From positions 682,001 to 746,000 of the forward strand of contig NZ_JAKENF010000001.1 of assembly GCF_021491355.1 (NCBI RefSeq): 64,000 bases of DNA, written 5' to 3'. The stretch comes from Alitabrizicola rongguiensis. GTDB lineage: Bacteria > Pseudomonadota > Alphaproteobacteria > Rhodobacterales > Rhodobacteraceae. The translations under genes were made by a program, and so were the position numbers. The notes below the pieces were generated by a model. The model ran no database searches. It saw only the letters and a list, made by a program, of their open reading frames with translations, and was not told the DNA's origin. Shown here piece after piece: positions 1 to 64,000 of the stretch; positions within the stretch are counted from its first letter, which is position 1; the number at the start of each line of letters is the position of its first letter.

Positions 1-821
1 CCGAACTGGAAAAGCATCTGGGCGTGCGGCTGTTCAACCGCACGACGCGCTCGCTGCAGCCTACCGAGAACGGGCGCATCTTCTACGAGGGCGCGCGCAA
101 GGTGCTAGAGGCCATCGACGAGGCCGAAGCGGCCGTGATCGACGTCACACAGAACCCGCGCGGCTCGATTTTCGTGGCCGCACCACTTGGCATCGGGCGG
201 CGGTTCATCGCGCCGCATGTCCCGGTCTTCAAGGATGCCTATCCGCTGATCGACGTGCGCCTTCGGCTGTCGGACCGCAACGTGGACCTTACGGCCGAGG
301 GGCTGGATGTGGCCTTTCATCTGGGGATGCTCGAGGATTCGACGCTGAAGATCCGCCTGATCGCGGACTGTCCGCGAGTCCTCTGCGCCGCACCCGCCTA
401 TGTCGAGCGGCGTGGAATGCCCGCCGATGGCGCGGCGCTCGTCGCGGACCGGCACGACTGCCTTAACCTGCGGTTTCCCGGCGCGAAAGAATTCCAGTGG
501 ACTTTGCAGACGCCCGACGGCCCGCGTCGCTATGAGATCGGCGGACCTTTCGAGTCTGACGACGGCGACGTTCTGACAGGCTGGGCGCTGGACGGACGGG
601 GAATCGTGCTGAAACCGATCTTCGAGATCGCCGATCACCTGCGGGCAGGGCGCCTGATTCCGGTCGCTACGGGAACGCCGCCCCTGCCGACCCAGCTCTC
701 GGTCCTGACCCAGCACCGACGCCTTCGTGACCCGAAGATCCGGCTGTTCAACGACTTCATGGTGGCCCGGATCAAGGCCGACCTCGCGGCGCAGGTCGAG
801 GGGCTGAAGGTCGGCCCCTAG
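1..821 (+). CDS. LysR-family transcriptional regulator, 5' truncated by window edge
   Basis: The frame is open from the first bases, so the start and most of the winged helix-turn-helix lie outside the window. What remains begins with the end of the DNA-binding domain (LGVRLFNRTTRSLQPTENG, the recognition-helix/wing region typical of LysR proteins). It continues into a substrate-binding domain with the usual GxLxVAAPLGIGRRFIAP-like opening and a C-terminal hydrophobic stretch near LTGWALDGRGIVLKP. The stop codon TAG shares a CTAG with the stop of the convergent NYN gene. The sequence resembles the CrgA/DsdC-like branch that responds to small organic effectors, but the effector cannot be read. 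It could control a gene left of the window; a role for the purine genes to the right is possible but unsupported. Confidence 0.88.
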   Translation, partial: ELEKHLGVRLFNRTTRSLQPTENGRIFYEGARKVLEAIDEAEAAVIDVTQNPRGSIFVAAPLGIGRRFIAPHVPVFKDAYPLIDVRLRLSDRNVDLTAEGLDVAFHLGMLEDSTLKIRLIADCPRVLCAAPAYVERRGMPADGAALVADRHDCLNLRFPGAKEFQWTLQTPDGPRRYEIGGPFESDDGDVLTGWALDGRGIVLKPIFEIADHLRAGRLIPVATGTPPLPTQLSVLTQHRRLRDPKIRLFNDFMVARIKADLAAQVEGLKVGP

Positions 822-1387
822 GCCGCGCGATCCAGATCAAGCCACAGCGCCCCTTCGCGATATCCGCCACGCACGATGCGACCGGGATCTGCGATTTCCG
901 GATGCTGTTCCGCCCAGTCACGATAGCGGTCATTCGAGACGATCCGCGCCCCAAGATCGCGCGCGGCGGCCAGAACCACCATGTCGGCGACAGTCCCCTT
1001 GGAGACGACCATGACCCGGTCCTCGGGCAGGTCGAGAAGCCGGCTGAACGGTTCATGATGCATGTACCGGCCCGTAAGGAGATAACCGGCATTTGCGTCG
1101 AAGACGACGCCGGGACTGAAACCCAGGGCCTTCAGACGCAGAAGAACCTCCTGCACGGTTTCAAGGCGAGGCGCATTGTCCTTCCAATACATCACGTTGG
1201 ACCCGTCCACGACGATCCAGACCGGATCAGGCGGCGCCACATTGGGCCAGGCGGCCCAAAGGACCAGGATCGCTGCGCCGATCGCGCAGGGCCCAGCGAG
1301 GATCAACAGGGCGGACAGATCAGGAAGGGTCAGGGCAATCCCGACACCGGCAAGAGAGAGAAGCAGAAGGACAACAGGCACAACCAT
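818..1387 (-). CDS. membrane-anchored NYN/Zc3h12a-like ribonuclease domain protein
   Basis: A 189-residue protein. Residues about 1-48 form two hydrophobic helices. They are followed by a PIN/NYN-type nuclease fold: VVDGSNVMYW near residue 58, then VVFDANA, VSKGTVADMVV and VSNDRYRDW. These four blocks carry the spaced acidic residues that bind metal in Zc3h12a/NYN RNases. The most likely job is RNA cleavage at the inner face of the membrane; no substrate can be named. It lies downstream of uraH on the same strand (43 bp gap) and converges on the LysR gene with a 4-bp overlap of stop codons. Domain assignment comes from motif recognition only. The transmembrane anchor fused to the nuclease is the notable point. 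Confidence 0.7.
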   Translation of the reverse strand: MVVPVVLLLLSLAGVGIALTLPDLSALLILAGPCAIGAAILVLWAAWPNVAPPDPVWIVVDGSNVMYWKDNAPRLETVQEVLLRLKALGFSPGVVFDANAGYLLTGRYMHHEPFSRLLDLPEDRVMVVSKGTVADMVVLAAARDLGARIVSNDRYRDWAEQHPEIADPGRIVRGGYREGALWLDLDRAA

Positions 1388-1429
1388 GCCGGGAATCTAC
1401 CCGACAGTCAGCACAGAGCCAAGACCGGC

Positions 1430-1789
1430 TCAGCTGCCGCGATAGGTCGAATAGCCGAAGGGCGACAGCAGAAGCGGCACATGGTAGTGCGCGCCGGCAT
1501 CCGGGATGCCGAAACGGATCGGGATCTCGTCGAGGAACAGCACACCCTCGCCCACCTGGCCGCTTGTCCGCAGGTAGTCGCCGGCGGAGAAGACCAGTTC
1601 GTAGCTACCCTCGGCCATCTTGTCGCCCACCAGCAGGGGGCTGTCGGTCCGGCCGTCATGGTTGGTGACCGCCTCGGCGATCTTGCGATGGCTTTGACCG
1701 GAGATCCGGTAAAGCGTGATGCGGATGCCCTCGGCCGGTTTCCCTCGCGCCGTGTCCAGAACATGCGTCGACAACCGACCGCCTGCCAT
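1430..1789 (-). CDS. uraH: 5-hydroxyisourate hydrolase (transthyretin-like)
   Basis: A 119-residue protein of normal family length. It has the N-terminal block [16 protein letters not shown] containing the active-site His, the central Arg of the family (RITLYRI), and the diagnostic C-terminal YRGS tetrapeptide that separates hydroxyisourate hydrolases from vertebrate transthyretin. It hydrolyses 5-hydroxyisourate, the urate oxidase product, to OHCU in the cytoplasm. The next enzyme, OHCU decarboxylase, is encoded divergently as part of the PuuE fusion, so the two genes supply consecutive steps. Start chosen at the ATG giving [13 protein letters not shown] strong inverted repeat lies 20 bp upstream. 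No urate oxidase or xanthine dehydrogenase is in the window. Confidence 0.93.
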
Positions 1790-1808
1790 TCAACCCTCCA
1801 TGCTTTAC

Positions 1809-1840
1809 CGCCATCCTGCCCCCTATTCGGGCGGATGGCG
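1809..1840. promoter_or_regulatory. inverted repeat in the uraH / puuE-uraD divergent gap
   Basis: Arms CGCCATCC and GGATGGCG pair perfectly, followed inward (after a single bulged T) by GCCC/GGGC around a 7-base loop. The dyad sits 19 bp before the uraH start codon and about 100 bp before the divergent puuE-uraD fusion. It could be an operator for a regulator acting on both transcription units, or a hairpin in the uraH leader. No T-tract follows, so it is unlikely to be a terminator. Confidence 0.4.
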
Positions 1841-1937
1841 ATGCCTCAGGTGCAAGGAAGATGTTTCCGTGAGAATTTGATAAACCCCGCCGTGTCTTGG
1901 GCCTAGAACCAAGGCAGCAAGAGAAGGCGCCCTACCG

Positions 1938-3359
1938 ATGACAACGCCCCCCCGTTATCCCCGCGACTTCACCGGTTACGGTGGCAATCCTCCAGATGCG
2001 GCCTGGCCCGGCGGCGCGAAGGTCGCGATTAGTCTGGTCCTGAACTACGAAGAGGGGGGCGAGAACTCGATCCTTCATGGTGATGCCTCCTCCGAGGCCT
2101 TTCTGTCCGATATCGCCGGGGCCGCGCCCTGGCCCGGAATGCGCCACTGGAACATGGAGTCGATATACGACTACGGCGCGCGGGCCGGGTTCTGGCGGCT
2201 GCACGACCTGTTCACCTCGCGCGACCTGCCGGTGACGATCTACGGTGTCGCAACCGCCCTGGCACGCGCCCCATCGCAGGTGGCCGCCATGAAGGCCGCG
2301 GGGTGGGAGATCGCCAGCCACGGGCTGAAATGGGTCGATCACCGCGACATGCCCGAGGAGGAGGAGCGCCGCCAGATCGCTGAGGCGATCCGTCTGCATA
2401 CCGAGGTCACGGGCAGCCGCCCGACCGGGTGGTATACCGGGCGCTGCTCGGTCAACACGGTGCGGCTGACGGCGGAGCAGGGCTTCGACTGGATTTCGGA
2501 CACCTATGACGACGACCTGCCCTACTGGATCGAGGCGGGAGACGGTGATCAGCTGGTGATCCCCTATACGCTGGAAGCCAACGACATGCGCTTTGCCACG
2601 GCGCCCGGCTACATCACCGGCGAGCAGTTCTTCCAGTATCTGAAGGACAGCTTCGACACGCTCTATGCCGAAGGGCTGGCTGGCAGCCCGAAGATGTTCT
2701 CGATCGGCCTGCACTGCCGCCTGATCGGACGGCCGGGCAAGATCGCCGGCCTGATCCGGTTCCTCGACTATGCCCAGGGCAAGGAGGGGGTCTGGTTCGC
2801 CCGCCGTCTGGACATCGCGCGCCACTGGGCCGAGACCCATCCGGCGCGCCGGTTCGAGCGGCCGAGCCGGATGGACAGGGCCACGTTCGTCGCGCGCTTC
2901 GGCGGGGTCTTCGAGCATTCGCCCTGGATCGCCGAGCGGGCCTGGGCGCTGGAACTGGGTCCGGCACATGACACCGCTGTCGGCCTGCACAATGCGCTGG
3001 CGCGGATGTTCCGCTCGGCCAGCGAGGCGGAGCGGCTTGGCGTGCTCACCGCACATCCGGACTTGGCAGGCAAACTGGCGCAGGCCAAACGGCTGACGGC
3101 GGAAAGCACCTCGGAACAGGCGAGCGCGGGGTTGGACGCGCTGACCGACGAGGAACGCGCGACCTTCCAGAAGCTGAACGCCGACTATGTGGCGAAGTTC
3201 GGCTTTCCGTTCATCATCGCTGTGCGCGACAACTCAAAGGCCTCGATCCTCGCGGCCTTCAAGACGCGCATCGCCAATGACCGCACCACCGAATTCGCCA
3301 CCGCCTGCGCCCAGGTCGAACGCATCGCCGAACTGCGCCTGAAGGATCTTCTGCCATGA
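1938..3359 (+). CDS. puuE: PuuE-type allantoinase fused to OHCU decarboxylase
   Basis: A 473-residue bifunctional protein. Residues about 1-305 are a metal-independent PuuE allantoinase of the polysaccharide-deacetylase fold (YPRDFTGYGGNPPDA at the N-terminus, ASHGLKWVDHRDM, SIGLHCRLIGRPGK). Residues about 310-473 are an OHCU decarboxylase (UraD) domain with AHPDLAGK carrying the catalytic His and the C-terminal FPFIIAVRDNSK block. UraD makes S-allantoin from the UraH product and PuuE opens it to allantoate, so the fusion links two successive steps. The start is preceded by AGAAGG about 10 bases upstream. The stop overlaps the next gene by 4 bp (ATGA). Such fusions are known in alphaproteobacteria. 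Confidence 0.93.
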   Translation: MTTPPRYPRDFTGYGGNPPDAAWPGGAKVAISLVLNYEEGGENSILHGDASSEAFLSDIAGAAPWPGMRHWNMESIYDYGARAGFWRLHDLFTSRDLPVTIYGVATALARAPSQVAAMKAAGWEIASHGLKWVDHRDMPEEEERRQIAEAIRLHTEVTGSRPTGWYTGRCSVNTVRLTAEQGFDWISDTYDDDLPYWIEAGDGDQLVIPYTLEANDMRFATAPGYITGEQFFQYLKDSFDTLYAEGLAGSPKMFSIGLHCRLIGRPGKIAGLIRFLDYAQGKEGVWFARRLDIARHWAETHPARRFERPSRMDRATFVARFGGVFEHSPWIAERAWALELGPAHDTAVGLHNALARMFRSASEAERLGVLTAHPDLAGKLAQAKRLTAESTSEQASAGLDALTDEERATFQKLNADYVAKFGFPFIIAVRDNSKASILAAFKTRIANDRTTEFATACAQVERIAELRLKDLLP

Positions 3360-4192
3360 CCGCCTATTACGCTCCGCCCGGCGGCCTGCCGCCGCAATCC
3401 GCGACCCACACCGGCCGCGCGGTCTTTACCGAAGCCTATGCGGTGATCCCGAAAGGCGTCTTCTCGGACATCGTGACGAGCTACCTGCCCGGATGGACCG
3501 ACACCCGCCTGTGGATGATCGCCCGGCCGATGTCGGGTTTCTCGGAAACCTTCAGCCAGTATGTCATGGAGGTGGAGCCCGGCGGCGGATCGGACCGGCC
3601 TGAGAATGACCCGTCGGCGCAATCGGTGATCTTCGTCACCTCAGGCAGATTGACCCTCACGATTGGCGACGAAGACCATCACCTTATGGACGGTGGCTAC
3701 GCCTATATTCCCGCCGGAACGTCGTGGCGGCTCTGGGCCGACGGCACGGAGCCTGCCCGCTTCCATTGGGTGCGCAAGATCTGGGAGCCCGCCGAGGGGA
3801 TCGAGAAGCCCACCCCATTCGTGACGAACGAACGGCAGATCGCTCCGATTGCCATGCCCGATACGGACGGACGTTGGGCGACGACCCGCTTCGTCGACCC
3901 CGCCGATCTGCGCCATGACATGCATGTCAACATCGTCACCTTCCTGCCCGGTGGCGTCATCCCCTTCGAGGAAACTCATGTGATGGAGCACGGGCTTTAC
4001 GTGCTTGAAGGCAAAGCCGTCTACCGGCTGAACCGCGACTGGGTCGAGGTCGAGGCGGGCGATTTCATGTGGCTGCGCGCCTATTGCCCGCAGGCCTGCT
4101 ACGCCGCCGGGCCGGGACCGTTCCGCTACCTGCTTTACAAGGACGTGAACCGCCATGCGCGGCTGCGCGGCCCTTGGTCGACGGGGCGCTGA
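3356..4192 (+). CDS. allE: (S)-ureidoglycine aminohydrolase, bicupin
   Basis: A 278-residue protein with two cupin domains. The first, about residues 60-125, has the SVIFVTSGRLTLTIGDE strand pair. The second, about 185-265, has FEETHVMEHGLYVLEG, the Glu/His/His metal-binding set of the YlbA/AllE family. It hydrolyses ureidoglycine, the unstable product of allantoate amidohydrolase, to ureidoglycolate and ammonia using Mn(II). Translation is coupled to the preceding PuuE-UraD gene by an ATGA overlap, which fits the pathway order. The allantoate amidohydrolase that should act between them (AllC) is not in the window. Confidence 0.92.
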   Translation: MTAYYAPPGGLPPQSATHTGRAVFTEAYAVIPKGVFSDIVTSYLPGWTDTRLWMIARPMSGFSETFSQYVMEVEPGGGSDRPENDPSAQSVIFVTSGRLTLTIGDEDHHLMDGGYAYIPAGTSWRLWADGTEPARFHWVRKIWEPAEGIEKPTPFVTNERQIAPIAMPDTDGRWATTRFVDPADLRHDMHVNIVTFLPGGVIPFEETHVMEHGLYVLEGKAVYRLNRDWVEVEAGDFMWLRAYCPQACYAAGPGPFRYLLYKDVNRHARLRGPWSTGR

Positions 4193-4199
4193 CGGAGAG

Positions 4200-4290
4200 G
4201 TTGGAGGGGGGCTTTGCGCCCCTCCCCGACGCGGACTGGCGTCCACGCCTCCCCCCCGTAGGGTATTTGAGCAAAGAAGAAACCCGATCG
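4200..4290. repeat. GC hairpin plus short AT-rich tail between allE and allA, REP-like
   Basis: The 135-bp gap between allE and allA contains a hairpin (GGAGGGG and CCCCTCC arms near 4203-4225). It is followed by a C-rich run and then an AT-rich segment, GGGTATTTGAGCAAAGAAG, ending near 4281. The combination of a GC stem and an AT-rich tail resembles dispersed intergenic elements seen in Rhodobacter-group genomes. Only one copy is visible here, so repeat status is inference. It could instead attenuate or stabilise the transcript between allE and allA. Confidence 0.3.
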
Positions 4291-4327
4291 TCGTTGCGGA
4301 TCGAAGGCCTTCCCCAGGAGAGAACCC

Positions 4328-4819
4328 ATGCAGACCATTGCGGCCGAACCGCTGACCGCCGCCGCCTTTGCCGACTTCGGTGACGTGCTGTCGGCAGATG
4401 GTTCGCCGGACCGGATGATCAACGAGGGGCTTTGCGCGAGGCACCATGACCGCGCCCGGCTTGATTTTGGTCGCGGACGGGCCGGGCTATCGATCTTCGA
4501 TGCGGTGCCCCGGGCGATGCCCTACGAGTTCGATCTGGTCGAACGCCACCCCGAAGGCAGCCAAGCCTTCATCCCGATGACCTCTGCCCCTTTCCTGGTG
4601 ATCGTCGCCCCGGACGAGGGCGGCCAGCCGGGCCGACCGCGCGCCTTCCTCACCGACGGGGCGCAGGCGATCAACCTGCATCGCGGCACATGGCACGGCG
4701 TGCTGACGCCGCTTTCGGCGCCCGGGCTTTTCGCTGTGGTGGACCGCATCGGCGAGGGGGCCAACCTCGAGGAACACCGCTATGCCGAGCGGTTTCGCGT
4801 GATCGCACCAGCAGGCTGA
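4328..4819 (+). CDS. allA: ureidoglycolate lyase
   Basis: A 163-residue protein matching AllA in length. The diagnostic blocks are the N-terminal ADFGDVLS, then EFDLVERHPEGSQAFIPM (the surface Glu-Arg-His segment) and the C-terminal NLHRGTWHGVLTPL containing the conserved metal-site and active-site region. It cleaves ureidoglycolate to glyoxylate and urea in the cytoplasm, completing the allantoin route encoded here and feeding glyoxylate to central metabolism. It is the last gene of the puuE-uraD, allE, allA unit and converges on gap. Ribosome binding site CAGGAGAGAACCC lies just upstream of the ATG. Confidence 0.93.
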   Translation: MQTIAAEPLTAAAFADFGDVLSADGSPDRMINEGLCARHHDRARLDFGRGRAGLSIFDAVPRAMPYEFDLVERHPEGSQAFIPMTSAPFLVIVAPDEGGQPGRPRAFLTDGAQAINLHRGTWHGVLTPLSAPGLFAVVDRIGEGANLEEHRYAERFRVIAPAG

Positions 4820-4825
4820 TCCGCC

Positions 4826-5794
4826 TCAGACCATCAGCCGGGCGACGTCTAGCATCCGGTTCGAGAAGCCCCATTCGTTGTCATACCAACCGAAAACCCG
4901 GACCATTCCGCCCTTCGTGACGCGGGTTTCGGGCAGGGCCATGACGATGCTTTCCGGGCGCGCCCTGAGGTCGGTCGAGACGAGCGGACGTTCAGTCACG
5001 CCGATCACGCCCCCGGCGGCCGCCAGTACCGCGTTCACTTCCTCCGCAGTCGGCACCCGCTCGGTCATGACGGCGAGATCCACCGCAGAGACGCTGGCCG
5101 TCGGGACCCGCACCGCCGAGCCTTCGATCCGCCCGGCGATCTCGGGCAGGACCTGATCGAGCAGGCGCTGCGCCGAAGTCGTCGTCGGCACCATGGATAG
5201 CGCAGCGGCGCGGCTGCGAGCGAAATCGGCAGCTGGCGCATCCACCGTCGGCTGACTGCCAGTGTAGCAATGGATGGTCGTCATCGAGCCGGTTACCACA
5301 CCGAAGGCGCGATGCAGAACCTTTGCCAGCGGCGCGAGCGCGTTTGTGGTGCAGGAGGCGTTCGAGACGATGCGCTGGCCGCCCAGAGTGTCTTCATTCG
5401 CGCCCAGCACCACGGTCACTTCTGCGGCGCGCGACGGTCCGGAAATCAGAACGCGGCGCGCCCCGGCGGCGAGGCCCTGGCCGGCCACCTCGGCATTGTC
5501 CGCTCGCCCGGTGCATTCCATGACAAGATCGATGCCGGTGAGGTCAAGTTTCGTCAGATCGGGGGTGCGATGAAGCGCAATCGACTGACCATTTACCACA
5601 AGGGCGCCGTCACCAAGCTCAACCGTACCGCGGAACGGGCCGAACACGCTGTCAAACTCGAAGAGGTAGGCGCACATCGCTGCATCGGCGATGTCGTTGA
5701 TCCCGGCGATCTCAAGTCCAGATGCGGCCCCGCTCGCCCAGGCGCGCAGGACCGACCGGCCGATCCGGCCGAAGCCATTGATGAAAACGCGCAT
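4826..5794 (-). CDS. gap: glyceraldehyde-3-phosphate dehydrogenase, type I
   Basis: A 322-residue protein from the ATG at 5794, chosen because it gives MRVFINGFGRIGR directly and has GGGACGGAG seven bases upstream; the frame is open 18 codons further up. The Rossmann motif NGFGRIGR lies at residues 6-13, the catalytic SNASCTTN places Cys148, and His175 follows in TTIHCYTG. The C-terminus WYDNEWGFSNRMLD is standard. It oxidises glyceraldehyde-3-phosphate with NAD(P) in the cytoplasm. One family block is atypical: the usual MIPTSTGAAKA segment reads MVPTTTSAQRLL, which suggests a divergent GAPDH paralogue rather than the main glycolytic copy. It stands alone here, with no pgk or fba beside it. 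Confidence 0.92.
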   Translation of the reverse strand: MRVFINGFGRIGRSVLRAWASGAASGLEIAGINDIADAAMCAYLFEFDSVFGPFRGTVELGDGALVVNGQSIALHRTPDLTKLDLTGIDLVMECTGRADNAEVAGQGLAAGARRVLISGPSRAAEVTVVLGANEDTLGGQRIVSNASCTTNALAPLAKVLHRAFGVVTGSMTTIHCYTGSQPTVDAPAADFARSRAAALSMVPTTTSAQRLLDQVLPEIAGRIEGSAVRVPTASVSAVDLAVMTERVPTAEEVNAVLAAAGGVIGVTERPLVSTDLRARPESIVMALPETRVTKGGMVRVFGWYDNEWGFSNRMLDVARLMV

Positions 5795-5871
5795 GATCCG
5801 CTCCGTCCCTTTCGGTGAACTCAGATCATGACGCGCGGGCGGGTTCAATGCCCCGCCCGGACAGTGTCAGA

Positions 5872-6531
5872 TCAGGCCTTCGGGAAAAGCGCATCGGTCT
5901 GGGCGCGGACCTGCGCTGCCAGACCTGGATCGACGTTCATCTTCTGGGCCAGAAGCGCGAGATAGTCCTTCTCGGCCGGCGTGTCGGGATCGACGACGAG
6001 CATCGACGCCGTGTAGATCTGCGCCGCCTCCTCCGGCGAAGTCGCCATAGCCGCGATCCGGTCGATGTCGAGCGACTGAGAAAGCTCGTCCTGGATCAAC
6101 TGGGCCACTTCAGGGCCCAGACCGAGAGCCTGGATCTGCTGCTTGATCTTTTCCTGCTCGTCGAGCGTCACGTTGCCATCTGCCTTTGCCGCCGCGATCA
6201 TCGCGCGGACAAGGCGCGCGTTCAGCTCGTCCGTGACCTGGGGCGCGGCGGTATCGAGGCCAAGCGCACCGGTGATCGCATCCATCGGCGATTTGCCCGC
6301 CTGGTAATCTGCATAGGCACGCGAGGCGAGGCTGCCGATCAGCGCTGCACCACCGACACGGGCAACGCCCGCCAAACCGCCTTTGCCCCCCAGAAGCACG
6401 CCAAGAAGACCGCCGGCGAGCGCACCCTTGGTGCCCGTGGACTGAGCGCCCCAGCTCTGCTTCGCCTTGTTGAGAAGGTCACCCCCGCCGCCCGCAAGCA
6501 GTTGGTCCATCAACTTCGATACGTCTCTCAT
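5872..6531 (-). CDS. DUF533/YebE family protein with TerB-like domain
   Basis: A 219-residue protein starting MRDVSKLMDQLLAG. This ATG was chosen over upstream ones because GGGGGA lies eight bases ahead and the product then begins like other family members. A Gly/Ala-rich hydrophobic segment at about residues 30-60 (GALAGGLLGVLLGG) may insert in the membrane. The C-terminal half has the TerB-like acidic signature AAAKADGNVTLDEQEKI, a repeat-like helical domain found in tellurite-resistance and stress proteins. The biochemical function of the family is not established. It stands between gap and the oxoprolinase gene, all on the minus strand, but the gaps and separate ribosome binding sites do not argue strongly for one operon. 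Confidence 0.8.
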   Translation of the reverse strand: MRDVSKLMDQLLAGGGGDLLNKAKQSWGAQSTGTKGALAGGLLGVLLGGKGGLAGVARVGGAALIGSLASRAYADYQAGKSPMDAITGALGLDTAAPQVTDELNARLVRAMIAAAKADGNVTLDEQEKIKQQIQALGLGPEVAQLIQDELSQSLDIDRIAAMATSPEEAAQIYTASMLVVDPDTPAEKDYLALLAQKMNVDPGLAAQVRAQTDALFPKA

Positions 6532-6599
6532 TCTGAAATCCCCCATGCGGAAAGAAACTTGCGCCGATGAGGGAAAGGTATGGTCAGGATGATGACGTT

Positions 6600-9500
6600 T
6601 CAACGACCGGGCGGCGATCCCCAACCACCGCCGCCGGGTGTGAGCATCTCGAAGACCGAATTCGGCGGAAGTTCGCGCTCGTCATTGCCCTTCAGCCTTT
6701 CGACACGGCCATCGGGCCAGATTACCCGGTTCTCGCCGACTGCGCCGGGATCGCCCCCTGCCCCGCCGAAGGGAGGCACGATTCGCGACGAACAGAGCGT
6801 CGTCACCGTTACCGGCGCAAGGAACCTCAGACGGCGAATGACGCCGTTGCCGCCCCGCCATTCGCCCCCGCCCCCTGATCCCTTGCGGATTCCGAAAGTC
6901 TCAAGCCGCACCGGAAAGCGCTTTTCGAGGATCTCGGGATCGGTCATGCGGGTGTTGGTCATATGGCTTTGGACCGCGTCACAGCCGGCGAATCCCGGCC
7001 CGGCCCCAGTGCCACCGGCGATCGTCTCGTAGTTCTGGAATCGGTCGTTGCCCCAGACAAAGTTGTTCATCGTGCCCTGGCTTGCCGCCAGAATTCCGAG
7101 CGCGCCGTAAAGCGCGTTGCAGGCAGCCTGACTGACCTCGGTATTTCCGGCGATCACCGCTGCAGGGGCACGCGGGTTCAGCATCGAGCCCTCAGGCACG
7201 ATCAGGCGGATCGGCTTGAGGCAGCCTTCGTTGAGCGGGATCGGCTTCCCGACCAGAGTGCGGAAAACGTAAAGCACGACCGCACGGCATATGGCGAGCG
7301 GTGCGTTGTAATTTCCCGCGTGCTGCGCACTGGTGCCGGTGAAATCCACGACAGCCGAGCGGCTGGCCCGGTCGACCGTGACCTTCACTGCAATCTGAGT
7401 TCCGATGTCCATGGGATAGACAAAAGCCCCGTCAGACAGGCGGTCGATTGCAGCCCTTACGCTTTCCTCGGCATTGTCCTGCACATGGCGCATATAGGCC
7501 GCCACGGTTTCGGCCCCCTGTGCCTCGATCACCTTGTGGAGCTCTCGCCGTCCCGTTTCGTTTGCCGCGACCTGCGCCTTTAGGTCGGCGATGTTCTGGT
7601 CCACCGCGCGGCAGGGCCAGCGGCCGGAGGTGAGAAGCGCGCGCACCTGCGCCTCGCGGAACCGACCTTCCTCGACAAGTGGCGTCACATCGACCAGCAC
7701 GCCTTCTTCATCGATGGTCCGGCTGTCAGGCGGAGAGGAGCCCGGCGTGCGACCGCCGATATCAGCGTGATGGCCGCGCGAGCCGAGCCAGAAGGCAGGC
7801 TCGCTTCCTGCGAAAACCGGCGTAATGACCGTCACGTCGGGCAAATGGGTACCGCCGTTATAGGGGCTGTTCAGCATCCAGGCATCGCCCGGGCGGGCCG
7901 TTCCCCTGGTGCTGCGGATGACCGTTCGAACTGCATCGGACATGGAGCCCAGATGGACGGGAACATGCGGCGCGTTCGCAACCAGATCGCCTGCCGCATC
8001 GAAGACGGCACAGGAAAAATCCAGCCTCTCCTTGATGTTGACCGACCAGGCGGTGTTGGCGAGCGTCGCGCCCATCTGCTCGGCGACCGACATGAAGAGG
8101 TTGTTGAAAAGTTCCAGACGAATTGGATCGACCTGAGTTCCCACAGCCGGCGCGTGGCTGATTGCCTGATTCCGTTCCAGGATCAGGTTGCCCGTCGCAT
8201 CGCAGCGCGCCGACCAGCCAGGTTCGACCACCACGGTGCCGGTCGTCTCGCGCAGGATCGCGGGGCCGTCAATGCGGGCGTCCTGGCCCAGAAGCGCACG
8301 GTCATAGAGGGGAACGTCGCGCCAGCCTTCCGCCCAGACCTGCAAGTGATCGAGCGGCACGGGCGGGCCCTGCGCCGGAAGCGGAAACTGCGTAAGCTGT
8401 GCCGCGCCGCCCGCGGCCTCAGCCACCAGCATCTCGAACAGGATGGCGCGCTCGGGCGAGATGAAGCCGAACCGCGATCTGTGGACGGCTTCGAAGGCCA
8501 GCCGCATCGTTTCGGGTGTATCGAACGGCACCTCCAGCGCTTGGTGCGAGCCGTCATAACGCAGATGCGCCCGCGCCTCGACCCTGGCCGACGCCACCCC
8601 CTGCGCCGCGACCTCGGCGCGGGCCGCATCCGAAAGGCGGGAAATCTCGGCCTCGGCCGCCTCGAATGCGGTGAGCGGAGCGTCAAACTGCGCCTCACGC
8701 AGCGCGCGGATGTCTGCCAGCCCCATTCCGTAAGCAGACAGGACTCCGGCATAGGGGTGCAAGAACACCCGCGTCATCCCGAGCGCATCGGCGACGCGGC
8801 AGGCATGTTGCCCTCCCGCCCCGCCGAAGCACTGCAGGGTGTAGCGGGTCACATCATGGCCGCGCTGGACGCTGATCTTCTTGATTGCGTTCGCCATGTT
8901 CTCGACGGCGATGCGCAGGAAGCCCTCGGCGACCTGTTCAGGCGGCAGGAGTGGCCGTCCTGTGGCGACGGCAATTTCGCCTGCAAGCGCCACGAAGCGG
9001 GCCGTCACCGCCTTTGCGTCCAGCGGCTGGTTGCCATCCGGGCCGAACACCGCGGGAAAATGTGCAGGCGAAAGCCGCCCCAGCATGACGTTGCAATCCG
9101 TGATCGTCAGGGGTCCGCCACGACGGTAGCTTGCGGGACCCGGATTGGCACCTGCGCTTTCCGGGCCAACCTGAAACCGCCCGTCGCGGAAGGTGCAGAT
9201 GGAACTGCCCCCCGCGGCGACCGTATGAATGTCCATCATCGGCGCGCGCATTCGCACACCCGCGACCTCTGTCTCGAACGAACGTTCGTATTGGCCAGAA
9301 AAATGGCTGACATCTGTCGAGGTGCCGCCCATGTCGAAACCGATCACCCGGTCGAACCCCGCCGCCTGTGCCGTGCGCGCCATGCCGACGATTCCGCCTG
9401 CCGGCCCGGACAGGATCGCATCCTTCCCCTGAAAGCGATGAGCCTCGGTCAGGCCGCCATTCGATTGCATAAACAGAAGCCGGCTTCGTCCAAGCGCACT

Positions 9501-10175
9501 TTCAACCTGGGCAACGTAGCGGCGCAGGATCGGCGACAGATAAGCATCTACCACCGTCGTATCACCGCGCGCGACCAACTTGGCCAGACGGCTGACCTCG
9601 TGGCTGGCGGAGATCTGCGTAAATCCTTCTTCCCGGGCGATCGCGGCAATGCGCATCTCGTGCTGAGGCGCGACATGCGCGTGAAGAAAGGCGACGGCAG
9701 CGGCGCGGATACCGCCTGCACGGGCCTCACGCAGAGCCGCCCGGGCTGCCTCTTCGTCGAGCTGTACCACCTCGTTCCCCACGGCATCGACACGACCGGG
9801 AACCTCGGCAACCTCTTCATAGAGAAGGTCGGGTCGCCGAATGTGCAGATCGAACAGCGCCGGGCGGGACTGGTATCCGATGCGCAGAAGATCACGGAAA
9901 CCTTCCGTGATAAGCAGGAGAACCCGCTCGCCCTTACGTTCCAGAAGAGCATTGGTGGCGACGGTCGTGCCCATCTTCACCGCGACAATCGCACCTTCGG
10001 GAATCGGCTGACCGGCCGTCAGACCAAGACAATCCCGAATGCCCTGCACGGCCGCGTCGGCATAGCGTTCCGGGTTCTCCGAAAGAAGCTTGCGCGTCTC
10101 GATCGTACCGTCAGGGCGTCGCGCAACGATATCGGTAAAGGTGCCGCCTCGGTCGATCCAGAATTCCCAAGCCAT
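6600..10175 (-). CDS. 5-oxoprolinase/hydantoinase, fused HyuA-HyuB
   Basis: A 1191-residue protein from the ATG at 10175 ([15 protein letters not shown]), with GGGGG upstream. Residues about 1-700 are a HyuA-type ATP-binding subunit: N-terminal [29 protein letters not shown] and [11 protein letters not shown]. Residues about 705-1190 are a HyuB-type subunit: [28 protein letters not shown]-like GNYNAPLA and the C-terminal Gly-rich GPGFAG and GGGGEW blocks. The fused arrangement is that of ATP-dependent 5-oxoprolinases, which open 5-oxoproline to glutamate. Related hydantoinases and acetophenone carboxylases share the fold, so the substrate is inferred from the single-chain architecture. It is cytosolic, with no companion transporter adjacent. 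Confidence 0.88.
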
Positions 10176-10293
10176 GCCGCGCCCCCATTTTCGCCCCTCT
10201 CGGTCTGACAAATCAGCGGCGCTGTCAACGCGGCGACACAAGCGCAATGTTCAGTGCGCGGTGCGCCGGCAGGATCAATCCGCTCGGCAGTCC

Positions 10294-12285
10294 TCAGGTC
10301 TTGTTCCTGTCTGCCCTGATCGGATCGAACAGAAGGCGCAGACCGTTCAGCACCACAAGGACTGTCCCGCCCTCGTGCCCGACGACGGCCAGCGGCAGAG
10401 GCAGTTCGAACGCCAGCGCTCCGATCACAAGCAGGACCATCGCCGACAGCGCGAAAATCAGGTTCTGGCGAATGACCCGAGCGGTCCGCTTCGCCAGCCG
10501 ATGCGCAGCCGCGAGGCGGTCCATGTTTTCCGACAGCAGCGCAACATCCGCCGCCTGAAGCGCTACCTCGCTGCCGGCGGCACCCATGGCGATACCTACA
10601 TCCGCGCGGGCAAGTGCGGCGGCATCGTTCACACCGTCTCCGACGAAGGCGACCTTCCCCGCCTCGTGCAGATCCGCAACAAGGCGGACCTTGTCTTCGG
10701 GCAGGAGGTCCGCATGTATCTCGTCATCGCGCAAACCAAGTTCGCGGCCGATCCGCAGGGCAACCGGGCGGCGGTCGCCCGTCATCATCGCCAGCGTGGT
10801 GATCCCACTTTCTCGCAGGGCCTCTAGCGCGATGCGCGAGGTCGCGCGCGGACGGTCCGCAACCGTCACTGCGCCGTAAACCTCGGCATCGCGACCGAGG
10901 TAAACGATCGTCTCGGCATCGTCGGTCAAGGCCTGTAGCCCCACCTTCTCCAGGCTGGCTCCCATACGCGCAGCCATCCGCGCGTTGCCCGCCCACAGCA
11001 GGTTCACCCCATCACGGCTGTCTGCGTCACGGCCCGTGATCCCTTCGCTAGGATGTGCTGTCACGCCTGACACTTCGACGGCAGCCAGTCCGCGAGCTTC
11101 GACCGCGCGCCGCACGGCATCGGCGATGTGATGTTCGGAATGCGCTTCCAGTCCGCCAAGAAGCGCCAGGAACCGATCCTCGTCGCCGGTCAGGTCAACG
11201 ATACGCGTCACCTCGGCCTGGCCCGTGGTCAACGTGCCGGTCTTGTCAAAGGCAAAGGTCTTGACCGCACCAAGGGTTTCCAACGCTGCGCCGCCCTTGA
11301 ACAGGACACCTCCACGCCCCGCGGCCGCTAGGGCCGACAAGATGGCAGCCGGCACCGAGATCACGACTGCGCAAGGACTGGCCGCGACCAGCAGCGTAGC
11401 CGCGCGATAGAGCGCTTCGCCAAAGGGCCATTCCAGCCAGAGCAGCACGCAAAGTGCGACAACCGAGCCAACAAGCACTCCGACGGTATAGCGCTGCCCA
11501 AACCAGGCGCTGAACCGCTCGGAGGGCGCCTTTGCTGCCTGCGCCTCGGTGACCAGCTTGATCATTCTGGCGATCGTACCCTCGGACGCAGTGCGATCGA
11601 CCCGCACCTCAAGCACGGCATCCACGTTCACTGTCGCTTCGAAGACCGACTGGCCCTGTCGCTTGTGCACGGGCACGGACTCGCCGGTGATCGTGGCCTC
11701 GTTGATCGACCCTTCGCCCCGCAAGATCGTGCCATCGACCGGCATCCTCGCCCCTGGGCGTATGACGACAATGTCCCCGACTTCAAGGCTGCTGGCGGCA
11801 ATCTCGGTCACCTGCCCGTCGGGGTTCCGCCGCAAGGCCGTCTCGGGCCGAAGGGCCATCAGCGCCTCGACCGCCCGCCGCGCTTTCCCCATCGCCAGCT
11901 CCTCGAGCGTGGTCGACAGGCTGAAGAGCATCAGAAGTATTCCGCCTTCCATCGGCGCGCCCACGGCGGCTGCGGCGATGGCGGCGACCACCATCAGCAG
12001 GTCAACGTCAAGGACGTGATCATTCCAAAGCTCGGAAAGGGCGCGTATCGCGGGCGGAACGCCGCCAGCCAGATAGACAACGCCAAGCGCCAAGACCTGA
12101 ACTTCCCAAGGACCTCCACCAAGCATCATGGCAGCGGCGACCAGAAGCCCACCGACTGTCAGCCCTGTCAGCACCGTATCCGCCCGCGTGTCGTCGCCCC
12201 GATCGGCAAGCGAATGCGCCATGGGCTTGGCCGTCTCGGCCTGAGCCATCAGCTCCTCATCACGAACTCGCTCCTGCCCGTCCAT
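10294..12285 (-). CDS. heavy-metal P1B-type ATPase, P1B-4-like
   Basis: A 663-residue transporter with the phosphorylation motif FDKTGTLT (Asp347), actuator TGES at 200-203 and hinge GDGVND. It has no N-terminal CxxC metal-binding domain. The membrane site reads SPC at residues 303-305, and the last helices carry HEGGT followed by LVVLNGLRLL. SPC together with HEGGT, and few N-terminal helices, is the pattern of P1B-4 pumps (CoaT/CtpD), which export cobalt or iron. The nucleotide-domain dipeptide, normally His-Pro in SEHPLA, reads SEHHIA (His385-His386). It likely exports a divalent metal across the inner membrane. No metal regulator lies next to it. Metal identity is inference. Confidence 0.87.
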   Translation of the reverse strand: MDGQERVRDEELMAQAETAKPMAHSLADRGDDTRADTVLTGLTVGGLLVAAAMMLGGGPWEVQVLALGVVYLAGGVPPAIRALSELWNDHVLDVDLLMVVAAIAAAAVGAPMEGGILLMLFSLSTTLEELAMGKARRAVEALMALRPETALRRNPDGQVTEIAASSLEVGDIVVIRPGARMPVDGTILRGEGSINEATITGESVPVHKRQGQSVFEATVNVDAVLEVRVDRTASEGTIARMIKLVTEAQAAKAPSERFSAWFGQRYTVGVLVGSVVALCVLLWLEWPFGEALYRAATLLVAASPCAVVISVPAAILSALAAAGRGGVLFKGGAALETLGAVKTFAFDKTGTLTTGQAEVTRIVDLTGDEDRFLALLGGLEAHSEHHIADAVRRAVEARGLAAVEVSGVTAHPSEGITGRDADSRDGVNLLWAGNARMAARMGASLEKVGLQALTDDAETIVYLGRDAEVYGAVTVADRPRATSRIALEALRESGITTLAMMTGDRRPVALRIGRELGLRDDEIHADLLPEDKVRLVADLHEAGKVAFVGDGVNDAAALARADVGIAMGAAGSEVALQAADVALLSENMDRLAAAHRLAKRTARVIRQNLIFALSAMVLLVIGALAFELPLPLAVVGHEGGTVLVVLNGLRLLFDPIRADRNKT

Positions 12286-12373
12286 TTCCGCCCTGCTTCC
12301 GGCAATGCCAAATCAGCAAACGTTGGCACGGATCGGTGTCATCTCCAATGATCTGGAGCAAGTCGAGACCGGA

Positions 12374-12682
12374 TCAACGGATATCTTCTGCGATGCGGAC
12401 CGTCAGGAACCCATTGTTGGGAAAGGTCTCGATCGCGCCGTCGGCATAGGTGACGCGGAACTCCGCCTCATAGACCCCATCATCGGCGGTGTCGCTTGCC
12501 GCCCAGTTGTATTCCACCACCGATGCGTCGAGGACATTGCAAGGGGCGTCGATGATTGTCGCTCCACCTCGCAACCGCATCTGGAACTGTACGCTTGCGC
12601 CAACCAGGCCAACCGCCGGCTCAAGAGCAAAGCGAAGCGCAGGCGAGGTGTCGCCGCGCTTGATGTAGAAGGTCCCGCTCAT
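12374..12682 (-). CDS. small phage-tail/baseplate-like protein (BppU N-terminal-like)
   Basis: A 102-residue protein beginning MSGTFYIKRGDTSP. The start at 12682 is supported by GAGGAGAGAGG upstream; the frame extends further but into the neighbouring gene. The opening FxIKRGDT, the strand LVGASVQFQMR and the ending FPNNGFLTVRI match the beta-sandwich N-terminal domain of phage baseplate upper proteins, which anchors receptor-binding parts to virions. It follows the 733-residue esterase-like gene by 14 bp on the same strand and is the last gene of the phage-like block. Assignment by resemblance; moderate certainty. Confidence 0.55.
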   Translation of the reverse strand: MSGTFYIKRGDTSPALRFALEPAVGLVGASVQFQMRLRGGATIIDAPCNVLDASVVEYNWAASDTADDGVYEAEFRVTYADGAIETFPNNGFLTVRIAEDIR

Positions 12683-12696
12683 CTGCCTCTCTCCTC

Positions 12697-14898
12697 TCAG
12701 ACGATCCCGCTCGCGCCGCTTCCGTCCAGATGCCAGAGCTGGAACAGCCCGGCCTCGTTGCCTGAATAGGGCGTGGTCGGTGGCGTGAAATCGGCGATAT
12801 AGCGCTCCGTAAGCCAGATGGCGTGCTCGTCGCTGGTGCCAGGCCACTGATAGGTTGCCGGGCTCACCCCAAAGGCGTTGACGCCATAGACCGAACTGCC
12901 CGCCGACCGGACTGGAACTGCGGCCCCCTCGCTCGCCACAAGCACACCGTCCAGATAGAGCCGGCGCTGTGCCGCCGTGCAGACCAGCGCGACATGGTGT
13001 TCCAGCCCGTCCGCCACCGCCGGATTGGTTCCCACAACCGAATTGGTACTGTCTCCCACATAACTGTCGGCAGAACTCGCGTTGCGGAAGTTACCCAGAA
13101 GCCGTCCCGCACTGTTCACCCCGATCCAACCCTTGTTCGACATGCCCGCCAGCACGCGCACCGCACTCGGCGCAGCAGACAGCGTAAAGCGGGCCTCGAT
13201 CGTCCAGGTCGCAACCGAGGGAAGCGCGGCCCCTGCCGTCGCGGTCAGACCATAGCCCGCCGTCGCCCGCTGCCCGAAGCCGGCGATCGACGTTCCATAG
13301 GTCGCCGAGGTCATGGTGAGGGTCTGTGGCGATGTGGTCGAAACGATCGGCAGAGCCGTCACCGGCCGGACCGTACCCGCCAACGGTCGCCCTATGCCAA
13401 ATCCGTCCGCGCTATTGTCATAGATCATGTCGGCCCCGCCGTCGGCAGCCGGATCGATGCCACGCCCAAACCAGACATCCAGCGCCACGCCGTCAGCCTG
13501 CGCCGAGGCCAGCTTCAGCGTGATTGTGGCTCCACTGATCGTGATCGGGGTTGTCGTATCCAATGAAAGGGGAGTGCCTGTGTCGCCGCGAGCATAAACC
13601 TTGAAGCGCGCCGCGGGAGATCCGATGGAGTTGAGAACCGCCACTCCCGGTGGGAGCGCAACCTTCAGAACGATGTCAGTCTGGCTGGTCCGCATGGCCG
13701 ATGTGATGGTGGGCAATGCATGGCCCCGCATCGCCCTACTGAAGGCTCTGGCCAACGCCACACCGCCAGCCTGAGTCTCGTGCACGCCGTCCACAAGCGC
13801 TACGTCTACCGGCTGGACATAGGACGCACCATTTGCAGCCGCCCAGTCCGCCTGCACCTGTCGGATGCTTGCGATCCTGTCCCCGGTCCCCCAGCTTGTG
13901 GACGAGATATTCGGCAAGGCGCAAAGCAGTTTCCCAAAGCTGGTGCCAAGAACGCCATTGTGGGCAGCAACACTGGCAAACAGGCTGTTCAACGCCTGCC
14001 GATAGACCAACGGCGCCGTTCCTACACTCGAGTCGCTATGCCCCTGGAACCAGATGAACTGCTCGAACCCACCGACAGAGTCGAGCACAGCCAGCAGCGG
14101 GACGTTCTCGGTTCCACCGGGCACGAACGCGCTGATTGCCTGCGCACCCCTGGCATGACCGACCAAAGCGCAGGTCACCCCATGGGCTGATACCTGATCC
14201 TTGAGCAGAACAGCCGCTGCCGCGCCATCATACTTGCCGCTATCGCTCGGAAACGCCCAGGCTGCCGCGAGGTCGGCCTTCTGGCTGTCCTGATAGGAGC
14301 CAAAGATCACCCCATTCGCATCCGGCACCACAGCAAGATCAGACATGGTGGTGGTCTGACCATCCATCTTGGCAAAGAAACGCACGGCCAGCGATTGCCC
14401 TGCCAGCGCAATGATGCGCCCCACTCCGACGACATTCGCGTAGCTATGAAATGATGCCGACCCATTCGACCGGAACTGGAGCGTCAGCCAGCCCAGTCTT
14501 GCAGGCACATCAGGGCAGACAACCACTGCCGTTCCGGCTGCAAGTCCGGTTGCCGCAACCGTCCAGTCCTTCAGTACGGTTCCGTCCTCGGCCCTGAGCA
14601 CCCGATAATCGAGCGTCGCCGCCGTGCCGTTCAGCGTCATCTGAAAGGCCAGCGTTCCGACGCCCTTGCCTCCTTCGCCTCCAGACACTGTGCGACGTTG
14701 CGCCACCGAATAAGCCGCGGGACCAGCAACAGCGGCAATGACGTCGGCTGCCGTGTCAGCCACAGTCAGATCGCCCTCCGCCATGATCCCGGCAATCGCC
14801 TTGTAGGTCCCAGGGCTCGAAGGTTTCACCGCCGCGCCTTCTGCCGCGTCCATCTCGATGATCGTCGTGGTTGCGGGGATGAAATATTGCTTCACCAT
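12697..14898 (-). CDS. SASA/SGNH-type esterase with C-terminal LamG-like domain, phage-tail-like
   Basis: A 733-residue protein. The N-terminal 30 residues (IPATTTIIEMDAAEGAAVKP) look like a tail-fibre attachment segment. Residues about 185-400 form a hydrolase with LAGQSLAV (nucleophile Ser in a GQS block), WFQGHSDS (equivalent to the WxQGExD block of sialate O-acetylesterases) and DGVHETQAGG (Asp/His block V). Residues about 560-715 resemble a LamG/concanavalin-A-like sandwich (WTIEARFTLS, LYLDGVLVASEG). The architecture fits a tail-spike-like protein that binds and deacetylates a surface polysaccharide. There is no Sec signal peptide. It lies in a four-gene minus-strand block with other phage-like proteins. 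Function is inferred from motif order. Confidence 0.6.
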   Translation of the reverse strand: MVKQYFIPATTTIIEMDAAEGAAVKPSSPGTYKAIAGIMAEGDLTVADTAADVIAAVAGPAAYSVAQRRTVSGGEGGKGVGTLAFQMTLNGTAATLDYRVLRAEDGTVLKDWTVAATGLAAGTAVVVCPDVPARLGWLTLQFRSNGSASFHSYANVVGVGRIIALAGQSLAVRFFAKMDGQTTTMSDLAVVPDANGVIFGSYQDSQKADLAAAWAFPSDSGKYDGAAAAVLLKDQVSAHGVTCALVGHARGAQAISAFVPGGTENVPLLAVLDSVGGFEQFIWFQGHSDSSVGTAPLVYRQALNSLFASVAAHNGVLGTSFGKLLCALPNISSTSWGTGDRIASIRQVQADWAAANGASYVQPVDVALVDGVHETQAGGVALARAFSRAMRGHALPTITSAMRTSQTDIVLKVALPPGVAVLNSIGSPAARFKVYARGDTGTPLSLDTTTPITISGATITLKLASAQADGVALDVWFGRGIDPAADGGADMIYDNSADGFGIGRPLAGTVRPVTALPIVSTTSPQTLTMTSATYGTSIAGFGQRATAGYGLTATAGAALPSVATWTIEARFTLSAAPSAVRVLAGMSNKGWIGVNSAGRLLGNFRNASSADSYVGDSTNSVVGTNPAVADGLEHHVALVCTAAQRRLYLDGVLVASEGAAVPVRSAGSSVYGVNAFGVSPATYQWPGTSDEHAIWLTERYIADFTPPTTPYSGNEAGLFQLWHLDGSGASGIV

Positions 14899-14922
14899 CG
14901 GATCAATCCCTCGTCCTGTCTT

Positions 14923-15228
14923 TCACTGCCGCGTCTCAAGATGCCCGCCGTTGCGGCTTTCCGATGGAGAGGCCGTCCGGCGCGCCGAAGGCATCAGGTT
15001 CCCCTCAATGATCCTCCCGCCGCCGGTCAATCGCAGCTCCCCCTCAGCGGCAGCCGCAGCGCTTGCAGAGGCTATTGCGATCCCGGCAAGCTCGAGAATG
15101 CCCGAGCTCGACACGCCGGCACCTCCACCTGACCAGCTCGCGCCTATCACGGAAATCAAGTTGGCAACCGGCGCGGCGCCGCTCCAGCTTGCGCCATCGG
15201 CGGTGATCGTGTTCATCATGTCCGTCAT
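14923..15228 (-). CDS. small hypothetical protein of the phage-like block
   Basis: A 101-residue protein, Ala/Gly/Ser-rich, with two short repeats of the pattern ASWSG (residues about 13-18 and 30-35) and a hydrophobic middle, ILELAGIAIASASAAAAA. No recognisable domain. The start codon lies 6 bp after the stop of the upstream 133-residue gene and its stop lies 24 bp before the esterase-like gene, so it is almost certainly co-transcribed and translationally linked. In prophages, genes in this position often encode small tail or spanin-adjacent proteins; here no function can be given. Confidence 0.55.
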   Translation of the reverse strand: MTDMMNTITADGASWSGAAPVANLISVIGASWSGGGAGVSSSGILELAGIAIASASAAAAAEGELRLTGGGRIIEGNLMPSARRTASPSESRNGGHLETRQ

Positions 15229-15234
15229 CTTCGA

Positions 15235-15636
15235 TCAGGCCCCGCCTGCCGAAAGGCTAAAGGAAGTGACCGTTACGGTCTGCCCTGCGGCCAATACGGG
15301 ATTGTCCAGGGTCATGGCCCCACCGCCACCCGTCTCGGTCACTTCGCCCTGGACGTGGCAGATTGATCCCTGATGGATCCGGAAATGTCCGACCGTTCCC
15401 GCCGCATCGGCGGACAGATCCCGCCAGAGCCCAAGAAGCGCCTTGCTCCCTGTCGCGGCTCCCGCCATCCAGTCGGACGGCAGTGCGATTGTCGCAAGGA
15501 CTGTGCCGCTGTCCGACTGGGAACAGTCTGAAGGCGGAGGACCGCTGCGCAGGGTCAACACCGGCGAGGGCCCAACGGCGACCTCCATGGCATCAAGCGC
15601 GGCGTTTCTCAGTGAAGTCGAAAATTGAAAGGCCAT
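15235..15636 (-). CDS. phage-like structural hypothetical protein
   Basis: A 133-residue protein opening MAFQFSTSLRNAALDAMEVAVG, with LRSGPPPSDCSQSDSGTVLATIALPSDWM and VGHFRIHQG. This pattern is familiar from uncharacterised proteins in alphaproteobacterial prophage tail modules, where it precedes similar small genes. It is the first gene of the four-gene block, and the 187-bp gap upstream is the only place for the block's promoter. No integrase, capsid, terminase or lysis gene accompanies it, so the block is a fragment or a domesticated module. Function unknown. Confidence 0.6.
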   Translation of the reverse strand: MAFQFSTSLRNAALDAMEVAVGPSPVLTLRSGPPPSDCSQSDSGTVLATIALPSDWMAGAATGSKALLGLWRDLSADAAGTVGHFRIHQGSICHVQGEVTETGGGGAMTLDNPVLAAGQTVTVTSFSLSAGGA

Positions 15637-15823
15637 TTGCCACCCCTTGAAGCCGGTCGGGCGCTTTGCCTTCGCGCCTCTCGCTCACATGGGTAAGAGG
15701 CAACGGCTAACAGGCCCCTGCCTCTGCGGGCGCTAGATGCCTGCAGGCGCAACGGTCTGCATCATCCACAACGGAGCAAATCTACTTGCGAGCGGCGGGC
15801 GAGGAACTCGACGCCCGCGATCG

Positions 15824-17245
15824 TCAAATCACAGCAGCTTCTTCTTCACTGGCCGTCTGCACCAGACGGATCACCGTCGCGCTGCATGGAGCCTCGGCAA
15901 TGACCTGACTGGACACCGATCCAAGGAAACGTCGGGTCGAGGAATGCCCGCGTGCCCCCATGAGGATGTGGTCGACGTGATTGTTGGCCGCATAATCGAG
16001 AAGCGCTCTTCCCGGATCACTGTGCTCGAGAATCGTATAGGTCAGCCGCTCCTCCGGAAGGTCCAGCTTCTCGGCCCAAGCTTTAAGGGTGACCAGCCGC
16101 GCCACGTGAATGTTCTCACCGTCGTCGGTCGTGGTGGGGTCCAGCCCGATCCGCGCGGTCTTGATGACATTCACGCAAGCTACCCGCGAATCTGGCTGGA
16201 TCACCAGCATCCGCTGAACCCAAGTCAGCAGACGATGCGCCAGTTCCTCCATCTCTGGCGACAGGTCGACTGCCACCATCAGGATCGGCGCGCGATCAAT
16301 CTGGCTCAGCATCGTCGGCGGCGCGGCGAACCGCCGGACCTTCCGCATCTTCCGCCGGCGTCGGAAGACCGTCCAGAATCCGTCCCGCTCGGTCTTCAGG
16401 CCCCGCGCGGTAATCTTTATCTGGTTGGGATGGCTCAGATCGAAAAGCATCTGAGAGGCGGACTGGTAGCGGTTGTTCGGATCGACCTCGAGCGCGCGCA
16501 GGATGATTTCTTGCAGCCAATCCGGGATTTCGGGCACCAGGACCCGTGGCGGCACCGGATCACGCCAAAGCCGTTTGCGGACCCCTTTCAGCCGTTCGGG
16601 TTGGCCGAAAGGCATCTTGCCGGTCGCAAGCTCGTAGATCATCGCACCAAGAGCGAACAGATCGCTGCGAAGATCGTCACGCTGGCGCAGATATTGCTCG
16701 GGCGAGATGTAGGGGAAGGTTCCCATGGGAATCGTGAACTCTTCCGCCAAAAGATCCGGAAGCTCGTCGTGACGCGACAGACCAAAGTCGATCGCAACGA
16801 TCTCGCCCGTCTCGCGTCTAAGAAAGTTGTCCGGCTTCAGGTCCAGATGCACGACATGCTGCTTGTGCAGGGCATGGACCGCCTCCGCCATCCGCGCCGC
16901 GAGTTCAATCACATCTGATACCGGCAAAGGAGCGGTCTTGAATAACTGCAGCAAAGATTTGCCGGGAATCCGCTCCGTGACGATATAGGGCATTACCGAG
17001 AAATCCCCGACCCCCATCACGCGCGGCACATGCTGGCCGACCAGCCGCGGCATGATCATCTGTTCGACCTCAAAGCCGACGATGGTCGGGCCGTCATATC
17101 CGTCGAGGATGGTCGGCACCTTCATGACCATCGGCGTTCGGTACAGAGGATGGGTCACGTCCCAGATCGTCGCGAAACCGCCCTGGTGAAGACAGGCGCC
17201 CAGCTTGAAGCCGTCAATCTCCAGTCCCTCGCTTGGACGCAGCAT
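15824..17245 (-). CDS. serine/threonine protein kinase fused to universal stress protein domain
   Basis: A 473-residue cytosolic protein. Residues about 12-270 are a Hanks-type kinase: Gly-rich loop HQGGFATIWDV, ATP-anchoring Lys42 in VMKVP, catalytic loop HLDLKPDN with Asp135, metal-binding DFG at 153-155, then GTFPYISPEQ. The catalytic loop has Leu instead of Arg before the Asp (non-RD). A basic linker (RRRRKMRKVRR) at about 302-312 joins a UspA domain at about 320-473, which ends with the nucleotide-binding pattern GARGHSSTRRFLGSVSSQVI. A nucleotide-sensing Usp domain could regulate the kinase; this is inference. The gene starts 1 bp after the stop of a metallophosphoesterase gene, suggesting a kinase-phosphatase pair. 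Confidence 0.88.
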   Translation of the reverse strand: MLRPSEGLEIDGFKLGACLHQGGFATIWDVTHPLYRTPMVMKVPTILDGYDGPTIVGFEVEQMIMPRLVGQHVPRVMGVGDFSVMPYIVTERIPGKSLLQLFKTAPLPVSDVIELAARMAEAVHALHKQHVVHLDLKPDNFLRRETGEIVAIDFGLSRHDELPDLLAEEFTIPMGTFPYISPEQYLRQRDDLRSDLFALGAMIYELATGKMPFGQPERLKGVRKRLWRDPVPPRVLVPEIPDWLQEIILRALEVDPNNRYQSASQMLFDLSHPNQIKITARGLKTERDGFWTVFRRRRKMRKVRRFAAPPTMLSQIDRAPILMVAVDLSPEMEELAHRLLTWVQRMLVIQPDSRVACVNVIKTARIGLDPTTTDDGENIHVARLVTLKAWAEKLDLPEERLTYTILEHSDPGRALLDYAANNHVDHILMGARGHSSTRRFLGSVSSQVIAEAPCSATVIRLVQTASEEEAAVI

Positions 17246-17246
17246 C

Positions 17247-17987
17247 CTATTCCCCTTTCAGCAGACGGGTCGCCAGCACCTCGGGCAACCCAGTTGCCCG
17301 TATCTTTGCTGCGGTCGACGCCACGTCGTAGGCGACACGTCGGAAGCTCAGTTCATTCGTGCCGGTGTCCAGAATTGCATAGGCTGCCTCGGGACTTCGA
17401 TCGCGCGGCTGACCCACCGACCCGACGACCACGATCCAACGCCGCGAACGGATCAGCGGCACGGCAGCACCGATCCGGAACTCATGTTCCTGGACCTGCC
17501 CGGTAAGGCCGCATGAAATCAGCGCGGGTACATGGACATGCCCGCAGAAGATCAGGCGCGAGGTGCAGACGCGGAAACTGCCCATCGCCCGCTGAGCGCC
17601 CGTCACGTAGATCCAGTCGCCAGGATCGTTGGCACTTGCATGAACAAAAAGGATGTCACCCAGCTCTTGCGTCAGCGGCAATGCAGCGAGGAACTTGCGT
17701 TGGGCCTCGTTCATGCGTGGCCTGGTCCAGTCCATCGCCGCCGCGGCCACTTTTCCCATCGACTCGGCACGATCGCCCACGGCGTTGTCGTGGTTGCCCT
17801 GAACGGCGATTGCACCGGCCTCGACCAGAGCGGCAGCCTTATCCGCACACCATTCTGGATCAGGGCCATATCCCACAATGTCTCCCAGCAGGACAATGCG
17901 ATCAATCGCCCGCTGCTCCACGTCTGCAAGCACGGCAGAAAAGGCCTCCCGATTGCCGTGGATGTCCGTCAGGATCGCCAATCGCAT
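17247..17987 (-). CDS. calcineurin-like metallophosphoesterase
   Basis: A 246-residue protein from the ATG at 17987, chosen for GGAGGAGA upstream and because the product then begins MRLAILTDIHGN, as in the family. The dinuclear metal motifs are complete and in order: DIHGN (residues 8-12), GDIVGYG, GNHD, a His in FVHASAND, and GHVH. It is close in layout to YfcE/PrpE-type enzymes that act on phosphodiesters, nucleotides or phosphoproteins. Its gene directly precedes the kinase-Usp fusion with 1 bp between them, so a role in reversing that kinase's phosphorylation is reasonable but unproven. Cytoplasmic; no signal peptide. Confidence 0.88.
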   Translation of the reverse strand: MRLAILTDIHGNREAFSAVLADVEQRAIDRIVLLGDIVGYGPDPEWCADKAAALVEAGAIAVQGNHDNAVGDRAESMGKVAAAAMDWTRPRMNEAQRKFLAALPLTQELGDILFVHASANDPGDWIYVTGAQRAMGSFRVCTSRLIFCGHVHVPALISCGLTGQVQEHEFRIGAAVPLIRSRRWIVVVGSVGQPRDRSPEAAYAILDTGTNELSFRRVAYDVASTAAKIRATGLPEVLATRLLKGE

Positions 17988-18437
17988 CCCGTCTCCTCCC
18001 TCCACCGGTAGACCCCCGGCTTCCCCCTCCCGCAGCCTATGCGTGGCTTCCGGTTGCGGCAATTGCCCAAGACCGCGACCGCTCGCCGCGCCTGCGAATC
18101 AGCCGACAGGTGAATCGCGCCTCGCGAGTTGCCGGAACGGGCACCCGGCAAGAACCAGCCTGTCGGCCTGATGGGCCCGTCTGGCGCGCCGGCGTCTGCG
18201 AGACGTCATCCACGCGGTTCAACACGGGTCTGCTGTGAATCTCCACAGCTTTGAATTGGCTGATGTTAGCGCGATCAGAGATGCAAGAAATTTACAGATG
18301 ATCCGCACCCATAGTCAAATTATTTTCAAAAAAATGCTTCTTAATAAAATACTTACAATTTACTTCACAAACGCGCTAAAGTGCCAGTGGGGGCGAAGGA
18401 CTGGATTGATGTCGACCCCGAAAGTCGGAGGAGCATC
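17988..18437. promoter_or_regulatory. 450-bp intergenic control region between the phosphoesterase gene and acs
   Basis: This is the longest gene-free stretch up to 20 kb. The left 250 bp is GC-rich with no convincing gene. From about 18255 to 18375 the sequence becomes strongly AT-rich (runs such as ATTATTTTC and CTTAATAAAATAC), unlike anything nearby, and must hold the acs promoter. A dyad, GCTGTG-N6-CACAGC, lies at 18232-18249. No clear sigma-54 box was found. The acs ribosome binding site GGAGGAG is at 18427-18433. The phosphoesterase-kinase pair reads away on the other strand, so the region serves divergent units. Confidence 0.6.
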
Positions 18438-20402
18438 ATGACCAATCAGTCCCAAACCGAAGTCGTTTATCCGGCATCGCCTGAATTCGTGGCGAAGGCG
18501 CATATCGACGCGGCCAAATACGAAAAGATGTATGCCGCCTCGATCGCCGACCCGGATGCATTCTGGGGCGAGCATGGCAAACGGATCGACTGGATCCAGG
18601 ACTATACCAAGGTCAAGAACACCGACTTCACCTTTGGCCAGGTGTCGATCAAGTGGTTCGAGGACGGAAAACTGAACGTCTCGGCCAACTGCATCGATCG
18701 TCACGTCGCCCGGCGCGGCAACCAGAACGCAATAATCTGGGAACCGGATGACCCCAGCCAGCCCGCAAAACACATCTCTTATGCTGACCTGCTCGAGAAT
18801 GTGTGCCGCATGGCGAACGTGCTCAAGGCGCATGGCGTCAAGAAGGGCGACCGGGTCGTTCTGTACCTGCCGATGATCCCGGAAGCCGCATATGCGATGC
18901 TGGCCTGCGCCCGCATCGGCGCCATTCATTCCATAGTCTTCGCAGGTTTCTCGCCCGACGCCCTGGCCAACCGCATCAACGACAGCGAGGCGCGTATCCT
19001 CATCACCGCAGACTACGCGCCGCGCGGCGGCAAGAAGACCCCGCTCAAGGCCAATGCCGATGCCGCGCTCCTGCATTGCGACGACCATGTGAAATGCCTC
19101 GTCGTGAAGCACACCGGCGACCAGACCTCGTGGCGCGAAGGCCGCGACTTCGACGTGAACGCGGAAATGGCCTGGGCCGCACCCTATTGCGCCTATACCG
19201 AGATGGGGGCCGAGGACCCGCTCTTCATCCTTTACACCTCGGGCTCGACCGGCAAGCCGAAGGGCGTCGTCCATACTTCGGGCGGCTACCTCGTCTATGC
19301 CTCGATGACCCACCAGATCACCTTCGATTACCACGAGGGCGATGTGTTCTGGTGCACCGCCGATGTGGGTTGGGTGACCGGCCACAGCTACATCATCTAC
19401 GGCCCGCTCGCGAACGGCGCGACGACCATCATGTTCGAGGGCGTGCCGACCTTCCCGGATGCCGGCCGCTTCTGGGAAGTCTGCGCCAAGCACAAGGTGA
19501 CACAGTTCTACACTGCTCCCACCGCAATCCGTTCGCTGATGGGGCTTGGGGCCGAGTGGGTCGAAAAGCACGACCTGTCGTCCCTGCGCCTGCTGGGCTC
19601 GGTGGGTGAGCCGATCAACCCGGAAGCCTGGAACTGGTACAACACCCATGTCGGCAAGGGCCGCTGCCCGATCGTCGACACTTTCTGGCAGACTGAGACT
19701 GGCGGACACCTCATCACCCCGCTTCCGGGCGCGATCCCGCAGAAACCGGGTTCGGCCACCAAGCCGTTCTTTGGCGTCAAACCGGTGATCCTCGACCCGA
19801 GCAACGCCAAGGTTCAGGAAGAAACCGAGACCGAAGGCGTGCTCTGCATCGCCGACAGCTGGCCGGGCCAGATGCGCACCCTCTGGGGCGATCACCAGCG
19901 CTTCCAGGAAGCCTACTTCGGCCAGTATCGCGGCTACTACTTCACCGGTGACGGCTGCCGCCGCGACAAGGACGGCTACTACTGGATCACGGGCCGCGTC
20001 GATGACGTCATCAACGTCTCGGGCCACCGTATGGGCACCGCCGAGGTCGAAAGCGCCCTCGTCGCCCATCCGAAGGTCGCCGAAGCCGCCGTTGTCGGCT
20101 ATCCGCATGACATCAAGGGCCAGGGCATCTACGCCTATGTCACCCTGATGAACGGGGTCGAGCCGACCGACGCCTTGCGGAAGGAACTCGAAGGCTGGGT
20201 CCGGACCGAGATCGGCCCGATTGCCAAGCCCGACCTGATCCAGTGGGCCCCCGGCCTGCCCAAGACCCGTTCGGGCAAGATCATGCGCCGCATCCTGCGC
20301 AAGATCGCCGAGAACGACTTCGGCAGTCTCGGCGACACCTCGACCCTCGCCGACCCGGGCGTGGTGGACGAGCTGATCGACAACCGCATGAACCGGGGCT
20401 GA
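18438..20402 (+). CDS. acs: acetyl-CoA synthetase (AMP-forming)
   Basis: A 654-residue protein from the ATG at 18438, supported by GGAGGAG five bases upstream; the frame is open further up without a better site. The adenylate-forming core is intact: P-loop [11 protein letters not shown] near residue 263, the [14 protein letters not shown] and FWQTETGGH acyl-CoA synthetase blocks, YYFTGDG, and the C-terminal [11 protein letters not shown] whose Lys is the catalytic residue normally controlled by acetylation. It makes acetyl-CoA from acetate, ATP and CoA, releasing AMP and PPi. It is followed 7 bp later by adk, and then by an MHS-type transporter. This arrangement suggests an acetate or short-chain-acid utilisation unit. 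Confidence 0.97.
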
Positions 20403-20409
20403 TCGGCAC

Positions 20410-21075
20410 ATGGCTGCACCGGTTTTCATTCTTCTCGGACCGCCCGGGGCCGGCAAGGGAACCCAGGCCCGAATCCTGCAAGAGGATTTCGGCCTGGTTC
20501 AGCTGTCGACTGGCGACTTGCTGCGGGCGGCAGTTGGCGCGGGTACGCCAGCCGGCCTCGCCGCGAAGGCGGTCATGGAGGCGGGCGGTCTTGTCTCGGA
20601 CGAAATCGTTCTTGCCATCCTTAAGGAACGCCTCGCCCAGCCCGATACCGCAGCCGGGGTCGTCCTTGACGGTTTCCCGCGCACGGCAGTGCAGGCACGC
20701 GCACTGGACGTACTTCTGGCCGAGACCGGCCAGGGCGTGACGGCCGCCATCAGCATGGAAGTGGACGACGAGGCGATGGTTGATCGCGTCTCGGGCCGCT
20801 TCACCTGCGCCCAGTGCGGCGAGGGCTATCACGACAGCTTCAAGCATCCCGCCGTTGCGGGAACTTGCGACAAATGCGGCGGCACGGAGTTCAAGCGCCG
20901 GGCCGACGACAATGCCGAAACGGTCCGTGCCAGGCTTCATGCCTATCACGACCAGACGGCGCCGCTCATCGCCTATTACGAGGGCAAGGGGCTCCTGGAA
21001 CGCATCGACGCGATGGAAACCATCCCGGCGATCCGCCAGGCGCTCGGGGCCATCGTGAACCGCGTGACGGCCTGA
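20410..21075 (+). CDS. adk: adenylate kinase, zinc-LID type
   Basis: A 221-residue enzyme with the P-loop GPPGAGKG at residues 10-17, the NMP-binding region STGDLLRA, DGFPRT, and a long LID domain with two Cys pairs (CAQC and CDKC) that form a structural zinc site. It interconverts ATP plus AMP and two ADP. Lying 7 bp behind acs it is well placed to recycle the AMP made by that enzyme. Ribosomal-protein operon genes (secY, rpmJ), the usual company of the housekeeping adk, are absent, so this may be a second, pathway-linked copy. Confidence 0.95.
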   Translation: MAAPVFILLGPPGAGKGTQARILQEDFGLVQLSTGDLLRAAVGAGTPAGLAAKAVMEAGGLVSDEIVLAILKERLAQPDTAAGVVLDGFPRTAVQARALDVLLAETGQGVTAAISMEVDDEAMVDRVSGRFTCAQCGEGYHDSFKHPAVAGTCDKCGGTEFKRRADDNAETVRARLHAYHDQTAPLIAYYEGKGLLERIDAMETIPAIRQALGAIVNRVTA

Positions 21076-21082
21076 AGGGAGG

Positions 21083-21109
21083 ATCGTGTCCGGCACGGTC
21101 GGGCACGAT
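21083..21109 (+). terminator. hairpin after adk
   Basis: Arms ATCGTG and CACGAT, extended inward past a mismatch by CCG/CGG, enclose a 7-base loop. The hairpin begins 8 bp after the adk stop. There is no T-tract, so it is more likely an mRNA-processing or attenuation hairpin between adk and the transporter gene than a full terminator. Confidence 0.35.
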
Positions 21110-21261
21110 GGAGAAGTGGGGGAGACAGCGGAAATCGTGCTGCGGCGCGCCAACCCGGCCATCGCCGGGACCGGGAGAGGTTTGCCCGGCGCCAAGCCCA
21201 ACTGCGGTCTCAAACCGGGGAACTGGCCGGCCGGAAGGTCGGATAACAAGGAGGAACGGAC

Positions 21262-23061
21262 ATGACAGCGAAACCGTCGGCCGCCAAGGTCGACCGCGCC
21301 CGCCCGATGACAGCCGAGGAAAAGAAGGTCATTCTTGCCTCGTCTCTGGGCACAGTCTTCGAATGGTACGACTTCTATCTCTATGGATCGCTTGCCAAGA
21401 TCATCGGCGCCCAGTTCTTCTCGGCTTTCCCCGAGGCGACACAGGGCATCTTCGCCCTTCTCGCCTTTGCCGCGGGCTTCCTCGTCCGTCCGTTCGGCGC
21501 ATTGGTCTTTGGTTCGCTCGGCGACCTGATCGGCCGGAAATACACCTTCCTCGTGACGATCCTCATCATGGGTCTGTCGACCTTCATCGTCGGTCTTTTG
21601 CCCGGCTCGGAATCCATCGGCATCGCCGCGCCGATCATCCTGATCGCGCTGCGCATGCTGCAGGGCCTCGCGCTTGGAGGTGAATACGGCGGTGCGGCAG
21701 TCTATGTCGCCGAACACGCCCCGAACGGACGCCGCGGCTACTACACCAGCTGGATCCAGACCACCGCGACGCTTGGCCTGTTCCTGTCGCTGATCGTCAT
21801 CCTTGTCGTCACCAGCATCGTCAACAGCGGCTGGGCTCCGACCGAACTGCTGAAGGACGGACAGCCGGTAATGGGTCCCGATGGCAAACCCACGATGGTC
21901 ACCGCTTTCCAGTCTTGGGGCTGGCGTATTCCGTTCCTGCTTTCGGCGGCTCTTCTGGGCGTTTCGCTCTATATCCGCCTGACGATGGAAGAAAGCCCGG
22001 TGTTCAAGAAGATGAAGGCGGAAGGCGCGACCTCGAAGGCGCCGCTGCGTGAAGCTTTCGGCCAGTGGAAGAATGCCAAGTTCGCAGTCATCGCTCTGCT
22101 CGGCCTCGTCGCCGGGCAGGCTGTGGTGTGGTACTCGGGTCAATTCTACGCCCTGTTCTTCCTGCAAAGCGTCGCCAAGGTGGACAGTTTCACCGCCAAC
22201 ATCCTGATCGCTGTGGCGCTGGCGCTCGGCACAATGTTCTTCGTCTACTTCGGCTCGCTTTCCGACAAGATCGGCCGCAAGCCGGTCATCCTCGCTGGCC
22301 TTCTTCTGGCCTGCGTGACCTACTTCCCGGTGTTCAAGTACATCCTGGCCACCGCCAACCCAGCCCTCGACGCCGCGCAGCGCAGCGCGCAGGTCATAGT
22401 GACCGCCGACCCGAACGAGTGCTCGTTCCAGTTCAACCCGGTCGGAACGGCCAAGTTCACCACCTCCTGCGACCAGGCGAAAGCTCTGCTCGGCGCTGCG
22501 GCGGTGAACTACACCACGGTTGATGCCCCTGCCGGTACCCCGGCCTCGGTCTCCGTGAACGGCACCGTGATCCCGGGCGTCGACACCGCTGGCATGGACG
22601 AGGCAGCCGCGAAAACGGCGAAGGCCGACTTCAGCAAAGCCGTGAACGCGGCACTGATCGGCGCCGGCTATCCGATGGTCGCGGCCGAAAACACCACCGT
22701 CGTAAAGATCGCGTCGTTCGGTGACGTGTTTAAGGCGCAGTCGCTCAAGCTGATCGTCGTGCTGTGGTACCTGATCCTGCTGGTGACGATGGTCTACGGT
22801 CCGATCGCCGCGGCTCTGGTCGAACTGTTCCCGACCCGCATCCGCTACTCTGGCATGTCGTTGCCCTACCACATCGGTAACGGCTGGTTCGGGGGCCTAC
22901 TTCCTGCGACCGCAGCCGCGATCGCTCTGCAGGTGGGTAACGTCTACTCGGGTCTCTGGTATGCCATCATCGTGGCTGCTGGTACGTTCATCATCGGCCT
23001 GATCTTCGTGCCGCAGACGCATCAACGGGACATCTTCTCCGACGAGTTCAACCGTCGTTGA
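21262..23061 (+). CDS. MFS transporter, metabolite:H+ symporter (MHS) type with large loop insert
   Basis: A 599-residue membrane protein with the MHS signature at the first helices (GTVFEWYDFYLYG), RPFGALVFGSLGDLIGRK in loop 2-3 and GGEYGGAAVYVAEH in helix 4-5. Ordinary MHS carriers have about 430-560 residues. This one carries an extra hydrophilic segment at about residues 365-490 between two late helices, with a Cys pair (NECSF and TSCDQ) that could form a disulfide if it faces the periplasm. Its ribosome binding site is AAGGAGG. Position behind acs-adk suggests uptake of acetate, propionate or a related acid; substrate is inference. Confidence 0.88.
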   Translation: MTAKPSAAKVDRARPMTAEEKKVILASSLGTVFEWYDFYLYGSLAKIIGAQFFSAFPEATQGIFALLAFAAGFLVRPFGALVFGSLGDLIGRKYTFLVTILIMGLSTFIVGLLPGSESIGIAAPIILIALRMLQGLALGGEYGGAAVYVAEHAPNGRRGYYTSWIQTTATLGLFLSLIVILVVTSIVNSGWAPTELLKDGQPVMGPDGKPTMVTAFQSWGWRIPFLLSAALLGVSLYIRLTMEESPVFKKMKAEGATSKAPLREAFGQWKNAKFAVIALLGLVAGQAVVWYSGQFYALFFLQSVAKVDSFTANILIAVALALGTMFFVYFGSLSDKIGRKPVILAGLLLACVTYFPVFKYILATANPALDAAQRSAQVIVTADPNECSFQFNPVGTAKFTTSCDQAKALLGAAAVNYTTVDAPAGTPASVSVNGTVIPGVDTAGMDEAAAKTAKADFSKAVNAALIGAGYPMVAAENTTVVKIASFGDVFKAQSLKLIVVLWYLILLVTMVYGPIAAALVELFPTRIRYSGMSLPYHIGNGWFGGLLPATAAAIALQVGNVYSGLWYAIIVAAGTFIIGLIFVPQTHQRDIFSDEFNRR

Positions 23062-23076
23062 TTTCCCCCTGAACTT

Positions 23077-23109
23077 GGTGCCCCCGGAGCAATTCGGGGG
23101 CACCATTTT
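23077..23109 (+). terminator. Rho-independent terminator after the MHS transporter
   Basis: A perfect 10-bp stem, GGTGCCCCCG paired with CGGGGGCACC, with an 8-base loop, followed by ATTTT and a TTAT. It starts 16 bp after the transporter stop. It ends the acs-adk-transporter transcription unit and separates it from the receiver-domain gene. Confidence 0.8.
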
Positions 23110-23167
23110 GGTCTTATGACGACCGGTCACTAAGGGACCGCGCCGACACGTCCGACGGGAGGTCGCG

Positions 23168-23554
23168 ATGTCCGGGAGCAGATTGAAGAGGGTCCTCGTT
23201 GTTGAACATGACGACGGTATCGCCACAGCACTTGAATACCTGATCTCACGCGAAGGTCTGGACCAAGACCGTGTCGCCAGCGGGTCCGCAGCAATTGAGC
23301 GCATCCGCAAGTTCCGTCCCGATCTTGTTCTTCTTGATGCTACTGTGCCTGGAATCTCCGGCTACGACATCTGCCGCAGCGTCCGGGACGACCGCGAGTT
23401 GTCCCACATCAAGATACTGCTGATGACCGCCCGAGGTCCCGCGGGCGAACGCCGGCGTGGAACAGATCTTGGCGCAGACGGCTTTGTCAGCAAGCCTTTC
23501 GAACTGAAGGACCTGCGCGACCAGATGCGTCGCCTTCTTGCCGCAGGGGTTTAG
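23168..23554 (+). CDS. single-domain response regulator receiver
   Basis: A 128-residue stand-alone CheY-like domain. The acidic pocket is EHDD at residues 13-16, the phosphoacceptor is Asp57 in LVLLDATVPG, the switch Thr lies in LLMTARG and the invariant Lys in SKPF. There is no output domain, so it must act by protein contact or as a phosphorelay intermediate. The gene follows the transporter terminator, has the ribosome binding site GGGAGG, and its stop codon overlaps that of the convergent small membrane protein. No histidine kinase is encoded in the window. Confidence 0.9.
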   Translation: MSGSRLKRVLVVEHDDGIATALEYLISREGLDQDRVASGSAAIERIRKFRPDLVLLDATVPGISGYDICRSVRDDRELSHIKILLMTARGPAGERRRGTDLGADGFVSKPFELKDLRDQMRRLLAAGV

Positions 23555-23832
23555 CCCTTCGTTCGCATGACGACGGCACGAATAGCGTAGACGATCGCCA
23601 GCAGAATGATATTGGACACGATCCCCACCAGGAAGGTCCGAAGGTCGGGCAGAAGTCCGACGCCGCCATGCGTCATCGGCGCGATCACCGCTACGAATAG
23701 GACGCCGAACGCCAGGGGCATGATCGCTCCCGTTGAACCCGCCGTCCGCATCTGCGTGAACATAAGTGCGACGATCAGGCCCACACGAAAAGGATCCAGC
23801 AGTTGCGACTGTAGCAGTTGCAGCAAATCCAT
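23551..23832 (-). CDS. small three-helix membrane protein downstream of kup
   Basis: A 93-residue protein with hydrophobic segments at about residues 14-28, 36-54 and 63-84 and a basic C-terminus (VVMRTKG). It resembles nothing I can name. It lies 56 bp downstream of kup on the same strand, so it may be co-transcribed and could assist or modify that transporter. Its last 4 bp overlap the receiver-domain gene on the other strand, so the two transcripts are antisense at their 3' ends. The coding call rests on membrane topology, ATG start and position. Confidence 0.65.
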   Translation of the reverse strand: MDLLQLLQSQLLDPFRVGLIVALMFTQMRTAGSTGAIMPLAFGVLFVAVIAPMTHGGVGLLPDLRTFLVGIVSNIILLAIVYAIRAVVMRTKG

Positions 23833-23888
23833 AGTATTGCTCCCCCTATTGCGCCAACTTGGACGGAATGGCCAGGCCCGGCAAGGGC

Positions 23889-25868
23889 TTAGACGGCCAC
23901 CCGCTCTCCTAGCTCTACGACACGATCCCTCGGCAGGTGATAATAGTCCGTCGGATCGGCCGAGAAGCGCGACAGAAGCGCGTAAATCTGGTCCAGCAGT
24001 CGCTCGATACCGATCGGCCCGGTCACAACGGGACGGCGGCGGCCAAGGAAGAAGCTCGAGCTCATCACGTCGAACTTGAGCCCTGCCCGCCGGGCAAGCG
24101 CCATGGACCTGCTGATGTTCGGTGTCTCCATGAACCCGAACCTCAGGGTCAGCCGCCCGAAATGCTCGCCCAGTCGTTCCCAGGTCGCCCGTTCCTCGGG
24201 CGCGGCGACCGGCGTCCGGAGCGTTTCCACGGTAAGGATGACCGTCTGGTCGTGCAGGACGCGGTTGTGCTTGAGGTTGTGCAGCAGGGCCGACGGCACG
24301 ACCGTCGGATCGGGCGTCAGGAAGAAGGCCGTGCCGGGACAGATATGCACCGAACTGTGTCCCATCGAACGGACGAACCCTTCAAGACCGACAAGTTGCT
24401 TGTGCGCCTTGGCCAGCACGTTCTGTGAACCACGCCACCAGGCCCACATGATAAGCCCCATCGCCGCAGCGACCATCAGCGGCACATATCCACCCTCCTC
24501 GACCTTGACCAGGTTCGACGAAAGGAAGGCCAGTTCGAGAACGGCAATTGGCAGAGCGAACAAGATCGCCGTCCCAAGCGTCAGACGCCCCGATGCAACG
24601 ATGAAGATGATACCGAGCAGCGTCGTCACGATCATCGTGCCCGTCACAGCGATGCCATATGCAGATGCCAACGCGCTGGATGAACCGAAGCTCAGCACCA
24701 GCCAGAGTACACCAAAGAGCATGGCCCAGTTGACCGACCCGATATAGATCTGACCACTCTGGTCGTGTGAGGTATGACGGATCGTAACCCGTGGCAGCAG
24801 GCCGAGTTGCACCGCAGCCCGCGCCATAGAATAGGCGCCCGAAATCACCGCCTGCGCTGCGATTACGGTCGCCATCGTTGCCAGCGCCACAAGGAACGGC
24901 AAGGTCGTTTCAGATGCCAGCAGGAAGAACGGATTGCTGATTGCCTCGGGTCGGGTGAGCACGAGTGCACCCTGCCCGAGATAGTTCAGCACGAGGGCCG
25001 GGAAGACCATAAGGAACCATGCAAGCCTGATCGGCCGCCGTCCGAAATGGCCAAGATCGGCGTAAAGTGCCTCTGCGCCAGTGACCGAAAGAAACACGGC
25101 GCCCAGTACGATGAACGCAACTCCCAGGTGATCCATCAGGAACGTTACGGAAAGCACCGGGTTGAACGCCGTCAGAACCACCGGCGCGCTCACGATCTCG
25201 GTCAGACCGAGCCATGCAAGCACCAGGAACCAGATCGCCGTAATCGGTCCGAAGGCGAAGGCGATTGACCCTGTCCCGCTTCGCTGCACCACGAAGAGTG
25301 CAAGAAGGATGCCGACCGTGATCGGAACGACGAACTCCTCCATCGAGGGCAGGATGAGTTCTGTCCCTTCGACAGCCGATAGCACCGAAATGGCCGGTGT
25401 GATGATCGCGTCGCCCGCGAAGAGCGCCGCCCCCGCGACGGCCAGCATCAGAACCGGAAGCGACCTCCTGCCGATTGCAAGGCGGGCCAACGTGTACAGC
25501 GCCAGGACGCCGCCCTCGCCTCGGTTGTCGGCACGCAAGAGCAACATCACGTACTTGACCGTCACAACGATGATGAGTGTCCAGATGATGAGCGACAGCA
25601 GCCCCAGAACCTCGGACTGCTGCAGCCCGTCCTTCGCGACCGGACCCAGAGCCTCGCGAAAGGCGTAGATCGGGCTGGTACCGATGTCGCCGTAGACGAC
25701 ACCCAGGGCACCAAGCGTCAGTGCTGCCACACCTGTTGGGGCGGCATGCTCGTGTTTTTCTTCGGATTCATCCCGCAGGAAAGTCGCGATGTCCAATTCG
25801 CCGTCATCGAAAAGCGGCAACTGGCGCTCTTTCGGCGGATGCCGATCTTGTGAGTGGTTTTTGGTCAT
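23889..25868 (-). CDS. kup: Kup-type potassium transporter
   Basis: A 659-residue protein. After a 45-residue hydrophilic N-terminus comes the Kup hallmark LGALGVVYGDIGTSPIYAFRE, then KYVMLLLRADNRGEGG, FAGDAIITPAISVLSAVEG and HTSHDQSGQIYIGSVNW. About twelve membrane helices end near residue 460 and a C-terminal cytosolic domain of about 190 residues follows. It takes up K+ with H+ symport across the inner membrane. The N-terminal extension with many His, Asp and Glu residues is somewhat longer than in E. coli Kup. A small membrane protein gene follows on the same strand. Confidence 0.95.
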   Translation of the reverse strand: MTKNHSQDRHPPKERQLPLFDDGELDIATFLRDESEEKHEHAAPTGVAALTLGALGVVYGDIGTSPIYAFREALGPVAKDGLQQSEVLGLLSLIIWTLIIVVTVKYVMLLLRADNRGEGGVLALYTLARLAIGRRSLPVLMLAVAGAALFAGDAIITPAISVLSAVEGTELILPSMEEFVVPITVGILLALFVVQRSGTGSIAFAFGPITAIWFLVLAWLGLTEIVSAPVVLTAFNPVLSVTFLMDHLGVAFIVLGAVFLSVTGAEALYADLGHFGRRPIRLAWFLMVFPALVLNYLGQGALVLTRPEAISNPFFLLASETTLPFLVALATMATVIAAQAVISGAYSMARAAVQLGLLPRVTIRHTSHDQSGQIYIGSVNWAMLFGVLWLVLSFGSSSALASAYGIAVTGTMIVTTLLGIIFIVASGRLTLGTAILFALPIAVLELAFLSSNLVKVEEGGYVPLMVAAAMGLIMWAWWRGSQNVLAKAHKQLVGLEGFVRSMGHSSVHICPGTAFFLTPDPTVVPSALLHNLKHNRVLHDQTVILTVETLRTPVAAPEERATWERLGEHFGRLTLRFGFMETPNISRSMALARRAGLKFDVMSSSFFLGRRRPVVTGPIGIERLLDQIYALLSRFSADPTDYYHLPRDRVVELGERVAV

Positions 25869-26030
25869 TTGGGGGATAGCTGCGGTCTACAGCCGGTAGC
25901 AGGCAGATCAGCAAACGCTTTCATCGCCTATTGCTCCCGCACTGGCCGGAACAAGCTCCTGTATCGATCGTGTGACAGCCACGATCACTGAAACTTTACC
26001 GGCACCCCAGTTACCCCGCAAGATGATTCT

Positions 26031-26066
26031 GCGATGCGGCATCGGCGTCAGCAGATGCCGCATCGC
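26031..26066 (-). terminator. 13-bp hairpin downstream of terC
   Basis: A perfect 13-bp stem (GCGATGCGGCATC with GATGCCGCATCGC) and a 10-base loop, 20 bp past the terC stop. Reading on the minus strand it is followed by AGAATCATCTT rather than a clean T-run. It is likely the terC terminator or a 3'-end stabiliser separating terC from kup, whose promoter would then lie in 25869-26030. Confidence 0.6.
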
Positions 26067-26085
26067 GAACGCAGTGGGTGTGAGT

Positions 26086-27066
26086 TCAGCCTGCCGCGAC
26101 CTCTCGGCGGCTGCGCCACAGCGAATAGATCGTTCCTGCCCCGAGGATGCCAAACGTCACCGCAAGCGACCAGGACGCAGGGAACTTCTCCCATCCCATC
26201 AGATCGGCGACGAAGATCTTCGAACCGATGAAGACCAGCAGGATGGCCAGAGCATGTTTCAGGTAATGGAAGCGATGCAGAACCGCGGCCAGCGCGAAAT
26301 AGAGCGCGCGTAGGCCAAGGATGGCAAAGATGTTCGAGGTGTAGACGATGTAGGGGTCAGTCGTGATGGCAAAGACGGCAGGCACCGAGTCGACGGCGAA
26401 GACGAGGTCGGCGATCTCGATCAGGACCAGTGCAAGAAACAGCGGCGTCATCCAGCGGACAACCTTGCCCGTCTTGGGATCGGCCTCACGCACGAAGAAG
26501 GCATGGCCATGCAGTTTGTCGGTCACCCGGAAATGCTTGCGCAGGAACTTCAGCACCGGGTTCTCGCTCAGATCGGTCTCCTTTTCGTCGGTGACCAGCA
26601 TCTTGATGCCGGTAAAGATCAGGAACGCCGCGAAGAGGTAAAGCACCCAGCCATACTGGGCGACCAGCGTCGCCCCTACCCCGATCATGATGCCCCGAAG
26701 CACGATGACCCCCAGAATGCCCCAGAATAGCACGCGGTGCTGATAGGCGCGCGGGATGGCGAAAAAGCTGAAGATCAGCGCGATGACAAAGACGTTGTCC
26801 AGCGCCAGTGTCTTTTCCACCACGAAAGCCGTCATGTATTCGGCAGCCGAATTTGCTCCGAACTGGAACCAGACGAAGCCGCCGAAGGCGACGCCAAGAC
26901 TGATATAAAGTGCCGAAAGCTTCAGGCTTTCACGGACACCGATCTCGTGATCCTCACGGTTCAGGACACCCAGGTCAAAGACCAGAAGCGCCAGAACGAT
27001 ACCGATGAAGGTGAGCCACAACCACATCGGCGTGCCCAGGAACATTGTGTAGAGCAGGGTTTCCAT
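26086..27066 (-). CDS. TerC/Alx family integral membrane protein
   Basis: A 326-residue protein with about nine membrane helices. Family signatures are LVFDLGVLNRE near residue 30, VVEKTLALDNVFVIALIFSFF, and in the second half LVLIEIADLVFAVDSVPAVFAIT, where the two Asp-containing motifs of TerC occur. The best studied members (Alx, MeeY/TerC) export Mn2+ or help load it into secreted proteins; metal transport here is inference. The ribosome binding site GAGAGGAC precedes the ATG. It is downstream of exoD on the same strand with a 200-bp gap that could hold its own promoter or leader. Confidence 0.92.
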   Translation of the reverse strand: METLLYTMFLGTPMWLWLTFIGIVLALLVFDLGVLNREDHEIGVRESLKLSALYISLGVAFGGFVWFQFGANSAAEYMTAFVVEKTLALDNVFVIALIFSFFAIPRAYQHRVLFWGILGVIVLRGIMIGVGATLVAQYGWVLYLFAAFLIFTGIKMLVTDEKETDLSENPVLKFLRKHFRVTDKLHGHAFFVREADPKTGKVVRWMTPLFLALVLIEIADLVFAVDSVPAVFAITTDPYIVYTSNIFAILGLRALYFALAAVLHRFHYLKHALAILLVFIGSKIFVADLMGWEKFPASWSLAVTFGILGAGTIYSLWRSRREVAAG

Positions 27067-27267
27067 TCGCGTCCTCTCGCAATTTCCGATCGCGCTTGAC
27101 GCCTGCCTTCCCCATCTTCGTGGAGTTACCGGGCGGACACCGAGCGCACTCGATGCGGTCCGACATCACGACACAGTGTCGTCAGAGGGGCCCGGCCCGC
27201 GTGATGCGAGATGGAGCGTGGCCTGTTCGATGGCAAGGGGGCGACAGCGAAAAATCGCAGGCGTTTC
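27067..27267 (-). promoter_or_regulatory. leader/promoter region of terC
   Basis: A 201-bp gap between exoD and terC. It contains a perfect 7-bp dyad, ACGACAC-A-GTGTCGT, at 27168-27182. Nearer the gene is a structured stretch with complementary short blocks (GGTAACTCC and GGGGAAGG, on the minus strand). TerC/Alx genes in other bacteria are often preceded by a Mn2+ (yybP-ykoY) riboswitch. I looked for its hallmark GGGGAGTAG and did not find it, so no riboswitch is claimed. Confidence 0.4.
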
Positions 27268-27924
27268 TCAGAAGGCATTCAAAAGCACGAAGACCGCCGA
27301 CTTGACCACCGCATAGGCTATACCCCCAACGATCGCCAGGGCTGCGCAAGCCAAGGTCAGTCCGGCCAGAACCCACAAACCGTCACGCTCCAGTAGACCA
27401 AGTGCGATGACGCAAAGCGCGAATGCGGGCAGCATGTTGCCGAAGGGGATGGGCAGAACCAGAACCAGCGACAGGATCAGGCAGACTAGGCCCAGAAACC
27501 GCTCGAAGACCGGCGAGGTCAGCAGGCTCAACCGTTGCTTCAAGAGACGCTCGGCCCGGGCAAGCCACGGCGCCGCGCGCTCGACGATCGCCCGATAGGC
27601 CTCGCGCGACGTCGATTGACGGGTGATGAATTTCGGCAGGTAGGGCAACCGGCCCAGCATCATCTGGAAGGACAGAAAGATCAGCGGCAGCCCGAGAACA
27701 CCGGCAAGGCCGGGCGGTGCTGGCAGCATGTTCGGGAAACCGAAGATCAGGATCAGCGCGCCAAAGGCCCGCAGGTTCATGACATCCAGAAGATCGCCGA
27801 CCGAAATCCGCTCGCGCGATGGATCGTTTGCGATCCGGGTGAGCATCTCGGACAGCCGTTCCCGCTGTTTCGCCTCACCTGATCGACGCCGCAGGATCCG
27901 CCGTGCCCCCGTCTTTCTGGCCAT
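27268..27924 (-). CDS. exoD: ExoD-family exopolysaccharide synthesis protein
   Basis: A 218-residue protein if the ATG at 27924 is used; a GTG at 27954 would add 10 residues. Neither has a clear ribosome binding site. It has the ExoD layout: a basic cytosolic N-terminus, the RISVGDLLDVMNLRAFGALILIFGFPNMLPAPPG block at residues about 45-78, then GLPLIFLSFQMMLGR and paired C-terminal helices with PIPFGNMLPAFALCVIALGL. ExoD affects exopolysaccharide production and alkaline tolerance in rhizobia, but its biochemistry is not known. Membrane protein; divergent from the TetR gene. Confidence 0.88.
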   Translation of the reverse strand: MARKTGARRILRRRSGEAKQRERLSEMLTRIANDPSRERISVGDLLDVMNLRAFGALILIFGFPNMLPAPPGLAGVLGLPLIFLSFQMMLGRLPYLPKFITRQSTSREAYRAIVERAAPWLARAERLLKQRLSLLTSPVFERFLGLVCLILSLVLVLPIPFGNMLPAFALCVIALGLLERDGLWVLAGLTLACAALAIVGGIAYAVVKSAVFVLLNAF

Positions 27925-28059
27925 GCGGTCAGGCCCGCGCCAGTCGATCGGCACGCCGGAAAGGCATCGGCAAATGCGTTTGGGGTCTCATGGTCTCCAT
28001 ATTGGCAGCACCGTTGGCAGGCACAACCCCCGCCCAGTCTGACAATTGGGTTTGGCTCC

Positions 28060-28077
28060 ATACCGACTGGTTGGTAT
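28060..28077. promoter_or_regulatory. TetR-type operator upstream of the TetR-VOC-DUF1428 operon
   Basis: An 18-bp imperfect palindrome, ATACCGACTGGTTGGTAT, matching 7 of 9 base pairs, ends 9 bp before the TetR start codon. It closely resembles the ATACCnnnnnnnnGGTAT sites of TetR-family repressors. A CTGACA box at 28039-28044 could be the -35 element. Autorepression of the operon is the natural reading. Confidence 0.7.
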
Positions 28078-28086
28078 GCTAGCTTC

Positions 28087-28713
28087 ATGAATGAGATTCG
28101 CTCCACAACGCCAAGCACCCGGACCAGACTTCTGACAGCTGCACTGTCGTTGATCAGGCGCCGCGGCTTCGCCGCCACATCGGTCGACGAGCTTTGCGCC
28201 GCGTCTGGGGTGACGAAGGGCGCGTTTTTCCACCATTTCCGCAGCAAAGAGGATCTGGGCGTCGCAGCAGCCCGCTACTGGTCGGAAATCACGGGCACTC
28301 TGTTCGCCGCAGCCGCCTATCACGACCTGCCTGATCCGCTGGAGCGGATTTACGGCTATCTCGACCTGCGCGCGACATTGGCTGCTGGCGGTGTTCCCGA
28401 TTTCACCTGTCTCGCCGGCACGCTCCTGCAGGAAACCTACGACTGCCATCCGCCGGTGGGTGAGGCGAGTTATGCCTCGATCACCGGCCATGCGGCGACG
28501 CTCGAGCCGGATTTCCAGGCGGCGATCGACCTTTACGGCATCATGGGATGTCCGTCTGCCAGAAGCCTCGCCCTGCACACGCAGACGGTGCTGCAAGGCG
28601 CCTTCATCCTGGCCAAGGGCAAGGGCGATGCCGAACCTGTGCACGACGCGCTGGATCACCTCAGGCGGTATCTCAACTTCCTTTTTCCGCAGCCAAAGGA
28701 GGGCTCACCATGA
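28087..28713 (+). CDS. TetR/AcrR family regulator
   Basis: A 208-residue protein. The N-terminal helix-turn-helix spans residues about 12-58 (TRTRLLTAALSLIRRRGF, then VDELCAASGVTKGAFFHHFRSKEDL). The C-terminal ligand domain includes CLAGTLLQETYDCHPP and ends in the helix DALDHLRRYLNFLF. It resembles the branch that controls stress or drug-response genes, often beside glyoxalase-fold proteins. It overlaps the VOC gene by ATGA and has its own probable operator upstream, so it likely represses this three-gene unit. The ligand is unknown. Confidence 0.92.
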   Translation: MNEIRSTTPSTRTRLLTAALSLIRRRGFAATSVDELCAASGVTKGAFFHHFRSKEDLGVAAARYWSEITGTLFAAAAYHDLPDPLERIYGYLDLRATLAAGGVPDFTCLAGTLLQETYDCHPPVGEASYASITGHAATLEPDFQAAIDLYGIMGCPSARSLALHTQTVLQGAFILAKGKGDAEPVHDALDHLRRYLNFLFPQPKEGSP

Positions 28714-29144
28714 CCGGGACTACCGATTTCCAACGGCTGATGCAGGGCGTCATCCCCTATCTCGCCATCGACGGCGCCGAAAAGGCTGCGGAACTCTACC
28801 GCGATGCCTTTGCGGCCCGACAGGTCGGACAGACCGTAAAGGGGCAGGATGGGCGTGTCATGAACATCATGCTCGAGATAAACGGCGGCACCCTGATGCT
28901 GAGCGACCCTTTCCCCGAGGCGGCAGACATGCCTGCCGCGCAGGCCGCCACGTCGCAGGGGCTGACGCTGCAATTGATCGTCGCCGATGCCGATGGGTGG
29001 TGGCAGCGGGCCGTCGATGCGGGGTGCGAAGGAACGCATCCTGTGAAGCTGGAGTTCTGGGGAGATCGCTATGGTCGCGTCCGCGACCCGTTCGGCCTTG
29101 ACTGGGCCTTTAACGAACCCGGGCCGGGCCGCACGCCCGAATGA
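28710..29144 (+). CDS. VOC superfamily (PhnB/glyoxalase-like) protein
   Basis: A 144-residue protein starting MTGTTDFQRLMQGVIPYLAIDG at the ATG overlapping the TetR stop. It has the two beta-alpha-beta-beta-beta modules of the VOC fold: IPYLAIDGAEKAAELYRDAF, then MNIMLEINGGTLMLSD, and WGDRYGRVRDPFGLDWAFN near the C-terminus. The DPFG-x-W-A ending is typical of PhnB-like members annotated as glyoxalase or bleomycin-resistance-like. Whether metal is bound and which substrate is used cannot be told. Co-translated with TetR and next to a DUF1428 protein, it is probably part of a small stress-response unit. Confidence 0.88.
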   Translation: MTGTTDFQRLMQGVIPYLAIDGAEKAAELYRDAFAARQVGQTVKGQDGRVMNIMLEINGGTLMLSDPFPEAADMPAAQAATSQGLTLQLIVADADGWWQRAVDAGCEGTHPVKLEFWGDRYGRVRDPFGLDWAFNEPGPGRTPE

Positions 29145-29185
29145 CCGACGAACCGATATTTCGGCATCAGCAGCAGGAGGAGATA

Positions 29186-29539
29186 ATGGCCTATATCGAC
29201 GGATTTGTCGCTGCAGTTCCAAACGCCAACAAGGATGCCTTTCTGAAGCACGCCCGCGAGATCGACGCGTTGTTCATAAAGCATGGGGCGACAAAGGTTG
29301 TGGAGTGCTGGGGCGATGACGTGCCAGATGGCGTTCTCACCTCGTTTCCGATGGCGGTGAAAAAAGCACCCGATGAGAGCGTGGTCTTTTCCTGGGTGAC
29401 ATGGCCCTCCAAGACCGTGCGCGACGGAGCTTGGAAGGCGATGATGGAAGAACCCATCATGCAGGATGGCGGCAGACAGTTGCCCTTTGACGGTAAGCGG
29501 ATGATTTACGGCGGATTCGAGGTGATCCTGGAACTCTGA
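29186..29539 (+). CDS. DUF1428 family protein
   Basis: A 117-residue protein starting MAYIDGFVAAVPNANKDAF. The start at 29186 was chosen because AGGAGGAG lies just upstream and the product then has the usual family length and opening; an ATG at 29141 overlapping the VOC stop is also in frame. Conserved blocks include VVECWGDDVPDG, VFSWVTWPSK and GKRMIYGGFEVIL. It has a ferredoxin-like alpha/beta-barrel fold and no known function. It ends exactly one base before the stop codon of the convergent DMFase-like gene. Confidence 0.9.
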   Translation: MAYIDGFVAAVPNANKDAFLKHAREIDALFIKHGATKVVECWGDDVPDGVLTSFPMAVKKAPDESVVFSWVTWPSKTVRDGAWKAMMEEPIMQDGGRQLPFDGKRMIYGGFEVILEL

Positions 29540-31120
29540 CTAGCCCCACGCGCCGGTCAACACCCGGCGCGTGACCCGCTCGACGGGTGCATCATGCTTG
29601 ATGAGGCCCGCCACCCACTCGCAGGACGCCGCGTTGTAGACGGCCCCCTTGCCGCGTCGGTACTCGGCGATGCAGCCGTTGCCGCGCGAGGCGCGGCCGA
29701 CCGTTTCGGGCGTGACCGCGCCATAGACATTCAGCGCCACCTCCTCGGCATCAAGCGTGCCGATGAAGGGGTCGGCATCATGTGCGCCGGTCGAATGGGA
29801 CAGCGTCGTGGCGGGCGACAGCGCGACGATGGTCAGATCGCCCGCCAGTCCGGTTCCTTCGGCCGGATAAGGCAGTCCTTGGTCCATCGTGTAGTCGATC
29901 CCGTCGACCTCATAGGCGAAGATGCGGCTGTCCCGGCCCAGCACGTCGCCATAGCCAAGGCCGCTGTCGGTCAGGCTCCAGTGCTGGGGGCGATACAGGA
30001 TGAAACCGCCTGTGCCATGCGCGGCGCAGCGGCTCCATCCGGCATAGACCCCCATCGCTCCTGTCAGCCCCATCGTCGCGACCGCCGGGCGGCCGGTCTT
30101 GGGATTATCCCAGTAGTTCGTCAGGCGACTGAGGTCCTGCGTCGGGTCCTCCTTCGGCGCGCGGTACTTGTAGCAGATCTGGGTGGCAAGGTCGTCCGAC
30201 AGCCGCGTCTGCCAGAAGAAGTTCCCGGCAAAACGTGCAAGCTTGCCCCCCCGGTCGAGCCACGCGTCGAGATGGTCGCGCATCTCCCATGTCCAGTATT
30301 CGTCGTGGCCGACGATCAGCATCCGTTCATAGCCGTCCGCCAGCGCCGGGTCGCGATGCAGGTCGTGCTGCGTGGCGTAGTCCAGCGCTATGCCCTGTTC
30401 CTCGCACCACAAGGCGAATGGTTTCTCGAAGGCCGCCCAGCCGGAAGAGGCGTATTTCTTCGAGATGCCGTTGGCACGGGCATAATCCATATGCGGATAT
30501 TCTGGCTTCCGCAGCAGGGGAGACTCATGCGGAATGCGCGGCGCATCGTCGGGCCAGCGGACAAAGCCCTTGGCCCAGGGGCGATGGATCGACACCTCGG
30601 CAGCGAAATCGTCACCCCTCGTTCCGCTCAGACCCTGATAGTGGTTGGACCCGCCCCAGTCGTTGTAGGCGCACCATGTCCCGGTCGCGAGCAGCATCAG
30701 GATCTTCGCCGTGGGCTTCGCCGCCCGGACCACGAACATTCCTTCGGAGGTATGGCCGGGCACCGTCAGGCTGAACGCATAGACCCCGCTTCGCCAATCG
30801 GTCGGAATGGTCAGCGCGAGGGCCTCAGGCCAGCCACAGCCGCGTTCCGAGCAGTCGGCAGGCGTAGGTACGAAACCGCAGGCGATTTCCCGCTCCAGAA
30901 CCGTTTGCGGCTTGATCCCATCCCGCCGGATCACCAGCCGCGCGGTCGGCCCCTTGCCCATGACATGAAGCGCCAGCCGGTCACCGGGCGCATAGGACAG
31001 CCGGTCGGAATAGCCCCAGACCTGCGCTCGGTCAGGGACGTTCGAGGCTGTCTCGTAGTAGTGCCCGGTCACTGGATCGCCGTCGTCGAAGGGGCCGGTC
31101 ACGAAGAAGTCCTTCAGCAT
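29540..31120 (-). CDS. N,N-dimethylformamidase large-subunit-like protein
   Basis: A 526-residue protein resembling the large (beta) subunit of bacterial N,N-dimethylformamidase. It has the TGTWCAYNDWGGSNHY region at about residue 165, EEQGIALDYATQHDLHRDP, then the diagnostic VGHDEYWTWEMRDHLDAWLDRGGKLARFAGNFFWQ and a C-terminal EYRRGKGAVYNAASCEW. In DMFase a mononuclear iron is held by Tyr/Tyr/Glu; the Tyr in HDEYW and the Glu in the C-terminal block are plausible counterparts. No small subunit is adjacent. It is the last gene of the 12-gene operon, with a TGATG overlap to the S9 peptidase gene. Amide or peptide hydrolysis is likely; DMF as substrate is doubtful in this context. Confidence 0.75.
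   Translation of the reverse strand: MLKDFFVTGPFDDGDPVTGHYYETASNVPDRAQVWGYSDRLSYAPGDRLALHVMGKGPTARLVIRRDGIKPQTVLEREIACGFVPTPADCSERGCGWPEALALTIPTDWRSGVYAFSLTVPGHTSEGMFVVRAAKPTAKILMLLATGTWCAYNDWGGSNHYQGLSGTRGDDFAAEVSIHRPWAKGFVRWPDDAPRIPHESPLLRKPEYPHMDYARANGISKKYASSGWAAFEKPFALWCEEQGIALDYATQHDLHRDPALADGYERMLIVGHDEYWTWEMRDHLDAWLDRGGKLARFAGNFFWQTRLSDDLATQICYKYRAPKEDPTQDLSRLTNYWDNPKTGRPAVATMGLTGAMGVYAGWSRCAAHGTGGFILYRPQHWSLTDSGLGYGDVLGRDSRIFAYEVDGIDYTMDQGLPYPAEGTGLAGDLTIVALSPATTLSHSTGAHDADPFIGTLDAEEVALNVYGAVTPETVGRASRGNGCIAEYRRGKGAVYNAASCEWVAGLIKHDAPVERVTRRVLTGAWG
29548..29572. terminator. hairpin at the convergent 3' ends of DUF1428 and DMFase-like genes
   Basis: A perfect 9-bp stem (ACGCGCCGG with CCGGCGCGT) and 7-base loop starting 8 bp after the DUF1428 stop, inside the last codons of the DMFase-like gene. 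With no intergenic space it would have to serve as the plus-strand transcription stop while being coding on the minus strand. No T-tract, so only moderately supported. Confidence 0.4.
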
Positions 31121-32922
31121 CAGCGCATCCCTTCGGCGAAGGCCCGGTTCAGGAAGTCGAGACTCCGCTGCAGGTAGGTCTCGACATTCGAGCGGCGGAA
31201 AACCCCGTGCCCCTCGTTCCCGAACAGCATCACCTCGTGCGGGATGCCGGCATCGGTCATCTCGCGGATCGCGACATGGGTGTTCTCAGGTCCGACATTC
31301 GAGTCCGCCAGACCGTGCACCACCATGACATGCCCGCGGATCCGGTCGATGAAGTTGCCGGGCGAAGCATTGGCGTATTTCTCGGGGAATTCCTCGGGCG
31401 AGCCGCCCATCATCTCTTCCGAGTAGGCGCGGCCCCAGGGCATCTCGGTCGCATGATAATCGATGTCGAGCTTGTACATCCCGCACATCGGGATCGCCGC
31501 CGTCACCAGATCGGCGTGGCGGGTGATCGCGACCCAGCTTGAAAAGCCACCATAGGAGTTGCCGGCCACCGCGACCGGGCCGGGGATACCGGCCGCCAAC
31601 GCCGCCTCGATCCCAGCACGGATGTCGGCCTGTTCGCGCCCGCCCCAGCCGTCGTCCTTCACCGCCTCGCGATGCGCGAAGCCGAAACCGGTCGATCCGC
31701 GATAGTTGGAATCGAGCACGGCAAAGCCCGATTGCACCCAGAAGCCGATCTTTGGGTTCACCCAGTCCTCGGAATGCCAGGTCGGCCCGCCATGGACATA
31801 GGCGATCAGCCCCTTTGGCCTCCCCTCCGGGCGGTAGAGCCAGCCCTGCATCGGCAACCCGTCCGGCCCGGTCCAGCGGAAATCCTCGGGAGCAAGGTAA
31901 AGCCGTCCAGGCTCTTCTGGCGCACGTGCGAGCGGCAGACAGCCGCCATCCGGCAGAAGCCGCACAAGTTCGTGCGGCGCATCGGCATCGTAGGCCTCAG
32001 CCAGCCAACCGCCATCTGGCAGGGAAGCAAGCGGCAGCAGGCTCCGGCGGCCCGAGGTATTCGGCAAGGGCTGCCAATTCCCATTCGGACCAAAGACCAC
32101 CGCGCGGCTCCACGACTGATCATGGACGATGCAGGCAAAGCGCCCGCCTTCGCCCGGCAGCACATCGTGGGGGAACAGTTGCGGCTCGCCCGCCAGCCAC
32201 ACCATCTGCCCGGAAGATAGCGTCAGCACACCCACCCGGTCCCGCCCGTCGACATCGGCAACCACCGCGAGCCGGTCCTCGTCCAGCCAGTCGGCGCGGA
32301 TGTGGTTCGTCGGGCCAAGGTTCAGCACCTCGCGCAGGTCACTGCCATCCTCGTTCAGCACCCAGAGCTGGTCGCCCCCAGGCGCGAATTCGTGCCGGGT
32401 CCAGAGCCATTGCCGGCGCGAGGGTGAGGGCAGCGGCCCCGTCTCGAACGGCGAGCCGGCGCGGGCTAGTTCGGCAATTGCGCCGCTTGCAAGGTCCATC
32501 CGCCAGACGGCGACACCCTCGAACTCTTCCCTGCGCAGGTAGTCGAAGTTCGAGGTGAAGATGATCGCCCGTTCATCTGCCGTGAACCGCCCGCCGAAGA
32601 CGTAATGTGTATTCTGCGTGGGCGTCATCTGCCGCAGGCTTCCATCCCGGCGATCGAGAAGCAGAAGGTGGTCATGCTCGTTGGCATGGATCGACTGGGC
32701 AAGGATAAGCAGCATGCCGTCGCGGCTGACATCGCGGATCAGGAAGTGGTCCTGCCCCTCGGTCAACCTCTCCGGCGGGGCAGAGCCGTCCGTAGGGGCG
32801 CACCAGACATCCTCGGTCTCGCTCATCCCTGCCCAGCACCAGAAGGCCCATCTTCCATCGCCGCTGGCATGGACATGGGTGATCTGCGGCAGTGAGGCCC
32901 AGAGAGAGGCAGCGGTCGTCAT
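31120..32922 (-). CDS. S9-family (prolyl oligopeptidase-like) serine peptidase
   Basis: A 600-residue protein from the ATG at 32922 (MTTAASLWASLPQITHVHASGDG), which overlaps the upstream ABC ATPase stop by ATGA. The N-terminal 350 residues form a beta-propeller with repeated DG/SG-bounded blades. The C-terminal 250 form an alpha/beta hydrolase with GNSYGG (Ser456), LADSN (Asp540) and GHG (His572) as the triad, and the oxyanion-region HGGPTWHSEDW. No signal peptide, so it acts in the cytoplasm on imported peptides. Its position directly after an oligopeptide importer supports the assignment of a peptide or acyl-peptide substrate. Confidence 0.9.
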   Translation of the reverse strand: MTTAASLWASLPQITHVHASGDGRWAFWCWAGMSETEDVWCAPTDGSAPPERLTEGQDHFLIRDVSRDGMLLILAQSIHANEHDHLLLLDRRDGSLRQMTPTQNTHYVFGGRFTADERAIIFTSNFDYLRREEFEGVAVWRMDLASGAIAELARAGSPFETGPLPSPSRRQWLWTRHEFAPGGDQLWVLNEDGSDLREVLNLGPTNHIRADWLDEDRLAVVADVDGRDRVGVLTLSSGQMVWLAGEPQLFPHDVLPGEGGRFACIVHDQSWSRAVVFGPNGNWQPLPNTSGRRSLLPLASLPDGGWLAEAYDADAPHELVRLLPDGGCLPLARAPEEPGRLYLAPEDFRWTGPDGLPMQGWLYRPEGRPKGLIAYVHGGPTWHSEDWVNPKIGFWVQSGFAVLDSNYRGSTGFGFAHREAVKDDGWGGREQADIRAGIEAALAAGIPGPVAVAGNSYGGFSSWVAITRHADLVTAAIPMCGMYKLDIDYHATEMPWGRAYSEEMMGGSPEEFPEKYANASPGNFIDRIRGHVMVVHGLADSNVGPENTHVAIREMTDAGIPHEVMLFGNEGHGVFRRSNVETYLQRSLDFLNRAFAEGMR

Positions 32923-33899
32923 GTTGCACCTTCGATGAAATGGCATGCGGCCTGTCGGCCCCCGGCAAAGCCGCGCAGTTCCGGCCGCTCCTTGTGGCAA
33001 CGCGGCTGCACCAGCGGGCAGCGGGTGGCGAAGACACAGCCGGCCGGCGGGTTCAGCACCGACGGGATCTCGCCGGTGATCGCCGTGCCGCGCCGTGCCC
33101 GCTCTCGCTTCGGGTCGGGCTCCGGGACCGCATCCATAAGCGCGCGGGAATAGGGATGCAGGGGCCTGTCGAAGAAGGCCCGGCGCGGCGCCTTCTCGAC
33201 CACCCGGCCAAGGCACATAACCACCACCTCATGCGCCATCTGCCGCACGACCGCGAGGTTGTGCGAGATGAAGATAAGCGCGAGCCCCAATTGGTCCTGT
33301 AAGTCCATCAGCAGGTTGACCACCTGCGCCTGAACAGAAACATCCAGTGCCGACACCGGTTCATCGCAGACGACAAGCTTCGGCCCGCCGACTAGGGCGC
33401 GGGCAATGCCCACCCGCTGCGCCTGACCGCCCGACAATTCGTGAGGGTAACGGCCAAGAAAATCCGGGCCGAGGCCAACGCGTTCCAGCGCCTCGCGCGC
33501 CTTCACCTCGCGGTCCCTGCGCGACAGGCCCGGCGCGAAGGTGACGAGTGGCCGCGTGACAGATGCGAGAACGGTCATCCGCGGATCCAGGGCGGCGAGC
33601 GGATCCTGGAAGATGATCTGAAGCTCGGCCCGCTTCCGCCGCAGCGTCTCGGCGGGAAGGGACGCCATGTCTTCGCCCTGCCAGATCACCTTGCCGCCGG
33701 TCGGCTTGTTCAGCCGCAGGATGGCCCGCCCGAGAGTGGACTTGCCGCACCCGGATTCGCCAACGATACCAAGCGTCCGACCCGCGTCGAGATCGAACGA
33801 CGCCTCCCGAACGATGGGCAGGATGCGGGGCCGCGACAACAGGCCCTCACCGGGGATCGTATAGCCGACATCGAGCCGATCGACTTCAAGCAGCGGCAT
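32919..33899 (-). CDS. oligopeptide-type ABC importer ATPase (OppF-like)
   Basis: A 326-residue ATPase starting at 33899, chosen for GGAGGG upstream; an ATG 15 bp earlier is possible. Walker A GESGCGKST, Q-loop FQDPLAALDPRM, signature LSGGQAQRVGIARAL, Walker B LVVCDEPVSALD and switch FISHNLAVV are intact. The C-terminal GCVFATRCPLVQPRC is the Cys-containing oligopeptide-transporter domain, which in relatives binds a 4Fe-4S cluster. It pairs with the preceding OppD-like ATPase, whose coding end it overlaps by 14 bp. It powers import of the periplasmic ligand bound by the OppA-like protein of the same operon. Confidence 0.93.
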   Translation of the reverse strand: MPLLEVDRLDVGYTIPGEGLLSRPRILPIVREASFDLDAGRTLGIVGESGCGKSTLGRAILRLNKPTGGKVIWQGEDMASLPAETLRRKRAELQIIFQDPLAALDPRMTVLASVTRPLVTFAPGLSRRDREVKAREALERVGLGPDFLGRYPHELSGGQAQRVGIARALVGGPKLVVCDEPVSALDVSVQAQVVNLLMDLQDQLGLALIFISHNLAVVRQMAHEVVVMCLGRVVEKAPRRAFFDRPLHPYSRALMDAVPEPDPKRERARRGTAITGEIPSVLNPPAGCVFATRCPLVQPRCHKERPELRGFAGGRQAACHFIEGAT

Positions 33900-34860
33900 C
33901 GGCACCCTCCACATGGCACGCGATCCGGTGACTGCCGTTCGTGAGGAGCATGGGCGCTTCCTGGCTGCAGATCGCAATGCTTCGGTCGCAGCGCGGGGCA
34001 AAGGGGCAGCCTGGGCCGCGTCGTGCCGACGGCGTACCCGGGATGGTGCCAAGCCGCGCCGTTTCTTCCCCTTCAAGGCGGGGCATCGCTTCGAGCAGAC
34101 CCTGCGTGTAGGGATGGCGGGGACGATCGAAGAGCGTGTCGATTGCCGCCTCCTCCATCACCTGCCCGCCGTAAAGCACCAGCACCCTGTCGCACGCCCG
34201 CGCCACGACACCAAGATCATGGGTCACAAGGATCACCGCTGTTCCCGTTTCCCGCGCAAGCTCTGCGATCAGATCCAGCACCTGCGCCTGGATCGTCACG
34301 TCGAGTGCGGTGGTCGGCTCGTCTGCCAGCAGGATCGCGGGTTTCATCAGGAGAGCCATCGCGATCATGACCCGCTGCCGCATCCCGCCCGAGAACTGGT
34401 GCGGATAAGCCTTGGCTCGCGCCACCGGGTCAGGGATACGCACCCGGTCGAGCATCGCGACGGCTTCCTTCCAGGCCGCGTCGCGCGAAAGGCCCCGATG
34501 CACGATCAGCCCCTCGGCCAACTGGTCGCCCACCCTCTTATAGGGATTGAGCGCCGTCATCGGATCCTGGAACACGATCGACATCTCGGACCCGCGAACC
34601 CGGTCCAGCTCGCGCGGTGACAGGGCAAGCAGGTTGCGCCCGCCGAACATCGCCTCGCCCGCGGTACGGCCATTGCCAGCCAGAAGTCCCATCAGCGCGA
34701 ACAGGATCTGGCTTTTCCCCGACCCGCTTTCGCCGACGATCCCCAGCACCTCGCCCCGGTTCAGGTCGAAGCTCACGCCGTCGACCGCGCGGATCTCGGC
34801 CTGCGGCAGGCGGAAGGTCACGCGCAGGTCGCGGACCGAGAGGAGCGCGTCAGCGGTCAT
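33886..34860 (-). CDS. oligopeptide-type ABC importer ATPase (OppD-like)
   Basis: A 324-residue ATPase. The start at 34860 (MTADALLSVRDLRVTF) overlaps the permease stop by 11 bp; ATGs at 34875 and 34887 are in frame and none has a clear ribosome binding site, so translational coupling is assumed. Walker A GESGSGKSQ has Gln where Thr or Ser is usual after Ser, as seen in some OppD proteins. Signature FSGGMRQRVMIAMAL, Walker B ILLADEPTTALD and switch VTHDLGVV are normal, and the C-terminal Cys block GPGCPFAPRC is present. Forms the heterodimeric ATPase with the next gene product. Confidence 0.92.
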   Translation of the reverse strand: MTADALLSVRDLRVTFRLPQAEIRAVDGVSFDLNRGEVLGIVGESGSGKSQILFALMGLLAGNGRTAGEAMFGGRNLLALSPRELDRVRGSEMSIVFQDPMTALNPYKRVGDQLAEGLIVHRGLSRDAAWKEAVAMLDRVRIPDPVARAKAYPHQFSGGMRQRVMIAMALLMKPAILLADEPTTALDVTIQAQVLDLIAELARETGTAVILVTHDLGVVARACDRVLVLYGGQVMEEAAIDTLFDRPRHPYTQGLLEAMPRLEGEETARLGTIPGTPSARRGPGCPFAPRCDRSIAICSQEAPMLLTNGSHRIACHVEGADAAA

Positions 34861-35713
34861 TGGGGTCGAAGGCATCGCGCAGCCCATCCGCTATGAAGTT
34901 GAGACAAAGCAGCACTGCAACTAGGAAGGCCCCCGGCAGCAACAGAAGCCGCAGATCGGTATCCATCGCCGAGGTTCCGGTCTGGATGAGGTTGCCCCAG
35001 CTGGCCTGAGGTTCCTTGATGCCGATCCCGAGGAAGGAGAGGAAGCTTTCCGAAAGGATCACCTCGGGCACCAGCAGGCTGCCGTAGACGATGACCACCG
35101 AAAAGCAGTTCGGGACGATGTGGCGCAACACGATCCCTGTCGAGGTCATGCCTCCCGCCCGCGCCGCCTCGACGAATTCGCGCCGCGCGAGGCCCTCGGC
35201 CTGCGAGCGCACGATCACCGCAGGGGTCAGCCAAAGGGTGAAGACAATGGCAGCAAAGAGGGCGACGTTGCCACCTCCGAACAAGAGGCTCAGCAGGATC
35301 ACGAGGATGACGTAGGGAAAGCCGTAAAGGATTTCGACCATCCGCATCATCAGGCTGTCGGTCCGCCCGCCGGTGAACCCCGCAACCGCGCCGTAAAGCA
35401 CACCGATCCCGCCGGCGACGAGTGCACCGAGAAACCCTATCGTGAGCGAAACGCGGCCACCTTCCAGGGTGCGTACCAGGAGGTCGCGGCCATAGTCGTC
35501 GGTTCCGAACAGGTGCGGCGACGAAAAGTCGATCGGCGCCGAGATATAGTCGAAATCCGCATCCTCACCGGTGAACGGAAACAGGAAGGGGCCAAGAAAA
35601 CAGGCCAGCACGATCAGCGCCAGCACCCAAACCGAGGCGATCGCGAGACGGTTCCTGCGGAACCGGGCAAACTGCAGTTGCAGCGTCGAGAGGTTTTCGG
35701 TTTCAGCGGCCAT
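34850..35713 (-). CDS. oligopeptide-type ABC permease (OppC-like)
   Basis: A 287-residue inner-membrane protein. The N-terminal FARFRRNRLAIASVWVLALIVLACF block and HLFGTDDYGRDLLVRTLEGGRVSL are typical of OppC/DppC. The ATPase-coupling EAA loop reads FVEAARAGGMTSTGIVLRHIVPN. Five to six helices. It forms the translocation pore with the OppB-like protein, whose stop codon it overlaps by 11 bp. No close look at specificity is possible from permease sequence. Confidence 0.93.
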   Translation of the reverse strand: MAAETENLSTLQLQFARFRRNRLAIASVWVLALIVLACFLGPFLFPFTGEDADFDYISAPIDFSSPHLFGTDDYGRDLLVRTLEGGRVSLTIGFLGALVAGGIGVLYGAVAGFTGGRTDSLMMRMVEILYGFPYVILVILLSLLFGGGNVALFAAIVFTLWLTPAVIVRSQAEGLARREFVEAARAGGMTSTGIVLRHIVPNCFSVVIVYGSLLVPEVILSESFLSFLGIGIKEPQASWGNLIQTGTSAMDTDLRLLLLPGAFLVAVLLCLNFIADGLRDAFDPNDR

Positions 35714-36626
35714 TGCGCAACCTCGGATCGATCCAGGCGCGGATCAGGTCAGTGACGATGTTCAGCAGGATCAGAAGCGCGCCATAGAGAAGCGTGATCC
35801 CCATGACCAAGGGATAGTCGCGGTTCAGCGCGGCATCGACGAAATGCCGCCCGATCCCCGGCAGGGCAAAGATCGTCTCTATAAGGATCGAGCCGGTGAT
35901 GATCGCTGCTGTCGCCGGGCCAAGGTAGGCAATGACCGGCAACAACGTTCCTTTCAGCACATGGCCCCAGACGACGCGCCGCTCGCCGATCCCCTTGGCC
36001 CGTGCAGTCCGGACGTAGTTCTCGCGCAGGGTCTCGATCATCGACGACCGGGTAAGGCGGGAAATGTAGGCGATGTTGGGCAGGGCCAGGACGAGGATCG
36101 GCAGGACCAGGGCCCGCCAGCCACCCTCGATCCCCCCGACTGGCACCCAGCCAAGCCGCAGGGCGAAGATCACTTGCATCAGCGGACCGATAACGAAGAT
36201 CGGCACGGCAACCCCGACGATGCCGACGATTCCGGCCGCATAGTCGGTCGGGCTGTTGCGCCGCATCGCGCCGGCAACGCCAAGGGCAATGCCAACGAGG
36301 GACGCCACTATGATCGCCCATATGCCGATCGTGACCGACCACGGCAGGCCCGAGGCGATGATGCCACCGACATCGTAGTCGCGAAACCGGGTCGACGGAC
36401 CAAGGTCGAACGTGAGCAGTCCCTTCACGTAGCGCACGAACTGCATCCAGACCGGCTCGTCCAGATGATAGGTCTTCTGGATATTCGCAAGCACTTCGGG
36501 ACTGATCTTGCGCGACTTCGAGAAGGGTCCGCCTGGGGCGAGCCGCATGACGAAGAAGGTCAACGTGATCAAGGCCGCCAGAGTCAGCCCGCCGTCCCAA
36601 AGACGTTTTCCGATGAACCGCAGCAT
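35703..36626 (-). CDS. oligopeptide-type ABC permease (OppB-like)
   Basis: A 307-residue inner-membrane protein from the ATG at 36626 (MLRFIGKRLWDGGLTLAALI), chosen for GGAGG four bases upstream. FFVMRLAPGGPF at residue 26 is the usual OppB opening, and the EAA loop reads YVRTARAKGIGERRVVWGHVLKG. It has about six helices and ends with the conserved YGALLILLNIVTDLIRAWIDPR. It follows the solute-binding-protein gene after a 53-bp spacer that contains a strong hairpin, and it overlaps the OppC-like gene. Confidence 0.93.
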   Translation of the reverse strand: MLRFIGKRLWDGGLTLAALITLTFFVMRLAPGGPFSKSRKISPEVLANIQKTYHLDEPVWMQFVRYVKGLLTFDLGPSTRFRDYDVGGIIASGLPWSVTIGIWAIIVASLVGIALGVAGAMRRNSPTDYAAGIVGIVGVAVPIFVIGPLMQVIFALRLGWVPVGGIEGGWRALVLPILVLALPNIAYISRLTRSSMIETLRENYVRTARAKGIGERRVVWGHVLKGTLLPVIAYLGPATAAIITGSILIETIFALPGIGRHFVDAALNRDYPLVMGITLLYGALLILLNIVTDLIRAWIDPRLRNGR

Positions 36627-36645
36627 CCGGCCTCCAAGGCGCACG

Positions 36646-36673
36646 GGGTGCGGGCGTTTTCACGCCCGCACCC
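36646..36673 (-). ncRNA. intercistronic hairpin after the OppA-like gene
   Basis: A perfect 11-bp stem, GGGTGCGGGCG with CGCCCGCACCC, and a TTTTCA-equivalent 6-base loop, 6 bp past the binding-protein stop and 20 bp before the permease start. On the minus strand no T-run follows. As in other binding-protein operons it probably protects the upstream message from 3' exonucleases or partly terminates transcription, giving more binding protein than permease. Listed as an RNA element, not an independent sRNA gene. Confidence 0.65.
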
Positions 36674-36679
36674 GGCCCA

Positions 36680-38275
36680 TCACTCGAGCGACAGGAACTG
36701 CGAGTTGTTGTAGCCGGCGGCAGAGGTCGCCCAGCCCTTCACATTCGGGCTGACCATGTGCCGGGTCGGCTCGATGGCGATCGGCGCAAAGATCGTATCG
36801 TCGAGCAGGATCTTCTCGGCCGCAGCCAGCTTCTCGTTGCGAGCGGCCGGATCGACCTCTTGCGCTGCCACATCCATCGCGGCGTCATATTCCGGCTTCA
36901 CCCAGTTGTAGCCGGGCTCTGCCGACGGGCGCATATAGGCAAGGAATGTCTCGGCCCCGGCGAAGTCGCCGACAAGGTTGTCGGCAAATACGTCCCAGTC
37001 ACCGGCATAGAATGCATCGAGCCAGGCCTTGCGCTCCATCGAGTCGACGCTCGCCTCGACCCCGAGGGTCTTCTTCCACATCAACGCCACGCCCTGCGCC
37101 AGACGGACACGGTCCTCGGCAACCGTGGTGACGATCTTGAGCTTCAGAGGATTGTCGGGCCCGAAGCCGGCCTTCGCGAGCAGTTCCTTCGCCATCGCGT
37201 CGCGATCGGCCTGGGTCATCGTGGCCTCGGCGATCTGCGGTCCGTGATAGTCAGGGTCGAAGCCGCCTGCATAGGAATAGCTCGGAATCGCACCGCCCTT
37301 TACGATCTTGGCCTGAAGCGTCTCGCGGTCGATGGCAAGAGACAGGGCCCTGCGCACGTCGATGTTATCCAGCGGAGGACGCTTCAGGTTGAAGCTGTAG
37401 TAGGTGACCTCTGTCGAAGGCCCGATCGAGACCTGGTCCGGCACACTGGCCTTCAGGTCCTCGATCTGGTTCACTGGGATGTCGTAGGTGATGTCGATCT
37501 CGCCCGCCTGGTAGCGCTTCAGCTCGGTGTTCACGTCTTCTGTCACAAGATAGCGGACCTTCGGAATCTTGACGTTCGCCGCATCCCAGTAGTTCGGGTT
37601 CTTCTCAAGCAACACATGGCTTTGCGGAACGACTTCCTTGATCACATAGGCGCCATTGCTGACGACCTTTGTCGGGTCGATGAACACCGCCGCGCCGTTC
37701 GCTTCAAAGCTCGGCCCGTGGAGCGGCGGCACCTGGAAGCCCCCCATGATGTCAAGCATGTGCGGGTTGGGCGACTCGAGTTCGACGACGACGGTGCGGT
37801 CGTCGGGTGCCTTGAACCCTAGCGTCGCCGGGTCCTTGGTTTCACCATCGGCAATGGCCTTGGCGCCCTTCACCTGGATCACAGAGTAGAAATAGTAACC
37901 CTTCTCCGATGCGGTATCGGGATTGAGTGTCCGCATCACACCGTTGACGAAGTCCTGTGCGACCAACGGATCGCCGTTGGACCACTTGAGTCCATCGCGC
38001 AAATGGAAGGTCCAGGTCTTGCCATCTGCACTCACGTCCCAGCTCTCGGCAGCGCCGGGGATGACCTTGCCGGTGCTGTCGAAGGTCACCAGCCCCTCGT
38101 AGGCGTCCATCTGGATCCAGCCTGCCGCAGCATCGAAGTTCACATGGGGGTCAAGCGAGGACCATTCCGATCCAATACCCCGATCAAGGGTGTCGTCGGC
38201 CAGCACAGGGTTTCCGAAGCTGAGGGCAGCTGCCAGGATCAGGCCGCTCAGCGCCGTTCCGATGAGTCGTCTCAT
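36680..38275 (-). CDS. oligopeptide-type solute-binding protein (OppA-like)
   Basis: A 531-residue periplasmic protein. The ATG at 38275 (MRRLIGTALSGLILAAALSF) was chosen over one 6 bp upstream because GGGAG is then 8 bases away. A Sec signal peptide of about 27 residues ends at PVLA-DD. The mature protein is an SBP_bac_5 cluster C protein: IGSEWSSLDPHVNFDAAA, AAESWDVSADGKTWTFHLRDGLKWSNGDPL, and NIDVRRALSLAIDRETL. Ligands of this family range from peptides to metal complexes and glycosides. The intracellular S9 peptidase, deacylase and amidohydrolase genes in the same operon point to an acylated or peptide-like ligand. Confidence 0.93.
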   Translation of the reverse strand: MRRLIGTALSGLILAAALSFGNPVLADDTLDRGIGSEWSSLDPHVNFDAAAGWIQMDAYEGLVTFDSTGKVIPGAAESWDVSADGKTWTFHLRDGLKWSNGDPLVAQDFVNGVMRTLNPDTASEKGYYFYSVIQVKGAKAIADGETKDPATLGFKAPDDRTVVVELESPNPHMLDIMGGFQVPPLHGPSFEANGAAVFIDPTKVVSNGAYVIKEVVPQSHVLLEKNPNYWDAANVKIPKVRYLVTEDVNTELKRYQAGEIDITYDIPVNQIEDLKASVPDQVSIGPSTEVTYYSFNLKRPPLDNIDVRRALSLAIDRETLQAKIVKGGAIPSYSYAGGFDPDYHGPQIAEATMTQADRDAMAKELLAKAGFGPDNPLKLKIVTTVAEDRVRLAQGVALMWKKTLGVEASVDSMERKAWLDAFYAGDWDVFADNLVGDFAGAETFLAYMRPSAEPGYNWVKPEYDAAMDVAAQEVDPAARNEKLAAAEKILLDDTIFAPIAIEPTRHMVSPNVKGWATSAAGYNNSQFLSLE

Positions 38276-38319
38276 TGTCATTGCTCCCGTTGGATGTCGT
38301 CTTCTTGTTGTACGTTCGT

Positions 38320-39441
38320 TCAGTCTGACAGCAGATCACCCGTTCTGACAATCCTTTCCCCAGCGATATGCGCAAGACTTGCCCCGCGCAGGCACGGTCG
38401 CCACAGCTCCTGCCGGAACACCATTCCACTGGTCGGAGCAAGAACCGGCAGGCGCGTCCTGGTCAGCGGCTCGGTCACATGCGCGATTGCATCGCCCTGT
38501 TGCACCATGGCTCCGGGGCTGACCGTCCAGGTCACAATCCCCCCCTGCGGCGCGAAGACCTCGGCCGCTCCGCCCAACGGAAGGGTCAGGGCATCAGGAT
38601 AGGCAGGCGCCGCATCCTGATTGGTCACCACACCGATGCCGGCAAGAAATATCATAAGGTTAGCGGCATCTTCAGCGGCAGTGGCGTCGTCCACGTCAAA
38701 CTGGCCACGATACTCGAGTGTCGTCGAGAAACATGGCGATGGAATGGGAAAGCGGTCGCCGAACCGGTCCTTCAGATGCTTCCAGGGGGCGGTGTTCGCC
38801 TCGTCGAAAGCGTGGCCGCCGGACACTGCTTCGATCAGCGCCAGTCTTGCGCCGGTCGCGCGGCAGAGGAGCGAGGTGATCTCGGGACGGGCAGGGCTGG
38901 CATAAAGGTGCAAAACCGCAAAGTGATCGCAATGCAGATCCAGCACGTAGTCCGCATCGCAGGACCAGGACAGGAGCGTCAGCTGTTCCTCGATCATCTC
39001 GGTCCGGGCGTGTGAAAGTTCCGCAGCCAGCGCCTCGCGGAAGGCGGCGCGAATCACATCGCGGTTGGCATCGGGATCGTCTGTAAGTTTGGATTCCACA
39101 CGGTCGCCGACCAAGAGCGAAAGATCGGGATAGCCGCGGTTGAAATTGTGCAGTGTCTCGGCCTCCATCCGACCAAGTGGGCGCTGGAAGGCCCATTGGG
39201 AAAGGCCCAGCGGGTTGGCCACCGGTACAACGCGTACCTCGCCATGGATGCGCCCTTCCATGTCGGCCCGGTCAAGCAGCGGCAAGAGATGCTGCAGCAC
39301 AAGGACGCCTGGCATCTCGTCCGCATGAAGCCCGGCCTGAAGGTAGACCACCGGCCCGTTTCCGTCGCCATAACGGTGGCAGATCAGCCTGCGGCGGGTT
39401 CCGGGTGAGGAAGACCCCAACTCTTGCGTTTCGGTCTTCAT
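38320..39441 (-). CDS. succinylglutamate desuccinylase/aspartoacylase family (M14) deacylase
   Basis: A 373-residue protein from the ATG at 39441, with GAGGAGAGGGG upstream. The zinc site is visible: GLHADEMPG gives His39 and Glu42, and LDLHCD gives His170; Glu243 in TLEYRG is the probable general base. The C-terminal 90 residues (PQGGIVTWTVSPGAMVQQGDAIAHV and later LAPTSGMVF) look like a lipoyl/biotinyl-type beta-barrel, as in other members of this branch. These enzymes remove N-acyl groups from amino acids (N-acetylaspartate, N-succinylglutamate, N-acetyl-diaminobutyrate in DoeB). It probably deacylates the imported or processed substrate. Exact substrate unknown. Confidence 0.85.
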   Translation of the reverse strand: MKTETQELGSSSPGTRRRLICHRYGDGNGPVVYLQAGLHADEMPGVLVLQHLLPLLDRADMEGRIHGEVRVVPVANPLGLSQWAFQRPLGRMEAETLHNFNRGYPDLSLLVGDRVESKLTDDPDANRDVIRAAFREALAAELSHARTEMIEEQLTLLSWSCDADYVLDLHCDHFAVLHLYASPARPEITSLLCRATGARLALIEAVSGGHAFDEANTAPWKHLKDRFGDRFPIPSPCFSTTLEYRGQFDVDDATAAEDAANLMIFLAGIGVVTNQDAAPAYPDALTLPLGGAAEVFAPQGGIVTWTVSPGAMVQQGDAIAHVTEPLTRTRLPVLAPTSGMVFRQELWRPCLRGASLAHIAGERIVRTGDLLSD

Positions 39442-39451
39442 GCCCCTCTCC

Positions 39452-40465
39452 TCACCATGCGGACAGCACTGCTTCCAGATTGTCACCCAGTTCCGGGCAA
39501 AGGTAGCCGCCCTCCTGGACGATCACTGTGGGCAGTCCGAGCCTCGCGATTGCCTGCCCGATCCGCCGGAATCCCGGCGTCGTCACCTTCAGTCCTGCAA
39601 ACGGATCCCCCTCGAAGGCATCCAGCCCCAACGCCAGAACCAAGGTGTCGGTTTCGTGCCGAGTCAGCGCCTCCAGCCCGAGGTCAAGCGCCGCAAGGAA
39701 TCCTTCGTCGCCAGTTCCCCGCTCAAGCGCGAGGTTGAGATTCGCACCCTCGCCATCGCCTGCGCCACGCTCTTCGGGATAGCCCCAGAAGAACGGATAG
39801 AAGCGTTCCGGATGCGCGTGGATCGAGATCGTCAACACGTCACTCCGGTCGTAGAAGATCCCCTGGGTGCCGTTCCCATGGTGCAAATCCACGTCAAGGA
39901 TTGCCACGCGCCGCCCCGCTGCCACAAGCCGCTCGGCCGCAATCGCCGCGTTGTTCAGGTAACAGAATCCGCCTGCAAGATCGGAAAAACAGTGATGGCC
40001 CGGGGGCCGCGACAAGGCATAGACCGCCCGCTCGCCGTCCAGCACAAGATCCGTCGCATGGATCGCGGTCTGTGCGCTTGCATAGGCGGCGGCCCAAGTC
40101 TCGGCGCCAATCGGACAGGACGTGTCGGTCATGTGAAACCCGGCCTGCCCTACGGCGGATTTCGGATAGCCGTCGCTGCGGGTTGCAGGGTGAATGTTGG
40201 GGATGACCTCGGCGCTTGCGCCTTCGATGCGTTGCCAGCGGGTGAAGATTGTCTGCAGAAAGGTCAGATAGCGATCCGGATGAACGGCACGGATCGGCGC
40301 GATCCCGTTGTCCGGCGGGGCCACCATCGGCCCCCCGAGCCGCCTCACGCCGCCCAGGAGCGCCTCGATCCTGGACGGTTTTTCAGGGCAGGGCTGGGCT
40401 GCGCCAGAGGACAGGAAGAACTGTGGATCATGCAGGCGCTGAGCCGCATCAAAAACAGTGATCAT
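39452..40465 (-). CDS. acetylpolyamine amidohydrolase-like class II histone-deacetylase-family enzyme
   Basis: A 337-residue enzyme of the arginase/deacetylase fold. The catalytic set is complete: tandem His157-His158 in SRPPGHH, zinc ligands Asp193 and His195 in DVDLHHGNGTQ, Asp282 in LGLDAFEGDP, and the oxyanion Tyr321 in QEGGY. Length and the SYHPER-like AHPERFYPFFWG segment match bacterial acetylpolyamine amidohydrolases, which deacetylate N-acetyl-putrescine, -cadaverine or -lysine-like amines. It overlaps the GNAT gene by ATGA and is followed 10 bp later by the M14 deacylase, so the operon has two different N-deacylases in tandem. Cytosolic. Confidence 0.88.
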   Translation of the reverse strand: MITVFDAAQRLHDPQFFLSSGAAQPCPEKPSRIEALLGGVRRLGGPMVAPPDNGIAPIRAVHPDRYLTFLQTIFTRWQRIEGASAEVIPNIHPATRSDGYPKSAVGQAGFHMTDTSCPIGAETWAAAYASAQTAIHATDLVLDGERAVYALSRPPGHHCFSDLAGGFCYLNNAAIAAERLVAAGRRVAILDVDLHHGNGTQGIFYDRSDVLTISIHAHPERFYPFFWGYPEERGAGDGEGANLNLALERGTGDEGFLAALDLGLEALTRHETDTLVLALGLDAFEGDPFAGLKVTTPGFRRIGQAIARLGLPTVIVQEGGYLCPELGDNLEAVLSAW

Positions 40466-40932
40466 GACCGCTCCAACGAGGCGAACGCCTCTCCGTCAAG
40501 AATTAGGAAGTCATAGCCGCGAGGCCGGAAGCCGAGCTTGTCATAGGCCGCTTTGGCCGCCGTGTTGTCGGGGCTCACCGACAGCGTCATATAGCGCGCG
40601 CCCCAGCAGGATTCGGCCAAAGCTCGCGCCCGCGACAGAAGCTGCCGCCCGACCCCTTGGCCGCGCAACCGTTCCTCTACAAACAGATCCTGCACGTAAA
40701 GGCCCGGCTCTCCGCGGAGGGTGGAGAAATCGGGGTAGAACAGCACCAGCCCGACCGCCTCGCCTTCCTCCTCGGCCAGCACCGCTCGGAACAGAGGCCG
40801 CTCGCCGAAGCCATGTTTCAGCAGCGCACTTGCTGGCCCGACCTCGGGGCCCCCATCATGATCGGAAAGAGCCTGGAGAAGGTCACGGATGACCAGCACA
40901 TCCTCGGCAACGGCAGAACGAAAGGAAATCAT
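40462..40932 (-). CDS. GNAT N-acetyltransferase, SSAT/thialysine-acetyltransferase-like
   Basis: A 156-residue protein starting MISFRSAVAED at the ATG overlapping the BKACE stop. The acetyl-CoA pocket is RLRGQGVG (residues 90-95 carry RGxGxG), followed by the family ending AAKAAYDKLGFRPRG. The middle segment, FYPDFSTLRGEPGLYVQDLFVEE, closely resembles diamine/thialysine N-acetyltransferases of the SAT1/SAT2 type, suggesting an amine on a short linker as acceptor. It lies between BKACE and an acetylpolyamine amidohydrolase, so acetylation and deacetylation of an amine appear to be encoded side by side. Confidence 0.82.
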   Translation of the reverse strand: MISFRSAVAEDVLVIRDLLQALSDHDGGPEVGPASALLKHGFGERPLFRAVLAEEEGEAVGLVLFYPDFSTLRGEPGLYVQDLFVEERLRGQGVGRQLLSRARALAESCWGARYMTLSVSPDNTAAKAAYDKLGFRPRGYDFLILDGEAFASLERS

Positions 40933-41840
40933 CTGCCCTTCAGCTCCAGCATGGCACGCACCTCGGACGGCGTCGCCACCTCGCGGCCCAGCCCCTCGAC
41001 GATTCCGCGGATCAGCATCACCTGTTCGGCGTTCGACTGCGCGAGCCTTCCCTTGGCAAGGTAGAGGTTGTCCTCCAGCCCCACCCGAACATGCCCTCCC
41101 ATCGCGGCGGCCATCGTGGCCATCGGAATCTGCGCCCGCCCTGCCGCCAGCACAGAAAAGTGGTAGTCCGACCCGAACAAGCGGTCGGCTGTCCGCTTCA
41201 GATGAGTAAGCGTGTCGGGCTCTGGCGCCATTCCGCCCAGAACACCGAAGACGAACTGGATGAAATACGGTGCCTTGACCGCCCCACGGTCGACGAAATG
41301 CTTCAGCATCGTAAGATGGCCGATATCGTAGCACTCGAACTCGAACCGCGCGCCACGCTCATCGCCCATCTCGTGCAGTACGTGAGCAATGTCACGCGGG
41401 GTGTTCTTGAACACGAGGTCGTCCGTGCCGTCGAGGAACGGCTTCTCCCAGTCGAACTTCCACTGCCTCGGCTTCTCGGCCATCGGATAAAGGGCGAAGT
41501 TCATCGACCCCATGTTGAGGCTGCACATCTCGGGCGCGAATTGCTTCGGTGCCGCGAGGCGTTGCTCAAGCGTCATGATCGCCGAACCACCGGTCGTCAT
41601 GTTCACGACCGCATCGGTTTCGCCAAGGATCGTCGGCAGGAATGCTCCCCAATGCGCCGGATCGGCCGAGGGGCGGCCGTTCGCCGGGTCGCGGGCGTGC
41701 AGATGCAGGATGCCGGCCCCGGCTTCCGCGGCACCAATCGCCTGGCTCGCGATCTCGTCCGCAGTCACGGGCAGGTGGGGCGACATCGACGGCGTATGGA
41801 TCGAGCCGGTAATCGCGCAGGTGATGATGATCTTCGACAT
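40929..41840 (-). CDS. beta-keto acid cleavage enzyme (BKACE, Kce/DUF849 family)
   Basis: A 303-residue TIM-barrel enzyme. The zinc ligands His46 and His48 sit in LHLHARD, MTTGG follows at 81-85, and the third ligand Glu256 lies in GGHVRVGLEDN, all as in 3-keto-5-aminohexanoate cleavage enzyme. BKACEs condense a beta-keto acid with acetyl-CoA and split off acetoacetate, giving a shorter acyl-CoA; different subgroups use keto-aminohexanoate, dehydrocarnitine, beta-ketoglutarate and others. The subgroup here cannot be told. The gene overlaps the aminotransferase by TGATG, consistent with the transaminase supplying the beta-keto acid. Start chosen as MSKIIITCAITGS; the frame is open 9 codons upstream. 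Confidence 0.93.
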   Translation of the reverse strand: MSKIIITCAITGSIHTPSMSPHLPVTADEIASQAIGAAEAGAGILHLHARDPANGRPSADPAHWGAFLPTILGETDAVVNMTTGGSAIMTLEQRLAAPKQFAPEMCSLNMGSMNFALYPMAEKPRQWKFDWEKPFLDGTDDLVFKNTPRDIAHVLHEMGDERGARFEFECYDIGHLTMLKHFVDRGAVKAPYFIQFVFGVLGGMAPEPDTLTHLKRTADRLFGSDYHFSVLAAGRAQIPMATMAAAMGGHVRVGLEDNLYLAKGRLAQSNAEQVMLIRGIVEGLGREVATPSEVRAMLELKGR

Positions 41841-43198
41841 CAGCTTCCCGACACCGGCAGATCGCACTCTGCCGCAAAGGCTTCGAGCGCGTCGACCAGC
41901 CGTTCCATGATCTCGCCCACCTGCGCCTCGGTGGTAATCATCGGGGGTGCGACGATCACATGGTCGCCGGCATAGCCCCCGCGTGTCCGGCGCGGATAGA
42001 CGATAAGGCCGCGCTGGTAGGCCTGCTCGGTCAGCCGGTCGTAGGCGCGAAGCGCGGGCGGCAGCACCTCTTTCGTCTCGCGATCCTTGACGAGTTCAAA
42101 GGCCAGAAGCAGCCCCTTGCCGCGCACGTCGCCGATGAAGGGATAGCGGTCCATCAGGGCGGTCAGCTGCGACTTGATCATCCCGCCGATCTTGACGGCA
42201 TTCGCCATCATCTCCTGCCGCTCGATCTCCTCGATGACGGCAAGACCCGCGGCGCAGGCCAGCGGATTGCCGGCATAGGTGAAGCCATGCAGGAAGCCAC
42301 CGGCCTTGAGCAGACTGTCCACCAGATCGCCCCGCGCGACGATCGCACCAAGCGGCATGTAGCCAGCCCCGAAGCCTTTCGACACCGCAAGGATGTCCGG
42401 CGCGCCGTTCCAGTTCTGGCCGCCGAAGAGCTTGCCCGTCCGCCCGCCGCCCGACATCACCTCGTCATGTATCAGCAGGACCCCGTGCCGGTCGCACACC
42501 TCGCGGATCGCCTCCATGTAGCGGGCGGGCGGGACCAGAGCGCCCGTCGACGCGCCGCCGACCGGCTCGACGATGAAGGCCAGCACGCTGTCCGGCCCTT
42601 CTGCGCGGATCTTTGCGTCAAGCATGTGGGCATAGTGTTCGCCTGTCGCAGGATCCTCGGGATCAAGTCCGTCAAGCCATGCCGTTGGCGCGGGAACCTT
42701 GGGCATCTCGACCATCATGGGCTTGAACGGGTCGGTCAGGTGGTCATAGCCGCTGACTGTCAGCGCCCCGAGCGTGCAGCCGTGATACGAGGGGAAGCGT
42801 GAAATGATCTTCCACCGGCTGCCCTGCCCGATAGCAACGGCGTACTGGCGGGCCAGCTTCATCGCCGACTCGACCGCCTCGGACCCGCCCGAGACGAAGA
42901 ACACCCGGTCCATCCCTGGCCAGGCATAGTCGACCATCTTCGCCGCCAGCCGCTCCGACGGTTCTGTGACGAAGTGCAGACGGTAGCCGAAGGTCGACTT
43001 CTCCATCTGCTTGCGCATCGCTTCCAGCACATAGGGGTTCGAATGGCCGATATTGCAGACCATCGCGCCTGATGAGCCGTCGATGAACCGGTTGCCCTCG
43101 GAATCCCACATGTAGATTCCTTCGGCCCGATCCAGCACCGGACGGGGATGCTCGGTCTGGTAGAACAGATGCGACGTGGCGTTCCTGAGCTGGTTCAT
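41840..43198 (-). CDS. class III (omega) aminotransferase
   Basis: A 452-residue PLP enzyme from the ATG at 43198 (MNQLRNATSHLF), with GGAGAG upstream. The PLP Lys is Lys274 in AVSKGFGAGYMPLGA, Asp245 in LLIHDEVMSGGGRTG binds the pyridine nitrogen, and SGGSEAVESAMKLARQY forms the phosphate cup. This branch acts on omega-amines and beta-amino acids with pyruvate or similar acceptors. As the first gene of the 12-gene operon and translationally coupled to BKACE, it most likely converts a beta-amino acid into the beta-keto acid that BKACE cleaves. That pairing is inference from order and known chemistry. Confidence 0.92.
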   Translation of the reverse strand: MNQLRNATSHLFYQTEHPRPVLDRAEGIYMWDSEGNRFIDGSSGAMVCNIGHSNPYVLEAMRKQMEKSTFGYRLHFVTEPSERLAAKMVDYAWPGMDRVFFVSGGSEAVESAMKLARQYAVAIGQGSRWKIISRFPSYHGCTLGALTVSGYDHLTDPFKPMMVEMPKVPAPTAWLDGLDPEDPATGEHYAHMLDAKIRAEGPDSVLAFIVEPVGGASTGALVPPARYMEAIREVCDRHGVLLIHDEVMSGGGRTGKLFGGQNWNGAPDILAVSKGFGAGYMPLGAIVARGDLVDSLLKAGGFLHGFTYAGNPLACAAGLAVIEEIERQEMMANAVKIGGMIKSQLTALMDRYPFIGDVRGKGLLLAFELVKDRETKEVLPPALRAYDRLTEQAYQRGLIVYPRRTRGGYAGDHVIVAPPMITTEAQVGEIMERLVDALEAFAAECDLPVSGS

Positions 43199-43240
43199 GC
43201 GACTCTCCGTTTTCGCGCGGAAGACTGGACGGGGTCGCAC

Positions 43241-43297
43241 CCATAGATCAAATAGATAATTGGAATGTGAAGCATTGACAGGAATTATGATCTATGG
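43241..43297. promoter_or_regulatory. inverted-repeat LysR operator between aminotransferase and LysR genes
   Basis: Two perfect 10-bp arms, CCATAGATCA at 43241-43250 and TGATCTATGG at 43288-43297, lie 47 bp apart centre to centre. A further ATAGAT copy at 43252-43257 repeats the left half directly. This AT-rich 95-bp gap is the only control region for the divergent 12-gene operon and the lysR gene. The right arm covers the annotated LysR start codon. The geometry suits binding of a LysR tetramer to two sites. Confidence 0.75.
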
Positions 43298-44271
43298 CCC
43301 GACTCTCTCCGGCCGAACGCATGGCGCGCGATCTGGACTGGAACCTGCTACGCGTCTTCCTTGCGCTTGCAGAGGCAGGTTCCGTCACCGCTGCCGCCGC
43401 GATCCTGAGCCTCAAGCAGCCTTCGGTTTCCTCGGCGCTGAAAAGGCTCGAGGGGCGCATGGGGGTGCAGCTGATAGAACGCCGCCCGGGCCACTTTCAG
43501 TTGACTCCGGCAGGGGAACGACTGCGGGTCGAGGCTGAGGAGGTCCGCGCCGCAATCCTGCGGCTTACTGACGCCGTGGCCGAAGTCGAGGGGCAGGCCT
43601 CGGGGCCCGTCACCATCGCGATGGCCAGCCATGTCATCAGTCCCCATTACGACCGGGTGGTCAGCGACTTTCACCGTGCCCATCCGGCGGCAACCTTCAA
43701 CATCGAGGTCATGGCCAGCCGCGACGCGCTGGCCTCGGTACAGGCCCGGCGGTCGAGCTTTGCCATATGCCTCGTCAGCAGCAGGCCCCCGGGGGTGGAG
43801 ATCGAAATCCTTTATCGAGAGCATTTCGGCCTTTTCTGCGGCCCGACCCACCCGCTGTTCGGCAAGCGCGGTCTGCGCCTTGACGATCTGGCGGGATTGC
43901 CGAGTGTCTCGTTCCAGACGGATCGCGTGGGCGATGCGCTGCAGCCGGTCACCGAAATGCGCCGCGCGGCGAATCTGGAAGAACGGATCGTCGGAACTTC
44001 GGTCAATCTGGAGGAAGTGCGCTGGATGATCTGGATCGGCATGGGGATCGGCCCGCTGCCCGTGCACATCGCCGAAGCAGGCGTCCGGAACGGCGAGTTG
44101 TGGCCCCTGCCCCCCTACGAGGGCCTCGCTCCGATCGACGTGTACCTGGCGTGGAACACGCGGAAGCGGCAGAACAGCGCCGAAGCGATGCTTCTCGGAC
44201 AGTTACGGGCAGCGATCGCCTCCATTCCGCTCGAGGAACGGATCTACGGGGCGTCCCTTCTGATGTCATGA
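43294..44271 (+). CDS. LysR-family regulator of the 12-gene operon
   Basis: A 325-residue protein. The winged helix-turn-helix spans residues about 15-75 (DWNLLRVFLALAEAGSVTAAAAILSLKQPSVSSALKRLEGRMGVQL, ending LTPAGERL). The effector-binding domain follows from about residue 100. The start at 43294 has AGGA ten bases upstream. An ATG at 43321 (MARDLDWNLL) would give a more usual LysR N-terminus and would free the operator arm that otherwise overlaps the start codon; the choice is open. The gene is divergent from the aminotransferase operon, the classic layout for a LysR regulator and its target. Confidence 0.92.
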   Translation: MARLSPAERMARDLDWNLLRVFLALAEAGSVTAAAAILSLKQPSVSSALKRLEGRMGVQLIERRPGHFQLTPAGERLRVEAEEVRAAILRLTDAVAEVEGQASGPVTIAMASHVISPHYDRVVSDFHRAHPAATFNIEVMASRDALASVQARRSSFAICLVSSRPPGVEIEILYREHFGLFCGPTHPLFGKRGLRLDDLAGLPSVSFQTDRVGDALQPVTEMRRAANLEERIVGTSVNLEEVRWMIWIGMGIGPLPVHIAEAGVRNGELWPLPPYEGLAPIDVYLAWNTRKRQNSAEAMLLGQLRAAIASIPLEERIYGASLLMS

Positions 44272-44304
44272 CGCTTCGGAAGGGCCGCCAAGACCGGCCG
44301 CGAC

Positions 44305-46065
44305 CTATTTCTCCAACACGTAACTGCCCGGGGCATCCGCGATGGCAGGAAGCCCCCCCTCGCCCGGCACCCGCGCGGGAACCCGCGCCGCGGTGTCATG
44401 GGCATCAATCCATTCCGCCCAGGCCGGCCACCAGGATCCGGGCTTGGCAGTCGCTCCGGCGAGCCAGTCCTCTGGCTTTTCGGGGTAATCGTCCCGCTCC
44501 CAGTAACCGTATTTCGGCCGCTTGCCCGGTGGGTTGATGACCCCTGCGATATGGCCCGATCCGCCAAGAACAAACTTCACCTCGCCCCCAAGTAGCCTGG
44601 TCGTCGGATAGATCGACTTCCACGGCGCAATGTGATCCTCCTTCGTTGCGAGCACGAAGAAAGGCACGGTGATTTTCGACAGGTCGATCGGCGTCCCGTC
44701 CATCGACAGGAGCCCCGGCTTGCGCAACCCATTCTCGATGTAGATCTTTTCCAGATACCAAAGCAGCATGGCGGCCGGCAGACGGGTGCTGTCGGCATTC
44801 CAGAACAACAGGTCAAAGGCCGGGGGCTTCTTGCCCATCAGGTAGTTCATCACGTGGAAGGACCAGACGAGGTCGTTCTCCCGGATCATCGAGAACATGT
44901 CCTGAAGGTGATGGTTCTCCAGATAGCCCTTCGCCTCCATGTGCTTGCGTAGCGACTCAAGGCGATCTCTGTCGATGAAGACACCGATCTCGCCCACATC
45001 GGTAAAGTCGACCATCGTGGCGAGCGTCGTTGCCGTCGCGATCCGCTTGTCGCCGCGCGCCGCCAGAAAGGCCAGTGTCGCGGTGACAAGGATACCGCCG
45101 ATGCAGAAGCCGAGGATGTCGAACTTCTTCTCACCCGTCGCGACCTGCATCGCCTCGAGCGCCGCCAGCGGGCCGAGCTTCATGTAGTCCTCGAAGCTTA
45201 GGCCGGCATGCTCCTTGGTCGGGTTGACCCAGGAGATCAGGAAGACCGAATGGCCCTGCTCAAGCATGAAGCGGACCATCGAATTGTCGGGGCGCAGATC
45301 GAAGATGTAATACTTGTTGATCCACGGCGGTACGAACAGGAGCGGCCGCTTGCGCTGTTTCTCGGTCAGCGGCGCATAGTGGATCAACTCCATCAGCTCG
45401 TTTTGGAACACCACCTTGCCCGGCGTCACGGCGAGGTCCTTGCCCACCACGAAAGCAGCCGGATCATTGGTCGCGATGTCGAGACGGCCATCGCCGCGCT
45501 CGATGTCCTCGACCAGATTGCGCAACCCGTCGAGCAGGCTGCGGCCCTGTGTCTGGGTAAACTCGTCGCGCACGACGGGGTTCGTCACAAGGTAGTTGGT
45601 CGGCGAAAGCGCGCTCAAGAGTTGACGGGTATAGAACTTCACCCGCAGGCTTTCCTTTGTGCCGCCGGGTAACAGCGCAAGCAGATCCTCCGTCGCGCGT
45701 TCCAGCGCGATATGGCTGTCTCGCAGGCCGCGCACGAATGGATCTCGCTGCCAGCGTCGGTCGCGGAACCTTTTGTCCGACGCTCCCAGCCCTTCTTCAC
45801 GGTCACCGAGCCAGGCATCCTGCCAGGCCTTGGACCAATCGAAGCTGAAGCGCTGCATCCGTTGAATGGTCTCGACCGGTTGGTCGAGAAAGGTCGGCAG
45901 CACCTTCAGGTAGGCCTCCCAGACACTTTGCGCGTCCACGATCGAGAATTCCTGGTCCGTGACCTTGTCATTCACGACCGCCTGACTGCGCTGGATAGCA
46001 GCCTGCAGTCTGGATACCAGCTGCCCGAATTCGCCCCACTGGGCCATCAGTTCGCCAGGTTCCAT
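44305..46065 (-). CDS. phaC: class I poly(3-hydroxyalkanoate) synthase
   Basis: A 586-residue protein from the ATG at 46065 (MEPGELMAQWGEF), chosen for GAGGAG about 10 bases upstream; the frame is open about 50 codons further. The lipase-like box GFCIGG places the nucleophile Cys321. DHIAPW and GGSGHIAGVINPP give the Asp and His of the triad. Length, RRWQRDPFVRGLRDSHI and the WINKYYIFDLRP block fit class I synthases that polymerise short hydroxyacyl-CoAs on granules. Partner genes phaA, phaB, phaZ or phasins are not adjacent; it stands alone, converging on the LysR gene. Confidence 0.96.
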   Translation of the reverse strand: MEPGELMAQWGEFGQLVSRLQAAIQRSQAVVNDKVTDQEFSIVDAQSVWEAYLKVLPTFLDQPVETIQRMQRFSFDWSKAWQDAWLGDREEGLGASDKRFRDRRWQRDPFVRGLRDSHIALERATEDLLALLPGGTKESLRVKFYTRQLLSALSPTNYLVTNPVVRDEFTQTQGRSLLDGLRNLVEDIERGDGRLDIATNDPAAFVVGKDLAVTPGKVVFQNELMELIHYAPLTEKQRKRPLLFVPPWINKYYIFDLRPDNSMVRFMLEQGHSVFLISWVNPTKEHAGLSFEDYMKLGPLAALEAMQVATGEKKFDILGFCIGGILVTATLAFLAARGDKRIATATTLATMVDFTDVGEIGVFIDRDRLESLRKHMEAKGYLENHHLQDMFSMIRENDLVWSFHVMNYLMGKKPPAFDLLFWNADSTRLPAAMLLWYLEKIYIENGLRKPGLLSMDGTPIDLSKITVPFFVLATKEDHIAPWKSIYPTTRLLGGEVKFVLGGSGHIAGVINPPGKRPKYGYWERDDYPEKPEDWLAGATAKPGSWWPAWAEWIDAHDTAARVPARVPGEGGLPAIADAPGSYVLEK

Positions 46066-46389
46066 CGCTGCGCTCTCCTCACTCGACTGCGCGCCGCCAG
46101 ACCCCTGCAGGGGTCTGTACGGCTGCCTCCCCGCCGACAGAATGGCAGGTCTTTGCAAGAATGCCATGGTTGCGATGGGCCGGCTTCGTTTTCGAGGCGG
46201 CATCGGCAGTTGCCGCATTGTCGGACAGCCGCGAGCACGACAAGTGCCTTGCTGTCACGTGCTCCTGCGCCGCGCGGTCGGCGCCATCCGGCGTCGCAGT
46301 TTTTGGGTTGACTTTGGTCGCCGTCTCCCAACCTTCTTCGAAAAGAAGCCGACTTGATTGGCTTCAATAAAAGCACAGGGAGATGAAAG
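46066..46389. promoter_or_regulatory. 324-bp gap between phaC and the second peptide ABC operon
   Basis: No gene is supported here. It must hold the divergent promoters of phaC and the binding-protein operon. Visible items are a TTGACT box at 46308-46313 without a clear -10 partner, a 6-bp dyad (GAAGCC-N9-GGCTTC) at 46345-46365, and the ribosome binding site GGGAGATG just before 46390. The right-hand 80 bp is more AT-rich than the surroundings. Confidence 0.5.
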
Positions 46390-47991
46390 ATGCAGCAGAA
46401 GCTTGGCTTTGCCCGAGCTGTGGCGTTGGCCGTTTTGATGACCGGTGCATCGCCGATGGCATTGATGGCGGAAACCCCGGCGGACACGTTGGTGATCGCC
46501 GATGCGATCGACGACATCGTGTCGATCGACCCGCATGAGGCTTTCGAATTCTCGAGCGTCGACCTGAACAACAACGTCTATGACACGCTGATCGAGCTCG
46601 ACCCATCCAAGCCCGGCGAACTGGTGCCAGGCCTCGCAGAAAGCTGGTCGGTCGCCGACGACGGCATGACCTACACTTTCAAGATCAAGCCGGGCATCAC
46701 CTTCTCGTCTGGCAACCCGCTGACGGCTGAAGATGTCGCCTTCTCGCTGCGCCGGGTGGTCAAACTGAACAAGACCCCGTCCTTCATCATCACCCAGTTC
46801 GGCCTGACGCCCGAAAACGTCGATCAGATGGTCACCTTCGATGGCGACACCGTCACGCTGAAGACCGACAAGGCCTATGCCCCGTCTTTCGTTTACAACT
46901 GTCTGACAGCCGGCGTGGCCAATATCGTCGACATGAAGACTGTCATGGCGAACGAGGTCGACGGCGACATGGGCAATGCCTGGCTCAAGGCCAACAGCGC
47001 CGGAACCGGTGCCTATGTGCTGAAAAGCTTCAAGCCCAACGAGGGCTATGTGCTGGTCGCGCGTGAAGGCCATTGGCGTGGGGATGCGAAGATCAAGACG
47101 GTCTTTATGCAGCACATCCCCGAAGGCGCGACCGAGCGCCTGCTTCTCGAAAAGGGCGACATCGACATCGCGCGCGAGTTGACGCCGACCGATATCGCCG
47201 GCCTGGCCGGCAACACCGACATCAAGATCCAAGGCGATGTCGGCGGGCAGGTCTATTACCTTGCGCTGAACCAGAAGAAGGCGGAACTCGCCAATCCGAA
47301 AGTGCAGGAGGCCATGCGTTGGGCGGTGGACTACACCGGCATGCAGGACTCGATCCTTAAGGGCCTTTGGGTCGTGCACCAGAACTTCCTGCCCCAGGGC
47401 TTCCTGGGTGCGCTGAACGAGAATCCCTATTCTCTGGACCTCGAGAAGGCCAAGGCGCTTATGGCTGAATCCGGCCTGACGCTGCCGATCGAAGTCGGCT
47501 TCACGGTGCGCAACAACCCCGAGCGCATGGATATCGCGACTTCGATCCAGAACACCTTTGCCCAGATCGGCATCAACCTTGTCATGGATGTGGGCGACGG
47601 AAAGCAGGGTCTGGAAACTTACCGGGGCCGCAAGCACGATATCACGCTGCAAACCTGGGGGCCGGACTATCCTGATCCGCACACCAACGCCTCTACGTTC
47701 GCCCTGAACCCCGACAACAGCGACGAGGCGAATGCGACCGGCTACCTCGCCTGGCGGACCGCCTGGGATCCGGGTCCTGAACTGAACGCCGAAACCGAGG
47801 CGGCAGTTGTTGAAAAGGACTCGGCCAAGCGCGCCGAGATGTATGCCGATATCCAGCGCAAGGTGCGCGACAACTCGGCTTTCGTGCTGATGTTCCAGCA
47901 GGCCCGGCAGGATGGGATGCGAGCCAACGTCTCGGGCTTCTACGCGGGTGGCGCGACGGACTCGGCCTCCTACTGGACTGTTAGCAAGTAA
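46390..47991 (+). CDS. peptide-type ABC solute-binding protein (SBP_bac_5)
   Basis: A 533-residue periplasmic protein. The signal peptide is MQQKLGFARAVALAVLMTGA with cleavage after LMA-ET. Mature features are ADAIDDIVSIDPHEAFEFSS, VPGLAESWSVADDGMTYTFKIKPGITFSSGNPLTAEDVAFSLRR spread over residues about 75-120, and a C-terminal ligand lobe with KHDITLQTWGPDYPDPHTNA. The WGPDYPDP segment is common in dipeptide- and peptide-type members. It heads a five-gene operon and is followed by a strong hairpin before the permease gene. The ligand is unknown. Confidence 0.93.
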   Translation: MQQKLGFARAVALAVLMTGASPMALMAETPADTLVIADAIDDIVSIDPHEAFEFSSVDLNNNVYDTLIELDPSKPGELVPGLAESWSVADDGMTYTFKIKPGITFSSGNPLTAEDVAFSLRRVVKLNKTPSFIITQFGLTPENVDQMVTFDGDTVTLKTDKAYAPSFVYNCLTAGVANIVDMKTVMANEVDGDMGNAWLKANSAGTGAYVLKSFKPNEGYVLVAREGHWRGDAKIKTVFMQHIPEGATERLLLEKGDIDIARELTPTDIAGLAGNTDIKIQGDVGGQVYYLALNQKKAELANPKVQEAMRWAVDYTGMQDSILKGLWVVHQNFLPQGFLGALNENPYSLDLEKAKALMAESGLTLPIEVGFTVRNNPERMDIATSIQNTFAQIGINLVMDVGDGKQGLETYRGRKHDITLQTWGPDYPDPHTNASTFALNPDNSDEANATGYLAWRTAWDPGPELNAETEAAVVEKDSAKRAEMYADIQRKVRDNSAFVLMFQQARQDGMRANVSGFYAGGATDSASYWTVSK

Positions 47992-47997
47992 GCGAAT

Positions 47998-48022
47998 GGG
48001 CCGCCCCTTGCAGGGGCGGCCC
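47998..48022 (+). ncRNA. intercistronic hairpin after the second peptide-binding-protein gene
   Basis: A perfect 10-bp stem, GGGCCGCCCC with GGGGCGGCCC, around TTGCA, starting 6 bp after the stop codon and 44 bp before the permease start. It is followed by TATTCC rather than a T-run, so read-through into the permease genes is expected. It likely stabilises the binding-protein message or lowers downstream expression. Confidence 0.65.
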
Positions 48023-48066
48023 TATTCCGAATGCCCGGTATCTCCCATCACCTGCAGGACAATCGC

Positions 48067-49095
48067 ATGCTGCGCCTCGTCGGCCAGATTGCGATCGGCC
48101 TGCTTACGCTGGCCATCACCTTGCTTGGCCTTTTGCTGATCACATTCGTGATCGGTCGGGTCGTCCCGATCGATCCGGTCCTGTCCATCGTCGGCGAGCG
48201 CGCGACCGAGGCGCAAATGCAGGCGATCCGCGTCAAGCTGGGTCTGGACCTGCCGATGTGGGAGCAGTTCTACATCTATGTGCGAGATGCGCTGCACGGC
48301 GATCTTGGCACGTCGATCCGCACGGGCGAAAGCATCTCGGCCGAAATCGCCCGCTACTTTCCAGCCACGCTCGAACTTGCGACCCTTGGCACCATCTTCG
48401 GCACATTGGTCGGAATTCCGGCCGGGGTGCTGGCTGCGACCCGCCCCGGCAGCATCGCGGACCAGATTGTACGGGTCGTGGGGCTCTTGGGTTATTCGAT
48501 GCCGGTCTTCTGGCTGGGCCTGATCGGCCTTCTGGTCTTCTACGGCCAGCTTGACTGGGTCGCAGGGCCAGGGCGGCTAGACCCTACCTATGACATGATG
48601 ATGGAGTTCACTCTGACTCCCTATACAGGGATGATCCTGATCGATTCCGCGCTGAACGGCGCCTGGGATGTTTTCGGCAATGCCGTCAGCCACATCATCC
48701 TGCCTGCCGGTCTGCTGGGCTACGTCTCGATGGCCTATATCAGCCGGATGACCCGCAGCTTCATGATGAATGAGCTTGGTCAGGAATACATCACGACCGC
48801 ACGGGTAAAGGGCATGCCGGAATGGCGGGTGATCTGGGTGCACGCGATGAAGAACGTGCTCGTGCCGCTGATCACCGTGATCGCGCTGTCTTACGCCTAT
48901 CTGCTCGAGGGCTCGGTCCTGACCGAGACGATCTTCGCCTGGCCTGGCCTTGGCAGCTACATAACCGACGCGCTTTTCGCTGCCGACATGCCGGCGGTGC
49001 TGGGCGGGACCGTGGTCGTTGGCGTGGTCTTCGTGACCCTGAACATGGTCTCGGACATCCTGTATCGCATCGTCGATCCGAGGGCCCGCGCATGA
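48067..49095 (+). CDS. peptide-type ABC permease (DppB-like)
   Basis: A 342-residue inner-membrane protein from the ATG at 48067 (MLRLVGQIAIGLLTLAIT), with AGGA seven bases upstream; an in-frame ATG at 48031 is less likely. It has the FVIGRVVPIDPVLSIVGE opening, LGLDLPMWEQFYIYVRDALHGDLGTSI, and the EAA loop YITTARVKGMPEWRVIWVHAMKN. About six helices. The stop overlaps the next permease start by ATGA. It builds the pore of the importer headed by the 46390 binding protein. Confidence 0.93.
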   Translation: MLRLVGQIAIGLLTLAITLLGLLLITFVIGRVVPIDPVLSIVGERATEAQMQAIRVKLGLDLPMWEQFYIYVRDALHGDLGTSIRTGESISAEIARYFPATLELATLGTIFGTLVGIPAGVLAATRPGSIADQIVRVVGLLGYSMPVFWLGLIGLLVFYGQLDWVAGPGRLDPTYDMMMEFTLTPYTGMILIDSALNGAWDVFGNAVSHIILPAGLLGYVSMAYISRMTRSFMMNELGQEYITTARVKGMPEWRVIWVHAMKNVLVPLITVIALSYAYLLEGSVLTETIFAWPGLGSYITDALFAADMPAVLGGTVVVGVVFVTLNMVSDILYRIVDPRARA

Positions 49096-49997
49096 CGGCG
49101 CTTCACGCCTGGCTTTCCGATCCGAACCCGTCCTCGCGCCGCCAGGCGAAACTCGGGCAGATATGGCTGGCCTGGCTGCGCATCCGGCGCAACCGGCTGG
49201 CAATGGTGGGTCTCGTCATCGTCGGCCTTCTGCTGGTTGTTGCGGCCTTCGCCCCCTGGATTGCCCCGCATGACCCATATGTTCAGGACCTGAGCCGACG
49301 TCTTTTGCCCCCTGGCACACCCGGCAATCTGCTCGGCACCGATGATTTCGGCCGCGACATCCTGAGCCGCATCATCTACGGCGCCCGGATCACCCTCTAC
49401 ACGATCGGGCTTGTCGCGGTGACTGCACCGGTTCTCGGCCTCCTGGTCGGCACGGTCGCGGGCTATTTCGGTGGCTGGATCGACGCGGTGCTGATGCGCG
49501 TCACCGACATCTTCCTGGCGTTCCCCCGCCTGATCCTTGCGCTTGCCCTGGTCGCCGTCCTTGGCCCGGGGATCGAGAACGCGGTTCTGGCCATCGCGCT
49601 GACCGCCTGGCCGCCATATGCGCGCCTCGCACGGGCCGAGACGTTGACCGTCCGCAGTTCGGACTACATCGCCGCGATCCGGCTGCAGGGCGCTTCTTCC
49701 GCGCGCATCATCGCCGGTCATGTCGTGCCGATGTGTCTGCCTTCGGTCATCATCCGCGTGACGCTGGACATGGCCGGCGTGATCCTGATCGCCGCGGGCC
49801 TTGGCTTTCTGGGTCTTGGCGTTCAGCCGCCCTTGCCGGAATGGGGGCTGATGATCTCGTCAGGGCGCAAGTTCCTGTTCGAACAATGGTGGGTCGCCAC
49901 CATGCCCGGCCTTGCGATCCTCATCGTCTCTCTGGGCTTCAACCTGCTTGGCGACGGGCTGCGCGATGTCCTTGACCCGAAGAGCGCACCGAAATGA
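49092..49997 (+). CDS. peptide-type ABC permease (DppC-like)
   Basis: A 301-residue inner-membrane protein starting MTALHAWLSDPNPSSRRQ at the ATGA overlap. LAWLRIRRNRLAMVGLVIVG, NLLGTDDFGRDILSRIIYGARITL and the EAA loop YIAAIRLQGASSARIIAGHVVP mark it as DppC/OppC type, and it ends LGDGLRDVLDP. It pairs with the DppB-like permease. The next ATPase gene again overlaps by 4 bp, so the operon is translated as a coupled unit. Confidence 0.93.
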   Translation: MTALHAWLSDPNPSSRRQAKLGQIWLAWLRIRRNRLAMVGLVIVGLLLVVAAFAPWIAPHDPYVQDLSRRLLPPGTPGNLLGTDDFGRDILSRIIYGARITLYTIGLVAVTAPVLGLLVGTVAGYFGGWIDAVLMRVTDIFLAFPRLILALALVAVLGPGIENAVLAIALTAWPPYARLARAETLTVRSSDYIAAIRLQGASSARIIAGHVVPMCLPSVIIRVTLDMAGVILIAAGLGFLGLGVQPPLPEWGLMISSGRKFLFEQWWVATMPGLAILIVSLGFNLLGDGLRDVLDPKSAPK

Positions 49998-50824
49998 CCC
50001 TGCTTGATGTCCAGAACCTCAGGGTGACGTTTGCAACCGAGGCAGGTCCAGTCGAAGCGGTGCGCGGGGTGTCGTTCAGCCTCGGCCGTGAACGGCTGGG
50101 CATCGTTGGCGAAAGCGGATCTGGCAAGACGATGACCGGACGAGCCGTGCTGCGACTCATCCGCCCGCCGGGGCGGATCGAGGCCGACCGCATGGTGTTT
50201 GATGGCCAGAACCTGATCGAAGCCTCGGAACGCGAAATGCGCGCCCTTCGCGGCAAGCGGATCGGCATGGTCATGCAGGACCCGAAATACAGTCTGAACC
50301 CGGTGATGACCGTGGGCGACCAGCTGACCGAGGGCCTGCGCCGCCGGGATGGGCTTGGACGGCGCGATGCGGAGGCCAAGGCGATTTCGGCGCTTGAGGC
50401 TGTCCAGATCCGCGATCCCGCCCGGGTGATGGAAGCCTATCCGCACGAACTGTCCGGCGGCATGGGCCAGCGCGTGATGATTGCGATGATGCTGATCCCC
50501 GAGCCTGACCTCTTGATCGCGGACGAGCCAACCAGCGCTCTTGACGTCACGGTCCAGGCCGAAGTTCTGGCGATCCTGGACCGGCTGGTGCGCGATCGAG
50601 GGATGGGACTGATCTTCATCAGCCACGACCTCCGGCTGGTGGCGCGGTTCTGCGACCGGGTTCTGGTGATGTACAAGGGCCGCGTGGTCGAGGAGCTTCA
50701 GGCCAGCAACCTGCTCGCAGCCCAGCACCCCTATACACGAGGGCTCCTCAACTGCCTGCCGCGCATCGGCGGCCCGCGCGAGCCATTGCCCGGTCTTGAT
50801 CGCACAGGAGCGTGGGCAGAATGA
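49994..50824 (+). CDS. peptide-type ABC ATPase (DppD-like)
   Basis: A 276-residue ATPase. Walker A GESGSGKT, Q-loop MQDPKYSLNPVMTV, signature LSGGMGQRVMIAMML, Walker B LLIADEPTSALD and switch FISHDLRLV are intact. The C-terminal Cys-rich oligopeptide-transporter domain seen in many DppD/OppD proteins is absent; the protein ends soon after HPYTRGLLNCLP. Coupled to its neighbours by ATGA overlaps at both ends. Confidence 0.92.
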   Translation: MTLLDVQNLRVTFATEAGPVEAVRGVSFSLGRERLGIVGESGSGKTMTGRAVLRLIRPPGRIEADRMVFDGQNLIEASEREMRALRGKRIGMVMQDPKYSLNPVMTVGDQLTEGLRRRDGLGRRDAEAKAISALEAVQIRDPARVMEAYPHELSGGMGQRVMIAMMLIPEPDLLIADEPTSALDVTVQAEVLAILDRLVRDRGMGLIFISHDLRLVARFCDRVLVMYKGRVVEELQASNLLAAQHPYTRGLLNCLPRIGGPREPLPGLDRTGAWAE

Positions 50825-51597
50825 GCCTGATCGAGATCGAAGACCTCTCCGTCACCTTCCGTGCCAAGGGCCGCGAGGTCCGCGCTGTGGAAGGGGTCAG
50901 CCTGAAAGTCGGAAAGGGCGAAAGCTTCGGCCTGGTCGGCGAAAGCGGTTCGGGCAAGTCGACGATCCTGCGGGCGATCTGTGGCTTGGTACCGGTCACG
51001 GGCGGTTCGATCCGCATAGGCGGGCAACCGCTGCCGTCACCACGCGGTCGCGCCTTCTCCACGCAGGTGCAGATGGTCTTTCAGGACCCCTATGCCAGCC
51101 TGCATCCCCGCCATACCGTCGACCGGACACTCTCCGAACCGCTTGCCATCCACGGCATTCCCGGATCGGACGCCCGCGTGGTGCAGGCGTTGACCGATGT
51201 CGGCCTGCCTCCCGCCTTCCGCTTTCGCTATCCGCACCAGCTTTCAGGCGGCCAACGCCAGCGTGTTGCCATTGCCCGGGCGCTGATGCTGCAGCCGAAG
51301 GTGCTGCTGCTGGATGAACCGACCTCGGCCCTTGATGCCAGCGTGCAGGCCGAGGTGTTGAACCTTCTCAATCGCCTTCGAGCAGAGCGTGACCTGACCT
51401 TTCTGATGGTCAGCCACGATCTGGCGGTCATTGACTACATGACCGACCGCATTCTCGTGATGCAGCATGGCCGCGCAGTCGAAGAACTGTCACGCAGCGA
51501 TCTGGCCGCCGCCAGAATGACGACTGAGTACGCACGTAGCCTGTTTGCGGCCTCGGCCGACAGGATGCTGGACCCGGCAGTCGCAGCGCCTGCATGA
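50821..51597 (+). CDS. peptide-type ABC ATPase (DppF-like)
   Basis: A 258-residue ATPase starting MSLIEIEDLSVTF at the ATG overlapping the DppD-like stop. Walker A GESGSGKST, Q-loop FQDPYASLHPRHTV, signature LSGGQRQRVAIARAL, Walker B LLLDEPTSALD, switch VSHDLAVI. It is short, lacking the C-terminal extension of OppF, and is the last gene of the operon. It forms the ATPase heterodimer with the preceding product. The 72 bp to the convergent rhaK hold only a weak 5-bp hairpin near 51655. Confidence 0.92.
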   Translation: MSLIEIEDLSVTFRAKGREVRAVEGVSLKVGKGESFGLVGESGSGKSTILRAICGLVPVTGGSIRIGGQPLPSPRGRAFSTQVQMVFQDPYASLHPRHTVDRTLSEPLAIHGIPGSDARVVQALTDVGLPPAFRFRYPHQLSGGQRQRVAIARALMLQPKVLLLDEPTSALDASVQAEVLNLLNRLRAERDLTFLMVSHDLAVIDYMTDRILVMQHGRAVEELSRSDLAAARMTTEYARSLFAASADRMLDPAVAAPA

Positions 51598-51669
51598 GCG
51601 AGGTTTTCGATCGTCGCTTCGGCAGTCCGCCCCGCGCCGGTGCAAAGTGGAATCCTGCAAGAACAGGAC

Positions 51670-53043
51670 TCAGCAACTGATCCGATCTGCCTGCATGCGC
51701 CAGCGGGCAGCATAGTCGGCCAGCTGCGTTTTGTCGGCGGGCGTTGCCACCGGACGTGTCAGAGGGGGCGGGGCGTTCTGAATGCACAGCAGGGCCGCTC
51801 CTACCGATGTTCCCGTGGCGGAGGTCGCAATCTCTACCCCCTCGGGGCTGATGGCCGCGAGCATGTCCAGGTAGTCGGGATTGCGGCCAAAGGGGCCTTC
51901 CACGATGACCGGCCCACGGGCCCCGATCAGGTCAAGTGAAACCCGCGTCATCAGGGCCAGATAAAACGACAGGGCAACAAGGCGCCTTCCCTCCGTGCCG
52001 GGATGCGTCGTCCAGCTCATCTTGCGGTTACGGAAGGGTCCGGAGGCCGGTTCGACCGCCGGAAGCAGCATCAGACCTTCACGCAGCACGGCAGCGCGAT
52101 CTTGCGCATCGGGCACGGCTTCGCTGCCGGCACACACCAGCTCGTATTCCCGCCCCCCCATGAACCGCGCCGAAGGAACCGGGTCGCCGAAGGCGTTGAC
52201 GTTGACCAGCGTGTCTCGGGCAGGGTCCAGCGCCAGCCGCTCACTGCCGACTGCCATCGCAACCACCCATGTCCCGGTCGAAACCACAGCGAACGGAGCA
52301 CGGCGGCCGAGGACATGGGGATAGAGCGAGGCGTTGGAATCGTGGATGCCGCAAAGGATCGGGGTATCCGGTGACAGGCCGGTTGCCTTGACCACATCGG
52401 CCCTGGGTCGGCCCAGAATGTCGCTGGACTTTCGCGCCGGAGCGATCTTTCCGGCAAGCCCCAGCCGGGCGACAAGCGGCGAAAACTCCCGTAACCAAGG
52501 GTTCCAAAGGTCGGTGTGACACCCAAGCGAGGTCATGTCGCTTGCCAGTTCGCCCGTCAGCCGCCAGCCCCAGTATTGCGGATAGGTCAGAAGATGGGCG
52601 ACCCTGTCGGCCAGATCCGGCTGCGTCTCGAACTGCCAGTGCACCTGGGCGCCAAGATTAAGGCCCATTGGCAGCCGTGGCGATCCGGTTTCTTCGAAGG
52701 GCGGCCGAATGGCGTCGTAGCCGTTTGCGAGCGTATCTGGACCCGTGAACTCGTAGTCCAGCATCGGAGCGGCCAGTTCGCCGTCGGCATCCAGCAAGAC
52801 TGCAGAAGCGCCGTGCGTCGTCACGGAAACAGCATCCACGCCATGCAGCGAATGAAACTCCGCAAGGTGCCGCTGGAAGAAGGCCCAGTGGCCATCCAGA
52901 TCGAAATGCGGCCACGGCGGTCCGGGGATAACCGTGTTCGGGCGTGTCACGACCGCCAGTTCGGTCAAACTTTCAGCCTCGACCAACGCGAGTTTCGCAT
53001 TGGTCTTGCCGACATCGATCACTGCAATGTTGCGCAAGCCCAT
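51670..53043 (-). CDS. rhaK: L-rhamnulose kinase, FGGY family
   Basis: A 457-residue sugar kinase. The N-terminal phosphate motif is VIDVGKTNAKLAL, GIHDSNASLYPHVLG lies mid-protein, the ATP-domain STGTWVVAM block follows, and VIVEGPFGRNPDYLDMLAAI is near the C-terminus. It is the alphaproteobacterial rhamnulose kinase type, distinct from E. coli RhaB, and in Rhizobium RhaK is also needed for transport activity. It phosphorylates L-rhamnulose to rhamnulose-1-phosphate for RhaD. It is the last gene of the rhaRSTPQUK unit, 6 bp after rhaU, and ends facing the DppF-like gene. Symbol assigned from full operon synteny. Confidence 0.93.
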   Translation of the reverse strand: MGLRNIAVIDVGKTNAKLALVEAESLTELAVVTRPNTVIPGPPWPHFDLDGHWAFFQRHLAEFHSLHGVDAVSVTTHGASAVLLDADGELAAPMLDYEFTGPDTLANGYDAIRPPFEETGSPRLPMGLNLGAQVHWQFETQPDLADRVAHLLTYPQYWGWRLTGELASDMTSLGCHTDLWNPWLREFSPLVARLGLAGKIAPARKSSDILGRPRADVVKATGLSPDTPILCGIHDSNASLYPHVLGRRAPFAVVSTGTWVVAMAVGSERLALDPARDTLVNVNAFGDPVPSARFMGGREYELVCAGSEAVPDAQDRAAVLREGLMLLPAVEPASGPFRNRKMSWTTHPGTEGRRLVALSFYLALMTRVSLDLIGARGPVIVEGPFGRNPDYLDMLAAISPEGVEIATSATGTSVGAALLCIQNAPPPLTRPVATPADKTQLADYAARWRMQADRISC

Positions 53044-53049
53044 GGCGGA

Positions 53050-53364
53050 TCAGGGAAGGTGAAACATGGGCACAAGCGGCACCGCGACGGGCTCGTTGTC
53101 GGGATGGGTGGCCATGAGATCGGCCATATGCGCCCACCAGCGCTGCATTACCGGATGCGTCGGCAGATCGGCCATGCCGTGATCCTCTTTTCGCCAAAGG
53201 ACGCCAAAGAGGGCATTCGTCTCCGGATCCAGGTGAATCGAGTAATCCTCGATCCCCGCATCCTTCAGCAGCGTCACGAGTTCCGGCCAGATATCGTCGT
53301 GCCTCTTGCGATACTCGGCCTCCATTCCTGGCTTCAGTATCATCCGGAAGGCATATTTTTCCAT
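53050..53364 (-). CDS. rhaU: L-rhamnose mutarotase
   Basis: A 104-residue protein. The second of two adjacent ATGs (53364) is preferred because GAGGAC is then six bases upstream and the product starts MEKYAFRM as in the family; an ATG at 53367 overlaps the rhaQ stop. Conserved blocks are [19 protein letters not shown], with the His proposed as catalytic, DYSIHLD, LFGVL and [18 protein letters not shown] with the Trp-Trp pair. It interconverts alpha and beta anomers of L-rhamnose to feed the isomerase. Cytosolic dimer in relatives. Confidence 0.94.
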
Positions 53365-54362
53365 CATGTCCTCGCCATCTTCCACAGCCGTGGCAGCGCG
53401 ATCACCGAAATGAGAAGTGCGCCAATGATGATCGACATAACGATGCCCGGCACGTTCAGAAGGCCAAGGCCGAAGGTCACAAGCCCCATGACAAGTGCCG
53501 CGATCACGACGCCCGGAATCGAGCCGGAACCGCCAAGGATGTTCACCCCACCCAGAACGACCATCGTCACCACTTCAAGCTCGAACCCGGTCGCGATGGA
53601 GGGCCGGGTAGAACCAAGGCGCGAAGTCAGGCAGATGGCCGCAATCCCGCTCATCAGGCCGGTCAACAGAAACAGGATGAAGCGGATCCGGTCGACACGC
53701 ACACCAGAAAATCGCGCCGCAGTGGCGTTGTTTCCGATGACATAGACCCGGCGCCCGAAATCCGTCGCATGAAGCAAGATCCCAAAGACAATGGCCATGA
53801 CGACGAACAGAACCAGTTCAAAGCTGAAGACCCACCAAACATAGCCCTGGCCGAACCAGCCGAAGGCATCCGGATAGCCGGTGAATGCGCCGTCCCCCAG
53901 CACGATGTAGGCGAGGCCGCGAAACAGGCTCATCGTACCGATGGTCACCACGATCGACGGAAGACCCAATCCGGCAACCAGAAAGCCGTTGAAAGCCCCG
54001 CAGATCAGGCCAGTGGCCAGGCCGATCAGCACCAATACAGGAACAGGCGCGCCCGCTGTCATCGCCATTCCCATCGCTGTGGAGGCCAGAGCGATGATGG
54101 CGGCGACGGACAGATCAATCTCGCCGGCGATGATGAGCATCGCCATCGCAAAGGCGATGATGGCCTTTTCGGTGAAGTTGAAGCTGGCGTCGCTGAGGTT
54201 CCAGGGATCCAGAAAATAGGGCGAGGCCAGCGAGTTCGCGATGAAAATCGCAACTGCGACAACGAAAAGCAGCGTTTCCCAGCTTTTCAAGGCCCGTTTC
54301 CAGCCCGGAACCAGCCGGTCTGGAATCTCGCGTCCGCGGATCGACGTTGAGGTGGCGGTCAT
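53364..54362 (-). CDS. rhaQ: L-rhamnose ABC permease
   Basis: A 332-residue inner-membrane protein of the ribose/xylose-type sugar permease family (BPD_transp_2). Segments include [46 protein letters not shown] and [18 protein letters not shown], with about ten helices. GGAGGG precedes the ATG. It overlaps rhaP and rhaU by 4 bp or so each. It pairs with RhaP to form the rhamnose pore driven by RhaT. Which permease is P and which Q follows the Rhizobium leguminosarum order. Confidence 0.93.
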
Positions 54363-55348
54363 GCGGATCCCTCCACTACCCGATGTTCGGCCTGCTTCAG
54401 GATGATCCGGCCCTTCGGTCTTGAACTGCGGGCGTTGAAGGCGATGGCAACGAGGATGGCGATGCCCGAGATAGCCATTTGCGCGAAGGGCGAGATGCCC
54501 ACCACCGGCAGCGCGTTCTTCACGATGCCAAGGAACAGAGCCCCCATTACCGCACCCGCAACAGAGCCTGCGCCACCGGCGATGGCGACACCGCCGATCA
54601 CGCAGGCGGCCACCACGTCAAGCTCGAACCCGCCTGCGATGTCGACATAGGCCACCGCATAGCGCGCGACCCACAGGTATCCGGTAAGCCCGGCAAGCGT
54701 GCCCGCGATGACGAAGGCCGCGAACTGGGTGCGGCCAACTGAGATGCCCGTATAAACTGCCGCATGGGGGTTGCCTCCCACCGCGAAGAACGCGCGGCCA
54801 AGGGGGGTGCGGTAGATAAGGACCGTGAAGACCAAGACAATGGCGATCATGATCCAGGTCATCACCGGAAGGCCGAGAAGGATCGCGCGCGGAAAGTCCT
54901 TGAACTCCGGACTCATCTGGTGCGCGTTGATCCATTTCCCGGCGGTCAGCACAAAGATGATGCCGCGATAGATCGTCATCGTCCCAAGGGTCACGACGAT
55001 GGACGGAATGCCGAGTTTCCAGACGAGCAGGCCGTTGAATGCTCCAAGCAGGGCGCCCAGCACGATCACTGCAAGCAGGATCACCACAATCGGGACGCCG
55101 GCCATGTTCAGCAGCCCCGCAACCATGCCGCACAGGGCCAGATTGGCAGCGATCGACAGGTCGATGCATTTCGTCAGGATCACCACCATCTGGCCTAGCG
55201 CCAGGATGATGAGCGGCGAGGTGTCGGTCAGGACGTTGACAAGGTTGCCTGGCAGGATGAAGGCCGGAAAACGCATCGCAACCAGGGCCAGCAGCACGAG
55301 GATGGCAAGGGCGAGGATCGCCTCGCGTGACTTCAGGATGCCTCTCAT
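54359..55348 (-). CDS. rhaP: L-rhamnose ABC permease
   Basis: A 329-residue BPD_transp_2 permease: VVILTKCIDLSIAANLALCGM, GLLVWKLGIPSIVVTLGTMTIYRGI, FAVGGNPHAAVYTGISVGR and CVIGGVAIAGGAGSVAGAVMGAL. Ribosome binding site GGGGAGG. It overlaps rhaT by ATGA and rhaQ by ATGA, so stoichiometric synthesis is expected. It is the first of two related permeases forming a heterodimer, as in rhizobial rhamnose transporters. Confidence 0.93.
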   Translation of the reverse strand: MRGILKSREAILALAILVLLALVAMRFPAFILPGNLVNVLTDTSPLIILALGQMVVILTKCIDLSIAANLALCGMVAGLLNMAGVPIVVILLAVIVLGALLGAFNGLLVWKLGIPSIVVTLGTMTIYRGIIFVLTAGKWINAHQMSPEFKDFPRAILLGLPVMTWIMIAIVLVFTVLIYRTPLGRAFFAVGGNPHAAVYTGISVGRTQFAAFVIAGTLAGLTGYLWVARYAVAYVDIAGGFELDVVAACVIGGVAIAGGAGSVAGAVMGALFLGIVKNALPVVGISPFAQMAISGIAILVAIAFNARSSRPKGRIILKQAEHRVVEGSA

Positions 55349-56883
55349 GCCGCCTCCCCTTCGATGCCGGCTGCCGCCCGGACCAGATTTTCGGGCGTCA
55401 TGCTGCCACCCTGGAACTCGGCAGCGATCCGGCCCTCGCGCATGACGATGACCCGGTCGGACATGCCCAGCACCTCCGGTATCTCCGAGGAAACCATGAT
55501 CACCGCCAGTCCTTGGGCTGCCAACTCGGACATGAAGTCGTGGACGGCGGCCTTGGACCCGATATCGATGCCCTTGGTCGGCTCATCCAGAATGATGACG
55601 CGCGGCTTGGTCGCCAGCCATTTGGCGATCACGACCTTCTGCTGGTTGCCGCCGGACAGAAGCCCCACATCCTGGTCAAGGCTCGCCGCCCTCAGATCAA
55701 GCCGGCTGGTATAGTCGCGGGTCATGCGGAATTCCTCGGCCAGTCGCAGGAACCCCGCCCGGCTGGTCTTTTCCAGCGACGGCAGGGTGACGTTCTGGAA
55801 GATGGGCAGGCCCTTGACCGCCCCCTGACGGCCACGGTCCTCTGGCACATAGACGATGCCTGCGGCGATCGCATCGGCCGTGCTGCGCAGGACCAACACG
55901 CGATCGTCGATGCGGCACGCTCCTTTGGACGGGCGAGTGATCCCGAACAGGGCCTGCATCACTTCGGACCGCCCTGCCCCGACAAGGCCGTAAAAGCCAA
56001 GGATCTCGCCCTGGTGAAGCGTGAAGCCGATATCCTCGAACTCGGTTGGATGACAGTAACCCGCGACCGTCAACACCGGAGGCCCGATCCGGGCTGGTCG
56101 CTTGGGATAGATCTTGTCGACCTCGCGCCCGACCATGAGTTGCACGAGCCGTCCCTCGGTCACATCCGCAATGCGGCCGGAGCCCACGAATTGGCCATCG
56201 CGAAACACCGTCCAGCGATCCGCGATGCGGAAGATCTCGTCGAACTTGTGGCTGATGAACAGAATAGCCTTGCCCTGCGCCTTGAGCTTCTCGACCAGAT
56301 CGTAAAGTTCGTGAATCTCCTTGTGGGACAGGGCGGCCGTCGGTTCGTCCATGATGACGACGCTCGCGTCGATCGACAGGGCGCGGGCGATTGCGACTAG
56401 ATGCTTCGAGGCGATGCCGAGTTCCCGCAGTCGTATGCGCGGGTCCAGGTCGGCGCCGATGGAGGCCAGAAGCCGCTTCGCCTCCGCTTCCATCGCGGAG
56501 GCATCGATCAGCCCGAAACGGGTTCGCGGGGCATGGCCGATGAAGATGTTCTCGGCGACGGTCAGTTCATCGAACAGGACCGTTTCCTGGTGGATGGCGG
56601 TGACGCCCGCCTCAGCGGCTGCCTGTGCGGTCAGAAACCGGGTCTCGACACCATTGACCAGGATTGTCCCGCCATCGGGCTGGTATATCCCGGTCAGAAT
56701 CTTCACCACGGTGGACTTGCCCGCGCCGTTCTCGCCGATCAGCGCAGTCACCTGCCCGGCAAAAAGGTCAAGCTCCACGCCGTCGAGCGCGCGAACACCG
56801 GGGAACGTCTTCGATATTCCCCTGAAGGACAGCACCGGAACATGCGTCTCGGCGCCTTTCGCGAGAGCGGTTTCAGTCAGCAT
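55345..56883 (-). CDS. rhaT: L-rhamnose ABC ATPase, tandem nucleotide-binding domains
   Basis: A 512-residue protein with two fused ABC domains, as usual for monosaccharide importers. The first, about residues 18-255, has Walker A GENGAGKST, signature LGIASKHLVAIARAL and DEPTAAL. The second, about 270-510, has the degenerate Walker A GLVGAGRSE, signature LSGGNQQKVVIAKWL and DEPTKGID. The ATG at 56883 (MLTETALAK) is chosen; a TTG at 56919 is in frame but lies inside the intercistronic hairpin. No strong ribosome binding site is visible, which fits lower expression than rhaS. Confidence 0.92.
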   Translation of the reverse strand: MLTETALAKGAETHVPVLSFRGISKTFPGVRALDGVELDLFAGQVTALIGENGAGKSTVVKILTGIYQPDGGTILVNGVETRFLTAQAAAEAGVTAIHQETVLFDELTVAENIFIGHAPRTRFGLIDASAMEAEAKRLLASIGADLDPRIRLRELGIASKHLVAIARALSIDASVVIMDEPTAALSHKEIHELYDLVEKLKAQGKAILFISHKFDEIFRIADRWTVFRDGQFVGSGRIADVTEGRLVQLMVGREVDKIYPKRPARIGPPVLTVAGYCHPTEFEDIGFTLHQGEILGFYGLVGAGRSEVMQALFGITRPSKGACRIDDRVLVLRSTADAIAAGIVYVPEDRGRQGAVKGLPIFQNVTLPSLEKTSRAGFLRLAEEFRMTRDYTSRLDLRAASLDQDVGLLSGGNQQKVVIAKWLATKPRVIILDEPTKGIDIGSKAAVHDFMSELAAQGLAVIMVSSEIPEVLGMSDRVIVMREGRIAAEFQGGSMTPENLVRAAAGIEGEAA

Positions 56884-56907
56884 GGATTTTGCCTGGAAAG
56901 GAGGGAC

Positions 56908-56933
56908 GGGCCCGGTCAAAAGCGACCGGGCCC
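56908..56933 (-). ncRNA. intercistronic hairpin between rhaS and rhaT
   Basis: A perfect 10-bp stem, GGGCCCGGTC with GACCGGGCCC, and a 6-base loop, 13 bp after the rhaS stop and 25 bp before the rhaT start. It has the same position and size as the hairpins behind the two peptide-binding-protein genes of this window. It probably stabilises the rhaS message or reduces transcription into rhaTPQUK. Confidence 0.65.
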
Positions 56934-56946
56934 GGAGGGAGTCCGA

Positions 56947-57939
56947 TCAGAAGATCGAGGAGAACTGGTCGATGTTCGAGGCGTCGTAGGTGAACGGATC
57001 GGCCATGGCGCCTTCGTTCTTGTCGTCCAGCTTGACGTTGCCCATGCGGCCCATTGGGATCTCGGCACCAGGCTCGGCCTTCGCGTCACCCTTGGCGAGG
57101 TGATAGGCGATCATCGTGGCCGAATAGCCAAGGTCGATCGGGTTCCAGATCGCAAAAGACTTGGATGCGCCAGACTTCACATGGCCAGCCATTTCCGAAG
57201 GCAGGCCAAGGCCCGTCACGTTGACCTGACCGATCTTGCCGGCATCCGTCACCGCCTGGGCAGCAGCCACGATCCCGACCGAGGTCGGTGCGATGATCGC
57301 CTTCAGGTTCGGATAGGTCTGCAGCAGGCCCTGCGTCTCGCGATAGGACTTGTCGGCCAGATCGTCGCCATAGACGACACCGACAAGATTGATGCCCGGA
57401 TAGTTCGGCAGCACCTTCTTCGCTTCCTCGATCCAGACGTTCTGGTTGGTCGAGGTGGTGGTAGCGGACAGGATCGCCACGTCGCCGCCGTCGGGCAGAT
57501 GGTCCGCCGCCAGTTTGACGATGGTGTTGCCGATCAGCGCCGAAGACGACGGGTTCAGGTGCATCTGGCGGCCTTCCGGTGCAACGCCCGAATCCCACGA
57601 AATCACGGTGATGCCGCGATCCATCGCCTTCTTCAGCGCCGGCACCAGCGCATCGGCGTCATTGGCGGACACCGCGATCGCATCGACCTTTTGGGCGATC
57701 AGGGCGTTGATCACCTCGATCTGGCCTTCAGCGGTCGTGTCGGTCGGGCCGGTGTAGATGATCTCGACATCGCCGAGTTCCTTGGCGGCCTCTTCGGCGC
57801 CCTTGTTCGCGGCCTCGAAGAAGCCGATGCCGAGCGCCTTGACCACAAGGGCGATGCGCATGGGTTCGGCATGGGCGCCGGTCGCGATAAGTCCGGTGGC
57901 CAGCGCCACCGTCGTCAGGGTCTTTCTCAGAATGCTCAT
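56947..57939 (-). CDS. rhaS: L-rhamnose periplasmic binding protein
   Basis: A 330-residue protein. The signal peptide MSILRKTLTTVALATGLIAT ends near AHA-EP. The mature part is a Peripla_BP_4/RbsB-like fold: IALVVKALGIGFFEAANKGAEEAAKEL, ISWDSGVAPEGRQMHLNPSS and the C-terminal lobe GLGLPSEMAGHVKSGASKSFAIWNP. GGAGG lies before the ATG. It delivers rhamnose to RhaTPQ. It is the first structural gene after rhaR, 30 bp downstream, and is separated from rhaT by a strong hairpin. Confidence 0.94.
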   Translation of the reverse strand: MSILRKTLTTVALATGLIATGAHAEPMRIALVVKALGIGFFEAANKGAEEAAKELGDVEIIYTGPTDTTAEGQIEVINALIAQKVDAIAVSANDADALVPALKKAMDRGITVISWDSGVAPEGRQMHLNPSSSALIGNTIVKLAADHLPDGGDVAILSATTTSTNQNVWIEEAKKVLPNYPGINLVGVVYGDDLADKSYRETQGLLQTYPNLKAIIAPTSVGIVAAAQAVTDAGKIGQVNVTGLGLPSEMAGHVKSGASKSFAIWNPIDLGYSATMIAYHLAKGDAKAEPGAEIPMGRMGNVKLDDKNEGAMADPFTYDASNIDQFSSIF

Positions 57940-57969
57940 GTGTTCCTCCCAGAGCGTTGCTGTCCCGCG

Positions 57970-58779
57970 CTATTCCTCCTGCGCGCGGATTTTCCGTTCC
58001 TGCGCGGCCACTTCGGCCACGATCAGCTTCACGTCCGCTTCCTCGAGCATGCGGGCAGAGCGGTCGTCGATGCGGTCATCGGTGATGACCGTCGTAATGC
58101 GGGTCAGCGGGCAAAGAAGCAGGCTCGACCGCTGCGCGAATTTGGAACTGTCGGCCAAGACGATCAGCTCATCCGCCTGACCGATCAGCTTCTGCTCGGC
58201 CTGGACCAGCATCGGGTCGCCTTCCATCAGGCCAAGCGGCCCCAGACCGCGGCAGCCCATGAACATCCGCTTGGCGTAGAAGTTGCGGCTGCCATCCTCG
58301 TCGAAGGGAGACAGGATGATGTTCTGTTCGCGATAGATCGCTCCTGCAGGCAGAAGCACGGTGTTCTTCGAGTGCTTCAGCAGATGCTCGGCAATCGGGA
58401 AGCTGTTGGTGAAGACCTGCAGCCGCTTCGTGGTCAGCAGATGAACCATCTGGAAGGTGGTGGTGCCGCCGTTGATGATGATCGCGTCACCATCGGCGCA
58501 CAGATCCACCGCCGCCTTTGCAATGGCCCGCTTCTCGGCCGCATGGATGGTTTCCTGCATGGCGAAGGGGCGAGCGTTGATGCCGACGAAGCTCGGCGGC
58601 GCAATGGCCTCGGCTCCACCGCGCACCCGGCGCAGACGCTTCTGCATGTGAAGCTGGGCGATGTCGCGCCGGATCGTCGCCTCGGACGCGCCAGTCATCT
58701 GGCACAGGTCCGGCACGGTCACCACCGGCCGTTCCTGCACGGCCGAGAGAATGATCCTGTGGCGTTCGGATTCGTGCAT
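57970..58779 (-). CDS. rhaR: DeoR-family regulator of rhamnose catabolism
   Basis: A 269-residue protein from the ATG at 58779 (MHESERHRIILSAVQERPVV), with AGGGGGA upstream. The N-terminal helix-turn-helix (VPDLCQMTGASEATIRRDIAQLHMQKRLRRVRGGAEA) is the DeoR signature. The C-terminal sugar-phosphate-sensing domain has DGDAIIINGGTTTFQM and VLADSSKFAQRS. It heads the rhaRSTPQUK unit and is divergent from rhaDI. In Rhizobium its orthologue represses both units until rhamnose is present. Tandem 10-bp repeats in the gap are its likely binding sites. Confidence 0.94.
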   Translation of the reverse strand: MHESERHRIILSAVQERPVVTVPDLCQMTGASEATIRRDIAQLHMQKRLRRVRGGAEAIAPPSFVGINARPFAMQETIHAAEKRAIAKAAVDLCADGDAIIINGGTTTFQMVHLLTTKRLQVFTNSFPIAEHLLKHSKNTVLLPAGAIYREQNIILSPFDEDGSRNFYAKRMFMGCRGLGPLGLMEGDPMLVQAEQKLIGQADELIVLADSSKFAQRSSLLLCPLTRITTVITDDRIDDRSARMLEEADVKLIVAEVAAQERKIRAQEE

Positions 58780-58822
58780 TCCATCCCCCTTTTTCGGGAC
58801 GCTTGCAGTTGAATCGGTCAAT

Positions 58823-58894
58823 GTCAATCAATTTCAATCGCAGAAAGTCATTCTGCACCTGCATAATGATCGAACATGATCGAAAGTGATTGAC
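58823..58894. promoter_or_regulatory. RhaR operator arrays and divergent promoters of the rha regulon
   Basis: In the 183-bp rhaR-rhaD gap, two 17-bp arms (58823-58839 and 58878-58894) form an inverted repeat matching at 15 positions: GTCAATCAATTTCAATC and GATCGAAAGTGATTGAC. The right arm belongs to a run of three 10-bp units, TGATCGAACA, TGATCGAAAG, TGATTGACAA (58867-58896). The left arm shows similar 10-bp phasing. Each arm carries a TTGACA box (58890-58895 on plus, 58822-58827 on minus) that could be the -35 element of rhaD and rhaR. A repressor on these arms would block both promoters. Confidence 0.72.
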
Positions 58895-58962
58895 AATCCG
58901 TCGCAGCAAGGCAGAGTCCCGACCCAAGAGGCGCGGCGCACGACCCCGCGCGATGGGAGGAT

Positions 58963-61068
58963 ATGATGGCCAAGACCCCCGCCGCTAACCGGCTTGAATC
59001 GCTTTGGAATGACGCCAAGGCAGCGTCCATGAGCGAAGCCGACAAGCTGCTCTACCGGTCGAATCTGTTGGGCTCGGACAAGCGGGTCACGAACTACGGT
59101 GGCGGCAATACCTCGGCGAAGGTGATGGAGCAGGACCCGCTCAGCGGCGAACTGACCGAGGTGCTCTGGGTCAAGGGGTCGGGCGGCGACATCGGGTCGA
59201 TGAAGATGGAAGGCTTCTCGACCCTCTACATGGACAAGCTGCGGGCCCTGAAGGGCAAGTATCGCGGGGTCGAGTTCGAGGACGAAATGGTGGGCTACCT
59301 GCCCCACTGCACCTTCAACCTCAACCCGCGTGCCGCGAGCATCGATACGCCCCTGCACGCTTATGTGCCGCGCAAACATGTCGACCACGTCCATTCCGAC
59401 GCGATCATCGCCATTGCCGCCTCGGTCAACTCGCGAGACCTGACGAAAGAGATTTTTGGCAACGAGATCGGCTGGCTGCCGTGGAGGAAACCCGGCTACG
59501 AGTTGGGCCTGTGGCTGGAAAAGCTTGCAACCGAGAACCCGCAGATGCGCGGCGCCATCCTCGAAAGCCACGGGTTGTTCACCTGGGCGGATGACGCCAA
59601 GGACTGCTACCAGACGACACTGGAAATCATCAACAAGGCCGCAGCCTGGCTTGAGACGAAAACGGCTGGAAAGCCGGCCTTCGGCGGGGTCCGGAAACCG
59701 ACCCTGCCGCCAGAAGAACGCCGCGCCATCGCGGCAAGGCTGATGCCGGTGATCCGGGGCCTGATCTCGAAGGACCGCCACAAGGTCGGGCATTTCGACG
59801 ACCAGCCCGCCGTTCTGGAATTCGTGGGTTCGCAGATGCTCGAGACTCTGGCCCCGCTCGGCACGTCCTGCCCCGACCATTTCCTGCGCACCAAGATTCG
59901 CCCGCTGGTCGTGGATTTCGACCCGTCGAAGCCCGATCTCGCCGCGACCATTGCGAGCCTGCCCAAGGCGGCAGAGGACTATCGCGCCGACTACGCGGCC
60001 TATTACGACCGCTGCAAGCACGACAACTCGCCCGCCCTTCGTGACCCGAATGCCGTGGTCTGGCTGGTGCCCGGCGTCGGCATGATCACCTTCGCCTTGG
60101 ACAAGGCCACTGCCCGCATCTCCGGCGAATTCTACGTGAATGCCATAAACGTCATGCGCGGCGCATCCGGTGTCTCGACCTATCAGGGCCTGCCCGAGCA
60201 GGAGGCCTTCGACATCGAATACTGGCTGCTGGAGGAAGCGAAGCTGCAGCGGATGCCCAAGCCGAAATCCCTCGCAGGCCGTGTCGCGCTCGTGACCGGA
60301 GGGGCGGGGGGCATCGGCTCTGCAACAGCCGAACGGATGCTGAAGGAGGGGGCTTGCGTCATCCTCGCCGATATCGACGGCAAGGCCGCCGAGGATGTGG
60401 CCGCCGGCATGGCCAAGGTCTTTGGGCCGGACGTGGTGCGCTCGGTCGCGATGAACGTCACCATCGAAAGCGATGTGATCGCGGCCTATGCCAATGCGGC
60501 AGCGGAGTATGGCGGGATCGACATCCTCGTCTCGAACGCCGGCATTGCCTCGTCCGCCCCGATCGAAGACACGACGCTCGCGCTCTGGAACCGCAACATG
60601 GATATCCTGTCGACTGGCTACTTCCTTGTCAGCCGGGAAGCATTCAAGCTGTTGCGGGCGCAGGGGATCGGCGGATCGGTCGTCTTCGTGGCGTCGAAGA
60701 ACGGATTGGCGGCCAGTCCGAATGCCTCGGCCTACTGCACCGCCAAGGCCGCCGAAATCCACCTCGCACGTTGCCTTGCCCTGGAAGGGGCCGAAGCGGG
60801 CATCCGCGTCAATGTCGTGAACCCGGATGCCGTGCTTCGCGGCTCGAAGATCTGGTCGGGCGAATGGCTGGACCAGCGCGCCAGCACCTACAAGACGGAC
60901 AAGGAAGGACTTGAAGAGATGTACCGCCAGCGTTCCATGCTCAAGCGGTCGGTGCTGCCCGAGGATATCGCCGAGGGGATCTACTTCTTGGCATCGGATC
61001 TGTCGGCTAAATCGACCGGCAACATCCTCAATATCGATGCGGGCAACGTTCAGGCCTTCACACGCTGA
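58963..61068 (+). CDS. rhaD: bifunctional rhamnulose-1-phosphate aldolase / short-chain dehydrogenase
   Basis: A 701-residue fusion. Residues about 1-420 are a class II aldolase/adducin domain with GGGNTSAKV and the metal-binding HVDHVHSDAIIAIA. Residues about 440-701 are an SDR with the cofactor motif TGGAGGIGSAT and catalytic YCTAK. The aldolase splits rhamnulose-1-phosphate to DHAP and L-lactaldehyde and the SDR oxidises or reduces lactaldehyde. The start may be 58963 or the adjacent ATG at 58966, which is better spaced from GGGAGG. It is divergent from rhaR and followed 11 bp later by rhaI. The fusion is standard in rhizobial-type pathways. Confidence 0.95.
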   Translation: MMAKTPAANRLESLWNDAKAASMSEADKLLYRSNLLGSDKRVTNYGGGNTSAKVMEQDPLSGELTEVLWVKGSGGDIGSMKMEGFSTLYMDKLRALKGKYRGVEFEDEMVGYLPHCTFNLNPRAASIDTPLHAYVPRKHVDHVHSDAIIAIAASVNSRDLTKEIFGNEIGWLPWRKPGYELGLWLEKLATENPQMRGAILESHGLFTWADDAKDCYQTTLEIINKAAAWLETKTAGKPAFGGVRKPTLPPEERRAIAARLMPVIRGLISKDRHKVGHFDDQPAVLEFVGSQMLETLAPLGTSCPDHFLRTKIRPLVVDFDPSKPDLAATIASLPKAAEDYRADYAAYYDRCKHDNSPALRDPNAVVWLVPGVGMITFALDKATARISGEFYVNAINVMRGASGVSTYQGLPEQEAFDIEYWLLEEAKLQRMPKPKSLAGRVALVTGGAGGIGSATAERMLKEGACVILADIDGKAAEDVAAGMAKVFGPDVVRSVAMNVTIESDVIAAYANAAAEYGGIDILVSNAGIASSAPIEDTTLALWNRNMDILSTGYFLVSREAFKLLRAQGIGGSVVFVASKNGLAASPNASAYCTAKAAEIHLARCLALEGAEAGIRVNVVNPDAVLRGSKIWSGEWLDQRASTYKTDKEGLEEMYRQRSMLKRSVLPEDIAEGIYFLASDLSAKSTGNILNIDAGNVQAFTR

Positions 61069-61079
61069 CCCTGGGGGAC

Positions 61080-62330
61080 ATGATGAGCAAGAGCTACGAT
61101 CTGGCTCGCGAGCAATTCGCCGGCTGGGGCGTCGATGCCGAAGCGGCGATGAACGCCCTGTCGAAGATCGCGATCTCTGTCCATTGCTGGCAGGGCGACG
61201 ATGTCGGCGGCTTCGAGCGGAAATCCGGAACCTCGGGCGGCGGCATTCAGGCAACGGGCAACCATCCGGGCCGGGCCAGGACGCCCGGCGAGCTGCGCGC
61301 GGATCTTGATTTTGCGTTCTCGCAGATCCCTGGACGGCATCGCGTAAACCTGCATGCCTTCTATCTCGACACGCACGAAACACCCGGACGCGACGAGATC
61401 GAATACCGGCATTTCACGCCCTGGGTCGACTGGGCCAAGGACAAGGGACTTGGGCTGGACTTCAACCCGACCTTCTTTGCTCATGAGAAAGCCGACGACA
61501 ACCTGACCCTTTCCCATCCGGACAAGGGCATTCGTGACTTCTGGATCGAACATGGCCGTCGCTCGCGCGAAATTGCCGCCCGGATCGGTCAGGAACTCGG
61601 CAGCGCTGCGGTGAACAACGTCTGGATCCCTGACGGGTACAAGGACATTCCCGTTGACCGGATGGCGGCGCGGCAGCGGCTTTGGGACTCGCTCGACGCG
61701 ATGTTCGCCGCACGGCACGACCGCGCCCGGCTGATCGATGCCGTGGAGTCGAAGCTCTTCGGTATCGGCGTCGAGGCTTGCACGGTCGGCAGCCACGAAT
61801 TCTACCTGGGCTTTGCAGCCAGGAAGGATGTCGCGCTGTGTCTCGACATGGGGCATTTCCACCCCACCGAAAACATCGCCGACAAGCTTTCCGCGGTTTC
61901 CCTCTGTGTTCAGGATCTCCTTCTGCATGTCTCGCGTCCCATGCGTTGGGACAGTGATCATGTCATCCTTCTGAATGACGACATTCTGGCCATGGCGCAG
62001 GAACTGGTCTTCGCCGGGCTGTTGCCGCGGACGAGGATCGGGCTGGACTACTTCGATGCCACGATCAGCCGGACAGCAGCCTGGGTCATCGGTGTGCGGA
62101 ACATGCAGAAGGCACTGTTGCACGCATTGCTTCTGCCCCAAGCCCAGTTGAAGGACATCGAGCATCGGCTGGACCATACCGCGCGGTTGTCCTGGACAGA
62201 AGAACTGAAGGATCTTCCCTTCGCGGCTGTCTGGTCCGAATTCTGCGAACGAAACGAGGTTCCGACCGGCAGAACGCTCATCAGCGAACTGGAACAGTAT
62301 CAGTCCAGCGTGGCATTGCGCAGAACCTAG
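61080..62330 (+). CDS. rhaI: L-rhamnose isomerase, Pseudomonas/rhizobial type
   Basis: A 416-residue TIM-barrel isomerase. Blocks include AISVHCWQGDDVGGFE, ATGNHPGRART, DFNPTFFAHEKA, WIPDGYKDIPVDRMAARQRL, VGSHEFYLGFA and DMGHFHPTENIADK, with the His, Asp and Glu metal ligands of the RhaI family. It converts L-rhamnose to L-rhamnulose ahead of RhaK. Start at 61080, or the adjacent ATG at 61083, which is better placed relative to GGGGG. It is the second gene of the rhaDI unit. A degraded amidohydrolase fragment follows directly. Confidence 0.95.
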   Translation: MMSKSYDLAREQFAGWGVDAEAAMNALSKIAISVHCWQGDDVGGFERKSGTSGGGIQATGNHPGRARTPGELRADLDFAFSQIPGRHRVNLHAFYLDTHETPGRDEIEYRHFTPWVDWAKDKGLGLDFNPTFFAHEKADDNLTLSHPDKGIRDFWIEHGRRSREIAARIGQELGSAAVNNVWIPDGYKDIPVDRMAARQRLWDSLDAMFAARHDRARLIDAVESKLFGIGVEACTVGSHEFYLGFAARKDVALCLDMGHFHPTENIADKLSAVSLCVQDLLLHVSRPMRWDSDHVILLNDDILAMAQELVFAGLLPRTRIGLDYFDATISRTAAWVIGVRNMQKALLHALLLPQAQLKDIEHRLDHTARLSWTEELKDLPFAAVWSEFCERNEVPTGRTLISELEQYQSSVALRRT

Positions 62331-62379
62331 GCGCGTGAGCCGCGCCGGGCGCGCCTGCGCCCGCTTTGACGTGGAGCAG

Positions 62380-62604
62380 GGGGCGGGATCGGTCGGAGGC
62401 GCTGGCCTTCGCCGACAGGATCGACGGCGCCGCGGCCGGTCCGATCTTGGTCGGCCGCCCCCCGGCGCCAAGGCAGACATCGCGGTCCTTGACCTCACGA
62501 AACCCTGTTTCGTGCGTACGACCGATCCCGTGCCGTTGCTGATCTTCGGTGCTTCAGGACAGGTCAGGCGTGCCTTTTTCTGTGGCCGGTGTTGTAGTGA
62601 CTGC
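62380..62604 (+). pseudogene. frameshifted C-terminal remnant of an amidohydrolase (cytosine deaminase-like)
   Basis: Two adjacent reading frames hold pieces that join into the C-terminal end of a metal-dependent amidohydrolase. The first, from about 62396, reads EALAFADRIDG, like the ALGLADRIG block. The second, from about 62464, reads GAKADIAVLDLTKP, then DPVPLLIFGASGQVRRAF, like the GxxADIVLIDL and DPVxxLVYxASGxDVRxVxVDG ends of the family. No N-terminal half, start or metal site is present. The 3' end overlaps the convergent dehydrogenase gene by about 40 bp. Family resemblance is by eye. Confidence 0.45.
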
Positions 62605-63643
62605 CAGTTCTCGTCTTCAGATAGGAGTCCAGCGGGATTTCCTCCTGCTTCAGGAAACCCTTCTGCGGCAGCAACCCCGCTTTCACCATTTCGATCACGC
62701 TCACCACGGAAGCGGAGGTCGTCCAGGCGATGGCCGTACGCATCTTCCCTCCGATTTCAATCGGATAGTAGGAGCGTACGAACTCCTTCCTGCGCAGCTG
62801 GCCGTTGTGCCAGCCTTCTGCCGCGACGTGGACGTACACCACGTCCTCGTCGACCGGTGGTTTGGCATTGGTCAGGATCCGCCCCGCCTCGGCCCGATTT
62901 TCGCGCATCAAGAGTTCATGGAAGAAGAAGTTCATCAGCTTCACATGGCCGGGGTACCGCATCGTCTTGTAATCGAGATTCTCGATCTTGTCGGCATAGG
63001 TCTCGCACATTGTCCCGAGCCCACCCGACGTCGTGAAGGCTTCAAGCTGCATGCCGTCGATGTAGATCGTCTCGACCCATTCCATCGCCGAAACGGTTTT
63101 CAGGACGCCTTCCTCGATAACTTCACAGTCGTTCAGGTATTCGTTGACCACGCCTTCCGGCGACCAGTTGAAGGCATACCCAAGCAACCCAGTCGGGTGC
63201 TGCGGCAGGGCGCCCACCCTCAGGCGAATCGAACGAACCTTGTCGAACTGGTCCGCCAGATGCGCACCGACGATGCCGACAAAGCCAGGGGCAAGCCCGC
63301 ATTGAGGTGCCATCAATCCTCTGGAGGTCTTGGCGAGTTCGCGAATGTGCTTCGTCGTCGGTACATCTTCGGTCAGGTCGAAGTAGTGCAGGCCGAGGCG
63401 GTGCGCGACGTTCGAGACGCCGATGTTCAGATGGTACGGCAGGCAGGACAGGACCGCCTCCTTTCCCTTCAGGACTTCGGTCAGGCTTGCCGCGTCCTTC
63501 AGGTCGGCGGCTCGGGTCGCAAAGGGGGCGTCGGTTTCCCTGGCATCGATGCCGGTCACTTCGAAGCCCGACTCGACCAGAAGCTCGGCAGCCAGCTTTC
63601 CGACTTTGCCCAGGCCAAGCACGGCCACTTTCCCAAACGACAT
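62564..63643 (-). CDS. saccharopine dehydrogenase / lysine 6-dehydrogenase family protein
   Basis: A 359-residue oxidoreductase from the ATG at 63643 (MSFGKVAVLGLGKVGKLAAELL), with AGGAAAGAGG upstream. The Rossmann motif GLGKVG is at residues 9-14. SCLPYHLNIGVSNVAHRLGLHYFDLTED and GLAPGFVGIVGAHLAD are the family's conserved second and third blocks, and the C-terminal dimerisation domain runs from about residue 130 to 340. Relatives include lysine 6-dehydrogenase and saccharopine dehydrogenase, acting on lysine or its adducts with NAD(P). Which reaction occurs here is not decided. It stands alone and converges on rhaDI. Confidence 0.88.
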   Translation of the reverse strand: MSFGKVAVLGLGKVGKLAAELLVESGFEVTGIDARETDAPFATRAADLKDAASLTEVLKGKEAVLSCLPYHLNIGVSNVAHRLGLHYFDLTEDVPTTKHIRELAKTSRGLMAPQCGLAPGFVGIVGAHLADQFDKVRSIRLRVGALPQHPTGLLGYAFNWSPEGVVNEYLNDCEVIEEGVLKTVSAMEWVETIYIDGMQLEAFTTSGGLGTMCETYADKIENLDYKTMRYPGHVKLMNFFFHELLMRENRAEAGRILTNAKPPVDEDVVYVHVAAEGWHNGQLRRKEFVRSYYPIEIGGKMRTAIAWTTSASVVSVIEMVKAGLLPQKGFLKQEEIPLDSYLKTRTGSHYNTGHRKRHA

Positions 63644-64000
63644 CCTCTTTCCTTTTCTTCTTTCTTGAACGGCCGATCCGCGATCAAGCGTCGGATCGGC
63701 GCAATCTGACCTGCCCGGCCGCCGATTCCATCGATCAATTCGGCTGCTTTTGATCACAGTTCATGCAAAACGCCGAAGTGGCACTGCATAGTTGATGGTC
63801 CAGCCCTGCTGAGCTGACGTCCTTTGCATCTCGACCGAAGACCGGAGCTCTGACGTCGCTATCCATCCGCCAGTCCGGCAGAGCCTCCGTAGGAAAACAC
63901 GAGCCAGGGCCAAAGGCGACACACACGAGCTTGCCGAATGCCTGGCACCGACTGCGAAGCCATCAGCCGCCGCGCGGTCGGGCCCGGCGTGACGGGTCGC
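63644..64000. promoter_or_regulatory. 357-bp terminal region upstream of the saccharopine dehydrogenase-like gene
   Basis: No convincing gene. A 63-codon frame on the minus strand at 63735-63926 has no ribosome binding site, an unremarkable composition and a Cys/Asp-rich product with no family resemblance. The stretch 63730-63800 is comparatively AT-rich and is the likely promoter of the dehydrogenase gene. Nothing else can be supported before the window ends. Confidence 0.4.

Follow-up and report, generated by a model that had tools for sequence, protein, structure and literature searches.

The degradation of L-beta-lysine by Pseudomonas B4, described by the Barker laboratory in 1979–1981, reportedly proceeds by acetylation, transamination, acetyl-CoA-dependent cleavage of a beta-keto acid and deacetylation. 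The pathway is said to be known as purified activities (EC 2.6.1.65 and EC 3.5.1.51). We know of no sequences for it, nor of any link to genes in some 45 years. Among the open-licence PMC papers that our searches listed, none assigns genes to the beta-lysine pathway by title or abstract; a text search for the pathway intermediates returned a single paper, unrelated by its title, and a search for EC 2.6.1.65 returned none.

A parallel gene set occurs in Bacilli, comprising an aminotransferase, CoA-transferase A/B, an M20 deacylase and ablB, which encodes a putative beta-lysine N-acetyltransferase; on three records a match to lysine 2,3-aminomutase comes next. We take this to be the kamA-yodPQRST operon, with YodT as its aminotransferase. 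A passage of a review states that KamA of B. subtilis makes L-beta-lysine in vitro, and another that the function of the aminomutase in the operon ‘remains to be determined’ (PMC6522883).

The locus described here lies in a window of 64,000 nt, the whole stretch of Alitabrizicola rongguiensis DNA that was analysed (Table 1). Its first four genes, encoding a class III aminotransferase (AT3), BKACE, a GNAT acetyltransferase and an HDAC-fold deacetylase, have a proposed logic that matches the Pseudomonas B4 route step for step, with one enzyme type per core gene; beyond them, the window carries Opp import, S9, M14 and an acylase. Like the core, the Bacilli operon combines an acetyltransferase and a deacylase with a class III aminotransferase related to AT3, and its aminotransferase, CoA-transferase pair and M20 are also seen in four alphaproteobacterial core variants. 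It differs in using a CoA-transferase in place of BKACE and M20 in place of the HDAC-fold enzyme, and in carrying its own lysine 2,3-aminomutase. Counting against beta-lysine, no KamA-family gene was found in the window’s own genome and none matched at the core’s place in 53 core genomes, though 18 of the 53 have such a gene elsewhere. Likewise, no core genes lay within 1.5 kb of the 53 AblA-like matches checked, out of 59 in Pseudomonadota, none of which scores above the TIGR03820 cut-off, and the ten families that the window GNAT matched with E-values of up to 0.001 did not include TIGR03827 (AblB). The initial annotation knew of no described pathway with this gene set. In our literature searches that stands for the gene set, but not for the chemistry, which follows the Pseudomonas B4 route and has a parallel in the Bacilli operon. 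The locus would be a new genetic variant of an already known pathway, acting on a putative beta-lysine substrate.

Table 1. Features of the locus, with positions in the window, strand and basis of assignment
Feature	Position	Strand	Basis
Class III aminotransferase (AT3), proposed to act on N6-acetyl-beta-lysine	41840..43198	-	PF00202; nearest solved chain 3i4j
BKACE, proposed 3-keto-6-acetamidohexanoate cleavage enzyme	40929..41840	-	PF05853; NF053538
GNAT acetyltransferase, proposed omega-N-acetylation of diamino acid	40462..40932	-	PF00583
HDAC-fold deacetylase, proposed on 4-acetamidobutyryl-CoA or 4-acetamidobutyrate	39452..40465	-	PF00850; active-site comparison
M14 / AstE-AspA type metallo-amidohydrolase	38320..39441	-	PF24827; nearest solved 8ein
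OppA-type solute-binding protein	36680..38281	-	PF00496; nearest solved 4toz
OppB-type permease	35703..36626	-	sequence; conserved order across loci
OppC-type permease	34850..35713	-	sequence; conserved order across loci
OppD-type ATPase	33886..34875	-	sequence; conserved order across loci
OppF-type ATPase	32919..33899	-	PF00005, PF08352
S9 prolyl-oligopeptidase family hydrolase	31120..32922	-	PF00326
DMFA2_C-family acylase, proposed N-acyl-beta-amino acid acylase	29540..31120	-	PF20254; profile match to 8huy
Divergent LysR regulator	43294..44271	+	PF03466, PF00126
Shared control region, 95 nt	43199..43293	.	between AT3 and divergent LysR gene

The coordinates bear out the initial description of twelve open minus-strand genes running head to tail behind one control region. 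All twelve (29540–43198) are intact and each abuts or overlaps the next, the widest gap being 53 nt. Overlaps of 1–26 nt are found at 8 of the 11 junctions, the other three having gaps: HDAC-fold-M14 (10 nt), M14-OppA (38 nt) and OppA-OppB (53 nt). The BKACE start shares 1 nt with the AT3 stop, and the ATG codons at 40932 (GNAT) and 32922 (S9) each give a 4-nt overlap with the preceding gene, BKACE and OppF, respectively. The likely start is the upper coordinate of each minus-strand gene, e.g. 43198 for AT3 and 31120 for the acylase. The twelve genes presumably form one transcript. The control region contains an inverted repeat, CCATAGATCA / TGATCTATGG, at 43241–43250 and 43288–43297, the second half of which enters the LysR start; in a Rhodobacter MAG (L002), just one of the halves is conserved. 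The gene families named initially agree with Pfam for the nine of twelve proteins run; OppB, OppC and OppD are named from sequence and gene order only.

From this gene content we propose, with a probability of roughly 0.6, that the operon serves the catabolism of a diamino beta-amino acid, with beta-lysine the likeliest, which would enter either in free form or conjugated to an N-acyl group or a peptide. Acetyl-protected breakdown of beta-lysine is its probable function, with reactions that would run as follows. A conjugate would be taken up by the Opp importer and opened by S9, M14 and the acylase. GNAT would then acetylate the omega-amine, presumably to keep the later keto acid from cyclising, and AT3 would transaminate the beta-amine to give the beta-keto acid. 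BKACE would convert 3-keto-6-acetamidohexanoate and acetyl-CoA to 4-acetamidobutyryl-CoA and acetoacetate, and the HDAC-fold enzyme would remove the acetyl group, yielding 4-aminobutyrate after thioester hydrolysis. The evidence consists of gene content, conservation, the exchange of BKACE and HDAC-fold genes, and active-site changes. Comparison supports and narrows what was first suggested, an N-acyl beta-amino acid or diamine such as an N-acetyl-beta-lysine-like compound, then transamination and BKACE cleavage, but not a single 12-gene pathway; and the HDAC-fold enzyme and GNAT are better read as taking an acetyl protecting group off and putting it on than as acting further on an imported amide.

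Recurrence of the genes shows that the block consists of two modules, an AT3-BKACE-GNAT-HDAC-fold core and an M14-OppABCDF-S9-acylase import cassette. The first four genes recur in the same order in distant genera and the Rhodobacter MAG keeps the whole order from AT3 to the acylase, with 86–98% identity per gene, so that the grouping is not due to chance. The core families do co-occur: among 64 loci, a sample picked by similarity, AT3 is present at 58, BKACE at 55, the HDAC-fold gene at 52, GNAT at 44 and LysR at 42, with AT3 and BKACE together at 49 and all four enzyme types of the Pseudomonas B4 pathway at 31, the window included. In Alphaproteobacteria, the core is found with four importer types. 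The import cassette is rarer than the core, and it occurs in four MAGs that have no AT3 match. Since the cassette also exists without the core, we set aside one dedicated 12-gene pathway, as annotated at first, in favour of a widespread four-gene core joined to an import cassette. The solved chain nearest to OppA is a periplasmic murein peptide-binding protein (4toz).

The exchange of BKACE for other enzymes bears on its substrate. At five AT3 loci (L048, L122, L123, L131 and L133), which are spread over three positions within the core AT3 group of the tree, a CoA-transferase A/B pair replaces BKACE; in none of the five do both occur. CoA transfer followed by thiolysis is the textbook alternative route for a beta-keto acid, and a thiolase gene is present at three of these loci. 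The exchange therefore points to a beta-keto acid as the BKACE substrate. The window BKACE scores 492.1 bits (cut-off 430) against NF053538, 3,5-dioxohexanoate:acetyl-CoA acetone transferase, a model name that need not equal its natural substrate. By sequence, it shares a BKACE subfamily with BKACE15 of Paracoccus denitrificans (8rip, 9hnf), which, in the relevant passages of PMC11961710, accepts several uncharged C5–C6 beta-keto acids and is given a physiological role that is unknown, with a context suggesting aromatics.

Such breadth leaves room for another diamino beta-amino acid handled by the same acetyl-protection logic, such as beta-ornithine, 3,5-diaminohexanoate, hydroxy-beta-lysine or a beta-arginine product. 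None of the present comparisons sets the chain length, and some accessories that beta-lysine leaves unexplained at the 64 loci (racemase/N-acetyltransferase pairs at 5, an FAD oxidase at 17 and RidA at 10) hint, in the case of racemase and oxidase, at other or additional substrates. The parallel set anchored by an aminomutase, however, is annotated for lysine and beta-lysine, and we regard a different diamino acid as unlikely.

The core AT3 group has a tree support of 100/98, and the top profile models of the window enzyme, NF005685 followed by NF005375, are also those of a Cytobacillus aminotransferase in reversed order; for NF005375, the window enzyme scores 404.6 bits, under the cut-off of 535, and the Cytobacillus enzyme 626.8. 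The nearest solved chain, 3i4j, is also given as the nearest structure for B. subtilis YodT in a passage of PMC6522883. The Bacilli aminotransferases nevertheless share only 33–39% identity with the window enzyme and lie, in the tree, outside its relatives of 43–48% identity. The latter occur in other settings near BKACE or an acylase, with the HDAC-fold gene absent, and AT3 plus BKACE alone is therefore not a sign of beta-lysine. Together with two loci (L124 and L127) that have acylase-AT3-BKACE and neither GNAT nor HDAC-fold gene nearby, these relatives would suit a generic scavenging of N-acyl-beta-amino acids, in which AT3 and BKACE act on neutral beta-amino acids and GNAT and the HDAC-fold enzyme are loose accessories. 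This we consider improbable: the high frequency of the HDAC-fold and GNAT genes, and an M20 deacylase at four of the five CoA-transferase loci, all of which lack the HDAC-fold gene, make deacetylation look like part of the pathway.

The active site bears on whether the HDAC-fold enzyme could be an acetylpolyamine amidohydrolase. Its nearest solved chains (3men, 9gkz, 6phr and 3q9b) carry that name, and it shares with the bacterial enzymes so named (M. ramosa, P. aeruginosa PA1409 and PsApaH) the HDAC fold, the catalytic residues, and the RPPGHH and EGGY motifs seen in short-acyl deacetylases. H158, H159, D195, H197, D284 and RPPGHH are conserved in all 52 core enzymes, and EGGY in 51, the remaining sequence being truncated at that point. 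Three differences were found. First, the PIS motif of polyamine deacetylases, placed at 290–292 in PMC11532494, is in none of the 52, the window reading PFA. Second, the polyamine-binding acid at the position of M. ramosa E106 is kept in one enzyme only (L115), with Val in the window; by itself this is a weak criterion, since PsApaH is described as having His there (PMC11532494). Third, Arg221 is present in 49 of the 52 and in none of six homologues outside the module, the equivalent being Glu in M. ramosa ApaH and Leu in P. aeruginosa. The three loci without Arg221 (L129, L137 and L138) all have an M20 gene as well, so that deacylation could there be split between enzymes or have passed to another one.

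The homologues outside the module (44–55% identity) lie alongside ABC importers and other hydrolases, one of them beside class III aminotransferase genes and one two genes from a BKACE; given such varied settings, the HDAC-fold gene alone is not diagnostic. Acetylpolyamine catabolism, in which Opp would import acetylated polyamine conjugates and AT3 would be a polyamine aminotransferase, draws on the names of the solved chains, a weakly Pot-like binding protein at 20 of the 64 loci, an annotated gamma-aminobutyraldehyde dehydrogenase near L049 that belongs to a set of genes also having homologues in L105, and an outside-module relative (47%, L177) adjoining agmatinase genes, but it leaves BKACE without a substrate, fits neither the active-site motifs nor the beta-keto acid indicated by the CoA-transferase exchange, and is set aside as very improbable.

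Returning to beta-lysine, we tentatively suggest, at less than even odds, that the core supplies the genes so far missing for the Pseudomonas B4 beta-lysine pathway, that the HDAC-fold enzyme is the 4-acetamidobutyryl-CoA deacetylase, and that the core acts as a hub to which varied importers and opening enzymes are joined. Each such set, with an acylase, a creatininase-like enzyme, an FAD oxidase or a racemase pair for opening, might then serve a different environmental beta-lysine conjugate, for example a peptide antibiotic or a product of the degradation of beta-lysylated protein. If true, genes would be at hand for enzyme activities that, as far as we know, have gone about 45 years without assignment, and an HDAC relative would have a metabolic role beyond acetylated polyamines or proteins. 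It would also give a function to the BKACE subgroup that includes BKACE15, a natural substrate to an HDAC-fold clade whose present annotation is that of histone or polyamine deacetylases, and a way of reading the parallel Bacilli operon that can be put to the test.

The last gene of the cassette was initially called a DMFase-like amidase. It does belong to the DMFA2_C family (PF20254), but its closest solved relative is a beta-amino-acid acylase, which speaks for the beta-amino acid reading, and an N,N-dimethylformamidase function was set aside on that ground. The family profile gives 5.6e-70 for the N-acetyl-(R)-beta-phenylalanine acylase 8huy and 1.9e-35 for N,N-dimethylformamidase. The match to 8huy covers nearly the full length of the acylase family; at its N-terminus, 8huy is longer by about 250 residues.

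The system, whose core consists of a class III aminotransferase (AT3), a BKACE, a GNAT acetyltransferase and an HDAC-fold hydrolase, is real and conserved; its best reading is a genetically novel version of a pathway already described, with an import cassette for conjugates. The block of twelve head-to-tail genes claimed in the initial annotation is present with all genes intact in the 4.2 Mb host genome; eight of the eleven junctions overlap, and the remaining three are gaps of 10, 38 and 53 nt. The window BKACE scores above the NF053538 cut-off. An interval of 95 nt separates the first operon gene from a divergent LysR gene, and the inverted repeat in this interval (see table) retains a single half in L002, the homologous locus of an uncultured Rhodobacter MAG. 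The binding protein of the second Opp-type importer in the window has 65–66% relatives near core genes in three other loci (L097, L100, L101), where an M19 dipeptidase gene accompanies them.

Coordinates of features in the window and in two other loci
Feature	Sequence	Position	Strand	Remark
Twelve-gene operon	Window	29540-43198	-	
Inverted repeat, AT3-LysR interval	Window	43241-43297		Perfect, 10 nt; one arm covers the LysR start
Second Opp-type importer	Window	46390-51597	+	
Acylase, BKACE and HDAC-fold matches in pieces	L052, Rhizobium sp. RCAM05350 plasmid	10464-15856		
HDAC-fold relative (52%), two genes from a BKACE gene	L174, Azospirillum	8001-11623		

At least one other core gene was found at 29 of 30 BKACE loci (1.5 kb flanks, own genome counted). 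We read 64 loci, mostly of 10–25 kb, and since these were picked by similarity to AT3, BKACE or M14, the counts within 11 kb express association, not natural frequency: AT3 is present at 58, BKACE at 55, the HDAC-fold gene at 52, GNAT at 44 and LysR at 42, with AT3 and BKACE together at 49 and all four core genes at 31. The importers at these loci are of the SBP_bac_3 type (17), a weakly Pot-like SBP_bac_8 type (20), the branched-chain type (5) or the window-type Opp (3). A search at E 1e-150 found AT3 orthologues in 20 of the 385 genomes covering the class and in 21 of the 398 covering the phylum, these 21 all coming from the same class; among plasmid records, one labelled Roseateles also carries an orthologue. 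The split matches in L052 look like frameshifts, perhaps sequencing errors.

Five loci (REPLACEMENTS: L048, L122, L123, L131, L133) pair AT3 with CoA-transferase A/B genes; BKACE and the HDAC-fold gene are each found at 0/5, an M20 deacylase at 4/5 and a thiolase at 3/5. L126 has BKACE and M20 without an HDAC-fold gene, and L129, L137 and L138 hold all three. All 58 core rows group together in the AT3 tree (100/98), and the five with CoA-transferase genes are spread over three positions within it, with one fork open. A beta-keto acid can be used either by CoA transfer and thiolysis or by BKACE cleavage, and the deacylase can be either an M20 or an HDAC-fold enzyme. Because the enzymes exchange at both steps, we read the AT3 product as a beta-keto acid carrying an acyl-amide, for which this exchange is the strongest argument.

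In work of the Barker laboratory, L-beta-lysine degradation by Pseudomonas B4 reportedly begins with N6-acetylation, followed by transamination to 3-keto-6-acetamidohexanoate; acetyl-CoA dependent cleavage is said to yield 4-acetamidobutyryl-CoA and acetoacetate, and a final deacetylation and thioester hydrolysis 4-aminobutyrate. Set against this route, to which no genes have been assigned to our knowledge, the core offers one gene per step. A 4HBT thioesterase gene is added at 7/64 loci; the window operon has none. Against the beta-lysine reading, the racemase pairs, FAD oxidases and RidA at core loci are not accounted for, and L124 and L127 have neither GNAT nor HDAC-fold genes nearby. No aminomutase linked to the core was found in the Pseudomonadota examined, so that beta-lysine would have to be supplied to core hosts from outside.

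Several neighbourhoods carry further genes. Five loci (L098, L099, L102, L104, L108) combine the core with a branched-chain type importer and homologues of two D-glutamate enzymes, DgcA (racemase) and DgcN (N-acetyltransferase), the two DgcA/DgcN representatives scanned being far under their cut-offs. In L103, L114, L119, L125, L129, L130, L137, L138 and others, the core stands with the Pot-like importer, an FAD-dependent oxidoreductase and RidA. Near core genes, L094 and L101 carry genes for an IclR regulator and for an Ala_racemase_N/D-ser_dehydrat protein (Pfam assignments from the copies in L094), which in L094 flank an aminotransferase-like gene; we take these to resemble beta-hydroxyaspartate cycle genes.

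The import half proved separable. A tblastn survey with the M14 gene as query (closest named match L002, 89%), in which the relatives' neighbourhoods were read, showed M14-OppABCDF-S9 to be one unit that includes the acylase in some loci. L002 joins it to the core in the window's order, and L007 has the core on the opposite strand; an S9-acylase pair in L094 and an M14-S9 pair in L097 adjoin HDAC-GNAT-BKACE genes. Eleven genomes, counting that of the window, have an M14 relative at 57% identity or more; core genes were found in seven of them and lie adjacent in five, and four MAGs have no AT3 match at E 1e-120. Both parts are uncommon: M14 (E 1e-40) is found in 4/149 genomes of the order, counting the own genome and one 41% match, and BKACE of at least 68% identity in 36/248 of the family. 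Given this rarity, chance is an unlikely explanation for adjacency that recurs in differing arrangements. The cassette is not confined to core loci, however: no core genes neighbour it in L003-L006 and L014 (contig ends cut L003, L005 and L006).

Positions 37-548 of the 550 in the acylase family profile align with N-acetyl-(R)-beta-phenylalanine acylase, and in L050 (Sinorhizobium) and L134, among other loci, the acylase gene stands immediately before AT3. In the HDAC-fold enzymes, the catalytic H158, H159, D195, H197 and D284 of M. ramosa ApaH are kept in 52/52. The ApaH glutamates 17 and 117 are replaced by F in 51/52 (R in one) and by A or S in 52/52, respectively; Glu106 is V in 45/52 and retained in one (L115), and PIS becomes PF[GQAKR] in 48 and PL[KQ] in four. 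Roles of E106 and PIS in acetylpolyamine amidohydrolases are treated in section 16 of PMC11532494. Not all of these changes are specific, since F/Y at 17, uncharged 106/117 and PIS loss also occur in most of six homologues outside the module (44-55% identity). The residues that discriminate the module in the alignment are Arg221 (49/52 versus 0/6) and Trp227 (52/52 versus 1/6); the three enzymes without Arg221 are exactly those of the loci also carrying M20 (L129, L137, L138). Genes for an ABC importer and for a Zn-dependent hydrolase accompany the HDAC-fold relative in L174, beside which no class III aminotransferase is annotated.

A parallel exists in Bacilli. Records of Cytobacillus spongiae, Bacillus velezensis and B. 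subtilis show an aminotransferase gene followed in order by those for CoA-transferase A and B, an M20 'peptidase', ablB and then lysine 2,3-aminomutase, which in the B. subtilis record is an unannotated two-piece match; the Cytobacillus proteins exceed the cut-offs of TIGR03820 (636 bits) and TIGR03827 (286 bits). Passages of PMC6522883 report that KamA forms L-beta-lysine in vitro, state that its physiological role has yet to be established, and suggest that YodT might concern biotin. NF005685 and NF005375 score window-type and Bacilli aminotransferases in opposite order. In the aminotransferase tree, a branch (99/92) sets the rows from Bacilli and Alphaproteobacteria together apart from eight own-genome paralogues, although relatives of 43-48% near other BKACE/acylase genes fall between the Bacilli rows and the alphaproteobacterial ones. 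Such relatives in L167, L168, L169 and L171 probably represent other beta-amino acid pathways; those of Limimaricola, the Sinorhizobium meliloti pSymA and S. terangae lie near BKACE, and that of Roseomonas near a DMFase-type gene.
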